Shown here piece by piece: positions 1 through 64,000 of a DNA stretch of 64,000 nt (position 1 is the stretch's first letter; each line of letters begins with the position of its first letter). The translations under genes and the position numbers were made by a program. The notes beneath the pieces were generated by a model. The model did not search any database. It saw nothing but the letters and a program-made list of their open reading frames with translations, and was not told the DNA's origin. The stretch spans positions 3,348,001 through 3,412,000 of the forward strand of contig NZ_JAFBCQ010000001.1 in NCBI RefSeq assembly GCF_016907815.1, in the 5' to 3' direction. The DNA comes from Microbacterium aurum (GTDB lineage: Bacteria > Actinomycetota > Actinomycetes > Actinomycetales > Microbacteriaceae).

Positions 1-769
1 GACGGCCCACCATGCGCTTGGCGTACTGCACCGGGATGCGCCGCTGCGACTGCTCCACGAACACGACCAGGGCGACGACGACGATGCCGACGGCGAGGAC
101 CATGAGGAAGATCTCGAAGCCGCGGGCCTGCCAGATCGACCACATCGCGACCGGGAAGGTCGCGGCGATCGAGGTGAAGATGAGGATCGACATGCCGTTG
201 CCGACGCCGCGCTCGGTGACGAGCTCGGCGAACCACATGATGAGGCCGGTGCCGGCGGTCAGCGTGATGATCATCAGCAGCTGCGCCCACCACACGTCGT
301 TGGTCAGCAGGGCGTTGCACTCCGCGATGCCGGTGGTGCCGAACAGCTGACCCGAGCGAGCCACGGTGACGAGGGTCGTCGACTGCAGCAGCGCCAGCGC
401 GATCGTCAGGTACCGGGTGTACTGCGTGAGCTTCGCCTGGCCGGACTGGCCCTCCTTGTACAGCGCCTCGAAGTGCGGGATCACGACGCGCAGCAGCTGG
501 ACGATGATCGTCGCGGTGATGTAGGGCATGACGCCCAGCGCGAAGATCGACAGCTGCAGCAGCGCGCCACCGGAGAACAGGTTCACCAGGGATAGCAGGC
601 CTTCGCTGGCCGAGCCGGTCTGGTCGAGGCAGGACTGCACGTTCGGGAAGTTCACGAACGGTGCGGGCACGTGCGCGCCGAAGCGGTAGATGGCGATGAC
701 GCCGAGGGTGAAGGCGATCTTCCGCCGGAGGTCCGGCGTACGGAAGACCCGCGCGATGGCGCTGAACAA
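1..769 (-). CDS. secY: SecY, protein translocase channel subunit (3' end outside window)
   Basis: Main pore subunit of the SecYEG translocon in the cytoplasmic membrane, which exports most secreted and membrane proteins. About 256 N-terminal residues are visible, running off the left edge. The protein opens with the typical FSAIARVFRTPDLRRKI stretch. It continues with the plug region, several hydrophobic helices, a GVMPYITATIIVQLL helix and the loop GQAKLTQYTRYLT, all conserved in SecY. The start is TTG at 769-767, set by a GGAGG ribosome site at 779-775, five bases upstream; no ATG fits the conserved N terminus. It lies 112 bases downstream of rplO, separated from it by a strong hairpin, so it may be transcribed partly on its own. 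SecY after rplO is the usual end of the spc operon. Confidence 0.97.
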   Translation of the reverse strand, partial: MFSAIARVFRTPDLRRKIAFTLGVIAIYRFGAHVPAPFVNFPNVQSCLDQTGSASEGLLSLVNLFSGGALLQLSIFALGVMPYITATIIVQLLRVVIPHFEALYKEGQSGQAKLTQYTRYLTIALALLQSTTLVTVARSGQLFGTTGIAECNALLTNDVWWAQLLMIITLTAGTGLIMWFAELVTERGVGNGMSILIFTSIAATFPVAMWSIWQARGFEIFLMVLAVGIVVVALVVFVEQSQRRIPVQYAKRMVGR

Positions 770-843
770 AGAATCCTCCAGGGGATTTCCTGCAGTGAGA
801 GTGACCGGCGTCTCGGGGGACACCGTTTCCCAGAGTACGGCAA

Positions 844-873
844 CAGGGGCCGGAGGCTCGCCTCCGGCCCCTG
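844..873 (-). terminator. 13-bp perfect hairpin between rplO and secY
   Basis: Positions 844-856 pair perfectly with 861-873 (GGGGCCGGAGG type stem) around a CTCG/CGAG tetraloop. It sits 8 bases past the rplO stop on the minus strand. There is no clear U-run, so it is a candidate terminator, attenuator or RNA-processing/stability element rather than a certain terminator. Confidence 0.6.
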
Positions 874-881
874 CCGTGGAA

Positions 882-1475
882 TTACTTGACCGAACCGCCC
901 GCGGCGACGATCTTCTGCTCGGCCGAACCCGAGACCTTGTCGACGGCGACGGTGAGCTTGACCGAGATGTCGCCGGTGCCGAGCACCTTGACCTTCTCGT
1001 TCTTGCGCACCGCACCCTTGGCGACGAGGTCGCTCACGGTGACGTCGCCACCGGAGGGGTACAGCTCGGCGAGCTTGTCGAGGTTGACCACCTGATACTC
1101 GACGCGGAACGGGTTCTTGAACCCGCGCAGCTTCGGCGTACGCATGTGCAGCGGCATCTGGCCGCCCTCGAAGCCGACCTTCACCTGGTAGCGGGCCTTC
1201 GTGCCCTTGGTGCCGCGGCCGGCGGTCTTGCCCTTCGAGCCCTCACCGCGACCGACACGGGTCTTCGCGGTGTTGGATCCGGGAACCGGACGCAGGTGGT
1301 GCACCTTCAGCACACCGGGGCGGGAGGCCTCGGCATCCTTCTTGGGAGCAGCCTTCTTGGCGGGCGCCTTCTTCTCGGCGGCAGCCTTGGCAGCGGCCGG
1401 CTTCTTGGCGGCGGCCTTCTTCTCGGTGTTCTTCTCGGCGACCTCTTCGGTCACCTTCTCAGCCTTCTCGGCCAT
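882..1475 (-). CDS. rplO: Ribosomal protein L15 with long Ala/Lys N-terminal extension
   Basis: Large-subunit protein that binds 23S rRNA late in 50S assembly. The conserved body starts near residue 56 ([23 protein letters not shown]) with the classic [21 protein letters not shown] motif, followed by the L15/L27 fold. The length is 197 residues against about 145 for the usual family member. The extra ~50 N-terminal residues are almost entirely Ala, Lys and Glu. The ATG overlaps the rpmD stop as TGATG, supporting this long start and translational coupling. The extension is probably disordered and solvent-exposed. Confidence 0.97.
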
Positions 1476-1660
1476 CAGTCGATCTCCTCAACCTTGACGA
1501 GGTGCGCGACGGTCTTGACGTAGCCGCGCGTCTGCGCGTCGTCGGGACGGACGACGGAGTCGCCGATCCGCTTGAGACCCAGCGAACGCAGCGTGTCACG
1601 CTGGTTCTGCTTCTCGCTCACCTTGGACTTGACCTGGGTCACCTTGAGGCGCGCAGCCAT
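1475..1660 (-). CDS. rpmD: Ribosomal protein L30
   Basis: Small 50S protein, 61 residues, beginning [18 protein letters not shown] and carrying the family motif [17 protein letters not shown]. The ATG at 1660 overlaps the rpsE stop in TGATG, and its own stop overlaps the rplO start the same way, so rpsE-rpmD-rplO form a coupled set. The frame is open further upstream, but that part overlaps rpsE and lacks L30 similarity. Confidence 0.97.
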
Positions 1661-2364
1661 CAGGCACCTCCCTTTGCAGCGGCCAGGGCGTCGGCCTCGG
1701 CACGGATCAGACGGGCAGGAGCCACCTGGTCGAAGTCGAGACCGCGACGAGCGGCGACCGCACGGGGCTCCTCGAGCTGCTTGAGCGCCTCGACGGTCGC
1801 GTGCACGATGTTGATCGTGTTGGACGAGCCGAGGGACTTCGAGAGCACGTCGTGGATGCCGGCGCACTCGAGCACGGCACGCACCGGACCACCGGCGATG
1901 ACACCGGTACCGGCGGCAGCCGGACGCAGCAGCACGACGCCGGCAGCGGCCTCACCCTGCACCGGGTGCGGGATGGTGGAGCCGGCACGGGGAACCCGGA
2001 AGAAGTTGCGCTTGGCCTCTTCGACACCCTTCGAGATGGCGAGCGGGACCTCACGCGCCTTGCCGTAGCCGACGCCGACCAGACCGTTGCCGTCACCCAC
2101 GACGACAAGCGCCGTGAAGCTGAAGCGGCGACCGCCCTTGACGACCTTGGACACGCGGTTGATCGTCACGACGCGCTCGAGGAACTGGCTCTTCTCGGCG
2201 TCGCGCGACCCGCGGTCGCGGGTCTGGCTGCGCTCGCGGCCACCGCGGCGCGGCTCACGCTCGCGCTCGACGGGCGCCTCAGCGGCTGCCGTCTGCGCGG
2301 TCGTACCCTCAGTGGCCTGTTCGGTCACTTCGTTCTCCACATTCTGAGTAGTTGCATCGCTCAC
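1660..2364 (-). CDS. rpsE: Ribosomal protein S5
   Basis: 30S protein at the mRNA entry channel, involved in decoding fidelity. The conserved double-stranded-RNA-binding-like region begins around residue 60 ([30 protein letters not shown]). It is followed by [17 protein letters not shown] and the C-terminal [16 protein letters not shown]. The length is 234 residues, with about 55 extra N-terminal residues rich in Glu, Thr and Arg, as in other actinobacteria. The start overlaps the rplR stop by four bases (ATGA). Confidence 0.97.
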
Positions 2365-2720
2365 AGGTTCAGACCTCCCTCGCGGGCGCCTTCGGCGATC
2401 GCTGCGACACGGCCCGCGTAGCGGTTGCCACCGCGGTCGAACACGACGTCCGAGACGCCGGCGGCCTTCGCACGCTCGGCGACGAGCTCGCCGACCTTGC
2501 GGGCCTTGGCGGTCTTGTCACCGTCGAACGTGCGCAGGTCGGCCTCGAGGGTCGACGCGGATGCCACGGTGTGACCCTTGCTGTCGTCGACCAGCTGGAC
2601 GAAGACGTGGCGGGCCGAGCGGGTGACGACCAGGCGCGGACGCGCCTCGGTGCCCACGACCTTCTTGCGAAGGCGGAGGTGACGACGCGTGCGTGCGTCG
2701 CTCTTCGACTTGACAGCCAT
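2361..2720 (-). CDS. rplR: Ribosomal protein L18
   Basis: 5S rRNA-binding protein of the central protuberance, 119 residues. It shows the family pattern [15 protein letters not shown] near the N terminus, [18 protein letters not shown], and the C-terminal [26 protein letters not shown]. It starts two bases after the rplF stop and overlaps rpsE by four bases. Confidence 0.98.
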
Positions 2721-2722
2721 GG

Positions 2723-3259
2723 TTACTTACCAGCCTTTCCGGCCTTGCGGCGAACGACCTCGCCCGCGTAGCGCACACCCTTGCCCTTGTACGGCTCGGG
2801 CTTGCGGATCTTGCGGATGTTCGCGGCGGCCTCACCGACGGCCTGCTTGGAGATGCCGCTGACGGTGAGCTTGTTGTTGCCCTCGACGGTCAGCGTGATG
2901 CCGGCCGGCGCCTCGACGAGCACCGGGTGCGAGAAGCCGAGTGCGAACTCGACCGCCGTGCCCTTCTGCGCGACGCGGTAACCGGTGCCGACGACCTCGA
3001 GGCCCTTGGTGTAGCCCTGGGTCACGCCGATGATGTTGTTGTTGATGAGCGTGCGGGTCAGGCCGTGCAGCGAGCGCGACTCGCGCTCGTCGTCGGGACG
3101 GGTGACCAGAACCTGGCCCTCCTCGACCTTGACCTCGATGGGCTTGGCGACGGTGAGCACGAGCTCACCCTTCGGGCCCTTGACGGCGACATCCTGGCCG
3201 TCCACCGAAACGGTGACGCCGGCGGGGATGTCGATGGGAAGACGTCCGATACGCGACAT
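2723..3259 (-). CDS. rplF: Ribosomal protein L6
   Basis: 50S protein near the GTPase-associated centre, 178 residues. It begins [15 protein letters not shown] and has the two duplicated L6 domains. The second ends with the signature [22 protein letters not shown]. Length and order (rpsH-rplF-rplR) are normal. Confidence 0.98.
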
Positions 3260-3265
3260 GTCAGA

Positions 3266-3664
3266 TCACCACACGTAGGCGAGGACTTCCCCACCCACGC
3301 CCTTCTGCTCGGCCTGACGGTCGGTGAGAAGACCGGAGGAGGTGGACAGGATCGCGATGCCCAGGCCGCCGAGGACGGTGGGGAGCTCGGTGGACTTCGC
3401 GTAGACGCGCAGACCCGGCTTGGAGACGCGCTTGATGCCGGCGATCGACCGCTCGCGGTTCGGGCCGTACTTGAGGTTCAGCGTGAGGGTCTGGCCGACG
3501 CGAGCGTCGGAGACCTCCCACGACGAGATGTAGCCCTCCTGCTGGAGGATCTCGGCGATGTGGGTCTTGAGCTTGGAGCTCGGCAGCGACACGGAGTCGT
3601 GGTGCGCCGAGTTCGCGTTGCGCAGACGGGTCAGCATGTCAGCGACCGGGTCTGTCATCGTCAT
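3266..3664 (-). CDS. rpsH: Ribosomal protein S8
   Basis: Primary 16S rRNA-binding protein of the 30S body, 132 residues. It begins [18 protein letters not shown] and ends with the S8 signature [33 protein letters not shown]. The ATG at 3664 is preceded by AAAGGAAA with suitable spacing; an in-frame ATG two codons later is possible. It follows rplE directly. The rpsN gene that often lies here is absent. Confidence 0.98.
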
Positions 3665-3727
3665 TTCTTGGTTTCCTTTGTTCAGTGGTTTCGGATGCCG
3701 TTACACGACAGCCGACCTTCTTGAGGT

Positions 3728-3743
3728 CCGGCCGGATGGCCGG
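3728..3743. other. Short hairpin in the rplE-rpsH spacer
   Basis: CCGGCC (3728-3733) and GGCCGG (3738-3743) form a 6-bp perfect stem around GGAT, eight bases after the rplE stop on the minus strand. It is the only structure seen in the 86-base rplE-rpsH spacer. It could be a weak attenuator or chance at this GC content. Confidence 0.25.
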
Positions 3744-3750
3744 GGGTGTG

Positions 3751-4341
3751 TCAGGCCTGAGCGTCGTCCGTCTTGAACGGGAAGCCCAGCTGGCGGAGCA
3801 GCGAGCGGCCCTCGGCATCCGTCTTCGCGGTCGTGACGACCGTGATGTCGAAGCCGCGGACGCGGTCGATCTTGTCCTGGTTGATCTCGTGGAAGACCGA
3901 CTGCTCCTGCAGACCGAACGTGTAGTTGCCGTTGCCGTCGAACTGCTTCGGCGACAGGCCGCGGAAGTCGCGGATGCGGGGCAGGGCGAGGTTCACCAGA
4001 CGGTCGAGGAACTCCCACGCACGGTCGCCGCGGAGGGTGACGTGCGCGCCGATGGCCTGGCCCTCGCGCAGCTTGAACTGCGCGATGGACTTGCGGGCCT
4101 TCGTGACGACCGGCTTCTGGCCGGTGATCTTGGTGAGGTCGTCGACCGCGCCGTCGATCACCTTGGAGTCGCGAGCAGCCTCGCCGACACCGGTGTTCAC
4201 GACGACCTTGACGATCCCGGGGATCTGCATGACGTTGGCGTAGCCGAACTCTTCCTGCAGGGCCTTCTTGATCTCGGTCTGGTACTTCGCCTTCAGACGG
4301 GGCTGGATTTTGCCAGCCTCGAGGGCAGTGGTGGTGCTCAT
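3751..4341 (-). CDS. rplE: Ribosomal protein L5
   Basis: 5S rRNA-binding protein of the central protuberance, 196 residues. The L5 signature is visible as [24 protein letters not shown], then [23 protein letters not shown]. The C-terminal half contains [21 protein letters not shown] and [19 protein letters not shown]. The start overlaps the rplX stop in TGATG. A short N-terminal extension (about 15 residues) precedes the conserved region. Confidence 0.98.
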
Positions 4342-4700
4342 CAGAGGTCCTTACCGCTCTTCTTCGCGTAGCGCACGCGGACGTTGCGCTTCACGCCGTC
4401 CTTCGTCTGCTCCTCGACGCGGTGACCGACACGGGTCGGCTTCTTGGTCGAGGGGTCGACGAGGGCGACGTTGGAGATGTGGATCGGGGCTTCCATCGTC
4501 TCGATGCCGCCCGTCTTGGTGCCGCGCTGCGACTGGCCGACGCGGTTGTGCTTGGTGACGTAGTTGACGCCCTCGACGATGACACGGTTCGACTCGACGA
4601 GAACGTCGAGAACCTTGCCCTGCTTGCCGCGGTCGCCGCCCTTGTCCTGCTTCTTGCCAGTGATGACCTGAACGAGGTCACCCTTCTTGATCTTGGCCAT
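4341..4700 (-). CDS. rplX: Ribosomal protein L24
   Basis: 50S assembly-initiator protein, 119 residues. The KOW motif lies near the N terminus ([27 protein letters not shown]), followed by [13 protein letters not shown]. It lies between rplN and rplE, four bases after the rplN stop. Confidence 0.98.
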
Positions 4701-4704
4701 GCGG

Positions 4705-5073
4705 TCAGATCACCTCCGGTGCGAGCGAGACGATCTTCATGAACTTCTTGTCGCGAAGCTCACGGCCGACCGGGCCGAAGATGCGGGTGCCGCGGGGCTC
4801 CCCGTCGTTCTTCAGGATGACGGCGGCGTTCTCGTCGAACTTGATGTAGGAACCGTCGGCACGACGGGTCTGCTTGACGGTGCGGACGACGACGGCCTTG
4901 ACCACGTCGCCCTTCTTGACGTTGCCGCCGGGGATCGCGTCCTTGACGGTCGCCACGATGATGTCGCCCAGTCCGGCGTAGCGGCGGTTGGAACCACCGA
5001 GCACGCGGATCGTGAGCAGCTCCTTGGCGCCGGTGTTGTCGGCGACCTTGAGGCGGGACTCAGTCTGGATCAT
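4705..5073 (-). CDS. rplN: Ribosomal protein L14
   Basis: 50S protein near the factor-binding centre and a bridge to the 30S subunit, 122 residues. It begins [20 protein letters not shown] and contains the L14 signature around [21 protein letters not shown]. It ends [12 protein letters not shown]. Length is normal. It follows rpsQ after three bases. Confidence 0.98.
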
Positions 5074-5076
5074 TTC

Positions 5077-5469
5077 TTACTTCGCCTTCTCGAGGATCTC
5101 GACCAGGCGCCACCGCTTGGTGGCGCTGAGCGGCCGGGTCTCGTTGATGAGAACGAGGTCGCCGATGCCGGCGGTGTTCTGCTCGTCGTGGGCCTTGACC
5201 TTCGACGTGCGACGGATGACCTTGCCGTAGAGCGGGTGCTTCACGCGGTCCTCGACTTCGACGACGATGGTCTTGTCCATCTTGTCGCTGACGACGTAGC
5301 CGCGGCGCGACTTGCGGTAGCCACGGGCGTCCGCGTCGCGGACGTCGTGAGCGGCGTGCTCGTGGCCGGCCTCGACCGGAGCCTCGACGACGGCGTCCGC
5401 CGCAGCGGCGGCAGCCTTCTTCGCGGGCGCCTTCTTGGCGGGAGCCTTCTTCTCAGTGGTCTCAGCCAT
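5077..5469 (-). CDS. rpsQ: Ribosomal protein S17 with N-terminal extension
   Basis: 16S rRNA-binding protein of the 30S body, 130 residues against about 85-95 usually. The OB-fold body starts near residue 50 ([22 protein letters not shown]) and ends with the family motif [17 protein letters not shown]. The first ~50 residues are Ala/Lys-rich, then acidic and His-containing ([11 protein letters not shown]). The ATG at 5469 overlaps the rpmC stop as TGATG; a GTG one codon upstream is also open but less likely. Confidence 0.96.
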
Positions 5470-5786
5470 CACTCGGCCTCTTCCTTCGCGGCAGCGTCAT
5501 CGGCGGCATCCGCCTTCTTCGTCGCCTTCTTCTTCGCCTTGGGCGCGACCTCGACGGGCGCGGGCGTGGCACGGATGCCGAGCTCGCGCTCACGGATCAC
5601 GGTGTACAGCCGCGCGATGTCGCGCTTGACCGCACGGATGCGGCCGTGGCTCTCGAGCTGGCCGGTGGCCGACTGGAAGCGCAGGTTGAACAGCTCTTCC
5701 TTGGCCTTGCGCAGCTCTTCGACGAGGCGCTGGTCCTCGAACGTGTCCAGCTCGCTGGGTGCGAGCGTCTTGGTTCCGACAGCCAT
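5469..5786 (-). CDS. rpmC: Ribosomal protein L29 with C-terminal extension
   Basis: 50S protein at the peptide exit tunnel, near the docking site for trigger factor and the signal recognition particle. The conserved part ([50 protein letters not shown]) occupies residues 7-70. About 35 extra C-terminal residues follow, Lys/Ala then acidic (ending AAAKEEAE), giving 105 residues against about 65-75 usually. Start and stop are both coupled to neighbours (TAATG with rplP, TGATG with rpsQ). Confidence 0.96.
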
Positions 5787-6205
5787 TACGCGTCGCCCTC
5801 CTCGCGCTTGATGATGCGTGCCTTCAGCGGCAGCTTGTGGATTGCACGGGTCAGCGCCTCACGAGCGAGCTGCTCGTTGACACCGGCGACCTCGAACAGG
5901 ACGCGACCCGGCTTGACGTTGGCGACCCACCACTCCGGCGAACCCTTACCGGAACCCATGCGGGTTTCGGCCGGCTTCTTGGTCAGCGGACGGTCGGGGT
6001 AGATGTTGATCCACACCTTGCCGCCACGCTTGATGTGACGCGTCATCGCGATACGAGCGGACTCGATCTGACGGTTCGTCACGTACGCGGGGGTCAGCGC
6101 CTGGATGCCGAACTCGCCGAAGGAGACCTTCGTGCCGCCGGTGGCCTGGCCCGAGCGACCCGGGTGGTGCTGCTTGCGGTACTTGACCTTGCGGGGGATA
6201 AGCAT
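5786..6205 (-). CDS. rplP: Ribosomal protein L16
   Basis: 50S protein beside the A-site tRNA elbow, 139 residues. It begins [19 protein letters not shown] and carries the L16 signatures [20 protein letters not shown] and [18 protein letters not shown]. The ATG overlaps the rpsC stop in TAATG. Confidence 0.98.
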
Positions 6206-6954
6206 TATGCCGATGCTCCTTCTGCGACGGGGGCCTCGTTGCGGGGGCCACGACGGGGACGGTCGCCCCGGTCACGAGCGGGCTTCTGGTTGGCCTGCTC
6301 GCGCGCGAGCTCCTTGGCCGTCAGGTCGCCCTTGTAGATCCAGACCTTCACGCCGATGCGGCCGAAGGTGGTCTTGGCCTCGTAGAAGCCGTAGTCGATG
6401 TTCGCGCGGAGCGTGTGCAGGGGCACACGGCCTTCGCGGTAGAACTCCGAACGGCTCATCTCGGCGCCGCCGAGACGGCCGGAGACCTGGATGCGGATGC
6501 CCTTGGCACCGGCGCGCTGGGCGCCCTGCAGGCCCTTGCGCATCGCGCGGCGGAACGCCACACGTGCGGAGAGCTGCTCGGCGATGCCCTGTGCGACGAG
6601 CTGGGCGTCGGCCTCGGGGTTCTTGACCTCGAGGATGTTCAGCTGGATCTGCTTGCCGGTGAGCTTCTCGAGGTCGGCGCGGATGCGCTCGGCCTCGGCG
6701 CCACGGCGACCGATCACGATGCCCGGACGGGCGGTGTGGATGTCGACGCGGACGCGGTCACGGGTGCGCTCGATCTCGATGCCGGACACGCCGGCGCGGT
6801 CGAGCTGCGTCTGCAGGAGCTTGCGGATCTTGATGTCCTCGGCCACGTAGTCGGCGTAACGCTGGCCCGGCTTCGTGGAGTCGGAGAACCAACGCGACAC
6901 GTGGTCCGTGGTGATGCCGAGGCGGAAGCCGTACGGGTTGACCTTCTGTCCCAT
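6205..6954 (-). CDS. rpsC: Ribosomal protein S3
   Basis: 30S head protein at the mRNA entry tunnel with helicase-related activity, 249 residues. The N-terminal part begins [23 protein letters not shown] type II domain carries [17 protein letters not shown]. The C-terminal domain has [31 protein letters not shown]. The last ~30 residues form an Arg/Pro then acidic tail, as often seen in actinobacteria. It is coupled with rplV and rplP by TAATG overlaps. Confidence 0.98.
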
Positions 6955-7361
6955 TACTTGCTCGCCTTCTTCTTAGCAGCGGTTGCTGAGCCCGTCGACG
7001 CATCGGCGACCTCGGGGGTCGCGAGCTCGACGGTGATGTGGCTCGTGCGCTTCTTGATCTGGAACGCGCGGCCCTGAGCGCGGGGCTGGAAACGCTTCAG
7101 CGTCGTGCCCTCGTCGACGTACGCGTTGCGCACGTACAGGTCCTGCTCGTCCAGGAACTCGCCGTCCTTGTCCGCCTTCACGCGGGCGTTGGCGACCGCA
7201 GCGGCAACGAGCTTGTAGATCGGCTCGCTGGCACTCTGGGGCGCGAACTTCAGGATGGCCAGGGCCTCCTGAGCCTGCTTGCCCTTGATGAGCGCGACGA
7301 CACGACGAGCCTTCTGAGGGGTCACGCGAATGTGCTTGACGCGTGCGATGGAATCCACCAT
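6954..7361 (-). CDS. rplV: Ribosomal protein L22
   Basis: 50S protein lining the exit-tunnel constriction, 135 residues. The conserved body is visible in [20 protein letters not shown] and the C-terminal [22 protein letters not shown]; the tunnel loop includes [17 protein letters not shown] ~20-residue Ala/Thr/Lys tail follows. The ATG at 7361 is preceded by GGAGGAGAGAC, a strong ribosome-binding site. Confidence 0.97.
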
Positions 7362-7400
7362 GTCTCTCCTCCTCTAGTCCTCTCCAGGATCACCACCGCG

Positions 7401-7682
7401 TCAGCGGCGGCGGCCCTTCTTGTCGTCCTTCTCGTGGCCGCGGAAGGTGCGGGTGGGCGCGAACTCGCCCAGCTTGTGGCCGACCATGGTCTCGGACACG
7501 AACACGGGGATGTGCTTGCGTCCGTCGTGCACGGCGATCGTGTGACCCAGCATGGCCGGGATGATCATCGAACGGCGCGACCAGGTCTTGATGACGTTCT
7601 TGGTGCCGGCTTCGTTCTGGACGACCACCTTGCGAAGCAGGTGCTCGTCGACGAAGGGGCCCTTCTTAAGGCTGCGAGGCAT
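7401..7682 (-). CDS. rpsS: Ribosomal protein S19
   Basis: 30S head protein contacting the 50S subunit and the P-site tRNA region, 93 residues. It begins [19 protein letters not shown] and contains the S19 signature [27 protein letters not shown]. It ends [21 protein letters not shown]. Length is normal. Confidence 0.98.
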
Positions 7683-7694
7683 CTTCCTCTACTC

Positions 7695-8534
<840 letters not shown>

Positions 8535-8559
8535 GTTCTCTAGTCCTCTATCCCAGCGG

Positions 8560-8871
8560 TCAGCCGACGGCCGTGAAGATGTCGATGGTGCCCGACTTCA
8601 GCGTGACGATGGCGCGCTTGGTGTCCTTGCGCTTGCCGGTGCCGAAGCGGGTGCGACGGGCCTTGCCCGCGCGGTTGAGCGTGTTCACCGCGGCGACCTT
8701 GACGCCGAAGATCTTCTCGATCGCGAGCTTGATCTCGGTCTTGGAGGCGCGGGGGTCCACGAGGAACGTGTACTTGCCCTCGTCGATGAGCCCGTAGCTC
8801 TTCTCCGAGACGACCGGCTTCAGGATGACGTCGCGCGGGTCCTTGTTGACGGCGATGTTCGCGGTGCTCAT
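8560..8871 (-). CDS. rplW: Ribosomal protein L23
   Basis: Exit-tunnel protein, docking site for trigger factor and the signal recognition particle, 103 residues. It contains [27 protein letters not shown] and the L23 signature [22 protein letters not shown]. The start overlaps the rplD stop by four bases (ATGA). Confidence 0.98.
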
Positions 8872-9530
8872 GCCGAGACCTCCTCGGTGGTGGCGCTCTT
8901 GGACGCGACAAACGCGTCGTAGGCGGCCTTGGTGAAGACGATGTCGTCCGAGACGAGCACGTCGTAGGCGTTGAGCTGGCCGGCGTCGAGCACGTGGACG
9001 TACCCGAGGTTGCGGACGCTCTTGACGGTCAGCTCGTCGCCACGCTCGGTGACCACGAGGACGTTCTTGACGGCGCCGAGACCGGACAGCACGGATGCCG
9101 CGGCCTTCGTCGACGGCGCGCCGTCGATGCCGAAGGAGTCGACGATGTGCAGACGGCCGCCGCGAGCACGATCGCTGAGCGCGCCCAGCAGGGCGGCGGC
9201 GATCATCTTCTTGGGGGTGCGCTGGCCGTAGTCGCGCGGCTTCGGGCCGTGGACGATGCCGCCACCGGTCATGTGCGGCGCGCGGATCGAGCCCTGGCGG
9301 GCGTTACCCGTGCCCTTCTGCTTGAAGGGCTTGCGGCCGGCACCGGAGACCTCACCGCGACGCTTGGTCGAGTGGGTGCCCTGGCGAGCCGCGGCGAGCT
9401 GCGCGACGACGACCTGGTGGATGAGGGGGATGTTCGTCTTGACGTCGAAGATGGCGGCGGGCAGCTCCACGGAGCCGGCCTTCTTGCCGTCGGCCTTCAC
9501 GACGTCGAGCGCGAGAGTCGAGTCAGCCAT
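8868..9530 (-). CDS. rplD: Ribosomal protein L4
   Basis: 50S exit-tunnel protein and, in some bacteria, autoregulator of the S10 operon. 220 residues. The internal loop signature is visible as [33 protein letters not shown], followed by the globular domain ending [25 protein letters not shown]. It starts two bases after rplC. Confidence 0.98.
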
Positions 9531-9532
9531 GA

Positions 9533-10192
9533 TCAGGCACCCTTCACTGCGTTGCGGACGTAGACGATGCGGCCGCGCGCGCCGGGGACGGCGCCCTTGA
9601 CGAGCAGCAGACCCTTCTCGGCGTCGACGGCGTGCACCGTGAGGTTGAGGACGGTCACGCGCTCGCCACCCATACGGCCGGCCATGCGCATGCCCTTGAA
9701 GACACGGCTCGGGGTCGACGAGGCGCCGATCGAACCGGGCTTGCGGTGGTTGCGGTGCGCACCGTGCGAGGCGGAGACACCCTTGAAGTTGTGACGCTTC
9801 ATGACACCCGCGGTGCCCTTGCCCTTGCTGGTGCCGACGACGTCGACCAGCTGGCCGGCCTCGAAGGTGGCGTCCACGGTGAGCTCCTGGCCCAGCGTGT
9901 AGTCACCGGCATCCGCCGTGCGCACCTCGGTGAGGTGACGACGAGGGGTGACCCCGGCGGCCTCGAAGTGGGCCGTGAGGGGCTGGTTGACCTTGCGGGG
10001 GTCGATCTGCCCGTAGGCGATCTGGACGGCGTTGTAGCCGTCGCGCTCGGGCGTGCGCACCTGGGTGACCACGTTGGGGGCCACCTCGATGACGGTGACG
10101 GGAACGAGCTTGCCGTTCTCGTCCCAGACCTGGGTCATGCCCAGCTTCGTGCCGAGCAGGCCCTTGGAAACCTTTTCGTTGATGTGTGCCAT
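9533..10192 (-). CDS. rplC: Ribosomal protein L3
   Basis: 50S assembly-initiating protein near the peptidyl transferase centre, 219 residues. It has [24 protein letters not shown] at the N terminus. The L3 signature [24 protein letters not shown] lies in the central extension, and [13 protein letters not shown] near the C terminus. It lies ten bases after rpsJ. Confidence 0.98.
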
Positions 10193-10202
10193 GAACGGGA
10201 CC

Positions 10203-10511
10203 TCAGAGCTTGATCTCGATGTTGACGTCGGCCGGGAGGTCGAGGCGCATAAGCGAGTCGACGGCCTTGGGCGTCGGGTCGATGATGTCGATCAGGCGCT
10301 TGTGGGTGCGCATCTCGAAGTGCTCGCGGCTGTCCTTGTACTTGTGGGGCGAACGAATGACGCACACCACGTTCTTCTCGGTCGGAAGCGGCACGGGGCC
10401 GACGACCGTGGCGCCCGCGCGGGTGACCGTGTCGACGATCTTGCGCGCCGACGTGTCGATGACCTCGTGGTCATACGACTTCAGGCGAATGCGGATCTTC
10501 TGTCCCGCCAT
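10203..10511 (-). CDS. rpsJ: Ribosomal protein S10
   Basis: 30S head protein; also the NusE antitermination factor that links transcription and translation through NusB/NusG. 102 residues from [19 protein letters not shown] to [10 protein letters not shown]. The signature [41 protein letters not shown] is present. The frame is open nine codons upstream to another ATG, but that stretch encodes a purine-rich GAAGAGAGAGAG region better read as the ribosome-binding site. It is the first gene of the S10 operon here. Confidence 0.97.
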
Positions 10512-10756
10512 TGTCTGCTCTCTCTCTTCTCGCGTCATACCTCACGGGCATTGGACGCACGGTGGTGCTCTCGCACCGGATGCTGCACCGCTGTTCTGAT
10601 GTCAACCCGCGCGCGGACGCGCGGTATCCACCTGAACTGGGGGTGGATGTCTGTTCTGCTGCCCGCGGCCTAGACTCTGAGCTCTCGCCGGTCTATGCAC
10701 TGCCCTGGCAGTGATCCCGCCGCGCTTTCGCGCACGCAGGAATGTGGAACCTGACT

Positions 10757-10785
10757 AGTCTACGTGTCGCCCGGGCGTGTCGCAA
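10757..10785 (-). promoter_or_regulatory. Candidate promoter of the S10-spc operon
   Basis: On the minus strand TTGCGA (10785-10780) and TAGACT (10762-10757) are separated by exactly 17 bases, a good actinobacterial housekeeping promoter layout. It overlaps the last codons of the sortase gene (stop at 10760). Transcription starting just after it would give rpsJ a leader of about 240 bases. The leader contains a CACTGCC/GGCAGTG hairpin near 10700-10715 and a GCGC-GAAA-GCGC hairpin near 10723-10734. Confidence 0.55.
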
Positions 10786-11722
10786 ACCCGGGCGTGTCGC
10801 GGTCTTCGACGGGCACCGTGGGTCGGCGCCCGGCGACCGTGACGTACACCCCGAGGAGGATCACCACACCCCCGAAGGTCACCGCCCACCAGGGGAACCC
10901 GGGCACATCCGGATGCCGACCGGCGTCGCTCACGTCCTTGACGGGAGTGGGCAGGATCCGCTCGCCCGTCACGAGGATCCGGTGGCTGTTGATCCCGAGC
11001 GGGGTGCAGGTCACGAGGGTGACCAGATCGTTGCCGCGCTGCGGTCGCAACGTCTCCGTGTCATCCGGCGCCACGATGCGGGTGTCGATGATGCGGTAGG
11101 TGAGGACCTCGCCGAAGACCTCGATCGTGAACGTGTCCCCCATCGTGAGCAGATCGAGATGGGTGAACAGCTCCGAGGTCGCGAGTCCGCGATGGCCGGT
11201 GAGCACCGCATGCGTGGATTCTCCGCCGACCGGGAGTGCCGTCCCTTCGAGATGACCCACGCCATGCTCGAGCACGTCGTCGCTCGTGCCGTGGTAGATC
11301 GGGAGGTCGACATTGATCGCGGGGATCTTGAGGCGCGCCATGAGGCCGAGATCGTCCGCATGCAGCAGATCTGCGTAGTCCGCGTGGGCGGCGGCATCCA
11401 CCTCGGACTGGGGTTTGCGCTCTCCCGCGGCGAAGATCGATGTCCCCCCGATGAGAGCCTGGTTGTACTCCTCGGCGCGCTGGATCTCCTCGACGCGGTG
11501 CTCGGCGCTCAGCGCACCGATGCTGTCGGTGTACTCGTCGATCTGCTGGGACTGCTGAAGCTGTGTGAACCACGCAGCGGCGCTCGGGTAGAGCAGCAAC
11601 GCGGCACCGGCGAGGCCGATCAGCGCGATCACGACGCTGAGCCCTGATACCCGCCGCGGCCGACGCATGCGCCGATGCCGGGGCGCGGAGTCCTCCCCAT
11701 CCCCCGGCATCGGTTCAGTCAT
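10760..11722 (-). CDS. Class C (pilus-assembly) sortase
   Basis: Membrane transpeptidase that links pilin subunits by joining the LPXTG Thr to a pilin Lys. 320 residues. A hydrophobic helix lies at about 27-45 and a second at about 278-297, the two-TM layout typical of class C. Catalytic residues are visible: His177 in LTGHRGL, Cys239 in TLVTC, Arg248 in NSHR. The ATG at 11722 lies 11 bases after the stop of the backbone pilin gene; the frame is open further upstream but overlaps that gene. It is the last gene of a tip-backbone-sortase operon. A clear lid motif (DPW/DPF) was not seen. The gene end abuts the candidate S10 promoter. Confidence 0.93.
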   Translation of the reverse strand: MTEPMPGDGEDSAPRHRRMRRPRRVSGLSVVIALIGLAGAALLLYPSAAAWFTQLQQSQQIDEYTDSIGALSAEHRVEEIQRAEEYNQALIGGTSIFAAGERKPQSEVDAAAHADYADLLHADDLGLMARLKIPAINVDLPIYHGTSDDVLEHGVGHLEGTALPVGGESTHAVLTGHRGLATSELFTHLDLLTMGDTFTIEVFGEVLTYRIIDTRIVAPDDTETLRPQRGNDLVTLVTCTPLGINSHRILVTGERILPTPVKDVSDAGRHPDVPGFPWWAVTFGGVVILLGVYVTVAGRRPTVPVEDRDTPGFATRPGDT

Positions 11723-11733
11723 GCTCGTGCCGG

Positions 11734-13224
11734 TCAGGCCTGGACGGCCTCGTGGCGACGGCGACGTGCGGCCACCAGGACCGCCGCACCTGCCGCGATG
11801 ACCACGAGCGCCACGCCACCAACGCCGAACCACAGTGCGCCGTCACCACCGGTCAGCGGCAGCGCCCACGCGGGCACCTGCGCGTACGGCACATCCACGT
11901 AATTCTTCGGCGCCGCCGGGTCTGAGGTCCCCGCCGTGATCGTCGTAGCGACCTGGGTGTTCGCAGGCAGCTGGTAGCCCGCCGGGGGCGTGACGAGCAC
12001 GAGGGTGTAGTTACCGGGACGCAGCTCGGGAACGGTCAGCAGGCCGTTCGCGTCGGAGGTCCAGGAGTTCACACCGTTCACGACGACGGTGTTGCCCGCT
12101 GCGTCCTTCACCCGGTAGACGCCGCCGGCAAGCGGCGTCGTGGTGCCCGTGACGTGCGTGAACACCTGCAGCTGCCCGAAGGTCGTCGTGGCGGTGGCGG
12201 TGTTTCCCGACTTGCCGTTGACGTCGCTCGTCGCGCTGTTGGTGATGACGCCGTTCGCAGGCACACCCACGACGCGCGTGAGCACGTCGAACGTGACCGT
12301 GCCGCCGGGCGCCTGAGTGCTGAGCTTGGTCAGACCCGTCGACGTGAAGGTCACGGTGCGGGTGGTCCCGGTCGCGGGCGAGATCGTGTAGTCGGTGCCG
12401 GCGGTCATCGCGACGGCGGTCGTGCCGTCGGCCTTCACGGCCGTGACGGTTCCGGCGGGGAGGCCGAGAGCGACAGCTGCGGCATCCGTCACGAATGCGA
12501 GCTGGGCCGCGTCGATGACGTCGGTGAGCACGAAGCTCGAGATCGTGCCGGACGCGAGCACGGGGACCTTCGCCGTGATCGCCCAGCGCGCCAGGTCTGC
12601 GCCGGCGGCGATGTCCGCCGCCGTGGTGGTCTCGGACTTCCCGAGCGAGGTCACCGCGTTCTTGGGGTACACGTGCACGTCGTAGATCCAGGTGTTCGAC
12701 GGCGTGGCCGTCGGGCCGGTCGCGAACGGGACCGACACGAGGAACGGCGCCGCGGCCTCGGTCACCGACGAGGGGGTGCCCGTCTCGGTGACGAGGTAGA
12801 GACCGAAGGGCGGCGTCGCCGTCGCGGTGCCGGAGCCTGTCGTGGTGACCGAGGCCGCCGCGCCGAGACCGGCGGCGGTCGCCGCGGTGACGGGGTTGGC
12901 CGGCGCCATGATCGACTGCACCGAAGCCCAGCCGGCCGCCGTCTTGAGGTCGTAGTTCGCGACGCGCTGGATGCTGAACGTGACGCCGTTCAGGGGCGTG
13001 CCGGTCACGGTCTGCTCCTGCCCGTTGCCGGGCGTGACACCGTTCGCGCCGAAGCGCTCGTACTTGTGGATGGTCAGCGTGCCCTGGGTGCCGGTGATGT
13101 TGCCGACACCGGTCGCGGCCGAGGCCGGACCGGCGGCTGCCAACGTGCCGAAGAGCGCGATCGCGACGACGCCGACGGCGGCCGCGAAACGCCGGGCGAT
13201 GCCCGGACGGATGCTGGTGTTCAT
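11734..13224 (-). CDS. SpaA-type backbone pilin with LPXTG signal
   Basis: Major subunit of a sortase-assembled pilus. 496 residues. Sec signal peptide about 1-36 (cleavage after GPASA). A pilin motif with the linking Lys lies at 179-189 (W then VHVYPKN, Lys188). An E-box-like YLVTET is at 143-148. Ig-like/isopeptide-type domains follow, including a SpaA-like C-terminal domain (AGGVYRVKDAAGN to GNYTLVLVTPPAGYQLP). LPLTGG lies at about 455-460, then a hydrophobic helix and an RRRR tail. It sits 43 bases after the large adhesin gene and 11 bases before the sortase ATG. The motif set makes the backbone role well supported; host target and expression are unknown. Confidence 0.93.
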   Translation of the reverse strand: MNTSIRPGIARRFAAAVGVVAIALFGTLAAAGPASAATGVGNITGTQGTLTIHKYERFGANGVTPGNGQEQTVTGTPLNGVTFSIQRVANYDLKTAAGWASVQSIMAPANPVTAATAAGLGAAASVTTTGSGTATATPPFGLYLVTETGTPSSVTEAAAPFLVSVPFATGPTATPSNTWIYDVHVYPKNAVTSLGKSETTTAADIAAGADLARWAITAKVPVLASGTISSFVLTDVIDAAQLAFVTDAAAVALGLPAGTVTAVKADGTTAVAMTAGTDYTISPATGTTRTVTFTSTGLTKLSTQAPGGTVTFDVLTRVVGVPANGVITNSATSDVNGKSGNTATATTTFGQLQVFTHVTGTTTPLAGGVYRVKDAAGNTVVVNGVNSWTSDANGLLTVPELRPGNYTLVLVTPPAGYQLPANTQVATTITAGTSDPAAPKNYVDVPYAQVPAWALPLTGGDGALWFGVGGVALVVIAAGAAVLVAARRRRHEAVQA

Positions 13225-13267
13225 TCTTTCTGCTTTCTCGGGGGTATCAGCGGTGTGGCGGGAAGGG

Positions 13268-16150
13268 TCAGGTGTGCTGTATGCGCGTGCGGCGGCGACG
13301 CTGCCAGAAGGCGAGACCCGCCATCAGCGCGAGCAACAGGGCACCGGAGATGAGGAACACGTCGGTGCTGGTTCCGCCCGTGAGCGGAAGGACGACTGCG
13401 GGGATCTTGTCGTTGACGAAGCGATAGACCGCCGTCTGGCCAGCTGCCGGCGCCGTGATCTCAGTCGATTCGACGTCGACCCACACTCCGTCGCTCAGTC
13501 GCTGCAGCGCGAGCTGACGGTATGCGATCGTGCTGGACGGGTTCGCGAGCGCTTCGCTGAGGGTGTAGGTGTGATCCGGGCGCACCTCGAACGTGCTCGC
13601 CGGATTGCCCGCGGAGGAGTACTCCGCGCCCGCTCGCGTCTCCGTGGGGATCGACACGCCGGAGAGCGTCGTCGGCGTGGCCGTGACGTTCCAGGTCGAG
13701 GCCGTGAAGCCGGCCGAAGGCGTGACGACGTTCTTCAGAAGCGTCAGCGTGGCAGTCCGGAGAGTTACCGCGCAGTTCACTGCGCTGCCGGCGACGAGGG
13801 AGACGAGGCCTCCCGACGTCACCGTCACCGCGGAGCCGTCTTGGTCGGCGCATGTCCAGGCGCCGGCAACGTAGGTTCCTGGACCGCCCGTCGCGGCGAG
13901 CTGGTAGCCGGTGGCCGGGGTCACTGTCCTGTTCGTCGCACCTGTGGAGCCGGTGGTGCCTGTCGGCCCCGCCGCCGAACCGGACGGACCGGTTGCGCTG
14001 AGGTTCCACGCGGTGGGGAGGGCGGAGCCCGAACCCACCGAGGCCGTCAGGGTCAGCGTCGTCGCCTTGAGCCGATTGACGAAGCCACACGCGACGGCGT
14101 CGCCCGGAGCGATGTCGGCGACCGACCCGCCCGTGGCCGCGGTGAACGTGACGGTGCGCGTCACTCCGGAGAGAGATGTCACCTGGCACTGTGCGCTGAC
14201 GAATGTGTGCGTGGTCTTCTGCGTCTCCGACACCGCGACCGTCGCGCGCGAAGCCGCCGTCGCGAAGAATATCTGCCACGACGCGGACCCCGACGCCGCG
14301 GTGGTCTGCGTCGTCGCCGCCGGGGTCGTGGTGACGCCGGTTCCGCTCGGCACGACGCCCAGGACCCATCCCGATCCGGGCTGCGGGTTGGCGCCCGTGA
14401 CGTCCTGCACCTGCTTGGTGACCGTGACGGTGGCGAGCAGCGGCGAGTTCGTGATCGTGCAGACGACGGCGACTCCTGCGACGGTGGCCGCCGGGATCGC
14501 GATCGTGCCGGAGGAGCCTGTGCCGCTCGCTAAGACGCTCGTTCCGTTCCGGCACTCCCACGCCGACGTGTAGTTCGTGAGCGCCGATGTCGACCCCGCA
14601 GCCATGACCTCACTGAAGTCGTATGACTGCCCGGAGATCACCTGCCTCGCGGCGATGGACTGCGTCTGCACGCCCGTCGCGCTGCCCGACGTCGTCGCGG
14701 TCGCGATGTCGGACGTCGACCCGGCCGAGCGCAGACGCAGCACGAACTGATCTGAGGCGGCGGCGCGGCTGACGATGTTCTTGCGGACGCTGAGGGTGCT
14801 CGGCGCGTTGACGGTGAGCGTCGCCGTCTCGGGCGAGTTGAGGATCGTCGTGACATTGCTCGCACCGTTGGTGTAGACGCCGGGCGTGCTCGAGGTGACG
14901 TTGACCGTCACGGTGCACGATGTCGCACCGGTTGCGAAATCCACCCCGGACACAGTGACCACTGAGGATCCTGCGTTGGCGGTGCGGACGAGCGCCGAAC
15001 CCGTCGTGCTCGTGCAGGTTCCCCCGATCGTCGGTGTCGCCGCGACCACGAGCCCCGAAGGCAGCGCGTCGGAGAACGACATATCTGCCTTGGCAGCCAG
15101 CTCGCTCGTGTTGTTGATCGTGAACGTCAGCGTCGAGACTTCCCCCGCCGTGACGCTCGTCGGCGCGAAGCTCTTGTCGAGGCTTGGAGTGACGTCGATC
15201 AGGCGGAGGTTGTCGACGCCGAAGTCGTTGCCCTCGGACGCAGTCGTCTGGTTGCGCACGCGCAACTGAGCCGTCGCGAGCCGGGCGGGCGTGAGCAGCT
15301 GCGACCCCGCGGCGGTGAAGCGCCCCGCGCGCACCGACGTGCCGCCGTTGTCCCAGGGATTGCTGCCCGCGCCTTGCGGAGTCGGTGAGGTGTAATAGCC
15401 GGCGCCGCTGGCCGAGCAGGCCTGAATCGCGGTCGGAGTGACAGACGTCTCCGTACCGGAGACGACGAGCGAGAGATTGATCCGCGAGTTGTTCGCCCCA
15501 CTCAAGTAACTGCAGGATGCCTCCACGACGTCGATCGACGCGGTGTAGTACCGGTTCGTTGTGGCGCTCACGCCGATCGCCGAGCTCGTCATGACGATCT
15601 GATTCGCCGTTCCCGTGCCCCCGTCAGTGGTCCACTCAGCGACGGCGTGGTTGTTCTGGGTGCCACTCGTCGACCCGTTCGCCGGAGCTCCTGCTGTCCC
15701 GCCGGATACACCCGCGGCGACCTGACCGAGCACATCGGCCATGCGCCGCCCGTTCATCTGCGCGACGGCGGCGACCTCGACCGTGCAGAACGGCGCGGAG
15801 AACGAGGCGACGTTGCCGTTGGCCGATCGGCTTGCGAGATAGCTCAGGACGACGCCGTTGCAGTTTCCATAGTCAAACCAGTAGGTGGCGCCCGTGTAGG
15901 TCGTCCCCGCAGCGGACTGATAGGTGCCCAACCGCGTGGGAGCTGTTCCCTGGCCATTCTCGAACGTCTCCGCCCAGACCTGCGTGGGCGCCTCCGTGAC
16001 GCCGGCAGCCATCGGGACGATGCCGATTGCGGCGGCGGCATCCGCTCCCGCGACTGCCGTCGCAGAAGGAGCCACGCACAGAGCGCCGACCACGGCGAGC
16101 GTGGTGGCGACGATGATCGTCGCCTTCCGGCGCGCACGAATGAACCGCAT
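13268..16150 (-). CDS. Large LPXTG surface protein, probable pilus tip adhesin
   Basis: 960 residues, secreted and cell-wall or pilus anchored. Signal peptide about 1-34 (FIRARRKATIIVATT core). The N-terminal ~280 residues are Cys-containing and unlike a repeat. A DUF11-like domain follows (VTAGEVSTLTFTINNTSELAAKADMSF). Then come several DUF5979/SpaA-like repeats (LSVRKNIVSR, VTVTKQVQDVTG, LTLLKNVVTP). The C terminus has LPLTGG, a hydrophobic helix and RRRRTR. The ATG at 16150 has GGAGGG upstream; longer readings enter the divergent promoter region. Position first in the operon before the backbone pilin and sortase fits a tip subunit. Ligand cannot be told from sequence. Confidence 0.9.
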   Translation of the reverse strand: MRFIRARRKATIIVATTLAVVGALCVAPSATAVAGADAAAAIGIVPMAAGVTEAPTQVWAETFENGQGTAPTRLGTYQSAAGTTYTGATYWFDYGNCNGVVLSYLASRSANGNVASFSAPFCTVEVAAVAQMNGRRMADVLGQVAAGVSGGTAGAPANGSTSGTQNNHAVAEWTTDGGTGTANQIVMTSSAIGVSATTNRYYTASIDVVEASCSYLSGANNSRINLSLVVSGTETSVTPTAIQACSASGAGYYTSPTPQGAGSNPWDNGGTSVRAGRFTAAGSQLLTPARLATAQLRVRNQTTASEGNDFGVDNLRLIDVTPSLDKSFAPTSVTAGEVSTLTFTINNTSELAAKADMSFSDALPSGLVVAATPTIGGTCTSTTGSALVRTANAGSSVVTVSGVDFATGATSCTVTVNVTSSTPGVYTNGASNVTTILNSPETATLTVNAPSTLSVRKNIVSRAAASDQFVLRLRSAGSTSDIATATTSGSATGVQTQSIAARQVISGQSYDFSEVMAAGSTSALTNYTSAWECRNGTSVLASGTGSSGTIAIPAATVAGVAVVCTITNSPLLATVTVTKQVQDVTGANPQPGSGWVLGVVPSGTGVTTTPAATTQTTAASGSASWQIFFATAASRATVAVSETQKTTHTFVSAQCQVTSLSGVTRTVTFTAATGGSVADIAPGDAVACGFVNRLKATTLTLTASVGSGSALPTAWNLSATGPSGSAAGPTGTTGSTGATNRTVTPATGYQLAATGGPGTYVAGAWTCADQDGSAVTVTSGGLVSLVAGSAVNCAVTLRTATLTLLKNVVTPSAGFTASTWNVTATPTTLSGVSIPTETRAGAEYSSAGNPASTFEVRPDHTYTLSEALANPSSTIAYRQLALQRLSDGVWVDVESTEITAPAAGQTAVYRFVNDKIPAVVLPLTGGTSTDVFLISGALLLALMAGLAFWQRRRRTRIQHT

Positions 16151-16251
16151 GTCTGCCCTCCGAGTCGCTGCAGATCGGGGGGGTGCCCCTATGTCTTTCG
16201 TCAACCGATTTCGGAGCGCGGGCAAGATTGGTGTGAACCCATTCGACGGAA

Positions 16252-16860
16252 TTGAGCAATACGGATGTGAGCCCCGATAACGAGGTGATTGAAAGGTCGG
16301 CGCGAGAGCCGGCTGTGTTCGCGATGCTGTTCGATCGCCACGCCAAGTCTGTTTACCGGTATGTAGCGCAGCGGCTGGGTGACCACGTCGCGGATGACGT
16401 GATGTCGGAAACCTTCTTGGTTGCATTTGAGCGGCGGTCGGCCTACGACGTTTCCGTCAGTGATGCTCGGCCATGGCTGCTGGGTATTGCGACTCGGTTG
16501 ATGCGCAAGCACGCTCGAGTCGAAGCGGTGGCATGGAAGGGCTTGTCTGCGGACATGGCGGCGCAGATCGTGCCGGACTTCATCGAGCAGGCGGGGTCCC
16601 GCATCGATGCTGAACGCCTGAGTCGGCGCCTAGGCACGGCGTTGCGCCGGTTGTCAGACGGGGATCGCGACACGCTGCTGCTGTACGCATGGGGCGATCT
16701 CGACTATGCGTCGATCGCCGCGGCGATGCAGGTTCCGGTGGGAACGGTGCGCTCACGACTCAACCGCGCGCGGCGCCAGTTACGCCGCGCCGCGGGCATC
16801 ACAACCCTCGAACAGGAGACGGATCATGGACGAATTGACACTGCTCCGCAGCACTCGTGA
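16252..16860 (+). CDS. ECF-family RNA polymerase sigma factor
   Basis: Alternative sigma factor directing RNA polymerase to a small regulon. 202 residues from TTG at 16252; GTG at 16267 is also possible, since no strong ribosome site decides. Region 2 lies at about 22-90 (LFDRHAKSVYRYVAQRLGD, DDVMSETFLVAFERR) and region 4 at about 130-180 (ASIAAAMQVPVGTVRSRLNRARRQLRR, a helix-turn-helix). It is transcribed divergently from the pilus operon across about 100 bases, and overlaps the next gene by 35 bases. The layout suggests it may control the pilus genes, but this is inference; no matching ECF promoter pair was identified. Confidence 0.92.
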   Translation: MSNTDVSPDNEVIERSAREPAVFAMLFDRHAKSVYRYVAQRLGDHVADDVMSETFLVAFERRSAYDVSVSDARPWLLGIATRLMRKHARVEAVAWKGLSADMAAQIVPDFIEQAGSRIDAERLSRRLGTALRRLSDGDRDTLLLYAWGDLDYASIAAAMQVPVGTVRSRLNRARRQLRRAAGITTLEQETDHGRIDTAPQHS

Positions 16861-17806
16861 CGACAGCCGCGAACCCACCCCAGAGGCGCTGGCCGCAGGG
16901 CGGGCAGCGCTGCTGAACCACGTGGCGCAGGAGGCGGGGAACGTCGCTACGGCGCGCCCCGCCGCGAGGAGGCGACGGTTGCTCCCGGCGCTGTCGTGGG
17001 CAACGGCAGGAGTTGCAGCAGTGCTGACCGGAGCTCTTGTTGTGGGGAACGTGACTCTGAACGCGACGAGCGCCTACGCGAGTGATGTTCTGCGAACTGC
17101 CGCGACGCAAACCATCCAGTACGCGGACCTCGTTCCGGGCTCCGGGGAGTATCTCCGCGCACGCACCCATGCGCGCTGGCAGGCATGCGAGATGGTGGGC
17201 GACGGCTCGCAACAGGTCAAGTGCGAACCGAACGACCAGATCCTCGACGTATATATGCCTGCTGACCCTGCGGCCGAGTGGGTGCTCTACCGCGACTGGG
17301 GCAATATGCAGGGTGTGCTGACGGGTGAGTCAATCGAGACAACACGGGCGGTTGGCGGGCATTTTTACGATCCGGTGTACTCGTGGGTGAACGTTGACTA
17401 CGCCGATATCCCAACCGACGGCGCCGCCGCCTACGAGTGGATCGACGGCCAATACAACGGAGGATCTGCATCGCGCGACGAAGACAACTTCGTACGGATC
17501 GCGGACATCCTTCGCTCCGGCCTCGTGCCCGCGGCGCCCCGAGCAGCCCTGCTCGATGCCCTATCGCGCATTCCTGGCGTGACCGCGACCGACGACGTCG
17601 CAAACCTCGATGGCGTGACCGGCGTCGCGATCGGCCGGAACGAACCGTTCCGGGCAGGTGAGCGGCAGGAGATCATCATCGACCCGAACACGGGTCTCGT
17701 AATCGGAGAGCGCGCTCTGGCAGGTGCGACGATCTTCGGGTGGACGCTCAATCAGGAAGTGTCGCTGACCGCCATCGAGAGCACGATCGTGGACGCCGCC
17801 CCATGA
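16826..17806 (+). CDS. CU044_5270-like membrane protein, partner of the ECF sigma factor
   Basis: 326 residues. It has a cytoplasmic N terminus (about 1-50), one transmembrane helix at about 52-75 (LSWATAGVAAVLTGALVVGNV), and a large extracytoplasmic domain. This matches the CU044_5270-like proteins often found just after ECF sigma genes in actinobacteria. It may act as an anti-sigma or signal-sensing partner, but no zinc-binding ZAS motif is seen. The ATG at 16826 has AGGAG upstream and lies inside the 3' end of the sigma gene, indicating translational coupling. Its stop overlaps a small ORF (ATGA). Confidence 0.75.
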   Translation: MDELTLLRSTRDDSREPTPEALAAGRAALLNHVAQEAGNVATARPAARRRRLLPALSWATAGVAAVLTGALVVGNVTLNATSAYASDVLRTAATQTIQYADLVPGSGEYLRARTHARWQACEMVGDGSQQVKCEPNDQILDVYMPADPAAEWVLYRDWGNMQGVLTGESIETTRAVGGHFYDPVYSWVNVDYADIPTDGAAAYEWIDGQYNGGSASRDEDNFVRIADILRSGLVPAAPRAALLDALSRIPGVTATDDVANLDGVTGVAIGRNEPFRAGERQEIIIDPNTGLVIGERALAGATIFGWTLNQEVSLTAIESTIVDAAP

Positions 17807-17901
17807 TCCGCTCAGCGCAGGGAATCGACCCAGCTGCTATCGGGCTTCCGCCCACGTTCTCCATCCCCGTTCCGATTCCGCCTCCACCGAACGGCAAGTA
17901 A
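17803..17901 (+). CDS. Possible 32-residue proline-rich small protein
   Basis: A 33-codon frame starting in an ATGA overlap with the preceding membrane-protein gene and ending TAA. The peptide is hydrophobic and proline-rich in its second half (IPVPIPPPPNGK). It has no recognised family. Support: the four-base stop/start overlap typical of coupled genes, and a long hairpin four bases after its stop. Against: very short, so chance is quite possible. Confidence 0.4.
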   Translation: MIRSAQGIDPAAIGLPPTFSIPVPIPPPPNGK

Positions 17902-17904
17902 GGC

Positions 17905-17943
17905 CTCTGGGACCGCGGCGCTGAGCTTGCCGTGGTCCCAGAG
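17905..17943. terminator. Inverted repeat between the sigma operon and the IS110 transposase
   Basis: CTCTGGGACC (17905-17914) pairs perfectly with GGTCCCAGAG (17934-17943), extended inward by CGG/CCG with one mismatch. It lies between two convergent genes, so it may terminate both. No T-run follows on either strand. It could alternatively belong to an end of the insertion element. Confidence 0.5.
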
Positions 17944-17989
17944 TCTTGTGGACGTTCGACGGGCCGTGACAGGGTCGTTGGCAAGCGCA

Positions 17990-19201
17990 TCATGCCACTG
18001 CTCGGTCCGGCGACGACTGATAAAGCGTGCCGTCGCGGAGCATGGCGTAGAGGACGTCAGATCTGCGACGGGCGAGAGCGAGTAACGCCTGGTTGTGGCG
18101 CTTGCCCTGAGCTGTCTTGCGGTCGTAATAGGCACGGGACTCGGGATCGCGGAGTGCGGCGAACGCCGAAAGGAACATCGCGTTCTTGAGGACCTTGTTC
18201 CCGCGCCGGGACGAGTACTCGCCGCGGATCGAGGACCCAGATCTCCGGGTGACGGGGGCGAGGCCCGCGTAAGCGGCGAGGTGTCCCGGGGTGGGGAAGT
18301 GCTTGCCGGCGACTTCGGTGAGGAGTCGGGCTGCGGTCCTGACGCCGACTCCGGGCATGCTCGTCAGGACGGGCTGAAGAGGGTGCGCATCGACCAGTCG
18401 CTCGACCTCCGCCGCGACGTCGTCACGTTGACGGCGAAGCGTTGTGAGCTGTGCGGCAAGGCGCGGGACCACGAGTGCGGCCGCGTTCGTGCCAGTGACC
18501 ACGACGGTCTGCTCGCCGAGCGCAACGACAATCTCGTGCGCCCATTCTCGGCCCTTGCGGGGTGCGAGCTTCAGCATTCGCGTCGCGATCCGCTTCTCCC
18601 CGGCCGCGCGTAACTCGGCCGGGGACGGCCAGCGTTGCAGGAGATCGAGAATGGCAGGGTGATCTAACCGTGGCCCGATCACGCGTTCCAGCGCGGGGTG
18701 GATCTGGGTGAGTAGTCCTCGGACTCGGTTGCCGACCTGGGTGATCTGGGCGGCCAGGTCATCGTCAAATCCGCAGAGCATCGTGAGCTCGGCCACCTGC
18801 TCATCCGTGACCTGGATCGAGCGAAGCGTGTGCGGCATCGTCCGTGCGGTCTCCGCAATAATCGCCGCATCCCTCGCGTCGGTCTTGGCCTCGCCCGGGT
18901 GCAGATCAGCGATGCGTCGCATCGCAAGTCCCGGTAGATATCCGACCAAGGCGCCCGCGGCTTGCGCGACCGCGATTGGCAGCGCGCCGATCGTTGCGGG
19001 CTGGTCCACGATCAGCAGCACGATCCCGTGCTTCTGCAGGTCGGTGAGCACCGCGCGGAGTTTGCGCTCGTCGTTCGGGAGCGCCCGGTCGTAGAGCTTC
19101 TTGCCGGTGCGGTCGAGTGCGACCGCGTGATGCTCGCCCTTCCCGACGTCGAGACCGACGAACACGTCGACCTGGTCGTAGTTGTCGATCTGGGTGACCA
19201 C
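17990..19201 (-). CDS. IS110-family transposase
   Basis: DEDD-type recombinase that moves its element through a circular intermediate. 403 residues from GTG at 19201, chosen because GGAGGA lies just upstream; the frame is open 18 codons further. The N-terminal RuvC-like domain has Asp18 (FVGLDVGK), Asp66 (VDQPATIGALP) and Asp108/Asp111 (KTDARDA). The C-terminal Transposase_20 part has the helix-hairpin-helix PGVGVRTAARLL and GHLAAYAGLAP, RRSGSSIRGEY, RRGNKVLKNAMF. The gene looks complete and possibly active. Element ends were not determined; IS110 elements usually lack long terminal inverted repeats. Confidence 0.95.
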   Translation of the reverse strand: MVTQIDNYDQVDVFVGLDVGKGEHHAVALDRTGKKLYDRALPNDERKLRAVLTDLQKHGIVLLIVDQPATIGALPIAVAQAAGALVGYLPGLAMRRIADLHPGEAKTDARDAAIIAETARTMPHTLRSIQVTDEQVAELTMLCGFDDDLAAQITQVGNRVRGLLTQIHPALERVIGPRLDHPAILDLLQRWPSPAELRAAGEKRIATRMLKLAPRKGREWAHEIVVALGEQTVVVTGTNAAALVVPRLAAQLTTLRRQRDDVAAEVERLVDAHPLQPVLTSMPGVGVRTAARLLTEVAGKHFPTPGHLAAYAGLAPVTRRSGSSIRGEYSSRRGNKVLKNAMFLSAFAALRDPESRAYYDRKTAQGKRHNQALLALARRRSDVLYAMLRDGTLYQSSPDRAVA

Positions 19202-19573
19202 TGCTCCTCCGTTCGATTGGGAACGACAGCTGCGACGGTGCGTCTCGGCATCCACGTTACGAACGACCTCGAGCGTGCTCGGGCCTGGCCCCTATCAGCG
19301 ATCACCCACCGCCAACCAGGCTCGGTGACAACACCCCCCGGATCATCGAGGACAGGGGGGACCAATCATGCCGAGCCCGGCAGGCTGCCACCGCCCAGCA
19401 TGCTCGCCGGACGGCTACGAAGAAAGTAACGGGGGGAGCAGCGACGGGAATTCCGGAGGGCAAGCGGACGCGCCCCCTAGATGAAGAGATTCTCATCCAG
19501 GGGAATGGGGTCTTTTGCTGGTTGACCCAACCTTGAAGAAGCCTTGACACATCTTGCGTCCACCACAATGGCG
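19202..19573. other. Non-coding stretch upstream of the IS110 transposase
   Basis: About 370 bases with no credible gene. It probably includes the left non-coding end of the IS110 element, where this family often encodes a guide-like structured RNA upstream of the transposase. An imperfect inverted repeat, GATGA...TCATC, is visible near 19482-19499. The junction between element and host DNA could not be fixed. Confidence 0.4.
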
Positions 19574-19605
19574 ACGGACCGGATGCCCTGGCATCCGGTC
19601 CGTCT
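19574..19605. terminator. 15-bp perfect hairpin terminator
   Basis: Positions 19574-19588 pair perfectly with 19591-19605 (GACGGACCGGATGCC type stem), followed by TTT on the plus strand. It lies 12 bases past the stop of the antitoxin-like gene (minus strand), for which it is the likely terminator. It may work in both directions. Confidence 0.75.
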
Positions 19606-19617
19606 TTGACCCTGCTG

Positions 19618-19833
19618 CTACTCGGTGCCGATCGACTTGTCGATCGAGTCGCGCACGCCGTCGACGTGCTGGTCGACCGAGTCGGGCGCGACCTTCTTGA
19701 CGAAGTCCGCCGCGGCGTCGAGCGCGCCGTCGCTGACCTCTTCCGCCTTGTCCGAGCTCAACGCCTCACTGATCTTGTCCTTGTTCTGCTCCAGAAACTC
19801 TTTGCCCTGGTTGACGATGTCGTCGATCCCCAT
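19618..19833 (-). CDS. Small antitoxin-like protein (MT0933/Rv0909-type)
   Basis: 71 residues, highly charged and helical (GIDDIVNQGKEFLEQNKDKI, then AAADFVKKVAPDSVDQHVDGV). It resembles the MT0933-like 'antitoxin' family of actinobacteria, whose function is mostly unproven. The ATG at 19833 is preceded by AGGAAGG eight bases upstream; the reading eight codons longer is less likely. No toxin gene is adjacent, and the gene looks monocistronic with its own terminator. It could be a general stress protein rather than an antitoxin. Confidence 0.6.
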   Translation of the reverse strand: MGIDDIVNQGKEFLEQNKDKISEALSSDKAEEVSDGALDAAADFVKKVAPDSVDQHVDGVRDSIDKSIGTE

Positions 19834-19937
19834 GCGTACTGCCTTCCTCGTGTCCACAGATCGCGGCTGCGGTCCTGCCCGTCATCATGGCTCGCGCCCG
19901 GCGCGCGCGTCCAGTCTCATGATGGACACGCCTGGGA

Positions 19938-20579
19938 TCACTCGGTCCGTTGCCGCTTGCGGACGCGGTCACGGAGCGAGGAGCCGAAGGCCCACGCCGC
20001 GTAGCCGAGCAAGACGATCACCACGACAGTGATGGCCACTTGTCTCTGGTCGCCCGTGACGGCCGTCGCGACCCAGCCCAGGTAGGGGATCGCGTACCAT
20101 ACCGTGCCGCGCACCTGCACCTCTCGAACCGGATCGGGATCGGGGTTGTCGTTCGCGTCGCCTTGCGTGATGAAGAGGAACTCGCCCTCGGTGCTCGTGA
20201 GCCGCTGCGTGACACGGTGAGTGACGAGGTCCGGCTCCCCGCTGTGCAACTGATACGTCATGACCATGCCCGGCTCGATATCAGCGGGATCGGTCGGGCG
20301 GACGACGACCATCGTGCCCGCGGGCAGTGCAGGCGACATGGACGAGGTGAGCACGGTGAGAGCGGTCGAGCCCGTAACGGCCGGAACGACGATCACGAGG
20401 ATGCCGATCCCCACGATCACGGCGAGAAGCGCCGCCGCGACCGAGGTGAGGACGAGTTTCAGGACGCCACCCCGGCGGGGACGATCCCCCGGGCGTACTG
20501 GCCGAGTGTCGCTCTCGGGCGCTAGCGGAGCCTCAGCATCATCGCGATGGTCGGGAGCGGTCGGCGCCTCATCGCTCAT
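19938..20579 (-). CDS. SipW-type signal peptidase I (S26B)
   Basis: Membrane serine peptidase that removes the special signal peptides of TasA-like proteins. 213 residues. A ~38-residue acidic cytoplasmic tail, TM1 at about 39-66, and TM2 near 180-197. The catalytic box LTSSMSPALPAGTMV holds Ser80. The general base is His121 (LVTHRV), not Lys, as in the archaeal/eukaryotic-like SipW branch. A conserved GDAND follows at 140-144. Its start overlaps the LPXTG gene upstream by 11 bases. Three genes upstream encode matching alternate-signal proteins, supporting the assignment. Confidence 0.9.
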   Translation of the reverse strand: MSDEAPTAPDHRDDAEAPLAPESDTRPVRPGDRPRRGGVLKLVLTSVAAALLAVIVGIGILVIVVPAVTGSTALTVLTSSMSPALPAGTMVVVRPTDPADIEPGMVMTYQLHSGEPDLVTHRVTQRLTSTEGEFLFITQGDANDNPDPDPVREVQVRGTVWYAIPYLGWVATAVTGDQRQVAITVVVIVLLGYAAWAFGSSLRDRVRKRQRTE

Positions 20580-21303
20580 CCGCCATTTCCTCCTCCTGCC
20601 GGCGACGACGCCCCAGCAGGAACACGCTACCCCCCACCGTCACACCTGCTGCGCCCAGCGCGATGATCGTCCACGGTACGGCGCCGCCGGTATGGGGAAG
20701 CGAACCGGTCGATGAGGGTATCTCGTCGGGGATGACGGTGCAGACGCTTCCGACGGCGGCGGCGGATCCCGCGGCGGCGTCCGTGAGCGACGCCCGCAGC
20801 GCGAACGACAGCCGTGCCTGCGCCGCCTCATCTCCCGACAGCGCCGACGACACTGCTGTCGTGACATCGATGCGGCGCGACTCGCCGGGTGCCAGGACGA
20901 GCCCGGTGCTCAGCACGGTGCAGTCGCCGTTGCCCATGGCATCCGCGAACAGGACGTCTTCGCCCCCACCCCCAGGTGCCCCGGCGGCGATCGCGACGCT
21001 CTGCGCGAAGCGCACGTCGTCCGCATCGGGGGCGATCAGATCGATCCGGAGGAGACCGTGCGTGGTGCCTGCGTTGCGCACCCACACCGCAGACGTCTGC
21101 TCCTCGCCCGGGACCCAGCGCCACGCTTCGGGATAGATGGGCAGGGTGCTGTCGGCGACATAAGTGACGCCGTCGTGCGATACCAGCAGACCGTCGTCGG
21201 CCGCCGCCGCGGGGATCGGCACCGCGACGAGCACGAGAGTTGCGGCCAGTGCGCTCAGCACGAGCCCGCGGTGGGTGCGATTAATCCGTGTGTGCTCACC
21301 CAA
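20569..21303 (-). CDS. LPXTG-anchored surface protein
   Basis: 244 residues. Signal peptide about 1-35, a single ~165-residue extracellular domain with two Cys, then LPHTGG at about 202-207, a hydrophobic helix and an RRRRQ tail. The domain begins DDGLLVSHDGVTYVADS and has a beta-rich pattern (VWVRNAGTTHGLLRIDL). No family is recognised beyond the sorting signal; proteins like this accompany SipW loci in actinobacteria. The start is probably TTG at 21303, overlapping the previous gene by eight bases; no strong ribosome site is seen. It is co-transcribed with the SipW peptidase. Confidence 0.78.
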   Translation of the reverse strand: MGEHTRINRTHRGLVLSALAATLVLVAVPIPAAAADDGLLVSHDGVTYVADSTLPIYPEAWRWVPGEEQTSAVWVRNAGTTHGLLRIDLIAPDADDVRFAQSVAIAAGAPGGGGEDVLFADAMGNGDCTVLSTGLVLAPGESRRIDVTTAVSSALSGDEAAQARLSFALRASLTDAAAGSAAAVGSVCTVIPDEIPSSTGSLPHTGGAVPWTIIALGAAGVTVGGSVFLLGRRRRQEEEMADER

Positions 21304-22660
21304 AGCCGGACACCGCCGTCAATGTGGTCGTGGGAAAGAAGAAACCGGTGGTGACGTTCTTGATCGCAAACGGACCGAACGCGACATCGACCGCGGCCGG
21401 CACCGTGCTTCCGACGGTGTACGTGCCGACGACGATGCGGTACGTCGACGTTGCGTTGTTCGGCGTCGCGGTGAACGACTCCGCAGTATCTCCCGCGGCG
21501 ATCTGATCCACGCTCACCCAGTGGGCTCCGGACTGGCGGACGATGGTCATCGCGACGCCGGCCCCGGTGCCCCACGTGACCGTCGCCATGCTGCCCGATG
21601 ACGAGAATGTCAGGCTCTCACGCTGGAATGACAGCTGCGCCGATGCGGTGTCGCAGGTCACAGTCGAGATCTGTCCGCTGTTCGACGTACCAAGCGCCAC
21701 ACACAGCCCGTTGAGGGCCGACACGAGCTGATACCGGCTCGCCGACACCTGCTGGACGTACCACTGCTGGTCTGCGCCGCCGGTGGCGGTCTGAATCGTG
21801 AGGGCTCCGGCCGAAGAGGTCTGCAGTCGCGTCGCGGATGCGTGGCGCGGGCGGATCGTCACGAACGACTGGTCGGTGCCGGAGACCGGGGTGAACTGCC
21901 AGCGCTGGTTGGCGTCGGAATGGCAGCCCCACGTGAGGACGGTCGTGCCGCTGCCCCCCGATCCGTTCACGTCGAGGCAGTAGCCGGTGCTCGAGGCGTT
22001 GCGGATCGTGAACCATGTGGACGACAGCGAGGGGTCGAAGAAGCTGCTCGCGAGAGGGTACATCCCGGCGGTGCGCTGCACGTGGGTCGCGGTGGGCGCG
22101 GTGGCCGTCCAGCCCTGTGCGGACAGGCTGACGCTGAGTACGGGGTTCATCGACTGTCCCCCGGCGGGGTCCGTGGTGGTCTTCCAGTCGGCGATGGAGG
22201 TGCGTGCACAGAGATAGCCGGTGGCGCTCGCCGCGAGTGTCACCGTCGGAGTGATCGAGGCCCATGTGCCGGTCGTCACGCCCGACGTCGGCACGGTCGT
22301 CGCGGCGGTGCACGCGGCCGCCGACGCGACCTGCCAGATCTGCACGCCGAGTTTGCTCGCGTAGGCCTCAGGCGACACGATGGCTGCCGTCGCGGTTCCG
22401 CTGATCGTGCTGCCGTTGGTGATCGTGAAGACTCGCGTTGCGGTGAGGCTGCTCGGCAGGTAGGTGGTGGATGCGGGCGTGTTGAAACTCGCCTGCGACA
22501 CGCTGACCGCGCTCGTGGTGAGCGTGCCGGATGCCGTCGCCTGCGCGGTCCAATACGCCCATGCCGAGGTCGATCCGGCAGCGACCAAGAACGCGGCGAT
22601 TCCGGCGATCAGCGCGAATCGACGGCGGGGCCGCGGTCGCGTTTCGGTGGAGGCGGTCAT
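21296..22660 (-). CDS. SipW-dependent exported protein with ricin-type lectin domain
   Basis: 454 residues. The N terminus has basic residues, a hydrophobic stretch and a SAWAYWTA site, the SipW-cognate signal class (AYW motif at about 33-36). A TasA/camelysin-like beta region follows. At about 215-345 there is a ricin B/QxW-type carbohydrate-binding domain (YCLDVNGSGGSG, WGCHSDANQRWQF, ADQQWYVQQV, LCVALGTSNSGQ). The C-terminal ~100 residues are beta-rich and unassigned. It starts one base after the stop of the preceding exported-protein gene. Probably a sugar-binding component of an extracellular fibre; the sugar is unknown. Confidence 0.8.
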   Translation of the reverse strand: MTASTETRPRPRRRFALIAGIAAFLVAAGSTSAWAYWTAQATASGTLTTSAVSVSQASFNTPASTTYLPSSLTATRVFTITNGSTISGTATAAIVSPEAYASKLGVQIWQVASAAACTAATTVPTSGVTTGTWASITPTVTLAASATGYLCARTSIADWKTTTDPAGGQSMNPVLSVSLSAQGWTATAPTATHVQRTAGMYPLASSFFDPSLSSTWFTIRNASSTGYCLDVNGSGGSGTTVLTWGCHSDANQRWQFTPVSGTDQSFVTIRPRHASATRLQTSSAGALTIQTATGGADQQWYVQQVSASRYQLVSALNGLCVALGTSNSGQISTVTCDTASAQLSFQRESLTFSSSGSMATVTWGTGAGVAMTIVRQSGAHWVSVDQIAAGDTAESFTATPNNATSTYRIVVGTYTVGSTVPAAVDVAFGPFAIKNVTTGFFFPTTTLTAVSGFG

Positions 22661-22661
22661 G

Positions 22662-23246
22662 TCAGCTCGGAGTCTGGGTCGCGTTGACGGTCATGGTGAA
22701 GGAGTGCGAAGAACCGCTGCCCGCGGCCGGCATGGAATTCGGCAGGCTCACGACGAGGCAATACCACTGCGAGGCGCCCACCGGCAGCGCGCCGAGCGCC
22801 GGTGCCGAGTACCCGTTGAGGGCGGACGGCGTCCCCGCCACCGCCGCGGTGCAGGCCGCGGCGTTCGGTACCGCGGTCAGCAGTGCCTTGGCGGAGGCGG
22901 CGTACGCGGGGCCGCCGGGCGCGCTGATCGCAGCCGCAAGGCTCATCGGGGCATCACCCGCGTTGGTCACGGTGAAGGCCCACACCGCCGGGGCAGCCGG
23001 GCTGAGCGCTGTCGGCGACAACGTCGCGGTCGCGCTTCCATTGATCTGGATCGCCGCCGTTCCGGCGGTGATCGTCGACGCAGCCGGTCCAGCGGTCGCA
23101 TTGAGGTAGGCGTGAGTGACGCCGGCGCCGGATACCCCGAGGACCACAGCTGCGGTCGCCGCAGCCAGTGTGCCGACCAGCGAGCGAAGTCGCTTCACGA
23201 CGCTCCGCGACGACGATGAGTCGTCATCTTGACGCGCGCTCTGCAT
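22662..23246 (-). CDS. SipW-dependent exported protein (TasA-like)
   Basis: 194 residues from ATG at 23246 (GGGAG upstream). It has a cytoplasmic basic N terminus, a hydrophobic stretch and VTHAYLNATAG, close to the SipW-cognate pattern (AY followed by Asn/Thr). The mature part is a single Thr/Ala-rich beta domain with two Cys (AACTAAVAGT and WYCLVV), perhaps a disulfide. It resembles TasA/camelysin-type secreted matrix subunits without clear identity. One base separates it from the lectin gene. Confidence 0.7.
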   Translation of the reverse strand: MQSARQDDDSSSSRSVVKRLRSLVGTLAAATAAVVLGVSGAGVTHAYLNATAGPAASTITAGTAAIQINGSATATLSPTALSPAAPAVWAFTVTNAGDAPMSLAAAISAPGGPAYAASAKALLTAVPNAAACTAAVAGTPSALNGYSAPALGALPVGASQWYCLVVSLPNSMPAAGSGSSHSFTMTVNATQTPS

Positions 23247-23308
23247 TCTCACTCCCCCCCGTGACGACACATCGATGGCAGCCTGTGCAAACCTCAAGGG
23301 TTCGTGCA

Positions 23309-23351
23309 CAGGAACTGCGGGCCCGGATTCGGGTCAGACCCGCAGTTCCTG
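23309..23351 (-). terminator. 13-bp perfect hairpin after the alternate-signal protein gene
   Basis: Positions 23309-23321 pair perfectly with 23339-23351 (CAGGAACTGCGGG), and the 17-base loop holds a smaller CCCG/CGGG stem. It starts four bases past the stop of the 23355-23951 gene on the minus strand. It probably terminates that gene and attenuates entry into the downstream SipW genes. No U-run is seen. Confidence 0.65.
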
Positions 23352-23354
23352 GGA

Positions 23355-23951
23355 TCAGCCCGCGACCTGGGTGACCGTCAGCGCGAAGGCCGAGAGGTTC
23401 ACCTTGCCCTGCTTGGCGAGGTTGTCCGCGGCGGGGCTCGTCGCGTCGCCGAAGGGCCACGTGATCGTGGCCGTAATCGTGACGGGTGTCGTGGTGACGG
23501 CGTTGCCGCCGGTCTTCGGGACGGTCACCGAGGTGCCGGGCGCCGTGGCGGCGCCGCCGTTGACCGAGAAGGTGGCCGCAGCGGCCAGACGACCGGCCAG
23601 TGCGACGTCGGCGGCCGCAGTGGTCGAGCCGGTGATGGCTCCGGCGGCGAGGTCGACCTTGAACGCGAGGTTCTGGCCCTCAGCGGTGACGTTGTATGCA
23701 CCCGTGTAGATGAGCTTGTCACCGGGCACGATCCGTGCGTTGCCGATGTTGGCGACAGCCTCAACCGTGCCCGACTGGTGCTGGATCTGCCAGGTCGCAG
23801 TGCCGTTCTGGACGACCCGCAGCTGGCCGGCGGTGATGGTCTGGCCGGCGAGGCTGGCGTTGTCGTTCCAGTAGGCCAGCGTTCCGCCCGTGCCGAGCAG
23901 CAGCATCAGCGCCGCGCCGGCCGCGATGGTTCCCTTGGTCATCTTGTTCAC
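23355..23951 (-). CDS. Alternate-signal exported protein, RER_14450-like
   Basis: 198 residues from GTG at 23951, with AAAGGGG upstream. The N terminus MNKMTKGTIAAGAALMLLLG...LAYWND matches the 'alternate signal-mediated exported protein' class processed by SipW peptidases in actinobacteria. The mature part is beta-rich with no Cys (AGQLRVVQNGTATWQI, ITATITWPFGD), like TasA-type fibre subunits. It stands alone before a hairpin and is probably the major fibre subunit of this locus. The fibre role is inference from the TasA/SipW precedent. Confidence 0.85.
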   Translation of the reverse strand: MNKMTKGTIAAGAALMLLLGTGGTLAYWNDNASLAGQTITAGQLRVVQNGTATWQIQHQSGTVEAVANIGNARIVPGDKLIYTGAYNVTAEGQNLAFKVDLAAGAITGSTTAAADVALAGRLAAAATFSVNGGAATAPGTSVTVPKTGGNAVTTTPVTITATITWPFGDATSPAADNLAKQGKVNLSAFALTVTQVAG

Positions 23952-24140
23952 AGTGGATTCCCCTTTCGGTCATCGCCGTTGGGCGCAGTGACGCGAGATC
24001 GATGGGCGTCTACTGCATGACGGACCATGGGGGGCCGCAGGATCACCCGTTGATGAGAAGAATCTCATGATGAGTTGGGCGAAACGAGGGACTTCAGGGA
24101 ATCCTGATCACGGCTTGAGGATGTCGTCGGTTTATTGTGC

Positions 24141-27100
24141 TCAGCCGGAGATTGTCCCCTCAGTGCGCCGACGGCGCGCCCACCACAGGGCGAGCAGACC
24201 GAGGCCCAGAAGGCCGACGCCGAAGGGCAGGAACAGACCGAGCGTCCCGCCCGTGCTGGGCAGTTCGACAACACGTACGATGCCCGCGGCGGTGTCTTCG
24301 ACGGCGGCGCCGGAAGCGGGCGAAGACGCGCGCGCCGTGTTGACGATCTCGCCGCGCGCGTTCGCCGCAACGTCTACGGTCAGTGTCACCACCGCGGTCT
24401 GATCGACCGCCAGCGCGTCGATCGTGCACGTGACGGTCGCGGCGGCGATCGCGCACGAGCCCGCGGCACCGCTGAGAGTCGCGCTGCGCGCGGCGATCCC
24501 CTGCGGCATCGTGTCGGTGACCGATACCGGTCCGGGATCCGCGGTAGGTCCACTGTTGGTCACCGTGATCGAGTAGTGCGCCTGCGACCCGGTCACCAGC
24601 TCGTCGGTCAGCTCCTTCGTGATCGTCAACGTGCTCAGCGGCGGCACCGGGACGATCGCCGTCGAGGTGTTGTCACCGAGCGTCGACTCGTCTTCGGGCG
24701 TCGTCGACGACACCGTCGCGGTGTTGGACACCTCGGGATAGGCGGCGGGCAGCACCCGCACCTCGATCGTGATGACCGGAGCGGTCGCGCCCTGCGCCAG
24801 GTCGGCCAGCGTGCACGCGATCGCGCCCGTCTCGGCATCCGTTGCGCAGCTCCACCCCTCAGCGCTCACGGAGACGATCTCGAGTTCGCCGGGCACCAGG
24901 TCGTCGACGAGCAGGCCCCGCGCCGTCGCCGGTCCCGCGTTGGCCACGGTCAGCTCATAGGAGAAGGTCTCGCCTACGATGGGGTCGCCGACGGGCGTCT
25001 TGACGATCGACAGGTCGACCATCTCGGCGACCGTGCCGGGCACCGAAGCGGTGTTGTTCTCGAGGTCGGGGTCGGGGGTCGTTGCTGCGACCGTCGCCGT
25101 GTTGACGACCTCGCCCTGCAACGCCTCGTCGACCGCGATGGAGATCCTCAACGACAGCGTCTGGGCGGGCGTCAGGATGCCCGCATAGGCGCACTCGACC
25201 TGAGCCGGATCGCCGGTATCGGGCGCGCACGCCCAGCCGTCTCCCGACGCGCTGTCGAAGGAGAGCCCCGTCGGCAGCGTGTCGACGAGAGTGATGCCGC
25301 GCGCCGCCGACGGACCGAGGTTCGTCACGGTCAGGGTGTACTCGCCCGTCGCGCCCGCCTCGATCGTCTCGGAGATCGCCTTGGACAGCACCAGATCGGC
25401 CGACTCGGTCACGTCCGCCGACGCCGTCGCCCTGTCATTGGCAGCGGCCTCCTCGGTATCGGGCTGGGCTGTGAGCCCAGGCGCCACCGCTGCGGTGTTG
25501 ACGACTCTCCCCTGCACGCTCGGGTCGATCGTGCCGGTGACCGAGATCGTCTGCGGGTCGTTCGTCGCGAGATCGGCCGAGAGCTCGCACGTCACGGTCT
25601 TCCGGTCGCCGGCGATCGTGCAGCTCCAGTCGTCGCTGGGGCCGGTTGCCGCATCCGCGAGCACCCCCGAAGGCAGCGTGTCGGTGACGACGATCGGAGT
25701 GCCCGCATCGGCATCCGAGTTCGACGAACCCAGGTTCGTGACCGTGAGCTCCCACGAAATCGGCTGACCCGCGACGATGTCGGCGTCGGCGGTCACGACG
25801 GACTTCTCGATCGCCAGGTCGGCCACCTCGATCACGGTGGGCGTCACGACAGTGAACTCGTTCGGCCAGATCGCGCCTTGGGGCTCATCGGTCACGCCCG
25901 GGGCGACGGATGCGGTGTTCGTGAGCGTGCCGCTGACAGCTTCATCGACCGCGACCGTGAGCGTCACGGCGACCGCGTCGCCAGGCTTCATCGTGCTCGT
26001 GATCTCGCACGTCACGACCCCGGCATCCTCGTCGCAGCTGACGCCTGCTCCCGTCGCCGACACGTAGGTCGTGCCGGCGGGCAACTTGTCGGTGACGGTG
26101 ATGGGCTCGTCCGCCGTCGCCACCGAGTCGCTCGGACCGTGGTTGGTGACGGTGATCGTCCACGAGAACTCCTCACCGGCCGTCGGCGTACCGACGTTCT
26201 GCTTGAGGATGCCGAGGTCGGCGAACGTCTGAACGTCGACGTCGGCGGTCTCGGTCGGGGGTGTCGAGTCGCTGGGCGACGTCACGGTCGCCGTGTTCGT
26301 GACCGTTCCAGCGGCGAGAGCCGGGTCGATCGCGGCGACGATCTGCAGGAGCGGCGCCTTCGCGCCGGCCGCGAGGGATACGGCGTCGCCATCCGCGTTC
26401 TGCAGCACGCACACGACGTCCTGCCCAGAGTCGTCACAGGCCCATACCGCGGGGCCCTCGACAGTCGACGACGACACGTAGGTCAGCCCTGCGGGGAGGG
26501 TGTCGGTGATCGTGACGGGTGCCGCGGCGTCGGAGGGGCCGTCATTGCCGACGAGCACCGTGAACGATGCCGTGGCACCGGCCGAGACGACGGGAGTCGT
26601 CGTCGCCTTGACGATCGTCAGCGCCGCGTTCGCGATGACGCCGATCTGACCGCCGCCGGTCGCGGTGGCGGGTTCGCCCGTGACGACGTCGGGCGTCGAC
26701 GAGTTCGCGGTCGCCGAGTTCGGGGTGGTCGATCCATTCACGATGGAGGAACGCACCGTCGTGACCAGTGCGATCTGCACGCTGGCGCCGGCGGCGAGGG
26801 TGCCGATCGTGCAGGACACCGTCGCCGTGCCGCTGCAGGTCACGCCGGCATCCGCCGACGTCGCCGAGACGACGATGAGGTCACCCGGCACGACGTCGGA
26901 CAGTGTGACGTTCTGCGCGTCGGACGGGCCGCTGTTCGCGACCGTGATCGTCCAGGTGACGTTCTCACCCGCGGTGACGGTCGCGGCCGAAGGCACCTTC
27001 GCGACGGCAAGCTTCGCGCGCTGGATGACGTTGAGCGTCGCGGTGTCGGTGTTGTTGTCGGGGTTGATGTCGTCGGTGACCGACGTGACCGCGGCCGCGT

Positions 27101-30100
27101 TCGTCAGGGTGGCGCCGGTGAACGATGCGTCTACCCGCACGGCGACCTGGAACGTCCAGGGCGCGTCGTCCTCATCGAGCCCAGCGTCGAGCACGCACGT
27201 GAGCAGACGCCCGTCGATCGTGCAGCCGTCGGGCAGCGGTCCGGAGGCCGTCAGACCGACGGGCAGCGTGTCGCGAACGGTGACGGTTCCGGCATCCGAC
27301 GGCCCGTTGTTCGCGACCGTGAAGGTGTAGACGGCCGTCTCGCCCGCGATGACCGCGCTCGCGCCGCTCGAGGGAGCCACGGTCTTCGTGAGTTCGAGGT
27401 CCGCCTCGGGGTTGGGGGTGCCCGGCGTCGCATCGCTGTCGTCCTGGTCCGCCTTCCACGCGGACGACACGGATGCCGTGTTCGTCAGGTCATCGGCGAG
27501 GCCGATGAAGGCGGGGTCGAGCGTCGCCGTGTAGGTGATCAGCGGAGCATCCGCGCCCGCGGCGAGGACGCCGGAGTAGTCGAAGCGGACCGTGCCGCCG
27601 GCTCCCGGCGTCGCCGTCCATCCGGTCCCGCTCACGAGCTCGTCGAAGTCGATGTCGGCCGGCAGCGTGTCGACGATGTAGACGCCGCGTGCGACGGACG
27701 GACCGCCGTTGCTGACCTGCAGCGTGTAGGTCAGAGTCTCACCCGGCACGACCTCGGCCGGCGGAGCCGGGTCGGTGATCGTCTTGACGATCGTGAGGCT
27801 CTCCTGAACGGCGACGTCGGTGCGGGTCGTCGAGGAGTTGTTGCCCGCGACGGGGTCGGTCGTGACCGGGGTGACGCTTGCCGTGTTCACGATGACGCCG
27901 GTCCCCGCGGCGACATCGGAGTTCACGGTGCCGGCGACGGTCAGGGTGATCGCCTCGCCGACCGTCATGTCGTGGGTGATCTCGCAGCGGACCGCCTGAC
28001 CGGTCAGCGTGCACCCCGGCGGTACTGTGCCTGTCAACGACAGGCCCGATACCGCAGCGGGGACCGTGTCGGTCAGGACGATCGGGGAGTTGGCGCTGCC
28101 GCGTGAGAGCGACGGCCCCTTGTTGGTCAGCGTGATCGACCACTCGATGGGCGTGCCGGCGACGACGGCCCCGGTGGCGGGGGCGACGACGCGCTTGACG
28201 ACCTCGAGATCGGCGGAGGTGACCACCGTGCCGGTGGCCGTCGACGAGTTGTTGCCCGGGGTGCGATCCGCCGTGCGCGCCGAGACGGTCGCGGTGTTGG
28301 GAACCTCGGTGCCCGAGACGACGTCTGCCGCGATGGCCAGGTTGAGAGTGACCGTCCACGTCGCGCCCGAGTTCAGCGACGCACGCGTGCAGTCGAGCAC
28401 CCCGGAGGCCACGGTGCACGTGCCATCGGTGCCGGCGTTCACGGTCGTGACCGTGACACCGGTCGGCAGCGTCAGCACGTCGTGCAGCGCCACGCCGACC
28501 GCGGTATCGCCGCCGTTGTTGCGCACGACCATCGTGAACGAGCCCGTGCCGCCGGCCGTGAAGGTGCCGGCGGTCTTCGTGATCTGCAGGTCAGCCTGGT
28601 CGATGCGCGCGGTCGCGGTGCCGCTCGTCCCGATGTACGACCCGTTGCCGCTGTTGTACGACGTGCCGCCCGTGGCATCCGTGACCTGCGCGGCCCGGAC
28701 GGTGTTCGTGTGCGCGACACCACTGCCGACGGACACCGACGAACCCGCGATCGCGCGGTAGGTGATCGTGAGCGCCGCAGCCGGCGCGAGCGGGCCGAGG
28801 TTCGACCAGGTCAGCTGCTGACCCGAGATGGCCGGGTCGGCGAGCGCGACCCCTCCGAGCTGCGCTGAGCCCGCGACATACGTCCAGCCCGCGGGCAGCG
28901 TGTCGATCGCCTGCAGCGAGACCGCGCGCGCGGTGCCGCTGTTGGTCATCGTGAACGAGTACGACACCTCGTCGCCGATGTACACGGGGTTGGTCGACAG
29001 CAGTTGCTTGGCGGTGTCGATCTTCGGGAAGGCGGGCGTGACGGATGCCGTGGCGCCCGTCGTCGAGGTGTATCTCTTGCCCCCGCCGGCGAGCGAGTCC
29101 CAGGAGGTGGGCGTCGCGGTGTTCACCAGTGCCGCCCCGGAGAGGGTCGACGCGAGGTCGAGCTTCGCGGGGTAGCTGAAGCTCATGGCCGGGTCACCCG
29201 GCGTCAGCGTCGCGATCATCCACGTGATGGTGCGGGCCGTCGAGTCCCAGACGCCGCCGCCGGCAACCGTCGCACCATTCGCGAGGGCTGTGCTGTCGGT
29301 CGCACTGACGACGGGAATCACCCCTACGGGAACCCTGTCGACGACCGTCACGTTGAAGGCGGGCTTGCCGTTCGGCGTGGCGTTCTGCACTGCGCTCGCG
29401 GAGACGGTGTAGGTGAAGATCTCGCCTTGGCTCTTCGCGACCGTCGGGTTGCTCACCGACTTCGCCGTGGTAACGAGCGGATGCCGGACGCCCACAGTCG
29501 CCGTGCTCGTGTTCGACGTGAGGGTCGTGCCCCCCGCGACGGTGCGCCACGTGGCCTGTCCCGAATTCGTGTATGGCCCTACTGCGGTCGCCGCAATCGA
29601 TGTCGAGACGGGCGAGGTCACCTCCAGGATCAAGGTCCGCACCTGGGCAGACGCAGCGACGTCGCCGATGCCGACCGCAAGGATCTGGGCTTTGCCGGAC
29701 GAGACGCGGGTGCCAGTCGGACACACATCCCAACCGGTGCCGCAGCTGAGGACGAAGCTGGCGGCGTCGGCCGTACCGAGTTCGGCCGGCAGCGTGTCGC
29801 GGATCTGCGCGTCGAGGAGTGTGACGTCCTGAGGGATCGTGAGCGTCAGACGCCAGGTGACGTTCTCGCCGGGTACTGCCGTGCCTGTCGGCAGGAGACG
29901 CTGCTTGACGATCGTCGGCGGCGCGGCCGTCACCGTGCGGTTCGCGGTCGCCGTGAGCGTGCGCTCCCCGGGCACCGCGCCCGCCAGCGTCGAACCGGTG
30001 AGCGCCGCGTCGTTGCGGAACGTCGTACCCGCCGCGATCGGCGTGGGCACCGTCGCGCTGTAGACGATCTGCGCCGTCGTGGCGAGATCGGCGGTGAGCG

Positions 30101-33100
30101 TCCAGACGTACTTCGTGCGACCGATGGCGCAGCCGTTGATCCCGTCACCGGCCACGGGGGCGCTGACGGTCGCCACGGCGGACGCGGTGAAGTTGGTGAA
30201 GTCGCTCAGCCGCGCGTCGATGCAGTCCACGACGAGCGTGTCATGGAGCGGGGGGACGGCCAGCCCGTTCACGGTGGTGTTCGTGGCCTCCAGGCGGTAA
30301 TAGACGGTCTGACCGCCGGTCGCGGTGAGGGTGTCGCTCGTCGTCCACGGCCCGGTCGACGCGGTAGTGGATGCCCCCTTCGTCATCGCCACATTCGGGA
30401 CGACGACGGTGACCTGCGCGGCCGCCGTGCCGCGGGACACGGGGTTCGCGTTCGTGATGGTCGGAGTGCTCGTGAGCGCGGCGGTGTTGCTGATGGTCGA
30501 GTTATGGGTGTTCCCCGCCACATCGGCGACGCGTGTCGTCATCTCGACGGTGAAGGTCTGCGACGACTCCGTGCTGTTCGTCCACGTCGTCGGGAAGATG
30601 AGGCTGCCGAACTGCGGGTCGGTGGCGACGTTGCAGAGGCGGAACTGCGTGGGATCCTGCGTGCAGCCGTCCGCGATGACGGCACCGGAGGGGCCGGTGG
30701 CGACCACCGCTCCGTCGACAGCGGTCAGCCGCCCGCCGACGGGCAGCCCGTCGGCGAGGATGCCGTTGAAGATGCTGGTGCGGGCAGGGATCGTCGCGGT
30801 GTACTGCCACACGACGGTCTCACCGATCGTCGCCTGGGTGAGCGCCGAGTTGTTCGACTCGGTCACGCTCGTCGACGTCACCGACTTGGCGACACTCGCA
30901 CCGGCGAGGCTGATCGTCGCCGTGTCGGCGGCCTGCGGGGCGTTCTTCGTCTTGTCCGGGTACGCGCCGACGGGGTTGGCCGGATAGAACGTCGGACGGT
31001 CGACGCTCGGGGTGATGCCGTCGGTCGTGATCGGCGTGTACCGGGTGACGGCGGCGGTGTTGGTGTGCGACGACGAGATCGACAGCGGGCTCGGCACGGT
31101 GAGCGCGTAGGTGATCGTCGCCGTCTGACCCCCGATGAGCGGCGTCGCTGGCCGCAGGATCCACGTCACCCGCGTCTGGCCGTTCGCCTGCTGGAAGCAG
31201 TCCGCGATCGGGTTGATCGCGGGAGTCGCGCTATCGATGTCGTCGCAGTCGAAACCGGCGGGCAGGACATCCCACACCTCGATCTCATCGATCGGATCGG
31301 CAGTGGAGTTCGCGAGGGATCCGTTGTGCGAGACGTCGATCGTGAAGGTGAGCAGCTGGCCCTCCTGCACCGGACTGAGCGACTCCGCGCCGTCGACCTT
31401 CTTGTCGAGACCGAGCGGCGGCGGCGGCGAGAGCTTGAGGTCGGCCTGATCGCGCAGGTTGATGACGCGATCATCCGGGCCGGTGTAGCGCATCTTGGCG
31501 AGGTTGCCGGCGACTCGCGGCGCCGTCGCCGGCACGGTGTTCACGCGTGCAAGCAGGTAGAACGATCCGGTCGCGCCGGGCTCGACGAACAGCACGTTGC
31601 TCGCGTCGGGCTCACCGAGCACCCAACGCGCGCTGGCGACGCCAGTGACGGTGCCGACGGGGGTGATCGTCGTCGAGTTCGCGCTCGTCGCCGCCCAATC
31701 CACGATCGACATGCCCGACGGCAGGTAGTCGCTGACGTTCACCGACCGAGTGGACACGCCCTGTGGAAAGGTCATGTCGAGCCGGAAGCACACGAGGTCG
31801 CCGAGCTGATAGGCCGGTGGAGCGATCGTCGGCGACACGTACGCGCCGTCGCCGGATTGGCACGTCGTGCCGACGCCCGTGACGCCGGTGATGGGGGTGC
31901 GGGTCAGGTTCGGCCAGATGGTCTTCGACAGCGTCGGGGCACCGGTGCCGATATCGGCCGACGAACCGTTGGACGCGTCGGAGGTTGCGCCGGAGCCGTC
32001 TGTCGTCGTCCCCGTGACCACGACACTGTTCGCGAAGTCGTCGCCGGCAGCCGTCGGGGTCCCGTTCTGGTAGTTCGTGCGCATGTACACCGTGTAGCCG
32101 ATGGTCACGTCCTGATCGGCCGCGAGGTCGTCGACCGCGAACACGACGGTGAACACGCCCGTCGAGGCGTCGAAATCCACGGAGGTCATCGTGGCGCCCG
32201 TCACGGTGCCGTTGCCCGCGCCCGCAGCCGCGCACTCGTCCGGCCAAGGGCTCCCCGTCTTGGCGACGCCTGCAGGAAGTACGGGACACATGCCGTTGGG
32301 CAGAGTGTCAGTGACCGTGATGCCTGACGAACTGACGAACTGGCTCGAGCGGACCGCGAGGGTGTACTGCTTGGTCTGGCCGCCGACGAAGCCCGACCCG
32401 TCGGTGGACTTGACGATGCCGAGGTCGATCACGCGCACCGTCGCCGTGTCGGACACCGAGATCTCCGTGTCCGTCCCGGCGGCGACGTCACCCGTGTAGG
32501 TGCCGGTCAGGGTCGCGGTGTTCTCGACCTCGTACCCTTCTGCGCCCGGGCGGGTGTCGGCACCGGTCTGCTGGCCCGACGGCATCGTGATCTCGCGCTC
32601 GCCGACGTAGGCGCTGTAGCGGAGGACGTTCGTCTCGTTCGCATCGATGGTGCCGAGGTTCCATGTGATCTCGGTGAACACCTCGCCGTCGACCTCGACC
32701 ATCCTGCGCGTACAGGGGAAATCTCCCGTGCATTCGGTGACCGTGAACTGCGCCGGCACGTAATCGACGACGACCGCTCCGGTCGTTGCGCCGTCAGGGG
32801 CCGCCGTCACCCTCAGCTCGAACGTCGCGGGGTTCGCCGGGCCACGGTAGACCTCGGCCTCGGCATTCGCGGTCTCGTTCTTGGTGATCGTGATCGGCAC
32901 GACCGTGACGGTCGCCTCGGACGAACCGCCCTCGGTCGCGCCCGTGATCTCGGGCGCGCCCGAACTCGGCACGGTGACGTCGGGGACGACACGTTCGTCG
33001 CTGTTCGCATACAGGCCCGCACCGACCTCGAACGTCGAACCGGCGGGGTACCGATCAGGGTCGGCGGTGACCCCGAACGACGCCGAGACCTCCGACCCGA

Positions 33101-33521
33101 CGGGGAGGTCGGCGATGTTTGACCACACCAGAACCTGGGCGGTGCGGGGCAGACCCGTGCCGGGGTCGATGTCTGCGGCATCCGGCGCCCATGACTGAAT
33201 GTCGGGAGCACCGATCCCTGCCGGCTGCACGCTTCCCGCGGCGTAGGTGACGCCGACCGGCAGCAGCACGACGCCCAGCGCGTTGAACAGGTCCACGCCA
33301 TCGGGATTGCTCCCGGAGACGGAGATGGTCCGAGTCCCACCCGCGAGTACGTCGCCGCCCGTCGCGGTGACCTGGACGCCGCTCAGCGGCGTGTCGGTGA
33401 CCGGTACGGCGGCTGTGGCGGGTGCGCCGATGCCGAGAGAGAGCAACAGCGCCATCACCACGACGATCGCGCACGATGGGAACCTCGCCTGCACGCTGGA
33501 CGAACCGATCAAGACCCACAC
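24141..33521 (-). CDS. Giant DUF11-repeat LPXTG surface protein
   Basis: 3126 residues from GTG at 33521; ribosome site weak, and a GTG nine codons later is possible. Sec signal about 1-38. An N-terminal half has isopeptide-type surface domains. From roughly residue 1650 on there are at least twelve recognisable DUF11-type repeats, each with an NxGPS motif followed by a DTLPxG motif. The C terminus is LPSTGG, a hydrophobic helix and RRRR. It is likely covalently attached to peptidoglycan as a long stalk or adhesin. No neighbour in the same transcript is obvious. The reading frame is open throughout with no frameshift seen. Ligand unknown. Confidence 0.9.
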   Translation of the reverse strand: MWVLIGSSSVQARFPSCAIVVVMALLLSLGIGAPATAAVPVTDTPLSGVQVTATGGDVLAGGTRTISVSGSNPDGVDLFNALGVVLLPVGVTYAAGSVQPAGIGAPDIQSWAPDAADIDPGTGLPRTAQVLVWSNIADLPVGSEVSASFGVTADPDRYPAGSTFEVGAGLYANSDERVVPDVTVPSSGAPEITGATEGGSSEATVTVVPITITKNETANAEAEVYRGPANPATFELRVTAAPDGATTGAVVVDYVPAQFTVTECTGDFPCTRRMVEVDGEVFTEITWNLGTIDANETNVLRYSAYVGEREITMPSGQQTGADTRPGAEGYEVENTATLTGTYTGDVAAGTDTEISVSDTATVRVIDLGIVKSTDGSGFVGGQTKQYTLAVRSSQFVSSSGITVTDTLPNGMCPVLPAGVAKTGSPWPDECAAAGAGNGTVTGATMTSVDFDASTGVFTVVFAVDDLAADQDVTIGYTVYMRTNYQNGTPTAAGDDFANSVVVTGTTTDGSGATSDASNGSSADIGTGAPTLSKTIWPNLTRTPITGVTGVGTTCQSGDGAYVSPTIAPPAYQLGDLVCFRLDMTFPQGVSTRSVNVSDYLPSGMSIVDWAATSANSTTITPVGTVTGVASARWVLGEPDASNVLFVEPGATGSFYLLARVNTVPATAPRVAGNLAKMRYTGPDDRVINLRDQADLKLSPPPPLGLDKKVDGAESLSPVQEGQLLTFTIDVSHNGSLANSTADPIDEIEVWDVLPAGFDCDDIDSATPAINPIADCFQQANGQTRVTWILRPATPLIGGQTATITYALTVPSPLSISSSHTNTAAVTRYTPITTDGITPSVDRPTFYPANPVGAYPDKTKNAPQAADTATISLAGASVAKSVTSTSVTESNNSALTQATIGETVVWQYTATIPARTSIFNGILADGLPVGGRLTAVDGAVVATGPSGAVIADGCTQDPTQFRLCNVATDPQFGSLIFPTTWTNSTESSQTFTVEMTTRVADVAGNTHNSTISNTAALTSTPTITNANPVSRGTAAAQVTVVVPNVAMTKGASTTASTGPWTTSDTLTATGGQTVYYRLEATNTTVNGLAVPPLHDTLVVDCIDARLSDFTNFTASAVATVSAPVAGDGINGCAIGRTKYVWTLTADLATTAQIVYSATVPTPIAAGTTFRNDAALTGSTLAGAVPGERTLTATANRTVTAAPPTIVKQRLLPTGTAVPGENVTWRLTLTIPQDVTLLDAQIRDTLPAELGTADAASFVLSCGTGWDVCPTGTRVSSGKAQILAVGIGDVAASAQVRTLILEVTSPVSTSIAATAVGPYTNSGQATWRTVAGGTTLTSNTSTATVGVRHPLVTTAKSVSNPTVAKSQGEIFTYTVSASAVQNATPNGKPAFNVTVVDRVPVGVIPVVSATDSTALANGATVAGGGVWDSTARTITWMIATLTPGDPAMSFSYPAKLDLASTLSGAALVNTATPTSWDSLAGGGKRYTSTTGATASVTPAFPKIDTAKQLLSTNPVYIGDEVSYSFTMTNSGTARAVSLQAIDTLPAGWTYVAGSAQLGGVALADPAISGQQLTWSNLGPLAPAAALTITYRAIAGSSVSVGSGVAHTNTVRAAQVTDATGGTSYNSGNGSYIGTSGTATARIDQADLQITKTAGTFTAGGTGSFTMVVRNNGGDTAVGVALHDVLTLPTGVTVTTVNAGTDGTCTVASGVLDCTRASLNSGATWTVTLNLAIAADVVSGTEVPNTATVSARTADRTPGNNSSTATGTVVTSADLEVVKRVVAPATGAVVAGTPIEWSITLTNKGPSLSRGSANSPIVLTDTVPAAVSGLSLTGTVPPGCTLTGQAVRCEITHDMTVGEAITLTVAGTVNSDVAAGTGVIVNTASVTPVTTDPVAGNNSSTTRTDVAVQESLTIVKTITDPAPPAEVVPGETLTYTLQVSNGGPSVARGVYIVDTLPADIDFDELVSGTGWTATPGAGGTVRFDYSGVLAAGADAPLITYTATLDPAFIGLADDLTNTASVSSAWKADQDDSDATPGTPNPEADLELTKTVAPSSGASAVIAGETAVYTFTVANNGPSDAGTVTVRDTLPVGLTASGPLPDGCTIDGRLLTCVLDAGLDEDDAPWTFQVAVRVDASFTGATLTNAAAVTSVTDDINPDNNTDTATLNVIQRAKLAVAKVPSAATVTAGENVTWTITVANSGPSDAQNVTLSDVVPGDLIVVSATSADAGVTCSGTATVSCTIGTLAAGASVQIALVTTVRSSIVNGSTTPNSATANSSTPDVVTGEPATATGGGQIGVIANAALTIVKATTTPVVSAGATASFTVLVGNDGPSDAAAPVTITDTLPAGLTYVSSSTVEGPAVWACDDSGQDVVCVLQNADGDAVSLAAGAKAPLLQIVAAIDPALAAGTVTNTATVTSPSDSTPPTETADVDVQTFADLGILKQNVGTPTAGEEFSWTITVTNHGPSDSVATADEPITVTDKLPAGTTYVSATGAGVSCDEDAGVVTCEITSTMKPGDAVAVTLTVAVDEAVSGTLTNTASVAPGVTDEPQGAIWPNEFTVVTPTVIEVADLAIEKSVVTADADIVAGQPISWELTVTNLGSSNSDADAGTPIVVTDTLPSGVLADAATGPSDDWSCTIAGDRKTVTCELSADLATNDPQTISVTGTIDPSVQGRVVNTAAVAPGLTAQPDTEEAAANDRATASADVTESADLVLSKAISETIEAGATGEYTLTVTNLGPSAARGITLVDTLPTGLSFDSASGDGWACAPDTGDPAQVECAYAGILTPAQTLSLRISIAVDEALQGEVVNTATVAATTPDPDLENNTASVPGTVAEMVDLSIVKTPVGDPIVGETFSYELTVANAGPATARGLLVDDLVPGELEIVSVSAEGWSCATDAETGAIACTLADLAQGATAPVITIEVRVLPAAYPEVSNTATVSSTTPEDESTLGDNTSTAIVPVPPLSTLTITKELTDELVTGSQAHYSITVTNSGPTADPGPVSVTDTMPQGIAARSATLSGAAGSCAIAAATVTCTIDALAVDQTAVVTLTVDVAANARGEIVNTARASSPASGAAVEDTAAGIVRVVELPSTGGTLGLFLPFGVGLLGLGLLALWWARRRRTEGTISG

Positions 33522-33640
33522 CCCATCACCCGGCGAGGCGGTGTCGCGCGTCGGGAACGCGCAGTCATCCCCCTCAAGACATCTGCCCGCTCAGGCTACA
33601 TCTGTCACATAACGAAAAGATCACGGCCCGAAGACGTAGA

Positions 33641-33672
33641 ACGCCCCCGGCAGCCGAAGCTGACGGGGGCGT
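33641..33672 (-). terminator. tuf terminator hairpin
   Basis: ACGCCCCCG (33641-33649) pairs with CGGGGGCGT (33664-33672), extended inward by CAGC/GCTG around a CGAA loop with one mismatch. It is followed by TTCT on the minus strand and lies 14 bases past the tuf stop. It ends the str operon. Confidence 0.8.
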
Positions 33673-33686
33673 CCCGGTGAAGTGGA

Positions 33687-34880
33687 TTACTTCAGGATCT
33701 TGGTGACGGTACCGGCACCGACGGTGCGGCCACCCTCACGGATCGCGAAGCCGAGGCCCTCTTCCATGGCGATCGGCTGGATGAGCTCGACCGACATCTC
33801 CGTGGTGTCGCCGGGCATGACCATCTCGGTGCCCTCAGGCAGCGTGATGACGCCGGTGACGTCGGTGGTGCGGAAGTAGAACTGCGGGCGGTAGTTCGTG
33901 AAGAACGGGTTGTGGCGGCCGCCCTCCTCCTTGGACAGGATGTACGCCGTGCCCTCGAAGTTGGTGTGCGGGGTGACCGAACCGGGCTTGACGACAACCT
34001 GGCCGCGCTCGACGTCGTCACGCTTGGTGCCGCGCAGGAGCAGACCACAGTTCTCGCCGGCCCAGGCCTCGTCGAGCTGCTTGTGGAACATCTCGATACC
34101 CGTGACGATCGTCTTCTGGGTCGGGCGGATGCCGACGATCTCGACCTCGGAGTTGATGGCCAGCGTGCCACGCTCGGCGCGACCCGTGACGACCGTGCCA
34201 CGGCCGGTGATGGTGAAGACGTCCTCGATGGGCATGAGGAACGGCTTGTCCTTGTCGCGCACCGGGTCCGGGATGGACTCGTCGACGGCGTTCATGAGCT
34301 CGACGATCGACTCGACCCACTTCTCGTCGCCCTCGAGCGCCTTCAGGCCCGAGACGCGGACGACCGGCGCGTTGTCGCCGTCGAAGTCCTGCGAGCTGAG
34401 CAGCTCACGGACCTCGAGCTCGACGAGCTCCAGGATCTCCTCGTCGTCGACCATGTCGCTCTTGTTCAGCGCGACCAGCAGGTACGGCACGCCGACCTGC
34501 TTGGCGAGCAGGACGTGCTCACGGGTCTGAGCCATCGGGCCGTCGGTGGCGGCGACCACGAGGATCGCGCCGTCCATCTGAGCGGCACCGGTGATCATGT
34601 TCTTGATGTAGTCGGCGTGACCGGGCGCGTCGACGTGCGCGTAGTGGCGCTTCGGGGTCTCGTACTCGACGTGCGAGATGTTGATCGTGATACCACGCTG
34701 ACGCTCTTCGGGAGCCGAGTCGATCGACGCGAAGTCACGCTGCACGTTGGTCGCCGACGGGTACTTGTCGGCGAGCACCTTCGAGATGGCAGCGGTGAGC
34801 GTGGTCTTGCCGTGGTCGACGTGACCGATCGTTCCGATGTTGACGTGCGGCTTGGTCCGCTCGAACTTGGCCTTGGCCAC
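33687..34880 (-). CDS. tuf: Elongation factor Tu
   Basis: GTPase that brings aminoacyl-tRNA to the ribosome, 397 residues. G1 GHVDHGKT (19-26), the switch region RGITI, G3 DAPGHADY, and G4 NKSD are all visible. The two beta-barrel domains follow, with [10 protein letters not shown] and [14 protein letters not shown]. The GTG start at 34880 has GAGGAGG upstream. It is the last gene of the str operon, separated from fusA by a hairpin and a candidate promoter of its own. Confidence 0.99.
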
Positions 34881-34954
34881 TGGGTCCTCCTCAGGACATT
34901 CGTGTAGAGGTTCCGGGCGCTGGATTGCGACCGGTGCTCTACGGGGATGTTTCT

Positions 34955-34982
34955 AGTTTATGCGTATGAAGTTGTGTGTCAC
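34955..34982 (-). promoter_or_regulatory. Candidate internal promoter for tuf
   Basis: On the minus strand GTGACA (34982-34977) and TAAACT (34960-34955) are 16 bases apart, in the most AT-rich part of the fusA-tuf spacer. It lies after the fusA hairpin and about 75 bases before the tuf start. This fits extra transcription of tuf. Confidence 0.5.
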
Positions 34983-34997
34983 CGGGGCGCCGGTGTC

Positions 34998-35025
34998 GGA
35001 TGCCGGGAGCGCGGCCCCGGCATCC
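34998..35025 (-). terminator. Hairpin downstream of fusA
   Basis: GGATGCCGGG (34998-35007) pairs perfectly with CCCGGCATCC (35016-35025), six bases after the fusA stop on the minus strand. No U-run. It is probably a partial terminator or processing site between fusA and tuf. Confidence 0.55.
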
Positions 35026-35031
35026 GCCGAA

Positions 35032-37146
35032 TCACTCGCCCTTGTTCTTCTGGACGATCTCGTCGGCGACGGCCTTGGGGACCTCGGCGTACGAGTCGAA
35101 CTCCATCGAGTACACGGCCCGGCCCGAGGTCTTCGAGCGCAGGTCGCCGATGTAGCCGAACATCTCGGACAGCGGCACCAGGGCACGCACGACCTTGACG
35201 CCGGCGGCGTCCTCCATCGACTGGATCTGGCCGCGACGGGAGTTCAGGTCGCCGATGACGTCGCCCATGTACTCCTCGGGAGTACGCACCTCGACGCTCA
35301 TGAGCGGCTCGAGGATGGTGGGGTTGGCCTTGCGGACGGCCTCCTTGAAGCCCATCGAGCCGGCGATCTTGAACGCCATCTCCGAAGAGTCGACATCGTG
35401 GCTCGCGCCGTCGATGAGGATCGCCTTGACACCCACCATGGGGTAGCCGGCGAGCACGCCGACGTTCATGGCGTCCTGGAAGCCCTGGTTGGTCGGCTCG
35501 ATGTACTCACGCGGGATGCGGCCACCGGTGACCTTGTTCTCGAACTCGTACGGCTTGTCGGCCGTGAGCTCGAGCGGCTCGATCGCGAACTGGATCTTCG
35601 CGAACTGACCCGAACCACCGGTCTGCTTCTTGTGCGTGTAGTCGTGACGCTCGACGGCCTTCTTGATCGTCTCGCGGTAGGCCACCTGGGGCTTTCCGAC
35701 GTTCGCCTCGACGCGGAACTCGCGCTTCATGCGGTCGACGAGGATGTCCAGGTGCAGCTCGCCCATGCCCTTGATGACCGTCTGACCGGTCTCGGGGTTG
35801 AGCTCGGTGCGGAAGGTCGGGTCCTCTTCGGCGAGCTTCTGGATCGCCAGACCCAGCTTCTCCTGGTCGGCCTTGGTCTTCGGCTCGATCGCGACCTCGA
35901 TGACGGGCTCGGGGAACGTCATCGACTCGAGGACGACAGGCTCGTTCGGGTCGGCCAGGGTGTCACCGGTGGTGGTGTCCTTCAGGCCGATCACGGCGTA
36001 GATGTTGCCCGCGGTGACCGAGTCGACCGGGTTCTCCTTGTTGGCGTGCATCTGGAAGATCTTCCCGATGCGCTCCTTCTTGCCCTTGGTCGAGTTGATG
36101 ACCTGCGCGCCCGAGTCGAGGTGACCCGAGTAGACGCGGATGTAGGTCAGGCGACCGAAGAACGGGTGCACCGCGACCTTGAACGCGAGGGCCGCGAACG
36201 GGTCGTTGGCGTCGGGGTGACGCTCGATGATCTTCTCTTCGTCCTTGGGGTCGTGCGCCTCGATGGCGGGCACGTCCAGGGGCGAGGGCAGGTAGTCCAC
36301 GACCGCGTCGAGCATGGGCTGCACGCCGCGGTTCTTGAACGCCGAGCCACAGAGCACGGGGTACAGCTCGCCGGAGACGGTGAGCTTGCGGATCGCGCCC
36401 TTGATCTCGGCGAGCGTGAGCTCCTCGCCGCCGAAGTACTTCTCCAGCAGCGCCTCGTCGGACTCGGCGACCGTCTCGAGCAGCTTCTCGCGGTACTCGG
36501 CAGCGCGGTCGGCGAGGTCGGCGGGGATCTCCTGCACCTCGTACTTGGCGCCCATGGTGACATCACCCTTGGCATCGCCCGGCCACACCAGCGCGCGCAT
36601 CTCGACGAGGTCGATGACGCCCACGAAGTCGTTCTCGGCACCGATCGGCAGCTGCAGCACCAGAGGCTTCGCGCCGAGGCGGTTCACGATCGTGTCGACG
36701 GTGAAGTAGAAGTCGGCGCCCAGCTTGTCCATCTTGTTGACGAAGCAGATGCGGGGCACGTCGTACTTGTCGGCCTGACGCCACACCGTCTCGGACTGGG
36801 GCTCGACGCCCTCCTTGCCGTCGAAGACGGCGACGGCACCGTCGAGGACGCGCAGCGACCGCTCCACCTCGACGGTGAAGTCGACGTGTCCGGGCGTGTC
36901 GATGATGTTGATCTGGTGCTTGTTCCAGAAGCAGGTCACGGCGGCAGACGTGATCGTGATGCCGCGCTCCTTCTCCTGCTCCATCCAGTCGGTCGTCGAG
37001 GCGCCGTCGTGGGTCTCGCCCAGCTTGTGGTTGACGCCCGTGTAGAACAGGATGCGCTCGGTCGTCGTCGTCTTGCCGGCATCGATGTGCGCCATGATGC
37101 CGATGTTGCGGACCTTGTTGAGGTCGGTGAGCACTTCTTGTGCCAC
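35032..37146 (-). CDS. fusA: Elongation factor G
   Basis: Translocation GTPase, 704 residues from GTG at 37146 (GAGAGG upstream). The frame is open 30 codons further, but that stretch is the repeat-bearing spacer. G1 AHIDAGKT, the switch region [10 protein letters not shown]3 DTPGHVDFT and G4 [10 protein letters not shown] are present. Domain II follows, and domain IV ends with the usual [28 protein letters not shown]. It lies between rpsG and tuf in the str operon. Confidence 0.99.
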
Positions 37147-37160
37147 GGGGGTTTTTCCTC

Positions 37161-37200
37161 TCGGTGATCGAGTAGCCCGCGCAGCGGGCGTATCGAGATC
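37161..37200. repeat. 40-bp palindromic repeat, copy in the rpsG-fusA spacer
   Basis: An imperfect palindrome centred on a GCAG loop, 36 of 40 bases identical to 61694-61733 in the rpoB-rpoC spacer. The four differences (offsets 9, 17, 27, 37) form two compensated base pairs (9 with 37, 17 with 27). It is a REP-like dispersed element of unknown role. Confidence 0.8.
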
Positions 37201-37206
37201 AGGGGG

Positions 37207-37239
37207 CGGATGCGGGGCCGGATCACGGCCCCGCATCCG
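37207..37239 (-). terminator. 14-bp perfect hairpin between rpsG and fusA
   Basis: CGGATGCGGGGCCG (37207-37220) pairs perfectly with 37226-37239 around GATCA. It lies 12 bases past the rpsG stop on the minus strand, inside the str operon. It has no U-run, so partial termination or mRNA-end protection is as likely as full termination. Confidence 0.55.
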
Positions 37240-37251
37240 TTGACGTGCTGG

Positions 37252-37722
37252 TTACCAGCGGTAGTGCGCGAAGGCGCGGTTCGACTCGGCCATCTTGTGG
37301 GTGTCCTCACGGCGCTTGACCGCGGCACCGAGGCCGTTCGAGGCGTCGAGGATCTCGTTCTGCAGACGCTCCGTCATCGTCTTCTCACGACGACCCTTCG
37401 CGTAGGAGACGAGCCAGCGCAGCGCCAGCGTGTTCGCGCGGTGCGGCTTGACCTCGACGGGAACCTGGTAGGTCGAGCCGCCGACGCGGCGGCTCTTGAC
37501 CTCGAGGGTGGGGCGGACGTTGTCGAGCGCCTTCTTGAGCGTCGCGACGGCATCCTGGCCGTTCTTGGCCTCGACACCCTTCAGGGCGTCGTAGACGATC
37601 GACTCGGCGAGCGACTTCTTGCCGTCGACGAGGATCTTGTTCACCAGCTGGGTGACGATCGGAGCACCGTAGACCGGGTCGTTGACGACGAGGCGGCGGG
37701 GTGCGGGTCCCTTGCGAGGCAT
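37252..37722 (-). CDS. rpsG: Ribosomal protein S7
   Basis: Primary 16S rRNA-binding protein of the 30S head, near the E site; 156 residues. It begins [19 protein letters not shown], and the S7 signature [26 protein letters not shown] is clear. It continues with [14 protein letters not shown] and ends NRAFAHYRW. It lies five bases after rpsL. Confidence 0.99.
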
Positions 37723-37727
37723 CTGCG

Positions 37728-38096
37728 TCAGCCCTTCTTGGCGCCGTAGCGGCTACGGGCCTGCTTGCGGTTCTTGACGGCCTGGGTGTCCAGGGCGCCG
37801 CGAACGATCTTGTAACGGACACCGGGGAGGTCCTTCACACGGCCTCCACGGACGAGCACGAGCGAGTGCTCCTGCAGGTTGTGGCCCTCGCCGGGGATGT
37901 AGGCGGTGACCTCGGTGCCGTTGCGGAGCTTGACACGGGCGACCTTGCGCATCGCCGAGTTCGGCTTCTTGGGCGTGGTGGTGTACACGCGGGTGCAGAC
38001 ACCCGCCTGCTGCGGGTTCGCCTTCAGGGCGGGCGCCTTGGTCTTGGTGACCTTGGGCGTGCGACCCTTGCGAACCAACTGCTGAATGGTTGGCAC
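37728..38096 (-). CDS. rpsL: Ribosomal protein S12
   Basis: 30S decoding-centre protein that controls accuracy, 122 residues from GTG at 38096, preceded by AAGGAGAGAAC. It begins [11 protein letters not shown] and has the loops TPKKPNSA and [12 protein letters not shown]. The Lys residues corresponding to the two classic streptomycin positions are both present, so the sequence looks sensitive. It is the first gene of the str operon. Upstream reading in the same frame runs into non-coding leader. Confidence 0.99.
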
Positions 38097-38323
38097 GTTC
38101 TCTCCTTGTCGTGCTGCGCGTGGCCGGAACCCTGCGCAGGTGCTGCACGGTGACAGCGATGGTGGTTTCACCACAGATCCACCGGCACGGCGGTGCGCCG
38201 TGCGTTTCGTGGTGGATATGCCGTGGGGGTGACCTGTTCGCAGGCCGGTCCCGAACGTGCGTCTCACGGTGTGTCTGCAGAGCCGGGCACGGCAGACGGC
38301 GCGCGAGAGCGCACACCCGCTCA
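38097..38323 (-). promoter_or_regulatory. Long structured leader of the str operon
   Basis: About 225 non-coding bases between the candidate promoter and rpsL. It contains a perfect 8-bp hairpin, GCACGGCG (38185-38192) with CGCCGTGC (38196-38203) around a 3-base loop. A GTGGT/ACCAC stem lies near 38162-38175. A leader of this size could hold attenuation or ribosomal-protein control, but no known binding site was recognised. Confidence 0.4.
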
Positions 38324-38352
38324 ATACTACGCCGTATGACCGAACCGGGCAA
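38324..38352 (-). promoter_or_regulatory. Candidate str-operon promoter
   Basis: On the minus strand TTGCCC (38352-38347) and TAGTAT (38329-38324) are separated by exactly 17 bases. It is the only good promoter-like pair seen in the 362-base gap between rpsL and the divergent DUF559 gene. Confidence 0.55.
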
Positions 38353-38458
38353 ACGCACACCGCCATCGCTCTCTCCCCAGACGCCGCGGCCGGCCCGACT
38401 GTCCACAGATCCCGCCGCGAGCGGCACCAGAGCGGCGGGCCGCGGCATCCTGAGCACC

Positions 38459-39439
38459 ATGCCCAGACGACCTCGACCGCTTCCCGCGCAGCTCGGCGCT
38501 GCGTTCGGCGTGGCCGACGCCCGCACGACCGGAGCCACCCGCGCGCGGCTGCGCGCGAAGGACCTCGCCCGTCCGCACCGGGGCGTGCGCGTGCGGAACG
38601 CGACCGCGCCGGCATCCGTCGACACCGATCCGCTCGCCCGCGACCGCCGCGTGCGCGCGGCCGTCCTGGCGCGCGTGCAGGCGTTCGAGGTGATCCGCCG
38701 CCCGCACGTGTTCTATACCGGCCGCACCGCCGTCGCGATCTTCGACCGCCTGTTCGACGACGATGACGGCACGGGGCCCCTGCAGGTGGGCGTGTTCGCA
38801 CCGGCACGCGCACCCCGCGTGGCCGGGATCCGGGCGACGCAGACCTCGCCGGGGCTCGTGACGGTCGGCGCGATCGGAGCGCTGCCGGTGGCCAGTCCCG
38901 CGTCAGTCTGGGCGGGGTTGGCCGGCGAGCTCAGCGTCCGCGACCTCGTGCGTCTGGGCGACGCGCTCGTCCGGATCCCGAGGGGCGCGGGCGGGATGCC
39001 GCAGCCACAGGCCCAGCTCGCCACGATCGCGCAGCTGCGCGCCGCGGCGGAGGCGCCTCGCCGCAAGGAGCGTCGCAAGCTCCGCGCCGCGCTCGCGCTG
39101 ATCCGCGTGGGGAGCATGTCGCCGCTGGAGACCGACTTCCGCGTCGACGCCGTGGAGGCAGGGCTGCCGGAACCCGAGCTGGACGTCGAAATGCGCGCGG
39201 CCGACGGCCGGCTGATCGGGATCGTCGACCTCGTGTTCCGGGCGTACCGGGTGATCGTCGAGGTCGAGGGCAGACACCACCGCTCGAGCGATCAGCAGTG
39301 GGAGCGCGATATCGACAAGTACGCCGCCCTCGCGGCGGAGGGCTGGGACGTGATCCGCGTCACCGGCCGGCGCGTCCGCGGCGGGCGGGCCGTGTCGCAG
39401 GTGTCCGCGGCACTGCGGCGTCGCGGCTGGGCGGGCTGA
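38459..39439 (+). CDS. DUF559-domain protein, PD-(D/E)xK nuclease-like
   Basis: 326 residues. The N-terminal half has an AbiEi-antitoxin-like layout (helical start with [21 protein letters not shown], the pattern common in this actinobacterial family). The C-terminal DUF559 domain resembles Vsr-type repair endonucleases: Glu in [10 protein letters not shown], Asp in [19 protein letters not shown] and the Glu of EVEGRHHR give a plausible PD-(D/E)xK active site. ATG at 38459 is likely; an ATG at 38336 is also in frame. Such genes are abundant in Microbacteriaceae and their role is not established. It is divergent from rpsL, and repeats follow it. Confidence 0.75.
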
Positions 39440-39489
39440 CGGAGGCGCCGAGCACCGGCATCCGTCGGGTGGGGCGGGTTGGGTCGGAC

Positions 39490-39509
39490 GGGTTGGGTTG
39501 GGTTGGGTT
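39490..39509 (+). other. Telomere-like GGGTT tandem, possible G-quadruplex
   Basis: Four GGGTT units in a row, giving four GGG runs with TT loops, a textbook intramolecular G-quadruplex pattern on the plus strand. It lies just after the DUF559 gene and merges with the first copy of the 94-bp-spaced repeat. Confidence 0.6.
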
Positions 39510-39653
39510 GGCAGTTGTGGCGGGATCCCGGGGAGGAAACAGCCACGAGTGACAAGGCAAGGGACCCGGGCGTCGTGCGGGGTGCCTTTGGGTGGGTTGG
39601 GTTGGCAGTTGTGGCGGAATCCTGAGGAGGATGCAGCCACGAGTGACAACGCA
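39500..39653. repeat. Two direct repeats of about 60 bp, 94 bp apart
   Basis: Copies at 39500-39559 and 39594-39653 share most of their bases; each starts with GGGTTGGGTTGGCAGTTGTGG and ends in a GCCACGAGTGACAA block. They lie in the 227-base gap between the DUF559 gene and the convergent FHA gene. Two copies without varied spacers do not form a CRISPR. They probably represent a dispersed intergenic repeat. Confidence 0.75.
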
Positions 39654-39666
39654 GTGGCCCCGGGGA

Positions 39667-41646
39667 TCAGCGCTCGATCTGCGCGAGGTGGAACTCCTCG
39701 TCGCCGAGGAAGAAACGCTCCCCGGCGTCGATCTGGCTCCCGGGCTCCACCTCGATCTCGTCGCCCATGAGCGTGCGCACGAGCACGCCGTTGGTCGAAC
39801 CGAGGTCGGTGACCACCCAGGCCTCGTCCCGCCGCTCCAGCCGCGCGTGGGTCTTGGAGACCGTCCGGGCATCGCCCGGCACGGCGACCAGCTGCGCACC
39901 GGGGAAGGCGGCGTCGCCGACGGGTCGGCGCCCCACGATGACCACGTCACTCGTGAGCGGCACGGGTGCCCCGGATGCCGGCACCAGCTGCCAGGTCGGC
40001 TTCTTCGCGCGCCGCGTGATCACGGTCTGGTCCAGATCGTCGTCGTCGGCGAACGGCTCGAGCCGGCGCTGCTGCGCCGACACGGCGTTCAGCGCCGAGC
40101 GGGGCGAGCCGGCGGCGGGCGAGCCGATGACGGCCGACACCTCGCCCGACAGCTCGGGGAAATCCTCCGGTTCGCCCGGCGCCACGGCGAACGCCGGCCA
40201 CGGCCGCGCCCGGCGGCTGGGTGGCTCGGCATCCGGATCCACCGCGGAGCGGACGGCGCGGGGCGCCTCGGTCGTGACGGGCGGCGCCGAGGCGGCGGGC
40301 GCCGGGCGCTCGATGACGGTGTCCGCCGCGGCGTCGACCGGATCGGCGGGCCGTTCGGCACGCGCGGCGCGTGCGGACGGCTGCGCCGCCGGCACGCGCG
40401 TGACCGTGGCACTCTCCGGCAGCGGCACCGCCGTCGAACGCCGGCCGGGGACGACATCGATCGGCGCATCGTCGGCGGTGACCGGAGGCACGACATGGCG
40501 ACCACCGGCGGCCGACGCCGGCAGGAAGTGCGACGGCGCGATCGCGGACACGTCGTCGACCTCGGACGGCCACTTCGCGTCGTCGTCTGCGAGGCCCTCG
40601 GCTGCACCCGGCATGGCGGCGGATGCCGCGGCGCGCTGATCGCCGTCCGCGTCGGCGGCCGGCACGGGCGCCGGCCGGGACGCGACGGCGGGTGCGGGCG
40701 GGACGGCGGAGATCGGCACCTGCGCGGCCGCGGTGGGAGGAGCGGCGGGACCCGGCTCCGACGCACCGGCCGCGGCCGGCGGAACCGCGGACACGGGGTC
40801 GGCGGCGGCGACCGGCGGCACCGGCTCGGGGACGGCGGCCACGGGTGTGGCGGGCTCGGGGGCGGCAGCGGTCGGCGGAACACCGGCGGGCGCGGCAGCG
40901 GTCGGAGGAACACCCGCGGGTGCGGCAGCGGTGCGCGGCGGGGTCGTCGTGGTGTCCGGAGGCGTCCACGCCGGGGCGGAGGTGACCGGCGGCGGTGCGA
41001 ACGCGCTCAGCTGGTCGACGTCCTGCGGCGCAGCGGGCGTCTCCGACGCGCCGGACGCCGAAGGCACAGCGGACGCGGGAGACGGCGAAGACGCGGAAGA
41101 CTCAGACACAGGTCCGGCGCCCCCGGCCGGAGCCGGGTCGGCGGCAGCGGCCCCGGCATCCGCCCCCGGGAACAGCGACGCGAACGGCGACCCGGGCGCG
41201 GGGGTGCGCGGGGCGGAGGCCGCCGGCTCCTCCTCCGCGGCCGGCTCCGGCGGCTTCCACCCGGCGGGGCGCGCGCCGAGCCAGCGCGCGGGGCCGAACC
41301 CGAGGATGCTCGCCCACACGACGAACACGAGCGCGGCCAGCACCGTCATGCCGGCGCCGTAGCCGAAGCCGGAGTTGATGCGGTGCGCCGAGATCACGAC
41401 GAGCACGAACACGACGATGGACAGCGGTGGAATGAGGGCGAGGAGCACCAGCCACGGGCTGAACCCGCCCCAGCGCAGCACGGTCGCGACGTTGAGGAAC
41501 GGGACCCAGCCTTTCCAGGCCTCCTCCCCCATCTTGCGGAACATCGCCCCGAGGGCGAGCGACGTCCACACGTACAGCGCCACGCCGACCACGAGCGAAA
41601 GCAGGCTCAGCAGCGCGACAACGGATTCGTCCATCGGTGCGTTCAT
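39667..41646 (-). CDS. Membrane FHA-domain protein (DUF5684-like N terminus)
   Basis: 659 residues. The N-terminal ~125 residues form about three membrane helices of the DUF5684 type (EEAWKGWVPFLNVATVL, WLVLLALIPPLSIVVFVLVV). A ~420-residue Ala/Pro-rich, probably disordered cytoplasmic linker follows, containing a tandem 10-residue repeat (APAGVPPTAA). The FHA domain lies at about 550-659 with VGRRP, SKTHARL and GSTNG, the residues that bind phosphothreonine. It is the last gene of the kinase operon; the ATG overlaps the previous stop (ATGA). It probably docks a phosphorylated partner such as the operon's kinase, by inference from the FHA family. Confidence 0.9.
   Translation of the reverse strand: MNAPMDESVVALLSLLSLVVGVALYVWTSLALGAMFRKMGEEAWKGWVPFLNVATVLRWGGFSPWLVLLALIPPLSIVVFVLVVISAHRINSGFGYGAGMTVLAALVFVVWASILGFGPARWLGARPAGWKPPEPAAEEEPAASAPRTPAPGSPFASLFPGADAGAAAADPAPAGGAGPVSESSASSPSPASAVPSASGASETPAAPQDVDQLSAFAPPPVTSAPAWTPPDTTTTPPRTAAAPAGVPPTAAAPAGVPPTAAAPEPATPVAAVPEPVPPVAAADPVSAVPPAAAGASEPGPAAPPTAAAQVPISAVPPAPAVASRPAPVPAADADGDQRAAASAAMPGAAEGLADDDAKWPSEVDDVSAIAPSHFLPASAAGGRHVVPPVTADDAPIDVVPGRRSTAVPLPESATVTRVPAAQPSARAARAERPADPVDAAADTVIERPAPAASAPPVTTEAPRAVRSAVDPDAEPPSRRARPWPAFAVAPGEPEDFPELSGEVSAVIGSPAAGSPRSALNAVSAQQRRLEPFADDDDLDQTVITRRAKKPTWQLVPASGAPVPLTSDVVIVGRRPVGDAAFPGAQLVAVPGDARTVSKTHARLERRDEAWVVTDLGSTNGVLVRTLMGDEIEVEPGSQIDAGERFFLGDEEFHLAQIER
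40862..40930 (-). repeat. In-frame 30-bp tandem repeat in the FHA-protein linker
   Basis: A 30-bp unit repeated twice plus a partial third copy encodes APAGVPPTAA-type decapeptides. It could vary in copy number by slippage and so change linker length. Confidence 0.8.
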
Positions 41647-44147
41647 GCGGTGCGCCGCGAGGTGGATGCCGCGCGACTCCCCCTCTCGGTATGGGTCAGC
41701 CTCGAGCTCGTGGACCGCCGACGCCGGAGGGTGCGGCGCAGAGCCGCCGGCACCAGCGACGCCGGGACGAACGATCTCAACGATACGGCTGCGCGCAGCC
41801 GCCGCCAGCCCGTCGGCGCGAAACCGGCGCGTTCGGCGTCGACGATCCGCCAGAACTCGGCTGCCTCGTCGTCGGTGGCTCCCGCCGCCGAGAAGACGGC
41901 GGCGTCGGCGGCGACCGCGAGGGCGCCGGATGACGGGGTGGCCAGCGCCGCGGCGACCTCGGTGCGGGTGGCGGCGGCGGGCGGGGTCCTCCCGGCATCG
42001 GCGGCCGCGTCGAGGAACTCGTCCCACCCGCCGGCGATGCGGGCGGCGGGCGCGGCGGCGCGGCGGCGCCCCCGGCGGCGGAGCGCCTTGGCGCCCACGA
42101 CGAGCAGGAAGGGCCCGAGCACCACAATAGCCACGCCCAGGACGATCCCGCTGATCCGCAGCGTCGCCCACACCCACTCCAGGTCCACGGCCTCGTCGCG
42201 CTCAACGGGCGCGGCGGAGTCCTCCTGCGCGGGGCGCGGCGGCTGCACCTCGTCGACGCCGTTGGGCCGCACCGCGGTGCCGATCGTGGGATCCGGCTGC
42301 TCGGTGAGCTCGCGGCTGGGCGCCTGGGCGTGCTGCGGGGTGACGTCGACGGGGATCCAGTCGCCCGTGGACGCGCGCACCTCGACCCACGCCGACACGT
42401 CGCCGGCGTGACACACGCCGGCGGCGCAGACCGCGGCATCCGGATCGTCGGAGGTGAGCCGCGTGCCGACGACGACCCGCGAGGGGAAGCCGAGCTCGCG
42501 CGCGATGAGCGCCGTGGCGACGGCGAACTGCTCGTCGTCGCCGACGGCGGCGACGTAGTTGTCCGACGCCGCCGCGCGCGGATCGGCCTCGCGCTCGAGG
42601 AGAGCGGTGAACATCGCGTCGATGCGCGCGAGGGAGTGCCCCGATGCGCTGGGCGCGAACTCGTACGCCCCCAGCGCGCTCATCCAGGCGGCGCCCTCGG
42701 CGGGCTCGGTGAGGGCATGGCTGAGGTAACCGCGGTCGCGCAGCAGCGTCACGAGGCCCTCGAGCGCGGCACCGCCGGTGCCCGAGGTGTGCGTCTGCAC
42801 CCAGGTGCGCAGGCTCGCCGGCGCCGCGACCGCGTCCTCGCCGCCGGTGCCGCCGAGACTGCCCTGACCGCCGGGAGCGGCTGCCTCGGCGAGCGCCGGC
42901 GCCTCGGGAACGGCGGCCTGCAGCCGGTAGGTGTCACCGGGGGTCCAGCCTGCGGTCTGCACGGCGGCGGAGAGGTCGTCGCTGACGTAGAACCCGTCGG
43001 CGAGCGCGGCGGCGCGGGCGCCCTCGAAGGTCACCGATCCGACGACGCCGGCAGACGGCATCCACAGTCCCGCGAGCCCGGCCTCGCCGGACGCGCCCAG
43101 CGCGTCGATGACGACGTCGGCGTCGACGGGAGTGCCGGGGCCGGCATCCCGCGCCGAGGCGAGCCTCACGAACGGCGCGCCGGCGGCGGAAGAGTCGGTG
43201 CGGAAGACGGCGCCGTCGTAGCGGTCGAGCACCGCGAGGCGCACCCGCTCGGGCGCCGCGTCGCCGGTCACGCTGTAGAGCACCTGGTCGATCTCACCGT
43301 CGGCGAACAGGGCGCGGTACGAGGCCAGCGGGCTCACCGCCCGCGACAGCTCGACGCGGGGGCCGGTCGCCTCGCGGAGCACGACGCGTTCGCCGGATGC
43401 CGCGGTCGCCGGCACGGCGAGGGCCGCCGCCGCCGCGACCACGACCATGCCCGCCCCCAGCGCCGCGCGACGCGCGTCCGCCGCCGGCCGCAGCACGTGC
43501 ACGCCGCTGCGGGCGGTGGCACGCCGGAGCGCCCGCACGCGCTCGTCGCGGCTGCGCCAGGCCAGCCACAGCACGCCGGCGAGGAGCGATCCGATGCCGA
43601 CGGCGGTCTCGACGGGGGCCGCGAGGGTCAGCGGGCCGACGGTCAGCGGGGCGCTCACCTCGGTGCGCCCGAACAGCAGCCCGAACCCCGACATCCCCAC
43701 CCCCACAGCGACCGCGAGCACCCCGAGCGTGTCGGTGCGCCACGCGAGCAGCAGTGCGGACGCGGTCCCCACGAGGAAGACGATCAGCGCCGGCACCAGC
43801 AGGTTGCGGTACGAGCCGACCGGCAGGTCGACCGTCAGGAGGTCCTTCCAGCCGAACAGCGCACCGGCGATCAGCTCCCCGAGCCCGTGCAGCAGCTGGT
43901 CGGGCGGGCCGACGCGGGACGGCACCGCGAGCGGGACGCCGACGAGCAGCACAGCCGCCGTGACGAGCTCGGCCGCCGCCCACCCGTTCCACCGTCGCCA
44001 CCGCACGAGCACGGCGATCCCGGCGCCGATGAGGGATGCCGCGGCGACGAGCACCACGAACGAGAGCGACCGGTAGATCGGCCAGGCCGCGACGGCCGCC
44101 AGCACCACCGCGACGGCGACGTAGATCGCGCCGGCGAGGACCTTCAC
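41643..44147 (-). CDS. Transglutaminase-like membrane protein with degenerate active site
   Basis: 834 residues. About six N-terminal membrane helices, then a large extracytoplasmic region holding a transglutaminase-core fold near residues 500-620, then one C-terminal helix and a cytoplasmic tail. The fold is recognised from EQFAVATALIARELGFPSRVVVG and AWVEVRASTGDWIPVDVTP. The catalytic Cys position carries Asp538 and the His position Ser585; only the Asp of VDVTP remains. It is therefore probably not an active transglutaminase but a structural or binding module. It overlaps both neighbours by four bases (ATGA). Confidence 0.88.
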   Translation of the reverse strand: MKVLAGAIYVAVAVVLAAVAAWPIYRSLSFVVLVAAASLIGAGIAVLVRWRRWNGWAAAELVTAAVLLVGVPLAVPSRVGPPDQLLHGLGELIAGALFGWKDLLTVDLPVGSYRNLLVPALIVFLVGTASALLLAWRTDTLGVLAVAVGVGMSGFGLLFGRTEVSAPLTVGPLTLAAPVETAVGIGSLLAGVLWLAWRSRDERVRALRRATARSGVHVLRPAADARRAALGAGMVVVAAAAALAVPATAASGERVVLREATGPRVELSRAVSPLASYRALFADGEIDQVLYSVTGDAAPERVRLAVLDRYDGAVFRTDSSAAGAPFVRLASARDAGPGTPVDADVVIDALGASGEAGLAGLWMPSAGVVGSVTFEGARAAALADGFYVSDDLSAAVQTAGWTPGDTYRLQAAVPEAPALAEAAAPGGQGSLGGTGGEDAVAAPASLRTWVQTHTSGTGGAALEGLVTLLRDRGYLSHALTEPAEGAAWMSALGAYEFAPSASGHSLARIDAMFTALLEREADPRAAASDNYVAAVGDDEQFAVATALIARELGFPSRVVVGTRLTSDDPDAAVCAAGVCHAGDVSAWVEVRASTGDWIPVDVTPQHAQAPSRELTEQPDPTIGTAVRPNGVDEVQPPRPAQEDSAAPVERDEAVDLEWVWATLRISGIVLGVAIVVLGPFLLVVGAKALRRRGRRRAAAPAARIAGGWDEFLDAAADAGRTPPAAATRTEVAAALATPSSGALAVAADAAVFSAAGATDDEAAEFWRIVDAERAGFAPTGWRRLRAAVSLRSFVPASLVPAALRRTLRRRRSTSSRLTHTERGSRAASTSRRTA

Positions 44148-45499
44148 GAGGTCACCCCCCGCAGCAGCAGCCCGGCGAGGTCGTCCAGCGTCCCGATCGT
44201 GACGACCGTCAGCGCGCCCGCGACCTGCGTGCGCGGGTGGGCGCGCTCGTCGCAGACGACGGCGATGACCGCGGCATCCGCCGGGAACGCCAGCGCCGCC
44301 TGACGCAGCGCCGCGAGACCGACGTGCGACCCGGTGACCATGACGGCGATCGAGAGCCGCTCGTTCGCCTCCGCCGCCAGGCGGCAGACGTCCGCGAAGG
44401 CCATCGTGTTGGCGAGCCGGTCGACGCCGCTGAACCCGTCGAGCACGACGCGCGGCGCGGTCGCCGGAATGTGCCGGATCGCCCGCAGTCGGCCGCGGAC
44501 GACGCGCGGGATCTCGGCACCGACGACGATGTCGAGATCGCGCGCGTCGTGCACGGCGCGGAGCGTCAGGGAAGCGGCGGCGCTGACGGCGAGCTCGAAC
44601 TCGTCGGCGGAGGCGTACTCCGCCTCCGCGAGCCCCAGGACGACGGCCATCCGCGAGCGCCGGGACTCCTCGTACTGGCGCACCATGAGCTGGCCGGTCT
44701 TCGCCGTCGACTTCCAGTGGATCTGCCGGCGCGAGTCGCCCGGGGCGTATTCACGGATCGCGTGGAAGGACATGTCCGCATCCACCAGGCGCCGGGTGGG
44801 ACTGCCGTCGAGGTCGCGGATGAGACCGGCGCTCGAGGAGGGCACCACGGTCGTGCGGGGGTGGACGTAGAGGTCGTGCACGTCGTCGAAGGCGTGCTCG
44901 CGCCGCAGCATCCCGAGCGGGTCGGAGCGCACCGTGGTGGCCGGGCCGATCCGGACGATGCCGCGCCGCTGCGGGGGCAGCTCGAGGGTCTGCTCCGATG
45001 ACGCCCCGGGCCGGAGCATCGGCACGCCGAACTCCACGAGCCCCGCGCCGACGGCGACGTCGATGCGGCCCGGCAGGGCGATGCGCGTGCCGGTGTTGCG
45101 GACGGTCACGGTCGCGACGGCGGGCGAGCCGGCGACGACGCGCTCGTGCCCGAGGGCGAGGCCGACGTCGTACGCGCGGGCGTGGAAGAGGAACGGGATG
45201 CTGAGCAGCAGCAGCACCAGCGCGGCGGCACCGGCGACGAGCGCCTCGACCCAGCCGAACACCACCCCGGCCGCGAGTCCCGCCGTCGCGGCGGCCAGCA
45301 CGAGCGCACCGGCCGGGCGGATCGTCGCGCGGCACCAGGCGGCGAACGCGCGCAGCCCGGCGCGCGTCGCCGTCCACGCGCGCGAGGCCCGCACGGCGGC
45401 GCCGACGAGGGCGCGGGAGCGCTGCGAGGTGACCTCGGTCCGCTCGCCGGTCAGTCCCCCCGCCGCGGTGCGGGTCAGTCGGGTGTCGCCGAGGGTCAC
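44144..45499 (-). CDS. DUF58 protein
   Basis: 451 residues. Two N-terminal membrane helices at about 62-102, a beta-sandwich region, then the DUF58 core with the signature REYAPGDSRRQIHWKSTAKTG followed by QLMVRQYE. The C-terminal part resembles a von Willebrand A-like fold. DUF58 proteins are almost always encoded next to MoxR ATPases and are thought to be their partners in envelope or enzyme maturation. It is coupled by four-base overlaps to MoxR upstream and the transglutaminase-like gene downstream. Confidence 0.92.
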   Translation of the reverse strand: MTLGDTRLTRTAAGGLTGERTEVTSQRSRALVGAAVRASRAWTATRAGLRAFAAWCRATIRPAGALVLAAATAGLAAGVVFGWVEALVAGAAALVLLLLSIPFLFHARAYDVGLALGHERVVAGSPAVATVTVRNTGTRIALPGRIDVAVGAGLVEFGVPMLRPGASSEQTLELPPQRRGIVRIGPATTVRSDPLGMLRREHAFDDVHDLYVHPRTTVVPSSSAGLIRDLDGSPTRRLVDADMSFHAIREYAPGDSRRQIHWKSTAKTGQLMVRQYEESRRSRMAVVLGLAEAEYASADEFELAVSAAASLTLRAVHDARDLDIVVGAEIPRVVRGRLRAIRHIPATAPRVVLDGFSGVDRLANTMAFADVCRLAAEANERLSIAVMVTGSHVGLAALRQAALAFPADAAVIAVVCDERAHPRTQVAGALTVVTIGTLDDLAGLLLRGVTS

Positions 45500-46461
45500 A
45501 CGCTCTCCCGGCGGGTGGGCGGCGGCACGTCGAGCAGCACCTGGCCGATGACGGCTTCCTGGGTGACCCCGTCGAACTCGGCCTCGGGGTGCAGGATGAG
45601 CCGGTGGGCGAGGACCGCCACCGCGAGCCGCTTGACGTCGTCGGGGGTGACGTAGGTGCGGCCGTGGGCGGCGGCCGATGCACGCGAGGCGCGGGTCAGG
45701 GCGAGGGCACCGCGGATGCTGACGCCGAGGCGCACCTCGTCGGCCGAACGTGTGCCGTCGACGAGACGGGCGATGTAGTCGAGCACGAGCGCGTCGACGT
45801 AGACGTCGGCGGCGAGCTCGGCCATGCCGGCGAGGGCGCCGGGGGTGATCACCGGCGCCAGTTCGGCGGTCGCGACGGCGGCCTGATCGAGGATCCGCAC
45901 TGTGGCGGCGTGGTCGGGGTAGCCGAGGGAGGTGCGCAGCAGGAAGCGGTCCAGCTGCGCCTCCGGCAGCCGGTAGGTGCCCGCCTGCTCGACCGGATTC
46001 TGCGTCGCCAGCACGAGGAAGGGCCGCCCGACGTCGCGGGTGACGCCGTCGATCGTGACACGCCCCTCCTCCATGACCTCCAGCAGCGCGGCCTGCGTCT
46101 TCGGGCTCGCGCGGTTGATCTCGTCGGCGAGGACGATGTTGGCGAAGATCGGCCCGGCGTGGAACTCGAACGCGCCGGTCTTCTGGTCGTAGACCGTGAT
46201 GCCGGTGATGTCGCCGGGGAGGAGGTCCGGTGTGAACTGGATGCGGGTCGTCGTGCCCTGCACCGACTGCGCGACGGCGCGCGCCAGCGAGGTCTTCCCG
46301 GTGCCCGGCACGTCCTCGATGAGGACGTGCCCCTCGCTCAGCATCGCCGTGAGGACGAGCTCGACGACGTGACGCTTGCCGAGGACGGCGCGCTCGACGT
46401 TGTCGGCCAGCTGGGAGAACGTCTGGGCGAACCAGGTCGCCTGCTCGGTCGTGATCGTCAT
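45496..46461 (-). CDS. MoxR-family AAA+ ATPase
   Basis: 321 residues. Walker A EDVPGTGKTSLA, Walker B IVLADEINRA, sensor 1 LATQNPVEQAGTY, arginine-finger region LPEAQLDRFLLR and a C-terminal lid ending at DVPPPTRRESV. MoxR ATPases act as chaperones that assemble or activate partner complexes, usually together with DUF58 proteins. The ATG at 46461 overlaps the upstream stop by four bases (ATGA). Confidence 0.96.
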   Translation of the reverse strand: MTITTEQATWFAQTFSQLADNVERAVLGKRHVVELVLTAMLSEGHVLIEDVPGTGKTSLARAVAQSVQGTTTRIQFTPDLLPGDITGITVYDQKTGAFEFHAGPIFANIVLADEINRASPKTQAALLEVMEEGRVTIDGVTRDVGRPFLVLATQNPVEQAGTYRLPEAQLDRFLLRTSLGYPDHAATVRILDQAAVATAELAPVITPGALAGMAELAADVYVDALVLDYIARLVDGTRSADEVRLGVSIRGALALTRASRASAAAHGRTYVTPDDVKRLAVAVLAHRLILHPEAEFDGVTQEAVIGQVLLDVPPPTRRESV

Positions 46462-49400
46462 GGGGTGCTCTCCTGGGGGGAAGGGGTGCAGCGGGCGGAC
46501 AACTGTGCGGTGGCGTCGTCCAGGCGCCAGCCCTGGCGCGACCAGTCGACCTCGACGCGGATGCCGGTGACCTGCACCGCGGCGTCGGGGACGAGCCAGG
46601 GGTTCTCGCCGGTCGGCAGGGTCGCGCCGTTCTCGTCGAGATAGCTGATGCGACTCGTGTCGAAGGTGATGGCGGCCAGCGATCCGGTGGAACTCGACGT
46701 GCGGGCGAGTTCGCTGCCGCCGGTGCAGGCGCCGAGACCCCAGCTGGCCTGCACCTGGTAGGGCGCGCTGCCGGCGGCAGGGCTGACGGTGCCCCAGGCG
46801 GACTGCCACCAGCCGGAGGTGTGCTCGTAGCGCACCTGGATGCGCGGATCGGCGTCGAAGACGGTGCTGCCGGGCCAGCCGCTGAAGGCGACGACGTTCT
46901 CGTTGGGGACCGTCTCGCGCGAGGTCGGCTGCTGGTCGATCGTCCACGTCGCGCGGTTGCCGTCGACGTGCGCGGTCGGCCCGACGACGAACGTGTACCC
47001 GGTCGGCGCCGCTCCGCTCTGGACGGCCCGGACCTCGGCGGTCGTGGTGGTACTGCCGAACGAACGCCCGTCGAACCACGACTCCGCGCACAGCACGAAC
47101 GTGTAGAGGCGCCCGTCGTCGAGGCCGCGGAAGACCTCGGGGGACCCGTTCGGCGACGTGCGGCAGGTCTGCCCGTCCTGCACGATGCCGTACCGGACCG
47201 TCGCCCCGTCGCCGCCGGGAGTGGCGGCGCCGGTCGCCGTCACGTCGACCTTGCCGCGGCCGACGTTGACCGCCGACAGCGTGAGCGCGGGCGAGGTGGG
47301 TGCGCCGATGCCGTGTGCGAGGACGACCATCGACCCCGGCGCGGGTCCGGGCAGGCCCGGGGGCACGGCGTAGCGCGACAGCGGCGTCACCGTCACCGGG
47401 GTGTCGGTGTTCGCCCCGACCCGAAACGACGCCACCGACACCTGCGTCTGACGCGGATCCACCGCGATCGTCTGGGTCTCCCCCGCCGGGCTGCTGATCT
47501 GCAGCGCACCGGTGTCGGCGGCATCCACCCCTCGGATCGTCAGCGACGCGACCCCGCCCTCGGGACCGGCCACGACGGGCGTTGCGCTCGCGTCGGTGGG
47601 CGCGGCCGGCGGGTCGTACGCCCACGCCGTGGTGCGCACCGCGGCCCGTGAGAAGCCCACCGCGTTCGCGGCGACCACCTCGTAGACGCGCTGCTCGCCG
47701 TTGGGCGCGGCGATGGCGGGGCACGTGCCCTGCGGGCTGCAGGTCGCGACCTTCTGACCACCCTGGCGCACCTCGAACCCGGTGAGGGCGGGGTAGGCGG
47801 CCTGGGCGGGGCCGGGGTCCACCCGCAGCGTCACACTGCCGTCGGCGTAGCCGGACTGCGCGATGCTCGCGGGCGCCTGCGGGAACCCCTGCAGGTCGAG
47901 CAGCAGGCGGCCGTCGCGCGCCGCGGCGCTCTGCCGGCCCTGCGCGTCGCGGACCGTGAAGGTCGCGGTGCAGGTCGCACCTGGCGCGTCATCGCTCCAG
48001 CTCGCCGTGATGCGGGTCGCCGACGCGACCGAGAACGTCACGCCGGTGCACGCGCCCGCGGGGGCGACGGCGACCACCTGCAGCGGAGTGCTCGGCAGCG
48101 GGTTGACCTCGCCGGAGGCGCCCACGACCTCGATCGAGCATGACCTGCCTGAGGCCTGGCTGCACTGCTGCTGCACCGAGCCGCCCTGAGGCAGGGTCGA
48201 GGGGGCGGCGCCCACCCGCAGCGCGATGCGCGCGGGGGTGACGCCGGGGTGGCTGGTCACCTCGACGACGACGCCCTCGACCGTGCCCGGCGCGGCGTCG
48301 TCCCGGCCCCGGACCGTCAGCTGGGTGCCGGCGAGGGTGACGTCGAACGATGCCGCGGTGTCGGCGACCCGGTACTCGATCGCCTCCGGGCGCCCCTGCC
48401 ACGTCGTCATCGACCCGAGGTCGAACACGTGGGTCTCGCCGGGGGCGACCTCGAGGGAGGCGGGCGCGAGCGTCGGCTGCGGGTCGATCGGGGTGACGAC
48501 GACCGGAACCGAGAGCACTGTCCAGTTCGTCTGGCCCGCCAGTCGCACCGGCACGAGGCAGGCGTCGGACCACGGCGCGCCCGCTCCGGCCGTGTACCGG
48601 ATGGTCGTCCCGCTCACGAGCGTGCAGGTGGCCGCCTCGCGCGCGCCCGCGGCGCGCACCGCGGCACCGTCGTCGCCGCCGACCTCGAGCGTCGCCCCGC
48701 GCGGCGTCGCCACCATCGTCGCGAGGTCCGCCTCTGCCTGCGCGTCCTCGCCGACGGTCAGCGGCGCGATGCCCGGGCGCAGCGCGAGAGACACTTCGGA
48801 GGCGGCAGGGATCCGCAGGAACGCGTACGTGGTCACGGTTCCGCCGGCGGTCTCCCCCGTGACGGAGAACGGGATCAGGTGGGCCTTGTCGTCGACGCGG
48901 CCGCGCAGGCGCGCGCCGTCGGCGACGATGCCCGCCGGCGCACCCCACAGCCCGAGGGTGAGCTCCGCGGCATCCCCTCCCGACCACAGCACCTTGCCGC
49001 GCAGCACGTCGATGCCGTCGGCGAGGTCGTCGCGGTTCTCCACCGTGAGCACGGTGTCCTCCACGACCGGGTAGTCCGGCACGCGCTGGCTCACGACCTT
49101 CACGACGAGCAGGCCCCGCGCGGTGTTGCCGGAGGTCGACTCCACGTCGTACAGGAACGACATCGTGCCGGGCTCGGTACCCGCGGCGATCGTGACCGTG
49201 TCGTCGGTGATCGACTCGATGAGGTCGTTCAGCCGCGTGAACTCCGGGGTGGGCGTGCCGTCGAGGGCGAGCTCGGGGACATCGGGGCGCACCGCGACGA
49301 GCGTCAGCGCCCCCTGCATCGGGTCGAGGTCGTTGGCCAGGGGGTGCACCCGGATGACGCTGTCGGCGCCCCCCTGCACGTGGACGTAGTCGGTGTAGGT

Positions 49401-52397
49401 GACCGGGGCCGGATCGGCGTCGCCGCTCAGCACCCCGATGCGCACCGTGCCGGTGCCGGTCGCGCCCTGCGGATCGACGACGCGGTAGGTGAAGGAATCC
49501 TGCCCGTTCGTGCCGGCGAGGCTCGTGTAGACGATCGAGGTGCCGTCGGCGGAGATCACCGCCGAGCCGTGCGTGGGCTGCGTCACGATCCGGTCGAGCC
49601 GCACGACGTCGCCGTCGGGGTCCATCCCGAAGCCGTCGAAGGGAATCGTCGTCGACAGCCCGCTGAGCACCCGGCCGGACAGCCGCGTGGGCAGCGGCTC
49701 GCGGTTCGTGTCGTCGGCGACCACTCGCACGCGCACCGTCGCGATGTCGCCGAGCGCGGGCGCGCCGGTCGTGAACGCCCGATACCCGACGGTGTACTCG
49801 CCCGGCTGGTCGGGGGCGAGGTAGCGCAGGAGGTCGCCGGAGGCGAAGGCGAGCGCGTCGGTGGAGGAGGACTCGATCGACTCCGCGTCCAGCCGCGGGC
49901 GGGTGCCGGGCGCGGCGACGTCGTTGGCGAGCACGGGGATGTCGACCTGCGCGCCGGCGCGGACGATCACGGAGTCGTCCACCGCGATGGGCGCCGCCTC
50001 GGCGGCCGGCGGCAGCAGGTACACCGTCGCCTGCCCCTCCACCTGCGAGCCCTCGTCGGCGGTGCCATCGCTCACGCGGTACGACACGGTGCCGAGCGGG
50101 CCGGACTGTCCCGACGCCGTGGATCCCGACACCCGCAGCTGGCTCTGCCCCACGGCATCCGCCGCCAGCGACGAGCCGGAGGCGGGATGCACGACGACGT
50201 CGCTGAGCAGCAGCACCCGGCCGTTGGGGTTGGAGACGGCCGCGAAGACGTCGACGGTCGCGTCGGCCTGCGGCCGGACGAAGGCGACGACCGGGGCTGT
50301 CGACAGATCCGCGGGGGCGTCGGGGGCGAGCAGCGTGATGCGCACGGTGCCCGTCGCGTCGTGACCGCCGCCGGAGACGGTGACGGTGACGCGGTACGTG
50401 CCGGGCGCGGAGGCGGCGAAGTCGAACTGCGTCGAGCCGCCGACCACCGTCGCCGACGCGGCGGCGTCGTCGAGCACGCGCGCCGCCGTCAGCGCGAGAT
50501 CGCCCGCCGTCCCGGTGACGTGGGGCGCGACGTCCACCGTGACACGGGAGTCGGCGACGCCGGTGACGGCGAAGGACTGCACGACCGGCTGCGCGTCGCC
50601 GCGCACCCGCACGACGAGCTGCTTCGTCGTCGTCGCCCCGCGCGCGTCGGCGACCGTCAGCGTCACCGCGGCGGACTGCTCGTCGGCGGCGCCGGTGTCG
50701 TTGTGCTGGAAGACGACGTCGCCCTGCGGCGTCGTCGCGACCTGGCCGAGCCCCGAGTCGTCGGTCGCCGACAGCAGGAGCACGGGGTCGCCCTCGGGGT
50801 CGACCCAGTCGCCCAGCACCGGCAGGCTGATCGTGCCGCCGGGCGCCACCTCGGGCGAGGGCCAGTCCTGCTGGCAACCGTCCACACCGCACCACACCGG
50901 AGCGGAGTTTTCGCCTTCGCCCACCACCCGCAGCGTCACGGTCGCCGGCTGCGACATCAGCCCGTCCGGACTGGTGCCGTCGGTCACGGCGTAGGAGAAG
51001 CTCGCGATGCCTGCGGCATCCGGCGCCACCCGCACCGCCAGACGCTGTCGGTCATCGGTGGTCGTCACGACCCCGAACGCGGGGTCGAGCCCCGTGACGG
51101 ATGCCGGGTCCACCGCGAGCACGTCCTCATTGGGATCGTGGTCGTTCAGCAGCACGGGAAGGGACACGAGCTCGCCCGGCCGCACGCCGAACGCGTCGTC
51201 CTCCGCGACCGGCGGCCGCGGGTCGATGACCGGCGGCGGTTCCTGCTCGTTGGTCGTCGACGCCGTCTGCACGTCGTCGTCGAGGTTCCAGTTCTGACTC
51301 GACGGCAGCAGCGCCCCGTCCGGAGCCGACCAGACCCAGCCCGACCGTGCGTCGTTGAGCACGAGGGAGTCCCCCGCCGCGACGAAGGTGGGCCGGCGCT
51401 GGGCCGGCAGCGTCAGGCCGCCGTAGTCGAGCGTGACGTCGCCGCCCGTCGAGGTCCAGAGGGTCCCGGGGCCCGCACCCTCGGGCAGCCACGCCGCCGA
51501 GACGGTCTCGCCGTCGACGACGGGACGGGCGGGCGTTCCGCGCGAGGTCGTGCTGTCGCCGAAGACGCGCTCGGCCGTCCCGTCCGCGACGTCCAGCCGC
51601 ACGAGCCCGCTCTCGTCAGCGAGGTAGACGGCATCGCCGGCGACGGCGCGGCTGACCGCGACGGCGCCCGCCGTGCCGGTGCCGCCCGCGGCGTCCGCGG
51701 TCCAGAACCTCCCCGCGGCGGTGTCGAGCAGCACCCAGGCGTCGCCGGCCGCTGTCAGCGCCAGCGCGTCCGCGTCGGCCTGGACCTCGTCGGAGCGCTC
51801 CACCTGCCCCGACGCGATGTCCACGCGCACGACGGTGCCGGCATCGGCGGAGTAGCTGAACACGTCGCCGTCGGCCGTCACGGAGATCGCGTCGGAGGTG
51901 TACGGCGCGGCATCCTCGGCCTCCGCCTCCTCGGCGCCGCCGGCGCGCGGATCGATCTGCGCGAGCGTGCCCGTCGACAGCCGCCCGGCATACACCGCCC
52001 CCGCGTCGGTGCGGTACGCGACGTAGTCGCCGACGCTGTCGGTCTCGGCCGTGCCCGCCGGTGCGGCGCTCGCGTCGCGCAGCCCCTCGGTGTCGAGGTC
52101 GATCGGCACGGCGTCGTCGATGCGGATGACCTTCGAGTCGCTGTCGGTGAACATGTACGCGCCCGTCGGGGCCGTGACGATGCGGCTGGGGTTGCTGACG
52201 GCGCGCACGGTGTCGAGCTCGCCGATCGCCGTGTTCACGCGGGCGTAGCGCAGTCCGTCGGCCTGCAGGACCCACGCCGTGACGTCGCGGGGCGGGGTCT
52301 CCTGCGCATCCAGTCCCGGCCAGGCGATGCTCACCCCCGCGACGAGCGCGATGACGGCACCGGCGGCGCTGAGACCCGCGACGGTTCCCCGGCGCAT
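46458..52397 (-). CDS. Giant Ig-like / fibronectin type III surface protein
   Basis: 1979 residues. One N-terminal membrane helix (about 7-28), then an extracellular region. Residues about 30-420 look like a beta-propeller (repeated VTAPTGAYMFTD-like strands). At least five Ig/cadherin-like modules follow, with VLxNDxDP or related motifs (VLLNDHDPNED, VLGDWVDPEGD, VLANDVAAPG, FGMDPDGD, PLANDLDPMQG). C-terminal fibronectin type III modules include GYADGSVTLRVDPG and RVYEVVAANAVGFSRAAV. There is no LPXTG; the N-terminal helix probably anchors it. The ATG overlaps the kinase stop in TGATG. In the related Bifidobacterium cluster the Fn3 protein is an extracellular binding partner; the ligand here is unknown. 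Confidence 0.9.
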   Translation of the reverse strand: MRRGTVAGLSAAGAVIALVAGVSIAWPGLDAQETPPRDVTAWVLQADGLRYARVNTAIGELDTVRAVSNPSRIVTAPTGAYMFTDSDSKVIRIDDAVPIDLDTEGLRDASAAPAGTAETDSVGDYVAYRTDAGAVYAGRLSTGTLAQIDPRAGGAEEAEAEDAAPYTSDAISVTADGDVFSYSADAGTVVRVDIASGQVERSDEVQADADALALTAAGDAWVLLDTAAGRFWTADAAGGTGTAGAVAVSRAVAGDAVYLADESGLVRLDVADGTAERVFGDSTTSRGTPARPVVDGETVSAAWLPEGAGPGTLWTSTGGDVTLDYGGLTLPAQRRPTFVAAGDSLVLNDARSGWVWSAPDGALLPSSQNWNLDDDVQTASTTNEQEPPPVIDPRPPVAEDDAFGVRPGELVSLPVLLNDHDPNEDVLAVDPASVTGLDPAFGVVTTTDDRQRLAVRVAPDAAGIASFSYAVTDGTSPDGLMSQPATVTLRVVGEGENSAPVWCGVDGCQQDWPSPEVAPGGTISLPVLGDWVDPEGDPVLLLSATDDSGLGQVATTPQGDVVFQHNDTGAADEQSAAVTLTVADARGATTTKQLVVRVRGDAQPVVQSFAVTGVADSRVTVDVAPHVTGTAGDLALTAARVLDDAAASATVVGGSTQFDFAASAPGTYRVTVTVSGGGHDATGTVRITLLAPDAPADLSTAPVVAFVRPQADATVDVFAAVSNPNGRVLLLSDVVVHPASGSSLAADAVGQSQLRVSGSTASGQSGPLGTVSYRVSDGTADEGSQVEGQATVYLLPPAAEAAPIAVDDSVIVRAGAQVDIPVLANDVAAPGTRPRLDAESIESSSTDALAFASGDLLRYLAPDQPGEYTVGYRAFTTGAPALGDIATVRVRVVADDTNREPLPTRLSGRVLSGLSTTIPFDGFGMDPDGDVVRLDRIVTQPTHGSAVISADGTSIVYTSLAGTNGQDSFTYRVVDPQGATGTGTVRIGVLSGDADPAPVTYTDYVHVQGGADSVIRVHPLANDLDPMQGALTLVAVRPDVPELALDGTPTPEFTRLNDLIESITDDTVTIAAGTEPGTMSFLYDVESTSGNTARGLLVVKVVSQRVPDYPVVEDTVLTVENRDDLADGIDVLRGKVLWSGGDAAELTLGLWGAPAGIVADGARLRGRVDDKAHLIPFSVTGETAGGTVTTYAFLRIPAASEVSLALRPGIAPLTVGEDAQAEADLATMVATPRGATLEVGGDDGAAVRAAGAREAATCTLVSGTTIRYTAGAGAPWSDACLVPVRLAGQTNWTVLSVPVVVTPIDPQPTLAPASLEVAPGETHVFDLGSMTTWQGRPEAIEYRVADTAASFDVTLAGTQLTVRGRDDAAPGTVEGVVVEVTSHPGVTPARIALRVGAAPSTLPQGGSVQQQCSQASGRSCSIEVVGASGEVNPLPSTPLQVVAVAPAGACTGVTFSVASATRITASWSDDAPGATCTATFTVRDAQGRQSAAARDGRLLLDLQGFPQAPASIAQSGYADGSVTLRVDPGPAQAAYPALTGFEVRQGGQKVATCSPQGTCPAIAAPNGEQRVYEVVAANAVGFSRAAVRTTAWAYDPPAAPTDASATPVVAGPEGGVASLTIRGVDAADTGALQISSPAGETQTIAVDPRQTQVSVASFRVGANTDTPVTVTPLSRYAVPPGLPGPAPGSMVVLAHGIGAPTSPALTLSAVNVGRGKVDVTATGAATPGGDGATVRYGIVQDGQTCRTSPNGSPEVFRGLDDGRLYTFVLCAESWFDGRSFGSTTTTAEVRAVQSGAAPTGYTFVVGPTAHVDGNRATWTIDQQPTSRETVPNENVVAFSGWPGSTVFDADPRIQVRYEHTSGWWQSAWGTVSPAAGSAPYQVQASWGLGACTGGSELARTSSSTGSLAAITFDTSRISYLDENGATLPTGENPWLVPDAAVQVTGIRVEVDWSRQGWRLDDATAQLSARCTPSPQESTP

Positions 52398-53527
52398 CAG
52401 TGCGATCCCGTCCAGACGATCGCGAACGCGGTCGCGGCGAGCGCCAGCAGCACGGCGCTGGAGGCGACGATCCACGGCCACACGTGCCGGCCGGAGGCGC
52501 CGGCGATGGCCTCGTCGTCCTCGTTCGTCGGCGAGCGGCGCACGGTGTCCGCCCCGGCACTGCGGCGCCGGCCGTCGTGCTCGACCCGGCTGCGCACCGG
52601 TCCCCGCACCGTCGTGTCGGCGAAGTCGACGGCGTCGGATGCCGGCATCCACTCGTCGGTCGGAACCTCCAGCGGCGTCGGCGCCAGCCCAGCCGCCCGC
52701 TGCACGGCGCGCACCGCCTCGCCGAACTCGCGGGCGGAGGCGAATCGGCGATCGGGGTCACGGGTCATCGCGGTCGCGAGCACGTGCTGCAGATCGTCGG
52801 GGACGTCCGGCCGCGCGATCGGGACGTAGGTGGCGCGCGCGATACGCCGGCGCATGAGGTCGCGCGTGTTCTGATCCTTCTCGCGGCGCTCGAACGGGCT
52901 GTGCCCCGCCAGCAGCGAGTACACCGTCGCCCCGAGGCTCCAGACCTCGCTCGCCACCGTGCCGCCGGTGTGCTCGGCGACGACCTCCGGCGCGCTCCAC
53001 GGGATCGACATCGCGAGCACATCCGGCGCCGCGCTGCGCACGAGCGAGGAGGAGATGCCGAAGTCGGCGAGCACAGCGGAGCCGAAACTCGTCACGAGGA
53101 TGTTGCTGGGCTTGATGTCGCGGTGGATGAGCCCGGCGCGGTGCGCCGACTCGAGCGCGCCCGCCAGCCGCACGGCGATCGCCATGACCTCGTCAACCGG
53201 CATCCGCTCGATGCGGTAGCGCTGTGCGAGGGACCCCGGGCAGTACTCCATCACGATGTAGGGGCGGCCGTCGGCGGAGATGCCCGCCTGGTACACGGTC
53301 ACGATCGCCGGATGCGCCGACAGGTGCGCGAGCACGTCGGCCTCGGCGTTGAACATCCGCAGCAGATCGGGGTCGTGCTCGTTGGCCGGCAGCACCTTGA
53401 CCGCAACCGCACGCCGCGGCATGTCCTGCTGGTAGAGGAAGACGTCGGCGAATCCGCCCGAGCCCAGCGGCCGGACGTAGTCGAGGCCGGGGAGCAGAGG
53501 CGGCGCGGAAGGGAGCCTGCGCGTCAT
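52397..53527 (-). CDS. Membrane Ser/Thr protein kinase
   Basis: 376 residues. Complete Hanks-type kinase: glycine loop GSGGFADVF (22-30), Lys44 in VAVKVL, catalytic HRDIKPSN (135-142), ADFGIS (154-159) and SAPEV (178-182). A juxtamembrane segment contains TTVRGP (about 306-310), a possible phosphothreonine/FHA docking site. One membrane helix lies at about 350-371, with only five residues outside, so there are no extracellular PASTA domains. AAGGGG precedes the ATG. It is the first gene of a six-gene operon with its sensor function perhaps supplied by the Ig/Fn3 protein. Confidence 0.96.
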   Translation of the reverse strand: MTRRLPSAPPLLPGLDYVRPLGSGGFADVFLYQQDMPRRAVAVKVLPANEHDPDLLRMFNAEADVLAHLSAHPAIVTVYQAGISADGRPYIVMEYCPGSLAQRYRIERMPVDEVMAIAVRLAGALESAHRAGLIHRDIKPSNILVTSFGSAVLADFGISSSLVRSAAPDVLAMSIPWSAPEVVAEHTGGTVASEVWSLGATVYSLLAGHSPFERREKDQNTRDLMRRRIARATYVPIARPDVPDDLQHVLATAMTRDPDRRFASAREFGEAVRAVQRAAGLAPTPLEVPTDEWMPASDAVDFADTTVRGPVRSRVEHDGRRRSAGADTVRRSPTNEDDEAIAGASGRHVWPWIVASSAVLLALAATAFAIVWTGSH

Positions 53528-53608
53528 GGCACCCCTTACCGATCAGCTGGTCGTGTCCCCAGTGGACTCGCTCACATCGACCCGGCGGGTGGAGACGAGA
53601 ACCCGGCC

Positions 53609-53614
53609 ATGCTA
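53609..53614 (-). promoter_or_regulatory. Possible -10 element of the kinase operon
   Basis: TAGCAT on the minus strand, in an AT-rich patch about 80 bases before the kinase start. No matching -35 element was found, so this is a weak candidate. Confidence 0.3.
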
Positions 53615-53638
53615 ACAAAATGCGATTGTGAGAGTTCT

Positions 53639-54304
53639 CTAAGGTTCGGCCAACCCGGGGTCGGCGTTCGGGTCGAACGGGGCGTCCAGCGACCGCGTGA
53701 GCTCTTCGAGCATCGCCGCGATCTGCGGCTCGACGTACTGGCTCACCGCCGCCTGGATCCGCAGCCGGTGGTGCAGGAGCACGGTGCAGACCTCACGGCC
53801 GACCATGTTGGCGTAGTCGTCGGCGAGCGCGACCTCCTGCCGCAGCGCGACCTTCGCCTCTTCGCTGAGCGGCGGCAGGGCGGGGATGTCGGCATCCACC
53901 TCTTCGGCGAGACCGCCGAGCGTGAAGAGGAACGGGGCACCCGGGATGGGGTCGGGATCCAGCGGCAGCCCCTCGAACTCCGGGTCCAGACCCTCGGCGG
54001 GACGGTAGCTGCGCGCGCGGTTACGGGCCGCCTGCTGGTCGAGTTCGGCCTGCAGCATCGGAAGGTTCCGGGACGTGTAGTCCGCGACGGCGTGGTCGAC
54101 AATCGTCTTGATGCGCGTGGACAGGCCGTGCTGCACGCCGTGCGGGACATCGGCGCCGAGGCCCGCGGCCGACAGCACCGGGGAGCCGAAGCAGCGCCGG
54201 CAGGGGGCGATGCGGCCGCGGTGCGTCGCCGGCTCCCAGCGCGGCAGCCAGCGCAGCCAGGCATCCACTGCCTGGCTGACCTGGGTCTCGATCGACCGCT
54301 CCAC
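53639..54304 (-). CDS. Hypothetical protein with CxxC motif
   Basis: 221 residues from GTG at 54304; no better start lies downstream and the upstream frame is low-complexity repeat. Soluble, mainly helical and acidic. It has a CRRC pair at about 37-40 followed by further helices, and no signal peptide or membrane segment. A second half rich in Leu and Glu (LSEEAKVALRQEVALADDYA) is probably coiled. No family is recognised. It stands alone, immediately upstream of the kinase promoter region. Confidence 0.65.
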   Translation of the reverse strand: MERSIETQVSQAVDAWLRWLPRWEPATHRGRIAPCRRCFGSPVLSAAGLGADVPHGVQHGLSTRIKTIVDHAVADYTSRNLPMLQAELDQQAARNRARSYRPAEGLDPEFEGLPLDPDPIPGAPFLFTLGGLAEEVDADIPALPPLSEEAKVALRQEVALADDYANMVGREVCTVLLHHRLRIQAAVSQYVEPQIAAMLEELTRSLDAPFDPNADPGLAEP

Positions 54305-54601
54305 GGGTCCATTGTCGCCGGGCGCAGGCGTTTCCGCGCGGATTTCGCGCGCATCGGCCCGCCGAGCCCCCGGGGGCGCACCGTGCTCTCGTGCTCTCGT
54401 GCGCTCGCGCGCTCGCGCGCTCGCGCGTTTGTGCTCTCGTGCCGAACCCTCGCTCGTGGACCGAACCCTCACCCCTGGGCGCGTCTGGGTGTGAGGGTTC
54501 GGCCCGGAGACGAGGGTTCGGCGCACACGCCCCGGGCGAGACCGGGGGCGAGACCGGGGCGAGCCCCAGGCGGGACCCGGGCGAGCCCAGGGCCGCACCG
54601 G
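54305..54601. other. Low-complexity and nested inverted-repeat spacer
   Basis: About 297 non-coding bases. Positions about 54390-54440 hold tandem CTCTCGTG/CTCGCGCG units. At 54442-54451 and 54461-54470 a CCGAACCCTC word occurs twice, 19 bases apart, and its complement GAGGGTTCGG occurs at 54493-54502 and 54512-54521, again 19 apart, giving a two-arm palindrome. GC-rich gcGAGACCGGGG-type repeats follow to 54600. Confidence 0.7.
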
Positions 54602-55075
54602 TCAGGGGCGGTCGTCCTGCTCCCACGGCCAGCGCGGGCGGCCCGCTCTCGTGCGGATCAGGGCGATGCCGGCCCAGCCCGCCACGAGGGCGGCGGCGGC
54701 GAGCACGAGGGCGAACCACGACGTGGCGAAGGCGCCGATCGCGGCCGCGGTGCGCGCGGCATCCGTCGCGGCGAACACCGCTCCGACGGCCAGACCCGCG
54801 AGGTAGGCGAGGAAGGTGGCGATGACGATGACCACGACGGCGCCGTATGACGGATGCCGGCGACGCACCGCGATCCACGTCGTCACCGCGAACACGACGG
54901 TCGCGGCGCCCGTGGCGATGGCGCCGGGGAGCGGTCCGAGCCCGGGCACGGCGATCACCTCGGCTCCGGAGAGCAGGCTCAGCATCCCGAAGCCCGCGAT
55001 CAGCAGGGCGAAGAAGCCGACCGCCGCGAAGGCCACCGCCACCGGCGGCGAGACTCCGCGGCGCGGCTCGGTCAT
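54602..55075 (-). CDS. Four-helix membrane protein, unknown function
   Basis: 157 residues from ATG at 55075, which overlaps the upstream stop in TGATG. Four hydrophobic segments (about 10-34, 38-61, 72-94 and 105-130) with short loops, ending in a basic tail RAGRPRWPWEQDDRP. No catalytic motif or family recognised. It is coupled to the next membrane-protein gene, so the two probably work together. Confidence 0.65.
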   Translation of the reverse strand: MTEPRRGVSPPVAVAFAAVGFFALLIAGFGMLSLLSGAEVIAVPGLGPLPGAIATGAATVVFAVTTWIAVRRRHPSYGAVVVIVIATFLAYLAGLAVGAVFAATDAARTAAAIGAFATSWFALVLAAAALVAGWAGIALIRTRAGRPRWPWEQDDRP

Positions 55076-56079
55076 CAGCTCTGGTGGAGCCGCGGCCCCG
55101 CCTCGAGCGTGCGCTCGTACTCGCGCTGCGCTTCGTTGTTGAGCTCGGTGACCCGCTTGCCGCGCGCGGCGACCCACGCACCGAACCAGATCGTCAACTC
55201 ACGGCCGAGGATGAACGCCACGATCGACAGCGGCGCGAGCACCTCGCCCTGCACGAGATCAGCGCCCTCGCGAGCGGTGAGCGTCCAGAACGGCGCCTGG
55301 AACAGCTGGCCCAGGATGTGACCGGCGTAGGCGACGACGCCGACGATCAGGCCGAAGATCACCCAGTGGCCCCAGCGGCCGCGGTTGATGATGGCGCCCA
55401 GCAGCCAGAAGCCGAGGAAGAAGACGACTACGGGAACCCAGAACCACCACGACTGCAGCGCCGCGAGCGCCTCGGTGCCGGCATTGGCCGCGGTGACGTC
55501 GCCGTCGATCGCGCGTAGACCCAGCGCGGCGCCGAGGTACAGGATGCCGAAGGCCACCGCCGCCAGCAGGCCGATCGCTCCGGCCGCACCGCGGTTGCCG
55601 CGCGGGCGCGGTGCCTCGGGGGCCTGGACGAAGATCGGCTGGGGCGCGGGCGCGACCACGGGGACGACCGGCTCGGCCACCACGACCGTCTCGGCCGCGG
55701 GGTCGGTGGAGTACGCACCGGGCGTGTAGGTCTCATCGACCGGGTCGTTGGCGTAGGAGCTGCCGTAGACGGGCGCGGGCTCGACGACGGGCTCCGCCAC
55801 GGGTTCCGCGTCCACGGGCTCGGCCGCCGGCGCGGCCACGACGGGCTCGGCGTCCACGGGCTCCGCGACGACCGCGGGCTCGTCCACCACGGCGGCACGC
55901 GTGTCATCGGCGTCGGCGGCCACCGCGGGCGCGACGGGCTCTTCCACGACGACCTCCCGTGAGGCCGCCTCGGCGTCGGCGAGGCCTTCGTGCGCGCTCG
56001 CGACGGCGTCATCCACCGAGGTGGGCTCGGATGCCGTGACGTTCTCGTCGACCGGCTCGCCGTACTTGGGGTCGCTCAT
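55075..56079 (-). CDS. Membrane protein with acidic repetitive N-terminal region
   Basis: 334 residues from ATG at 56079 (GAGGAG upstream). The first ~165 residues are Ala/Val/Pro/Glu-rich with repeating EPV/DAEP units, probably a disordered cytoplasmic region. Four membrane helices follow at about 170-190, 215-238, 247-268 and 285-308. A charged C-terminal tail ends LHQS. No family recognised. Coupled by TGATG to the following gene. Confidence 0.7.
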   Translation of the reverse strand: MSDPKYGEPVDENVTASEPTSVDDAVASAHEGLADAEAASREVVVEEPVAPAVAADADDTRAAVVDEPAVVAEPVDAEPVVAAPAAEPVDAEPVAEPVVEPAPVYGSSYANDPVDETYTPGAYSTDPAAETVVVAEPVVPVVAPAPQPIFVQAPEAPRPRGNRGAAGAIGLLAAVAFGILYLGAALGLRAIDGDVTAANAGTEALAALQSWWFWVPVVVFFLGFWLLGAIINRGRWGHWVIFGLIVGVVAYAGHILGQLFQAPFWTLTAREGADLVQGEVLAPLSIVAFILGRELTIWFGAWVAARGKRVTELNNEAQREYERTLEAGPRLHQS

Positions 56080-56240
56080 GGGGGTGTGCTCCTCACGCGG
56101 GGCCGATGTCTCACAGACCCGATCTCTCACGAACTTGCGGGCCGCCGCACAGTGAGCGTAGCGCCGCGCCGCGGCGCCGACGTGGAGGCGTGCCGACGTG
56201 TCTCGACGGCGATCCGCGCTGCTGCGCTTATCGTGGCGGC

Positions 56241-56906
56241 ATGACAGCTCCGCGCCGCCTCGCCCTCGCGCTCCTGGTCGGTGCGGTCGGCGCGATCGCC
56301 GTGCTGAGCGGATGCTCGGGCGCGCCGGACGGCGCCGCCACGACAGGGGATGCCGGCGCCGCCACCTCCGCCGCGAGCTCGGCGACGCCGGCCCCGCAGG
56401 CCACGATCGCCCCCTTCCCGATCGGCGCCTCGACCTCGACCACCCCGCTCCCTGCCGATCTGCCGCAGGGCTGCCGCGACATCCTGACCGGAAGCGTCCT
56501 CGCCCAGCTGGAGGGCGTGCCGCTCAACGCCGAAGGCATGGGAGGCGGCATCCGCCCCGACTCGTCGCGGGTATGCGTGTGGGGCGAGCCCGGCGCCGTC
56601 GCCACCCGGCTCGTCACGGTGATCGGCTATTCGCCCGAGCGGGAGGCGCGCGACGCCCTGTATGAGCTCGGCAACGAGGGCTACACCTGCTACGAGCCCG
56701 ACGGCGGCATCCGCTGCGAGAAGACGTGGGAGCACCCGACGCTCCCCGGCGTGACCGAGGGGCGCACGCTGTTCTATCGCGACGGCGTCATCGTGGACAC
56801 GCAGTACACGAACCTCGCGCCGAAGGGGTACACGGCCGCGATCATCGACTATCTGTGGCCGGCGGTTCCGCGCACGGCCACGCCGACCGCCGCGCCGACG
56901 CCGTAG
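56241..56906 (+). CDS. Secreted lipoprotein, unknown function
   Basis: 221 residues. Lipoprotein signal with LSGC lipobox (Cys25). A low-complexity linker to about 75 follows, then a domain with four Cys at 78, 112 (C-V-W), 150 (G-Y-T-C) and 159, and a C-terminal YLW. It runs toward the convergent gene at 56910, whose mature domain shows the same Cys pattern, including a Cys pair nine residues apart. No family is recognised. No strong ribosome site; the ATG at 56241 is preceded by GGCGGC. Confidence 0.65.
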   Translation: MTAPRRLALALLVGAVGAIAVLSGCSGAPDGAATTGDAGAATSAASSATPAPQATIAPFPIGASTSTTPLPADLPQGCRDILTGSVLAQLEGVPLNAEGMGGGIRPDSSRVCVWGEPGAVATRLVTVIGYSPEREARDALYELGNEGYTCYEPDGGIRCEKTWEHPTLPGVTEGRTLFYRDGVIVDTQYTNLAPKGYTAAIIDYLWPAVPRTATPTAAPTP

Positions 56907-56909
56907 CCC

Positions 56910-57524
56910 TCAGCCCCAGACGCGGGCGGACGTGCGGGTGACGTACTCCGTCGGATGCCACGCGTTCTCGCTCGTGGACAGCCAGAGCCCGCCGCCGGCT
57001 TCGATCGTCTCGGCGAGGTCGCCGTCGGTGCGCGTGCACCGGGTGCTCTCCTCCTGGGTGGTGCACGTGAACCCCGCTCCCGGGAGGGCCGCCGCGGCGA
57101 TGGCGCCGGCATCCACCGGCACGGTCGCGAGCGTCGAGGTAACGTCGCCCTTCTCGGAATGCCAGGAGCAGGTCAGCGTCACCTGCGGCTGCAGGGCCGT
57201 GACGAGCGCCTCCGCCGTGGTCGTGGGCGCGTCGGTCGAGGGCGTCAGCACGGCCCCCTTCGTGAAGCGCATCGTCGCCCACAGTGCCTGGTCGTACAGC
57301 TGCGCGCATTCGGTGGGAGGGCCGGCGACGGCATCCTCATCACCGGCGGCGACGGGACCCGAGGTCGCGGCGGGATCGATCGCGCCACCGACGGCGCCGC
57401 CTACCCACGAGACGGATGCCGGGATCATCGGGATCGCGAGGAACGCGAGCACGCCGACGACACCGGCGCAACCGAGGCCGACGACCCACGCGAAGAACGC
57501 GTTCCTGCCACCGACTCGAGCCAT
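56910..57524 (-). CDS. Membrane-anchored secreted protein, related to its convergent neighbour
   Basis: 204 residues. One membrane helix at about 10-36, then an extracytoplasmic domain with Cys73, Cys119 (C-S-W), Cys154 (G-F-T-C) and Cys163, ending RVW. The Cys spacing 154/163, the CxW and the G(Y/F)TC motifs match those of the convergent lipoprotein at 56241. Probably a diverged paralogue with a different anchor. No function can be assigned. It shares the same 3' ends region with the lipoprotein gene (four bases between stops). Confidence 0.65.
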   Translation of the reverse strand: MARVGGRNAFFAWVVGLGCAGVVGVLAFLAIPMIPASVSWVGGAVGGAIDPAATSGPVAAGDEDAVAGPPTECAQLYDQALWATMRFTKGAVLTPSTDAPTTTAEALVTALQPQVTLTCSWHSEKGDVTSTLATVPVDAGAIAAAALPGAGFTCTTQEESTRCTRTDGDLAETIEAGGGLWLSTSENAWHPTEYVTRTSARVWG

Positions 57525-57629
57525 GCTCCCAGGCTAGGCGCGGCCTGCCCGTGAGCCGGTGAGCCCTCGCCGCGCCGCCCGCGATTCGCTGTGCGCTGTT
57601 CGCCGGGTGAGCGTCTCCCCGCGCCCGGG

Positions 57630-57688
57630 AACAGGTGGCGCAAACGACCACCTCGAGGCGAGGGATGCCGCGTGTTGCGCCACCTGTT
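57630..57688. repeat. 14-bp inverted repeat with a 31-bp loop
   Basis: AACAGGTGGCGCAA at 57630-57643 is repeated inverted at 57675-57688. It lies between the 56910 gene and rpoC. Probably a dispersed intergenic palindrome or a bacterial interspersed mosaic element. Confidence 0.7.
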
Positions 57689-57700
57689 TCGCCCCCGCGC

Positions 57701-57746
57701 GGGTGGTTCCTGAGCATGTCGAAGGGTGGTTCCTGAGCATGTCGAA
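57701..57746. repeat. Two tandem 23-bp repeats beside the rpoC terminator
   Basis: Two perfect 23-bp copies (57701-57723, 57724-57746) of a GGGTGGTTCCTGAGCATGTC-type unit. The second copy runs into the stem of the rpoC terminator. The unit resembles a widespread Microbacteriaceae intergenic repeat, recalled rather than checked. Confidence 0.75.
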
Positions 57747-57779
57747 GGGCCCCAGGATCGCGATGATCCTGGGGCCCTT
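57745..57779 (-). terminator. rpoC terminator
   Basis: A 15-bp perfect stem, 57745-57759 with 57765-57779 (AAGGGCCCCAGGATC), around GCGAT. It lies 12 bases past the rpoC stop on the minus strand. The stem ends in TT but no longer U-run follows. It is the most likely end of the rpoBC operon. Confidence 0.8.
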
Positions 57780-57791
57780 CGTGGACTGCGC

Positions 57792-61667
<3,876 letters not shown>

Positions 61668-61693
61668 TGGTTCTCCTGTGTGCTTGTAAAACG

Positions 61694-61733
61694 TCGGTGA
61701 TTGAGTAGCGCGCGCAGCGCGCGTATCGAAATC
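61694..61733. repeat. 40-bp palindromic repeat, copy in the rpoB-rpoC spacer
   Basis: Sister of 37161-37200, 36 of 40 bases identical. The differences change two paired positions together, so both arms stay complementary. It occupies most of the 73-base spacer between rpoB and rpoC. Confidence 0.8.
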
Positions 61734-61740
61734 CCGCGGG

Positions 61741-64000
<2,260 letters not shown>

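Follow-up and report, generated by a model that had tools for sequence, protein, structure and literature searches.

Among the described systems, the PFNA operon of Bifidobacterium is the closest, and published passages give its content as pkb2, fn3, aaa-atp, duf58, tgm, an optional prpC, a hypothetical gene and fha. Work on it treats it as a means by which bifidobacteria sense human cytokines, and passages call it "unique to bifidobacteria" (in PMC8430577) and "found only in bifidobacteria" (in PMC10688814). In the searched literature, which covered few subscription journals, no earlier report of PFNA outside bifidobacteria was recognised. The TgpA operon of Pseudomonas aeruginosa (PA2875-2873) offers a second comparison, in which PA2875 and PA2874 are MoxR and DUF58 proteins. 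Additionally, GarA is autoinhibited by its own phosphorylated linker, and erythrocyte protein 4.2 is a catalytically dead transglutaminase serving as a membrane scaffold, a eukaryotic case whose likeness to the protein described below is analogy only. In OdhI, phosphorylated Thr14 leads to a conformation change and the target is released, as stated in a passage of PMC9769921. The organisation of the mycobacterial moxR operon was already likened to PFNA by one review (passage in PMC12067865); there too DUF58 adjoins MoxR but, as compared by description alone, a vWA gene follows DUF58 instead of the kinase, Ig, transglutaminase and FHA set.

The window is a 64,000-nucleotide stretch of the Microbacterium aurum genome. 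Six minus-strand genes were located between positions 53527 and 39667 as originally predicted, to which Pfam assigned Pkinase, Big_9, MoxR AAA_3, DUF58, Transglut_core and DUF5684 plus FHA, with the FHA gene closing the operon as expected (Table 1). All five junctions overlap, but they are TGATG, ATGA, GTGA, GTGA and ATGA, not TGATG and ATGA only as first described, and GTG start codons were found in two of the six genes. Transcription of the six genes as a single operon is putative, the overlapping junctions being the observation that bears on it. The same layout was met again in relatives, so the arrangement is not due to chance. The operon is flanked by gene UP on one side and by rpsL on the other.

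Table 1. Features of the operon and of its neighbourhood (positions in the window)
Feature	Coordinates	Strand	Remarks
Gene UP	53639..54304	-	Conserved, no Pfam match; ends some 110 bp upstream of where the kinase gene begins
Ser/Thr kinase, 376 aa	52397..53527	-	Kinase domain 18-263 (Pfam); one TM helix 349-376 (TM scan)
TTVRGP, kinase residues 305-310	52598..52615	-	Within conserved stretch VDFxDxxxRGPxRS
Large Ig-repeat protein, 1979 aa	46458..52397	-	TM helix 4-29 at the N-terminus; multiple Big_9 domains
MoxR-family AAA+ ATPase, 321 aa	45496..46461	-	Pfam AAA_3 E=3.5e-62
DUF58 protein, 451 aa	44144..45499	-	Two TM segments; GTG start overlaps MoxR stop
Putative pseudo-transglutaminase (TGM), TgpA fold, 834 aa	41643..44147	-	Seven N-terminal TM segments, one C-terminal (658-690)
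GDDEQF, TGM residues 536-541	42525..42542	-	Asp538 where TgpA has catalytic Cys
Ser585 in SAWVEV of TGM	42393..42395	-	Occupies catalytic His position
FHA protein, 659 aa	39667..41646	-	DUF5684 part anchored in the membrane; FHA domain (about 570-640) after a long linker
Thr541, invariant linker Thr (DLDQTVITRR)	40024..40026	-	31 residues before GRRP of the FHA core
DUF559/MTES_1575-like gene	38090..39439	+	Pfam DUF559 E=2e-5; between operon and rpsL
rpsL (ribosomal protein S12)	37728..38105	-	Upper bound approximate
fusA	35032-37236		Next after rpsL

The PFNA-type character proposed in the original prediction was borne out, since the five core genes were homologous to those of Bifidobacterium callitrichidarum (locus L217) and in the same order (BLASTP E 5e-41 to 5e-127). 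The window operon and the bifidobacterial PFNA share the core gene order, the terminal FHA gene, the optional prpC, a TGM without catalytic Cys and a linker Thr before the FHA domain. Differently, PFNA membership requires that the kinase have a sensory region outside the cell at its C-terminus, and because the window kinase has none, the window operon is filed as a PFNA-type variant and is not PFNA in the strict sense. The bifidobacterial FHA protein has 214 aa with FHA as the only domain assigned, whereas that of the window is membrane-anchored via DUF5684. The second protein had been described as Ig/Fn3. Its Ig repeats were recognised as Big_9, while the Fn3 part of the description rests on resemblance: Pfam, run with a limit of E=1 on three pieces spanning the protein, found no Fn3 domain, and BLASTP showed overall homology (25% over 1646 aa) to the FN3 protein of bifidobacteria. 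In a sequence search against solved structures the Ig protein gave no match.

The transglutaminase of the operon was at first accepted as such, yet it has lost its active site. It has the TgpA fold and an N-terminal TM region; its structural matches were those of a VIA-align list, and fold families outside that list may match as well. While TgpA keeps a Cys-His-Asp triad (passage in PMC3507681), Cys is replaced by Asp538 and His by Ser585 in the window TGM, and Asp is kept. The catalytic Cys was missing in 196/196 operon TGM copies, which come from two overlapping locus sets (e.g. L135/L057 and L143/L055) and are not independent counts, and also in 120/120 homologues of the Bifidobacterium TGM among the matches listed, where 17 of the 120 TGMs were unreadable at the His and Asp positions. 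In the control, Cys and His were present in 119/120 TgpA homologues among the matches listed. The three homologue lists each held 120 of larger totals (226, 267 and 266). In the TGM tree, all 54 PFNA-type segments were separate from 14 TgpA segments, though with a support of only 0.75. The same genome, which gave seven transglutaminase-core matches, also encodes a distinct, canonical TgpA that retains Cys and His; among the other core proteins the active site was read for L235 only, the patterns having missed L236, L237, L238 and L240. Judged by these residues, TGM is a pseudoenzyme under purifying selection. It is unlikely that TGM is instead an enzyme of another kind, with an active site rebuilt around GDxEQ together with H477 and H504, even though GD, EQ, H477 and H504 were invariant in 44 aligned TGM sequences and the GDxEQ segment, along with similar SH and GH motifs, recurred in the Bifidobacterium profile, for the Cys position is occupied variously by D, E, S, A, Q or G, which ill suits a new nucleophile. 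No earlier report of a dead PFNA transglutaminase was recognised in the searched literature, in which few subscription journals were covered, and the words "cysteine" and "active site" are absent from the main text of PMC6803598. If the pseudoenzyme reading is true, the bifidobacterial PFNA "transglutaminase, presumably a cysteine protease" would be without such activity, and a pseudo-transglutaminase at the centre of the operon would change the choice of assays.

The kinase carries all motifs of an active Hanks-type kinase (VAVK 41, HRD 135 in HRDIKPSN, and DFG 155) and has zero residues beyond its TM helix. Across 89 type-A kinases, no more than 14 residues follow this helix, a count made without L166, L217, L218, L226 and L232, in which the HRD pattern was unmatched; L227 had no TM helix and L078 no kinase on its contig. 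The absence of an ectodomain in type-A kinases implies that sensing lies in partner proteins.

The FHA protein (Pfam was run on a sequence three residues longer at the N-terminus) kept its linker Thr in 83/83 aligned proteins, L073 being left out because its contig ends within the FHA gene, and the residue was present in 118/119 of the Bifidobacterium FHA set among the matches listed. In GarA and OdhI, too, a Thr precedes the FHA domain by some 25-30 residues, but the window protein differs from them in being anchored by DUF5684 and encoded beside its own kinase. Its OdhI family score was 21.9 bits against a cut-off of 200, and a sequence search of the FHA tail against solved structures gave one weak match. 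The invariant linker Thr looks like a built-in switch, and the predicted phospho-dependent FHA binding is plausible. The conservation of this Thr could have another reason. The FHA gene was not recognisable in 6/90 type-A loci, five of which have PP2C, so the FHA switch would not be indispensable, and the Pkb2 substrates named in published passages do not include FHA, which counts against the switch. On a rival reading, which follows the original prediction, the FHA domain would bind the juxtamembrane segment of the kinase itself instead of the FHA linker. Short conserved motifs are indeed found there, namely VDFxDxxxRGPxRS, with Arg kept throughout (100% of 56 clade kinases), along with an acidic motif (DEDT) that ends in Thr in 77% and in Ser or Thr in 88% of the clade, the Thr being present in 16/16 kinases of a second Microbacterium group. 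TTVRGP occurs in the kinase as predicted, but its threonines are poorly kept (12% and 23% Thr in the 56 clade kinases), by which it was ruled out as a conserved phospho-site and a general FHA docking site there is unlikely. The acidic-motif Thr was not retained in a third type-A group of 17 and is missing in the window kinase, the latter also counting against the explanation that we prefer. A juxtamembrane ligand is unlikely.

As predicted, PP2C was absent from the operon, and also from 9 kb downstream; the genome search suggested originally returned four PP2C genes, all elsewhere. The gene is not "usual" for the cluster as had been supposed, since prpC occurs only in certain bifidobacterial species (passage in PMC8430577). 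PP2C was found in 0/53 checkable loci of the 57-member Microbacterium clade of the window, compared with 32/33 other type-A loci read. A PP2C relic downstream was ruled out: six PP2C queries run by tblastn gave nothing better than E 0.15 across the clade, and they recovered 32/33 control loci. Compensatory relocation was ruled out by genome-wide counts: 55 genomes of the window clade had 2-4 PP2C genes each (180 in total, mean 3.3), against 2-5 (91 in total, mean 4.0) in 23 genomes whose operon includes PP2C, which fits loss and not relocation. A 79th genome, G239, had 2 PP2C genes, and neither FHA nor PP2C was recognised in its operon. Outside the window clade PP2C was also missing in L185, L197 and L214, each with 5 kb or more of sequence available, and it was present in only 10/20 regions of an order survey, for which 20 of the 144 genomes matched by DUF58 were fetched and read, suggesting that the phosphatase gene comes and goes.

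The explanation that we prefer, tentatively and with slightly less than even confidence, is that the operon encodes a kinase module for sensing at the envelope, in which the FHA protein acts as a GarA-like switch and a dead TgpA as scaffold. Outside signals would be read by the Ig-repeat protein, the pseudo-transglutaminase or both and relayed across the membrane to the kinase, which would phosphorylate the membrane-anchored FHA protein at Thr541. By analogy with GarA/OdhI, the phosphorylated linker may fold into its own FHA pocket, and this closure would change which partners are bound by the FHA protein, probably the MoxR-DUF58 pair and the pseudo-transglutaminase. The latter, devoid of transglutaminase chemistry, would use its retained TgpA fold for scaffolding or for ligand binding. 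PP2C would reset the switch wherever it is encoded; in the window clade, where its gene was probably lost, other phosphatases of the cell would have to serve. Gene order, PFNA homology, active-site loss, linker Thr invariance, the lack of a kinase ectodomain and the clade-wide absence of PP2C are the sequence-based part of this account. The invariant linker Thr would be a single residue with which to probe the whole signalling model, in Bifidobacterium and Microbacterium alike.

A comparison of operon structure across actinobacteria, as the original prediction had proposed, recovered the core in Cryobacterium, Demequina, Leifsonia, Agromyces, Leucobacter, Scrofimicrobium and others. Within Microbacterium, a DUF58 protein matched closely (E up to 1e-100) in 129/198 genomes, so that about a third appear to be without this operon type; 80 of the genus matches were fetched, picked by hand down the list. 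The spread bears on the proposal, made for bifidobacteria, of a host-interaction module whose Ig/FN3 protein binds host molecules and whose kinase relays host immune signals. Passages of PMC10688814 and PMC12607495 report that FN3 fragments of B. longum bind cytokines and that TNF-alpha induces expression. Against this, the window Ig protein has no Fn3 by Pfam, and the core recurs in the five genera named first above and in many Microbacterium. The habitats of these six genera are mostly environmental. The occurrence of the core there and the lack of a Pfam Fn3 make host sensing, as an account of this locus, very unlikely, and in bifidobacteria it would have arisen only later. A general envelope function becomes likelier, and other model organisms are offered. 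Whether PFNA-type operons are an old Actinomycetales receptor-kinase module around a dead TgpA (envelope receptor or scaffold, with kinase and GarA-like FHA readout), and not a bifidobacterial invention for host communication, we consider evenly balanced.

A MoxR-centred conflict (defence) system is highly improbable: such systems were described in actinobacteria (PMC7159879) and the window MoxR has a weak bpMoxR Pfam match, but no effector gene was recognised within the operon, its content is constant over a large clade, its place beside rpsL is fixed in most of the window clade, and dN/dS was low in those operon genes measured. On the other flank, gene UP was present in 29/29 Microbacterium genomes queried.

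The five core proteins of the window's operon were matched by BLASTP, in the same order, to those of the Bifidobacterium callitrichidarum operon L217, which bore out the original prediction of a PFNA-type cluster. L217 was adopted as the PFNA reference, its transglutaminase-like membrane protein (TGM) being 100% identical to a B. callitrichidarum protein. The identities were 43% for the kinase (E 5e-72), 25% over 1646 residues between the Ig protein (1979 residues) and the Ig/FN3 protein of L217 (E 1e-53), 56% for MoxR, 31% for DUF58 and 29% for TGM (E 5e-41). The operon was classed as a PFNA-type variant. According to one review, the organisation of moxR genes in mycobacteria is similar to that of PFNA (PMC12067865). 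The five junctions overlapped as predicted, but not only as TGATG or ATGA: the sequence reads TGATG, ATGA, GTGA, GTGA and ATGA.

Features of the operon and its surroundings in the window
Feature	Position	Strand	Remark
Six-gene operon: kinase, Ig-repeat protein, MoxR, DUF58, TGM, DUF5684-FHA	53527 to 39667	minus	
DUF559/MTES_1575-like gene	38090-39439	plus	between FHA gene and rpsL
Two 78-nt direct repeats, 86% alike	39493-39664		between FHA gene and rpsL
Conserved gene UP, no Pfam match	53639-54304	minus	directly 5' of operon

On the 3' side, the DUF559-like gene on the opposite strand was followed by rpsL and fusA. The gap from FHA to rpsL was 232-400 bp in eight of the closest relatives, 1186 bp in locus L062 and 3660 bp in locus L055, and the DUF559-like gene with the repeats looks like an insertion. 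Repeats of similar appearance were seen in the L055 gap, and weaker copies of the 78-nt repeat at two further places in the window's own genome. UP was found in all 29 Microbacterium genomes searched and preceded the kinase in 52 of the 57 loci of the window's clade, once on the opposite strand (hand count). Since rpsL lay inside the 1.5-kb flanks of UP in 5 of 26 genomes outside this clade, the operon of the clade appears to sit between UP and rpsL.

The core occurs widely across the order, and its gene arrangement differs between loci. The core was complete in 72 of the best 80 loci of the named-genome scan, including, besides Microbacterium, Cryobacterium, Demequina, Leifsonia, Agromyces, Leucobacter, Homoserinimonas and Scrofimicrobium. 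With the DUF58 profile, 144 of 248 genomes sampled across the order gave a match at E ≤ 1e-30, as did 23 of 246 sampled across the class at E ≤ 1e-50. Twenty of the order regions were read; the Ig gene and a MoxR match were each present in 19 of them and a kinase in 18, one of these kinases being encoded on the other strand. Type A, that of the window, has the kinase first and PP2C last; type B has PP2C first and type C the kinase last. A second, paralogous type-C operon was observed in the window genome (C1, about 219-236 kb; L035, L036), consisting of Ig protein, MoxR, DUF58, TGM, FHA, PP2C, FHA and a kinase with ectodomain; its TGM kept His and Asp, not Cys. The matches to the TGM of locus L080 and the Ig gene of locus L117 were split over two reading frames, and these genes may be broken or misassembled.

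PP2C, noted as not seen in the operon, was carried by none of the 53 checkable loci (those with 1.5 kb or more of sequence beyond FHA) among the 57 read in the window's clade, and no PP2C relic was recognised after the FHA gene in clade loci (best tblastn E 0.15). The 57 loci formed one clade (FastTree support 0.945). The absence is real and clade-wide and no peculiarity of the window genome. Outside the clade, PP2C followed TGM or FHA in 32 of 33 type-A loci (24 of Microbacterium, 9 of other genera); as these relatives around the clade carry it, the pattern is most simply explained by one loss. The gene is nonetheless unstable as a part of the operon: it was present in 32 of the 72 named cores, absent in 27 that offered 5 kb or more of sequence (mostly Microbacterium; L185, L197 and L214 are not) and not judgeable in 13, and 10 of the 20 regions read from the order carried it. 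Six type-A operons (L118, L119, L123, L124, L125, L130) had no recognisable FHA gene; five of them keep PP2C and L130 shows neither.

All 89 type-A kinases measured ended at the transmembrane helix or within 14 residues past it, so in this type the sensing must be done by partners of the kinase; the candidates are the Ig protein, whose gene overlaps that of the kinase, and the TGM ectodomain. Kinases of types B and C, two from Bifidobacteriaceae and 8 of 11 others measured had 85-128 outside residues, and among 71 named kinases two, L212 and L214, had 84 and 87. The activation loop of kinases usually ends with a threonine-bearing sequence. In type A the end of this loop (the loop spans about residues 155-182) read MS[IV]PW[ST][AS]PE in 14 of 15 loops inspected, one being unreadable, and its activation may depart from the classical route.

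TTVRGP of the kinase did not hold up as a conserved phospho-site, as its threonine positions are rarely Thr. One FHA-linker threonine, by contrast, was invariant across the alignment of type-A FHA proteins (83 of 83) and conserved like the FHA binding residues, with an acidic residue at -2 in 99% and Arg at +5 in 94%. Similar motifs preceded FHA in many of the other families inspected; no clear one was seen in L230, L231, L162 and the second FHA protein of loci with the type-C layout. Among the Bifidobacterium matches listed, the corresponding motif was DWD[SG]TVLS, with Thr in 118 of 119. GarA and OdhI share the layout of a threonine ahead of the FHA domain, and its phosphorylation, according to one paper, changes the conformation and releases the target (PMC9769921).

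Composition, homology, the dead TGM active site, the invariant threonine and PP2C absence are shown by sequence comparison, and for every functional step we infer the following. The module would be an envelope-sensing phosphorylation system, a tentative mechanism which as a whole we consider slightly less probable than its denial: the Ig protein and/or the pseudo-transglutaminase would sense, the kinase would phosphorylate the FHA linker, the FHA protein so modified would switch its partner, and MoxR-DUF58 would act on a membrane complex. What makes the operon noteworthy is above all the transglutaminase with its dead active site, the occurrence of the core outside bifidobacteria and the prospect of testing the proposed switch through one residue. 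In 44 aligned sequences of the TGM ectodomain, H477 and H504 were invariant, and C574 and C579 formed a nearly invariant cysteine pair.
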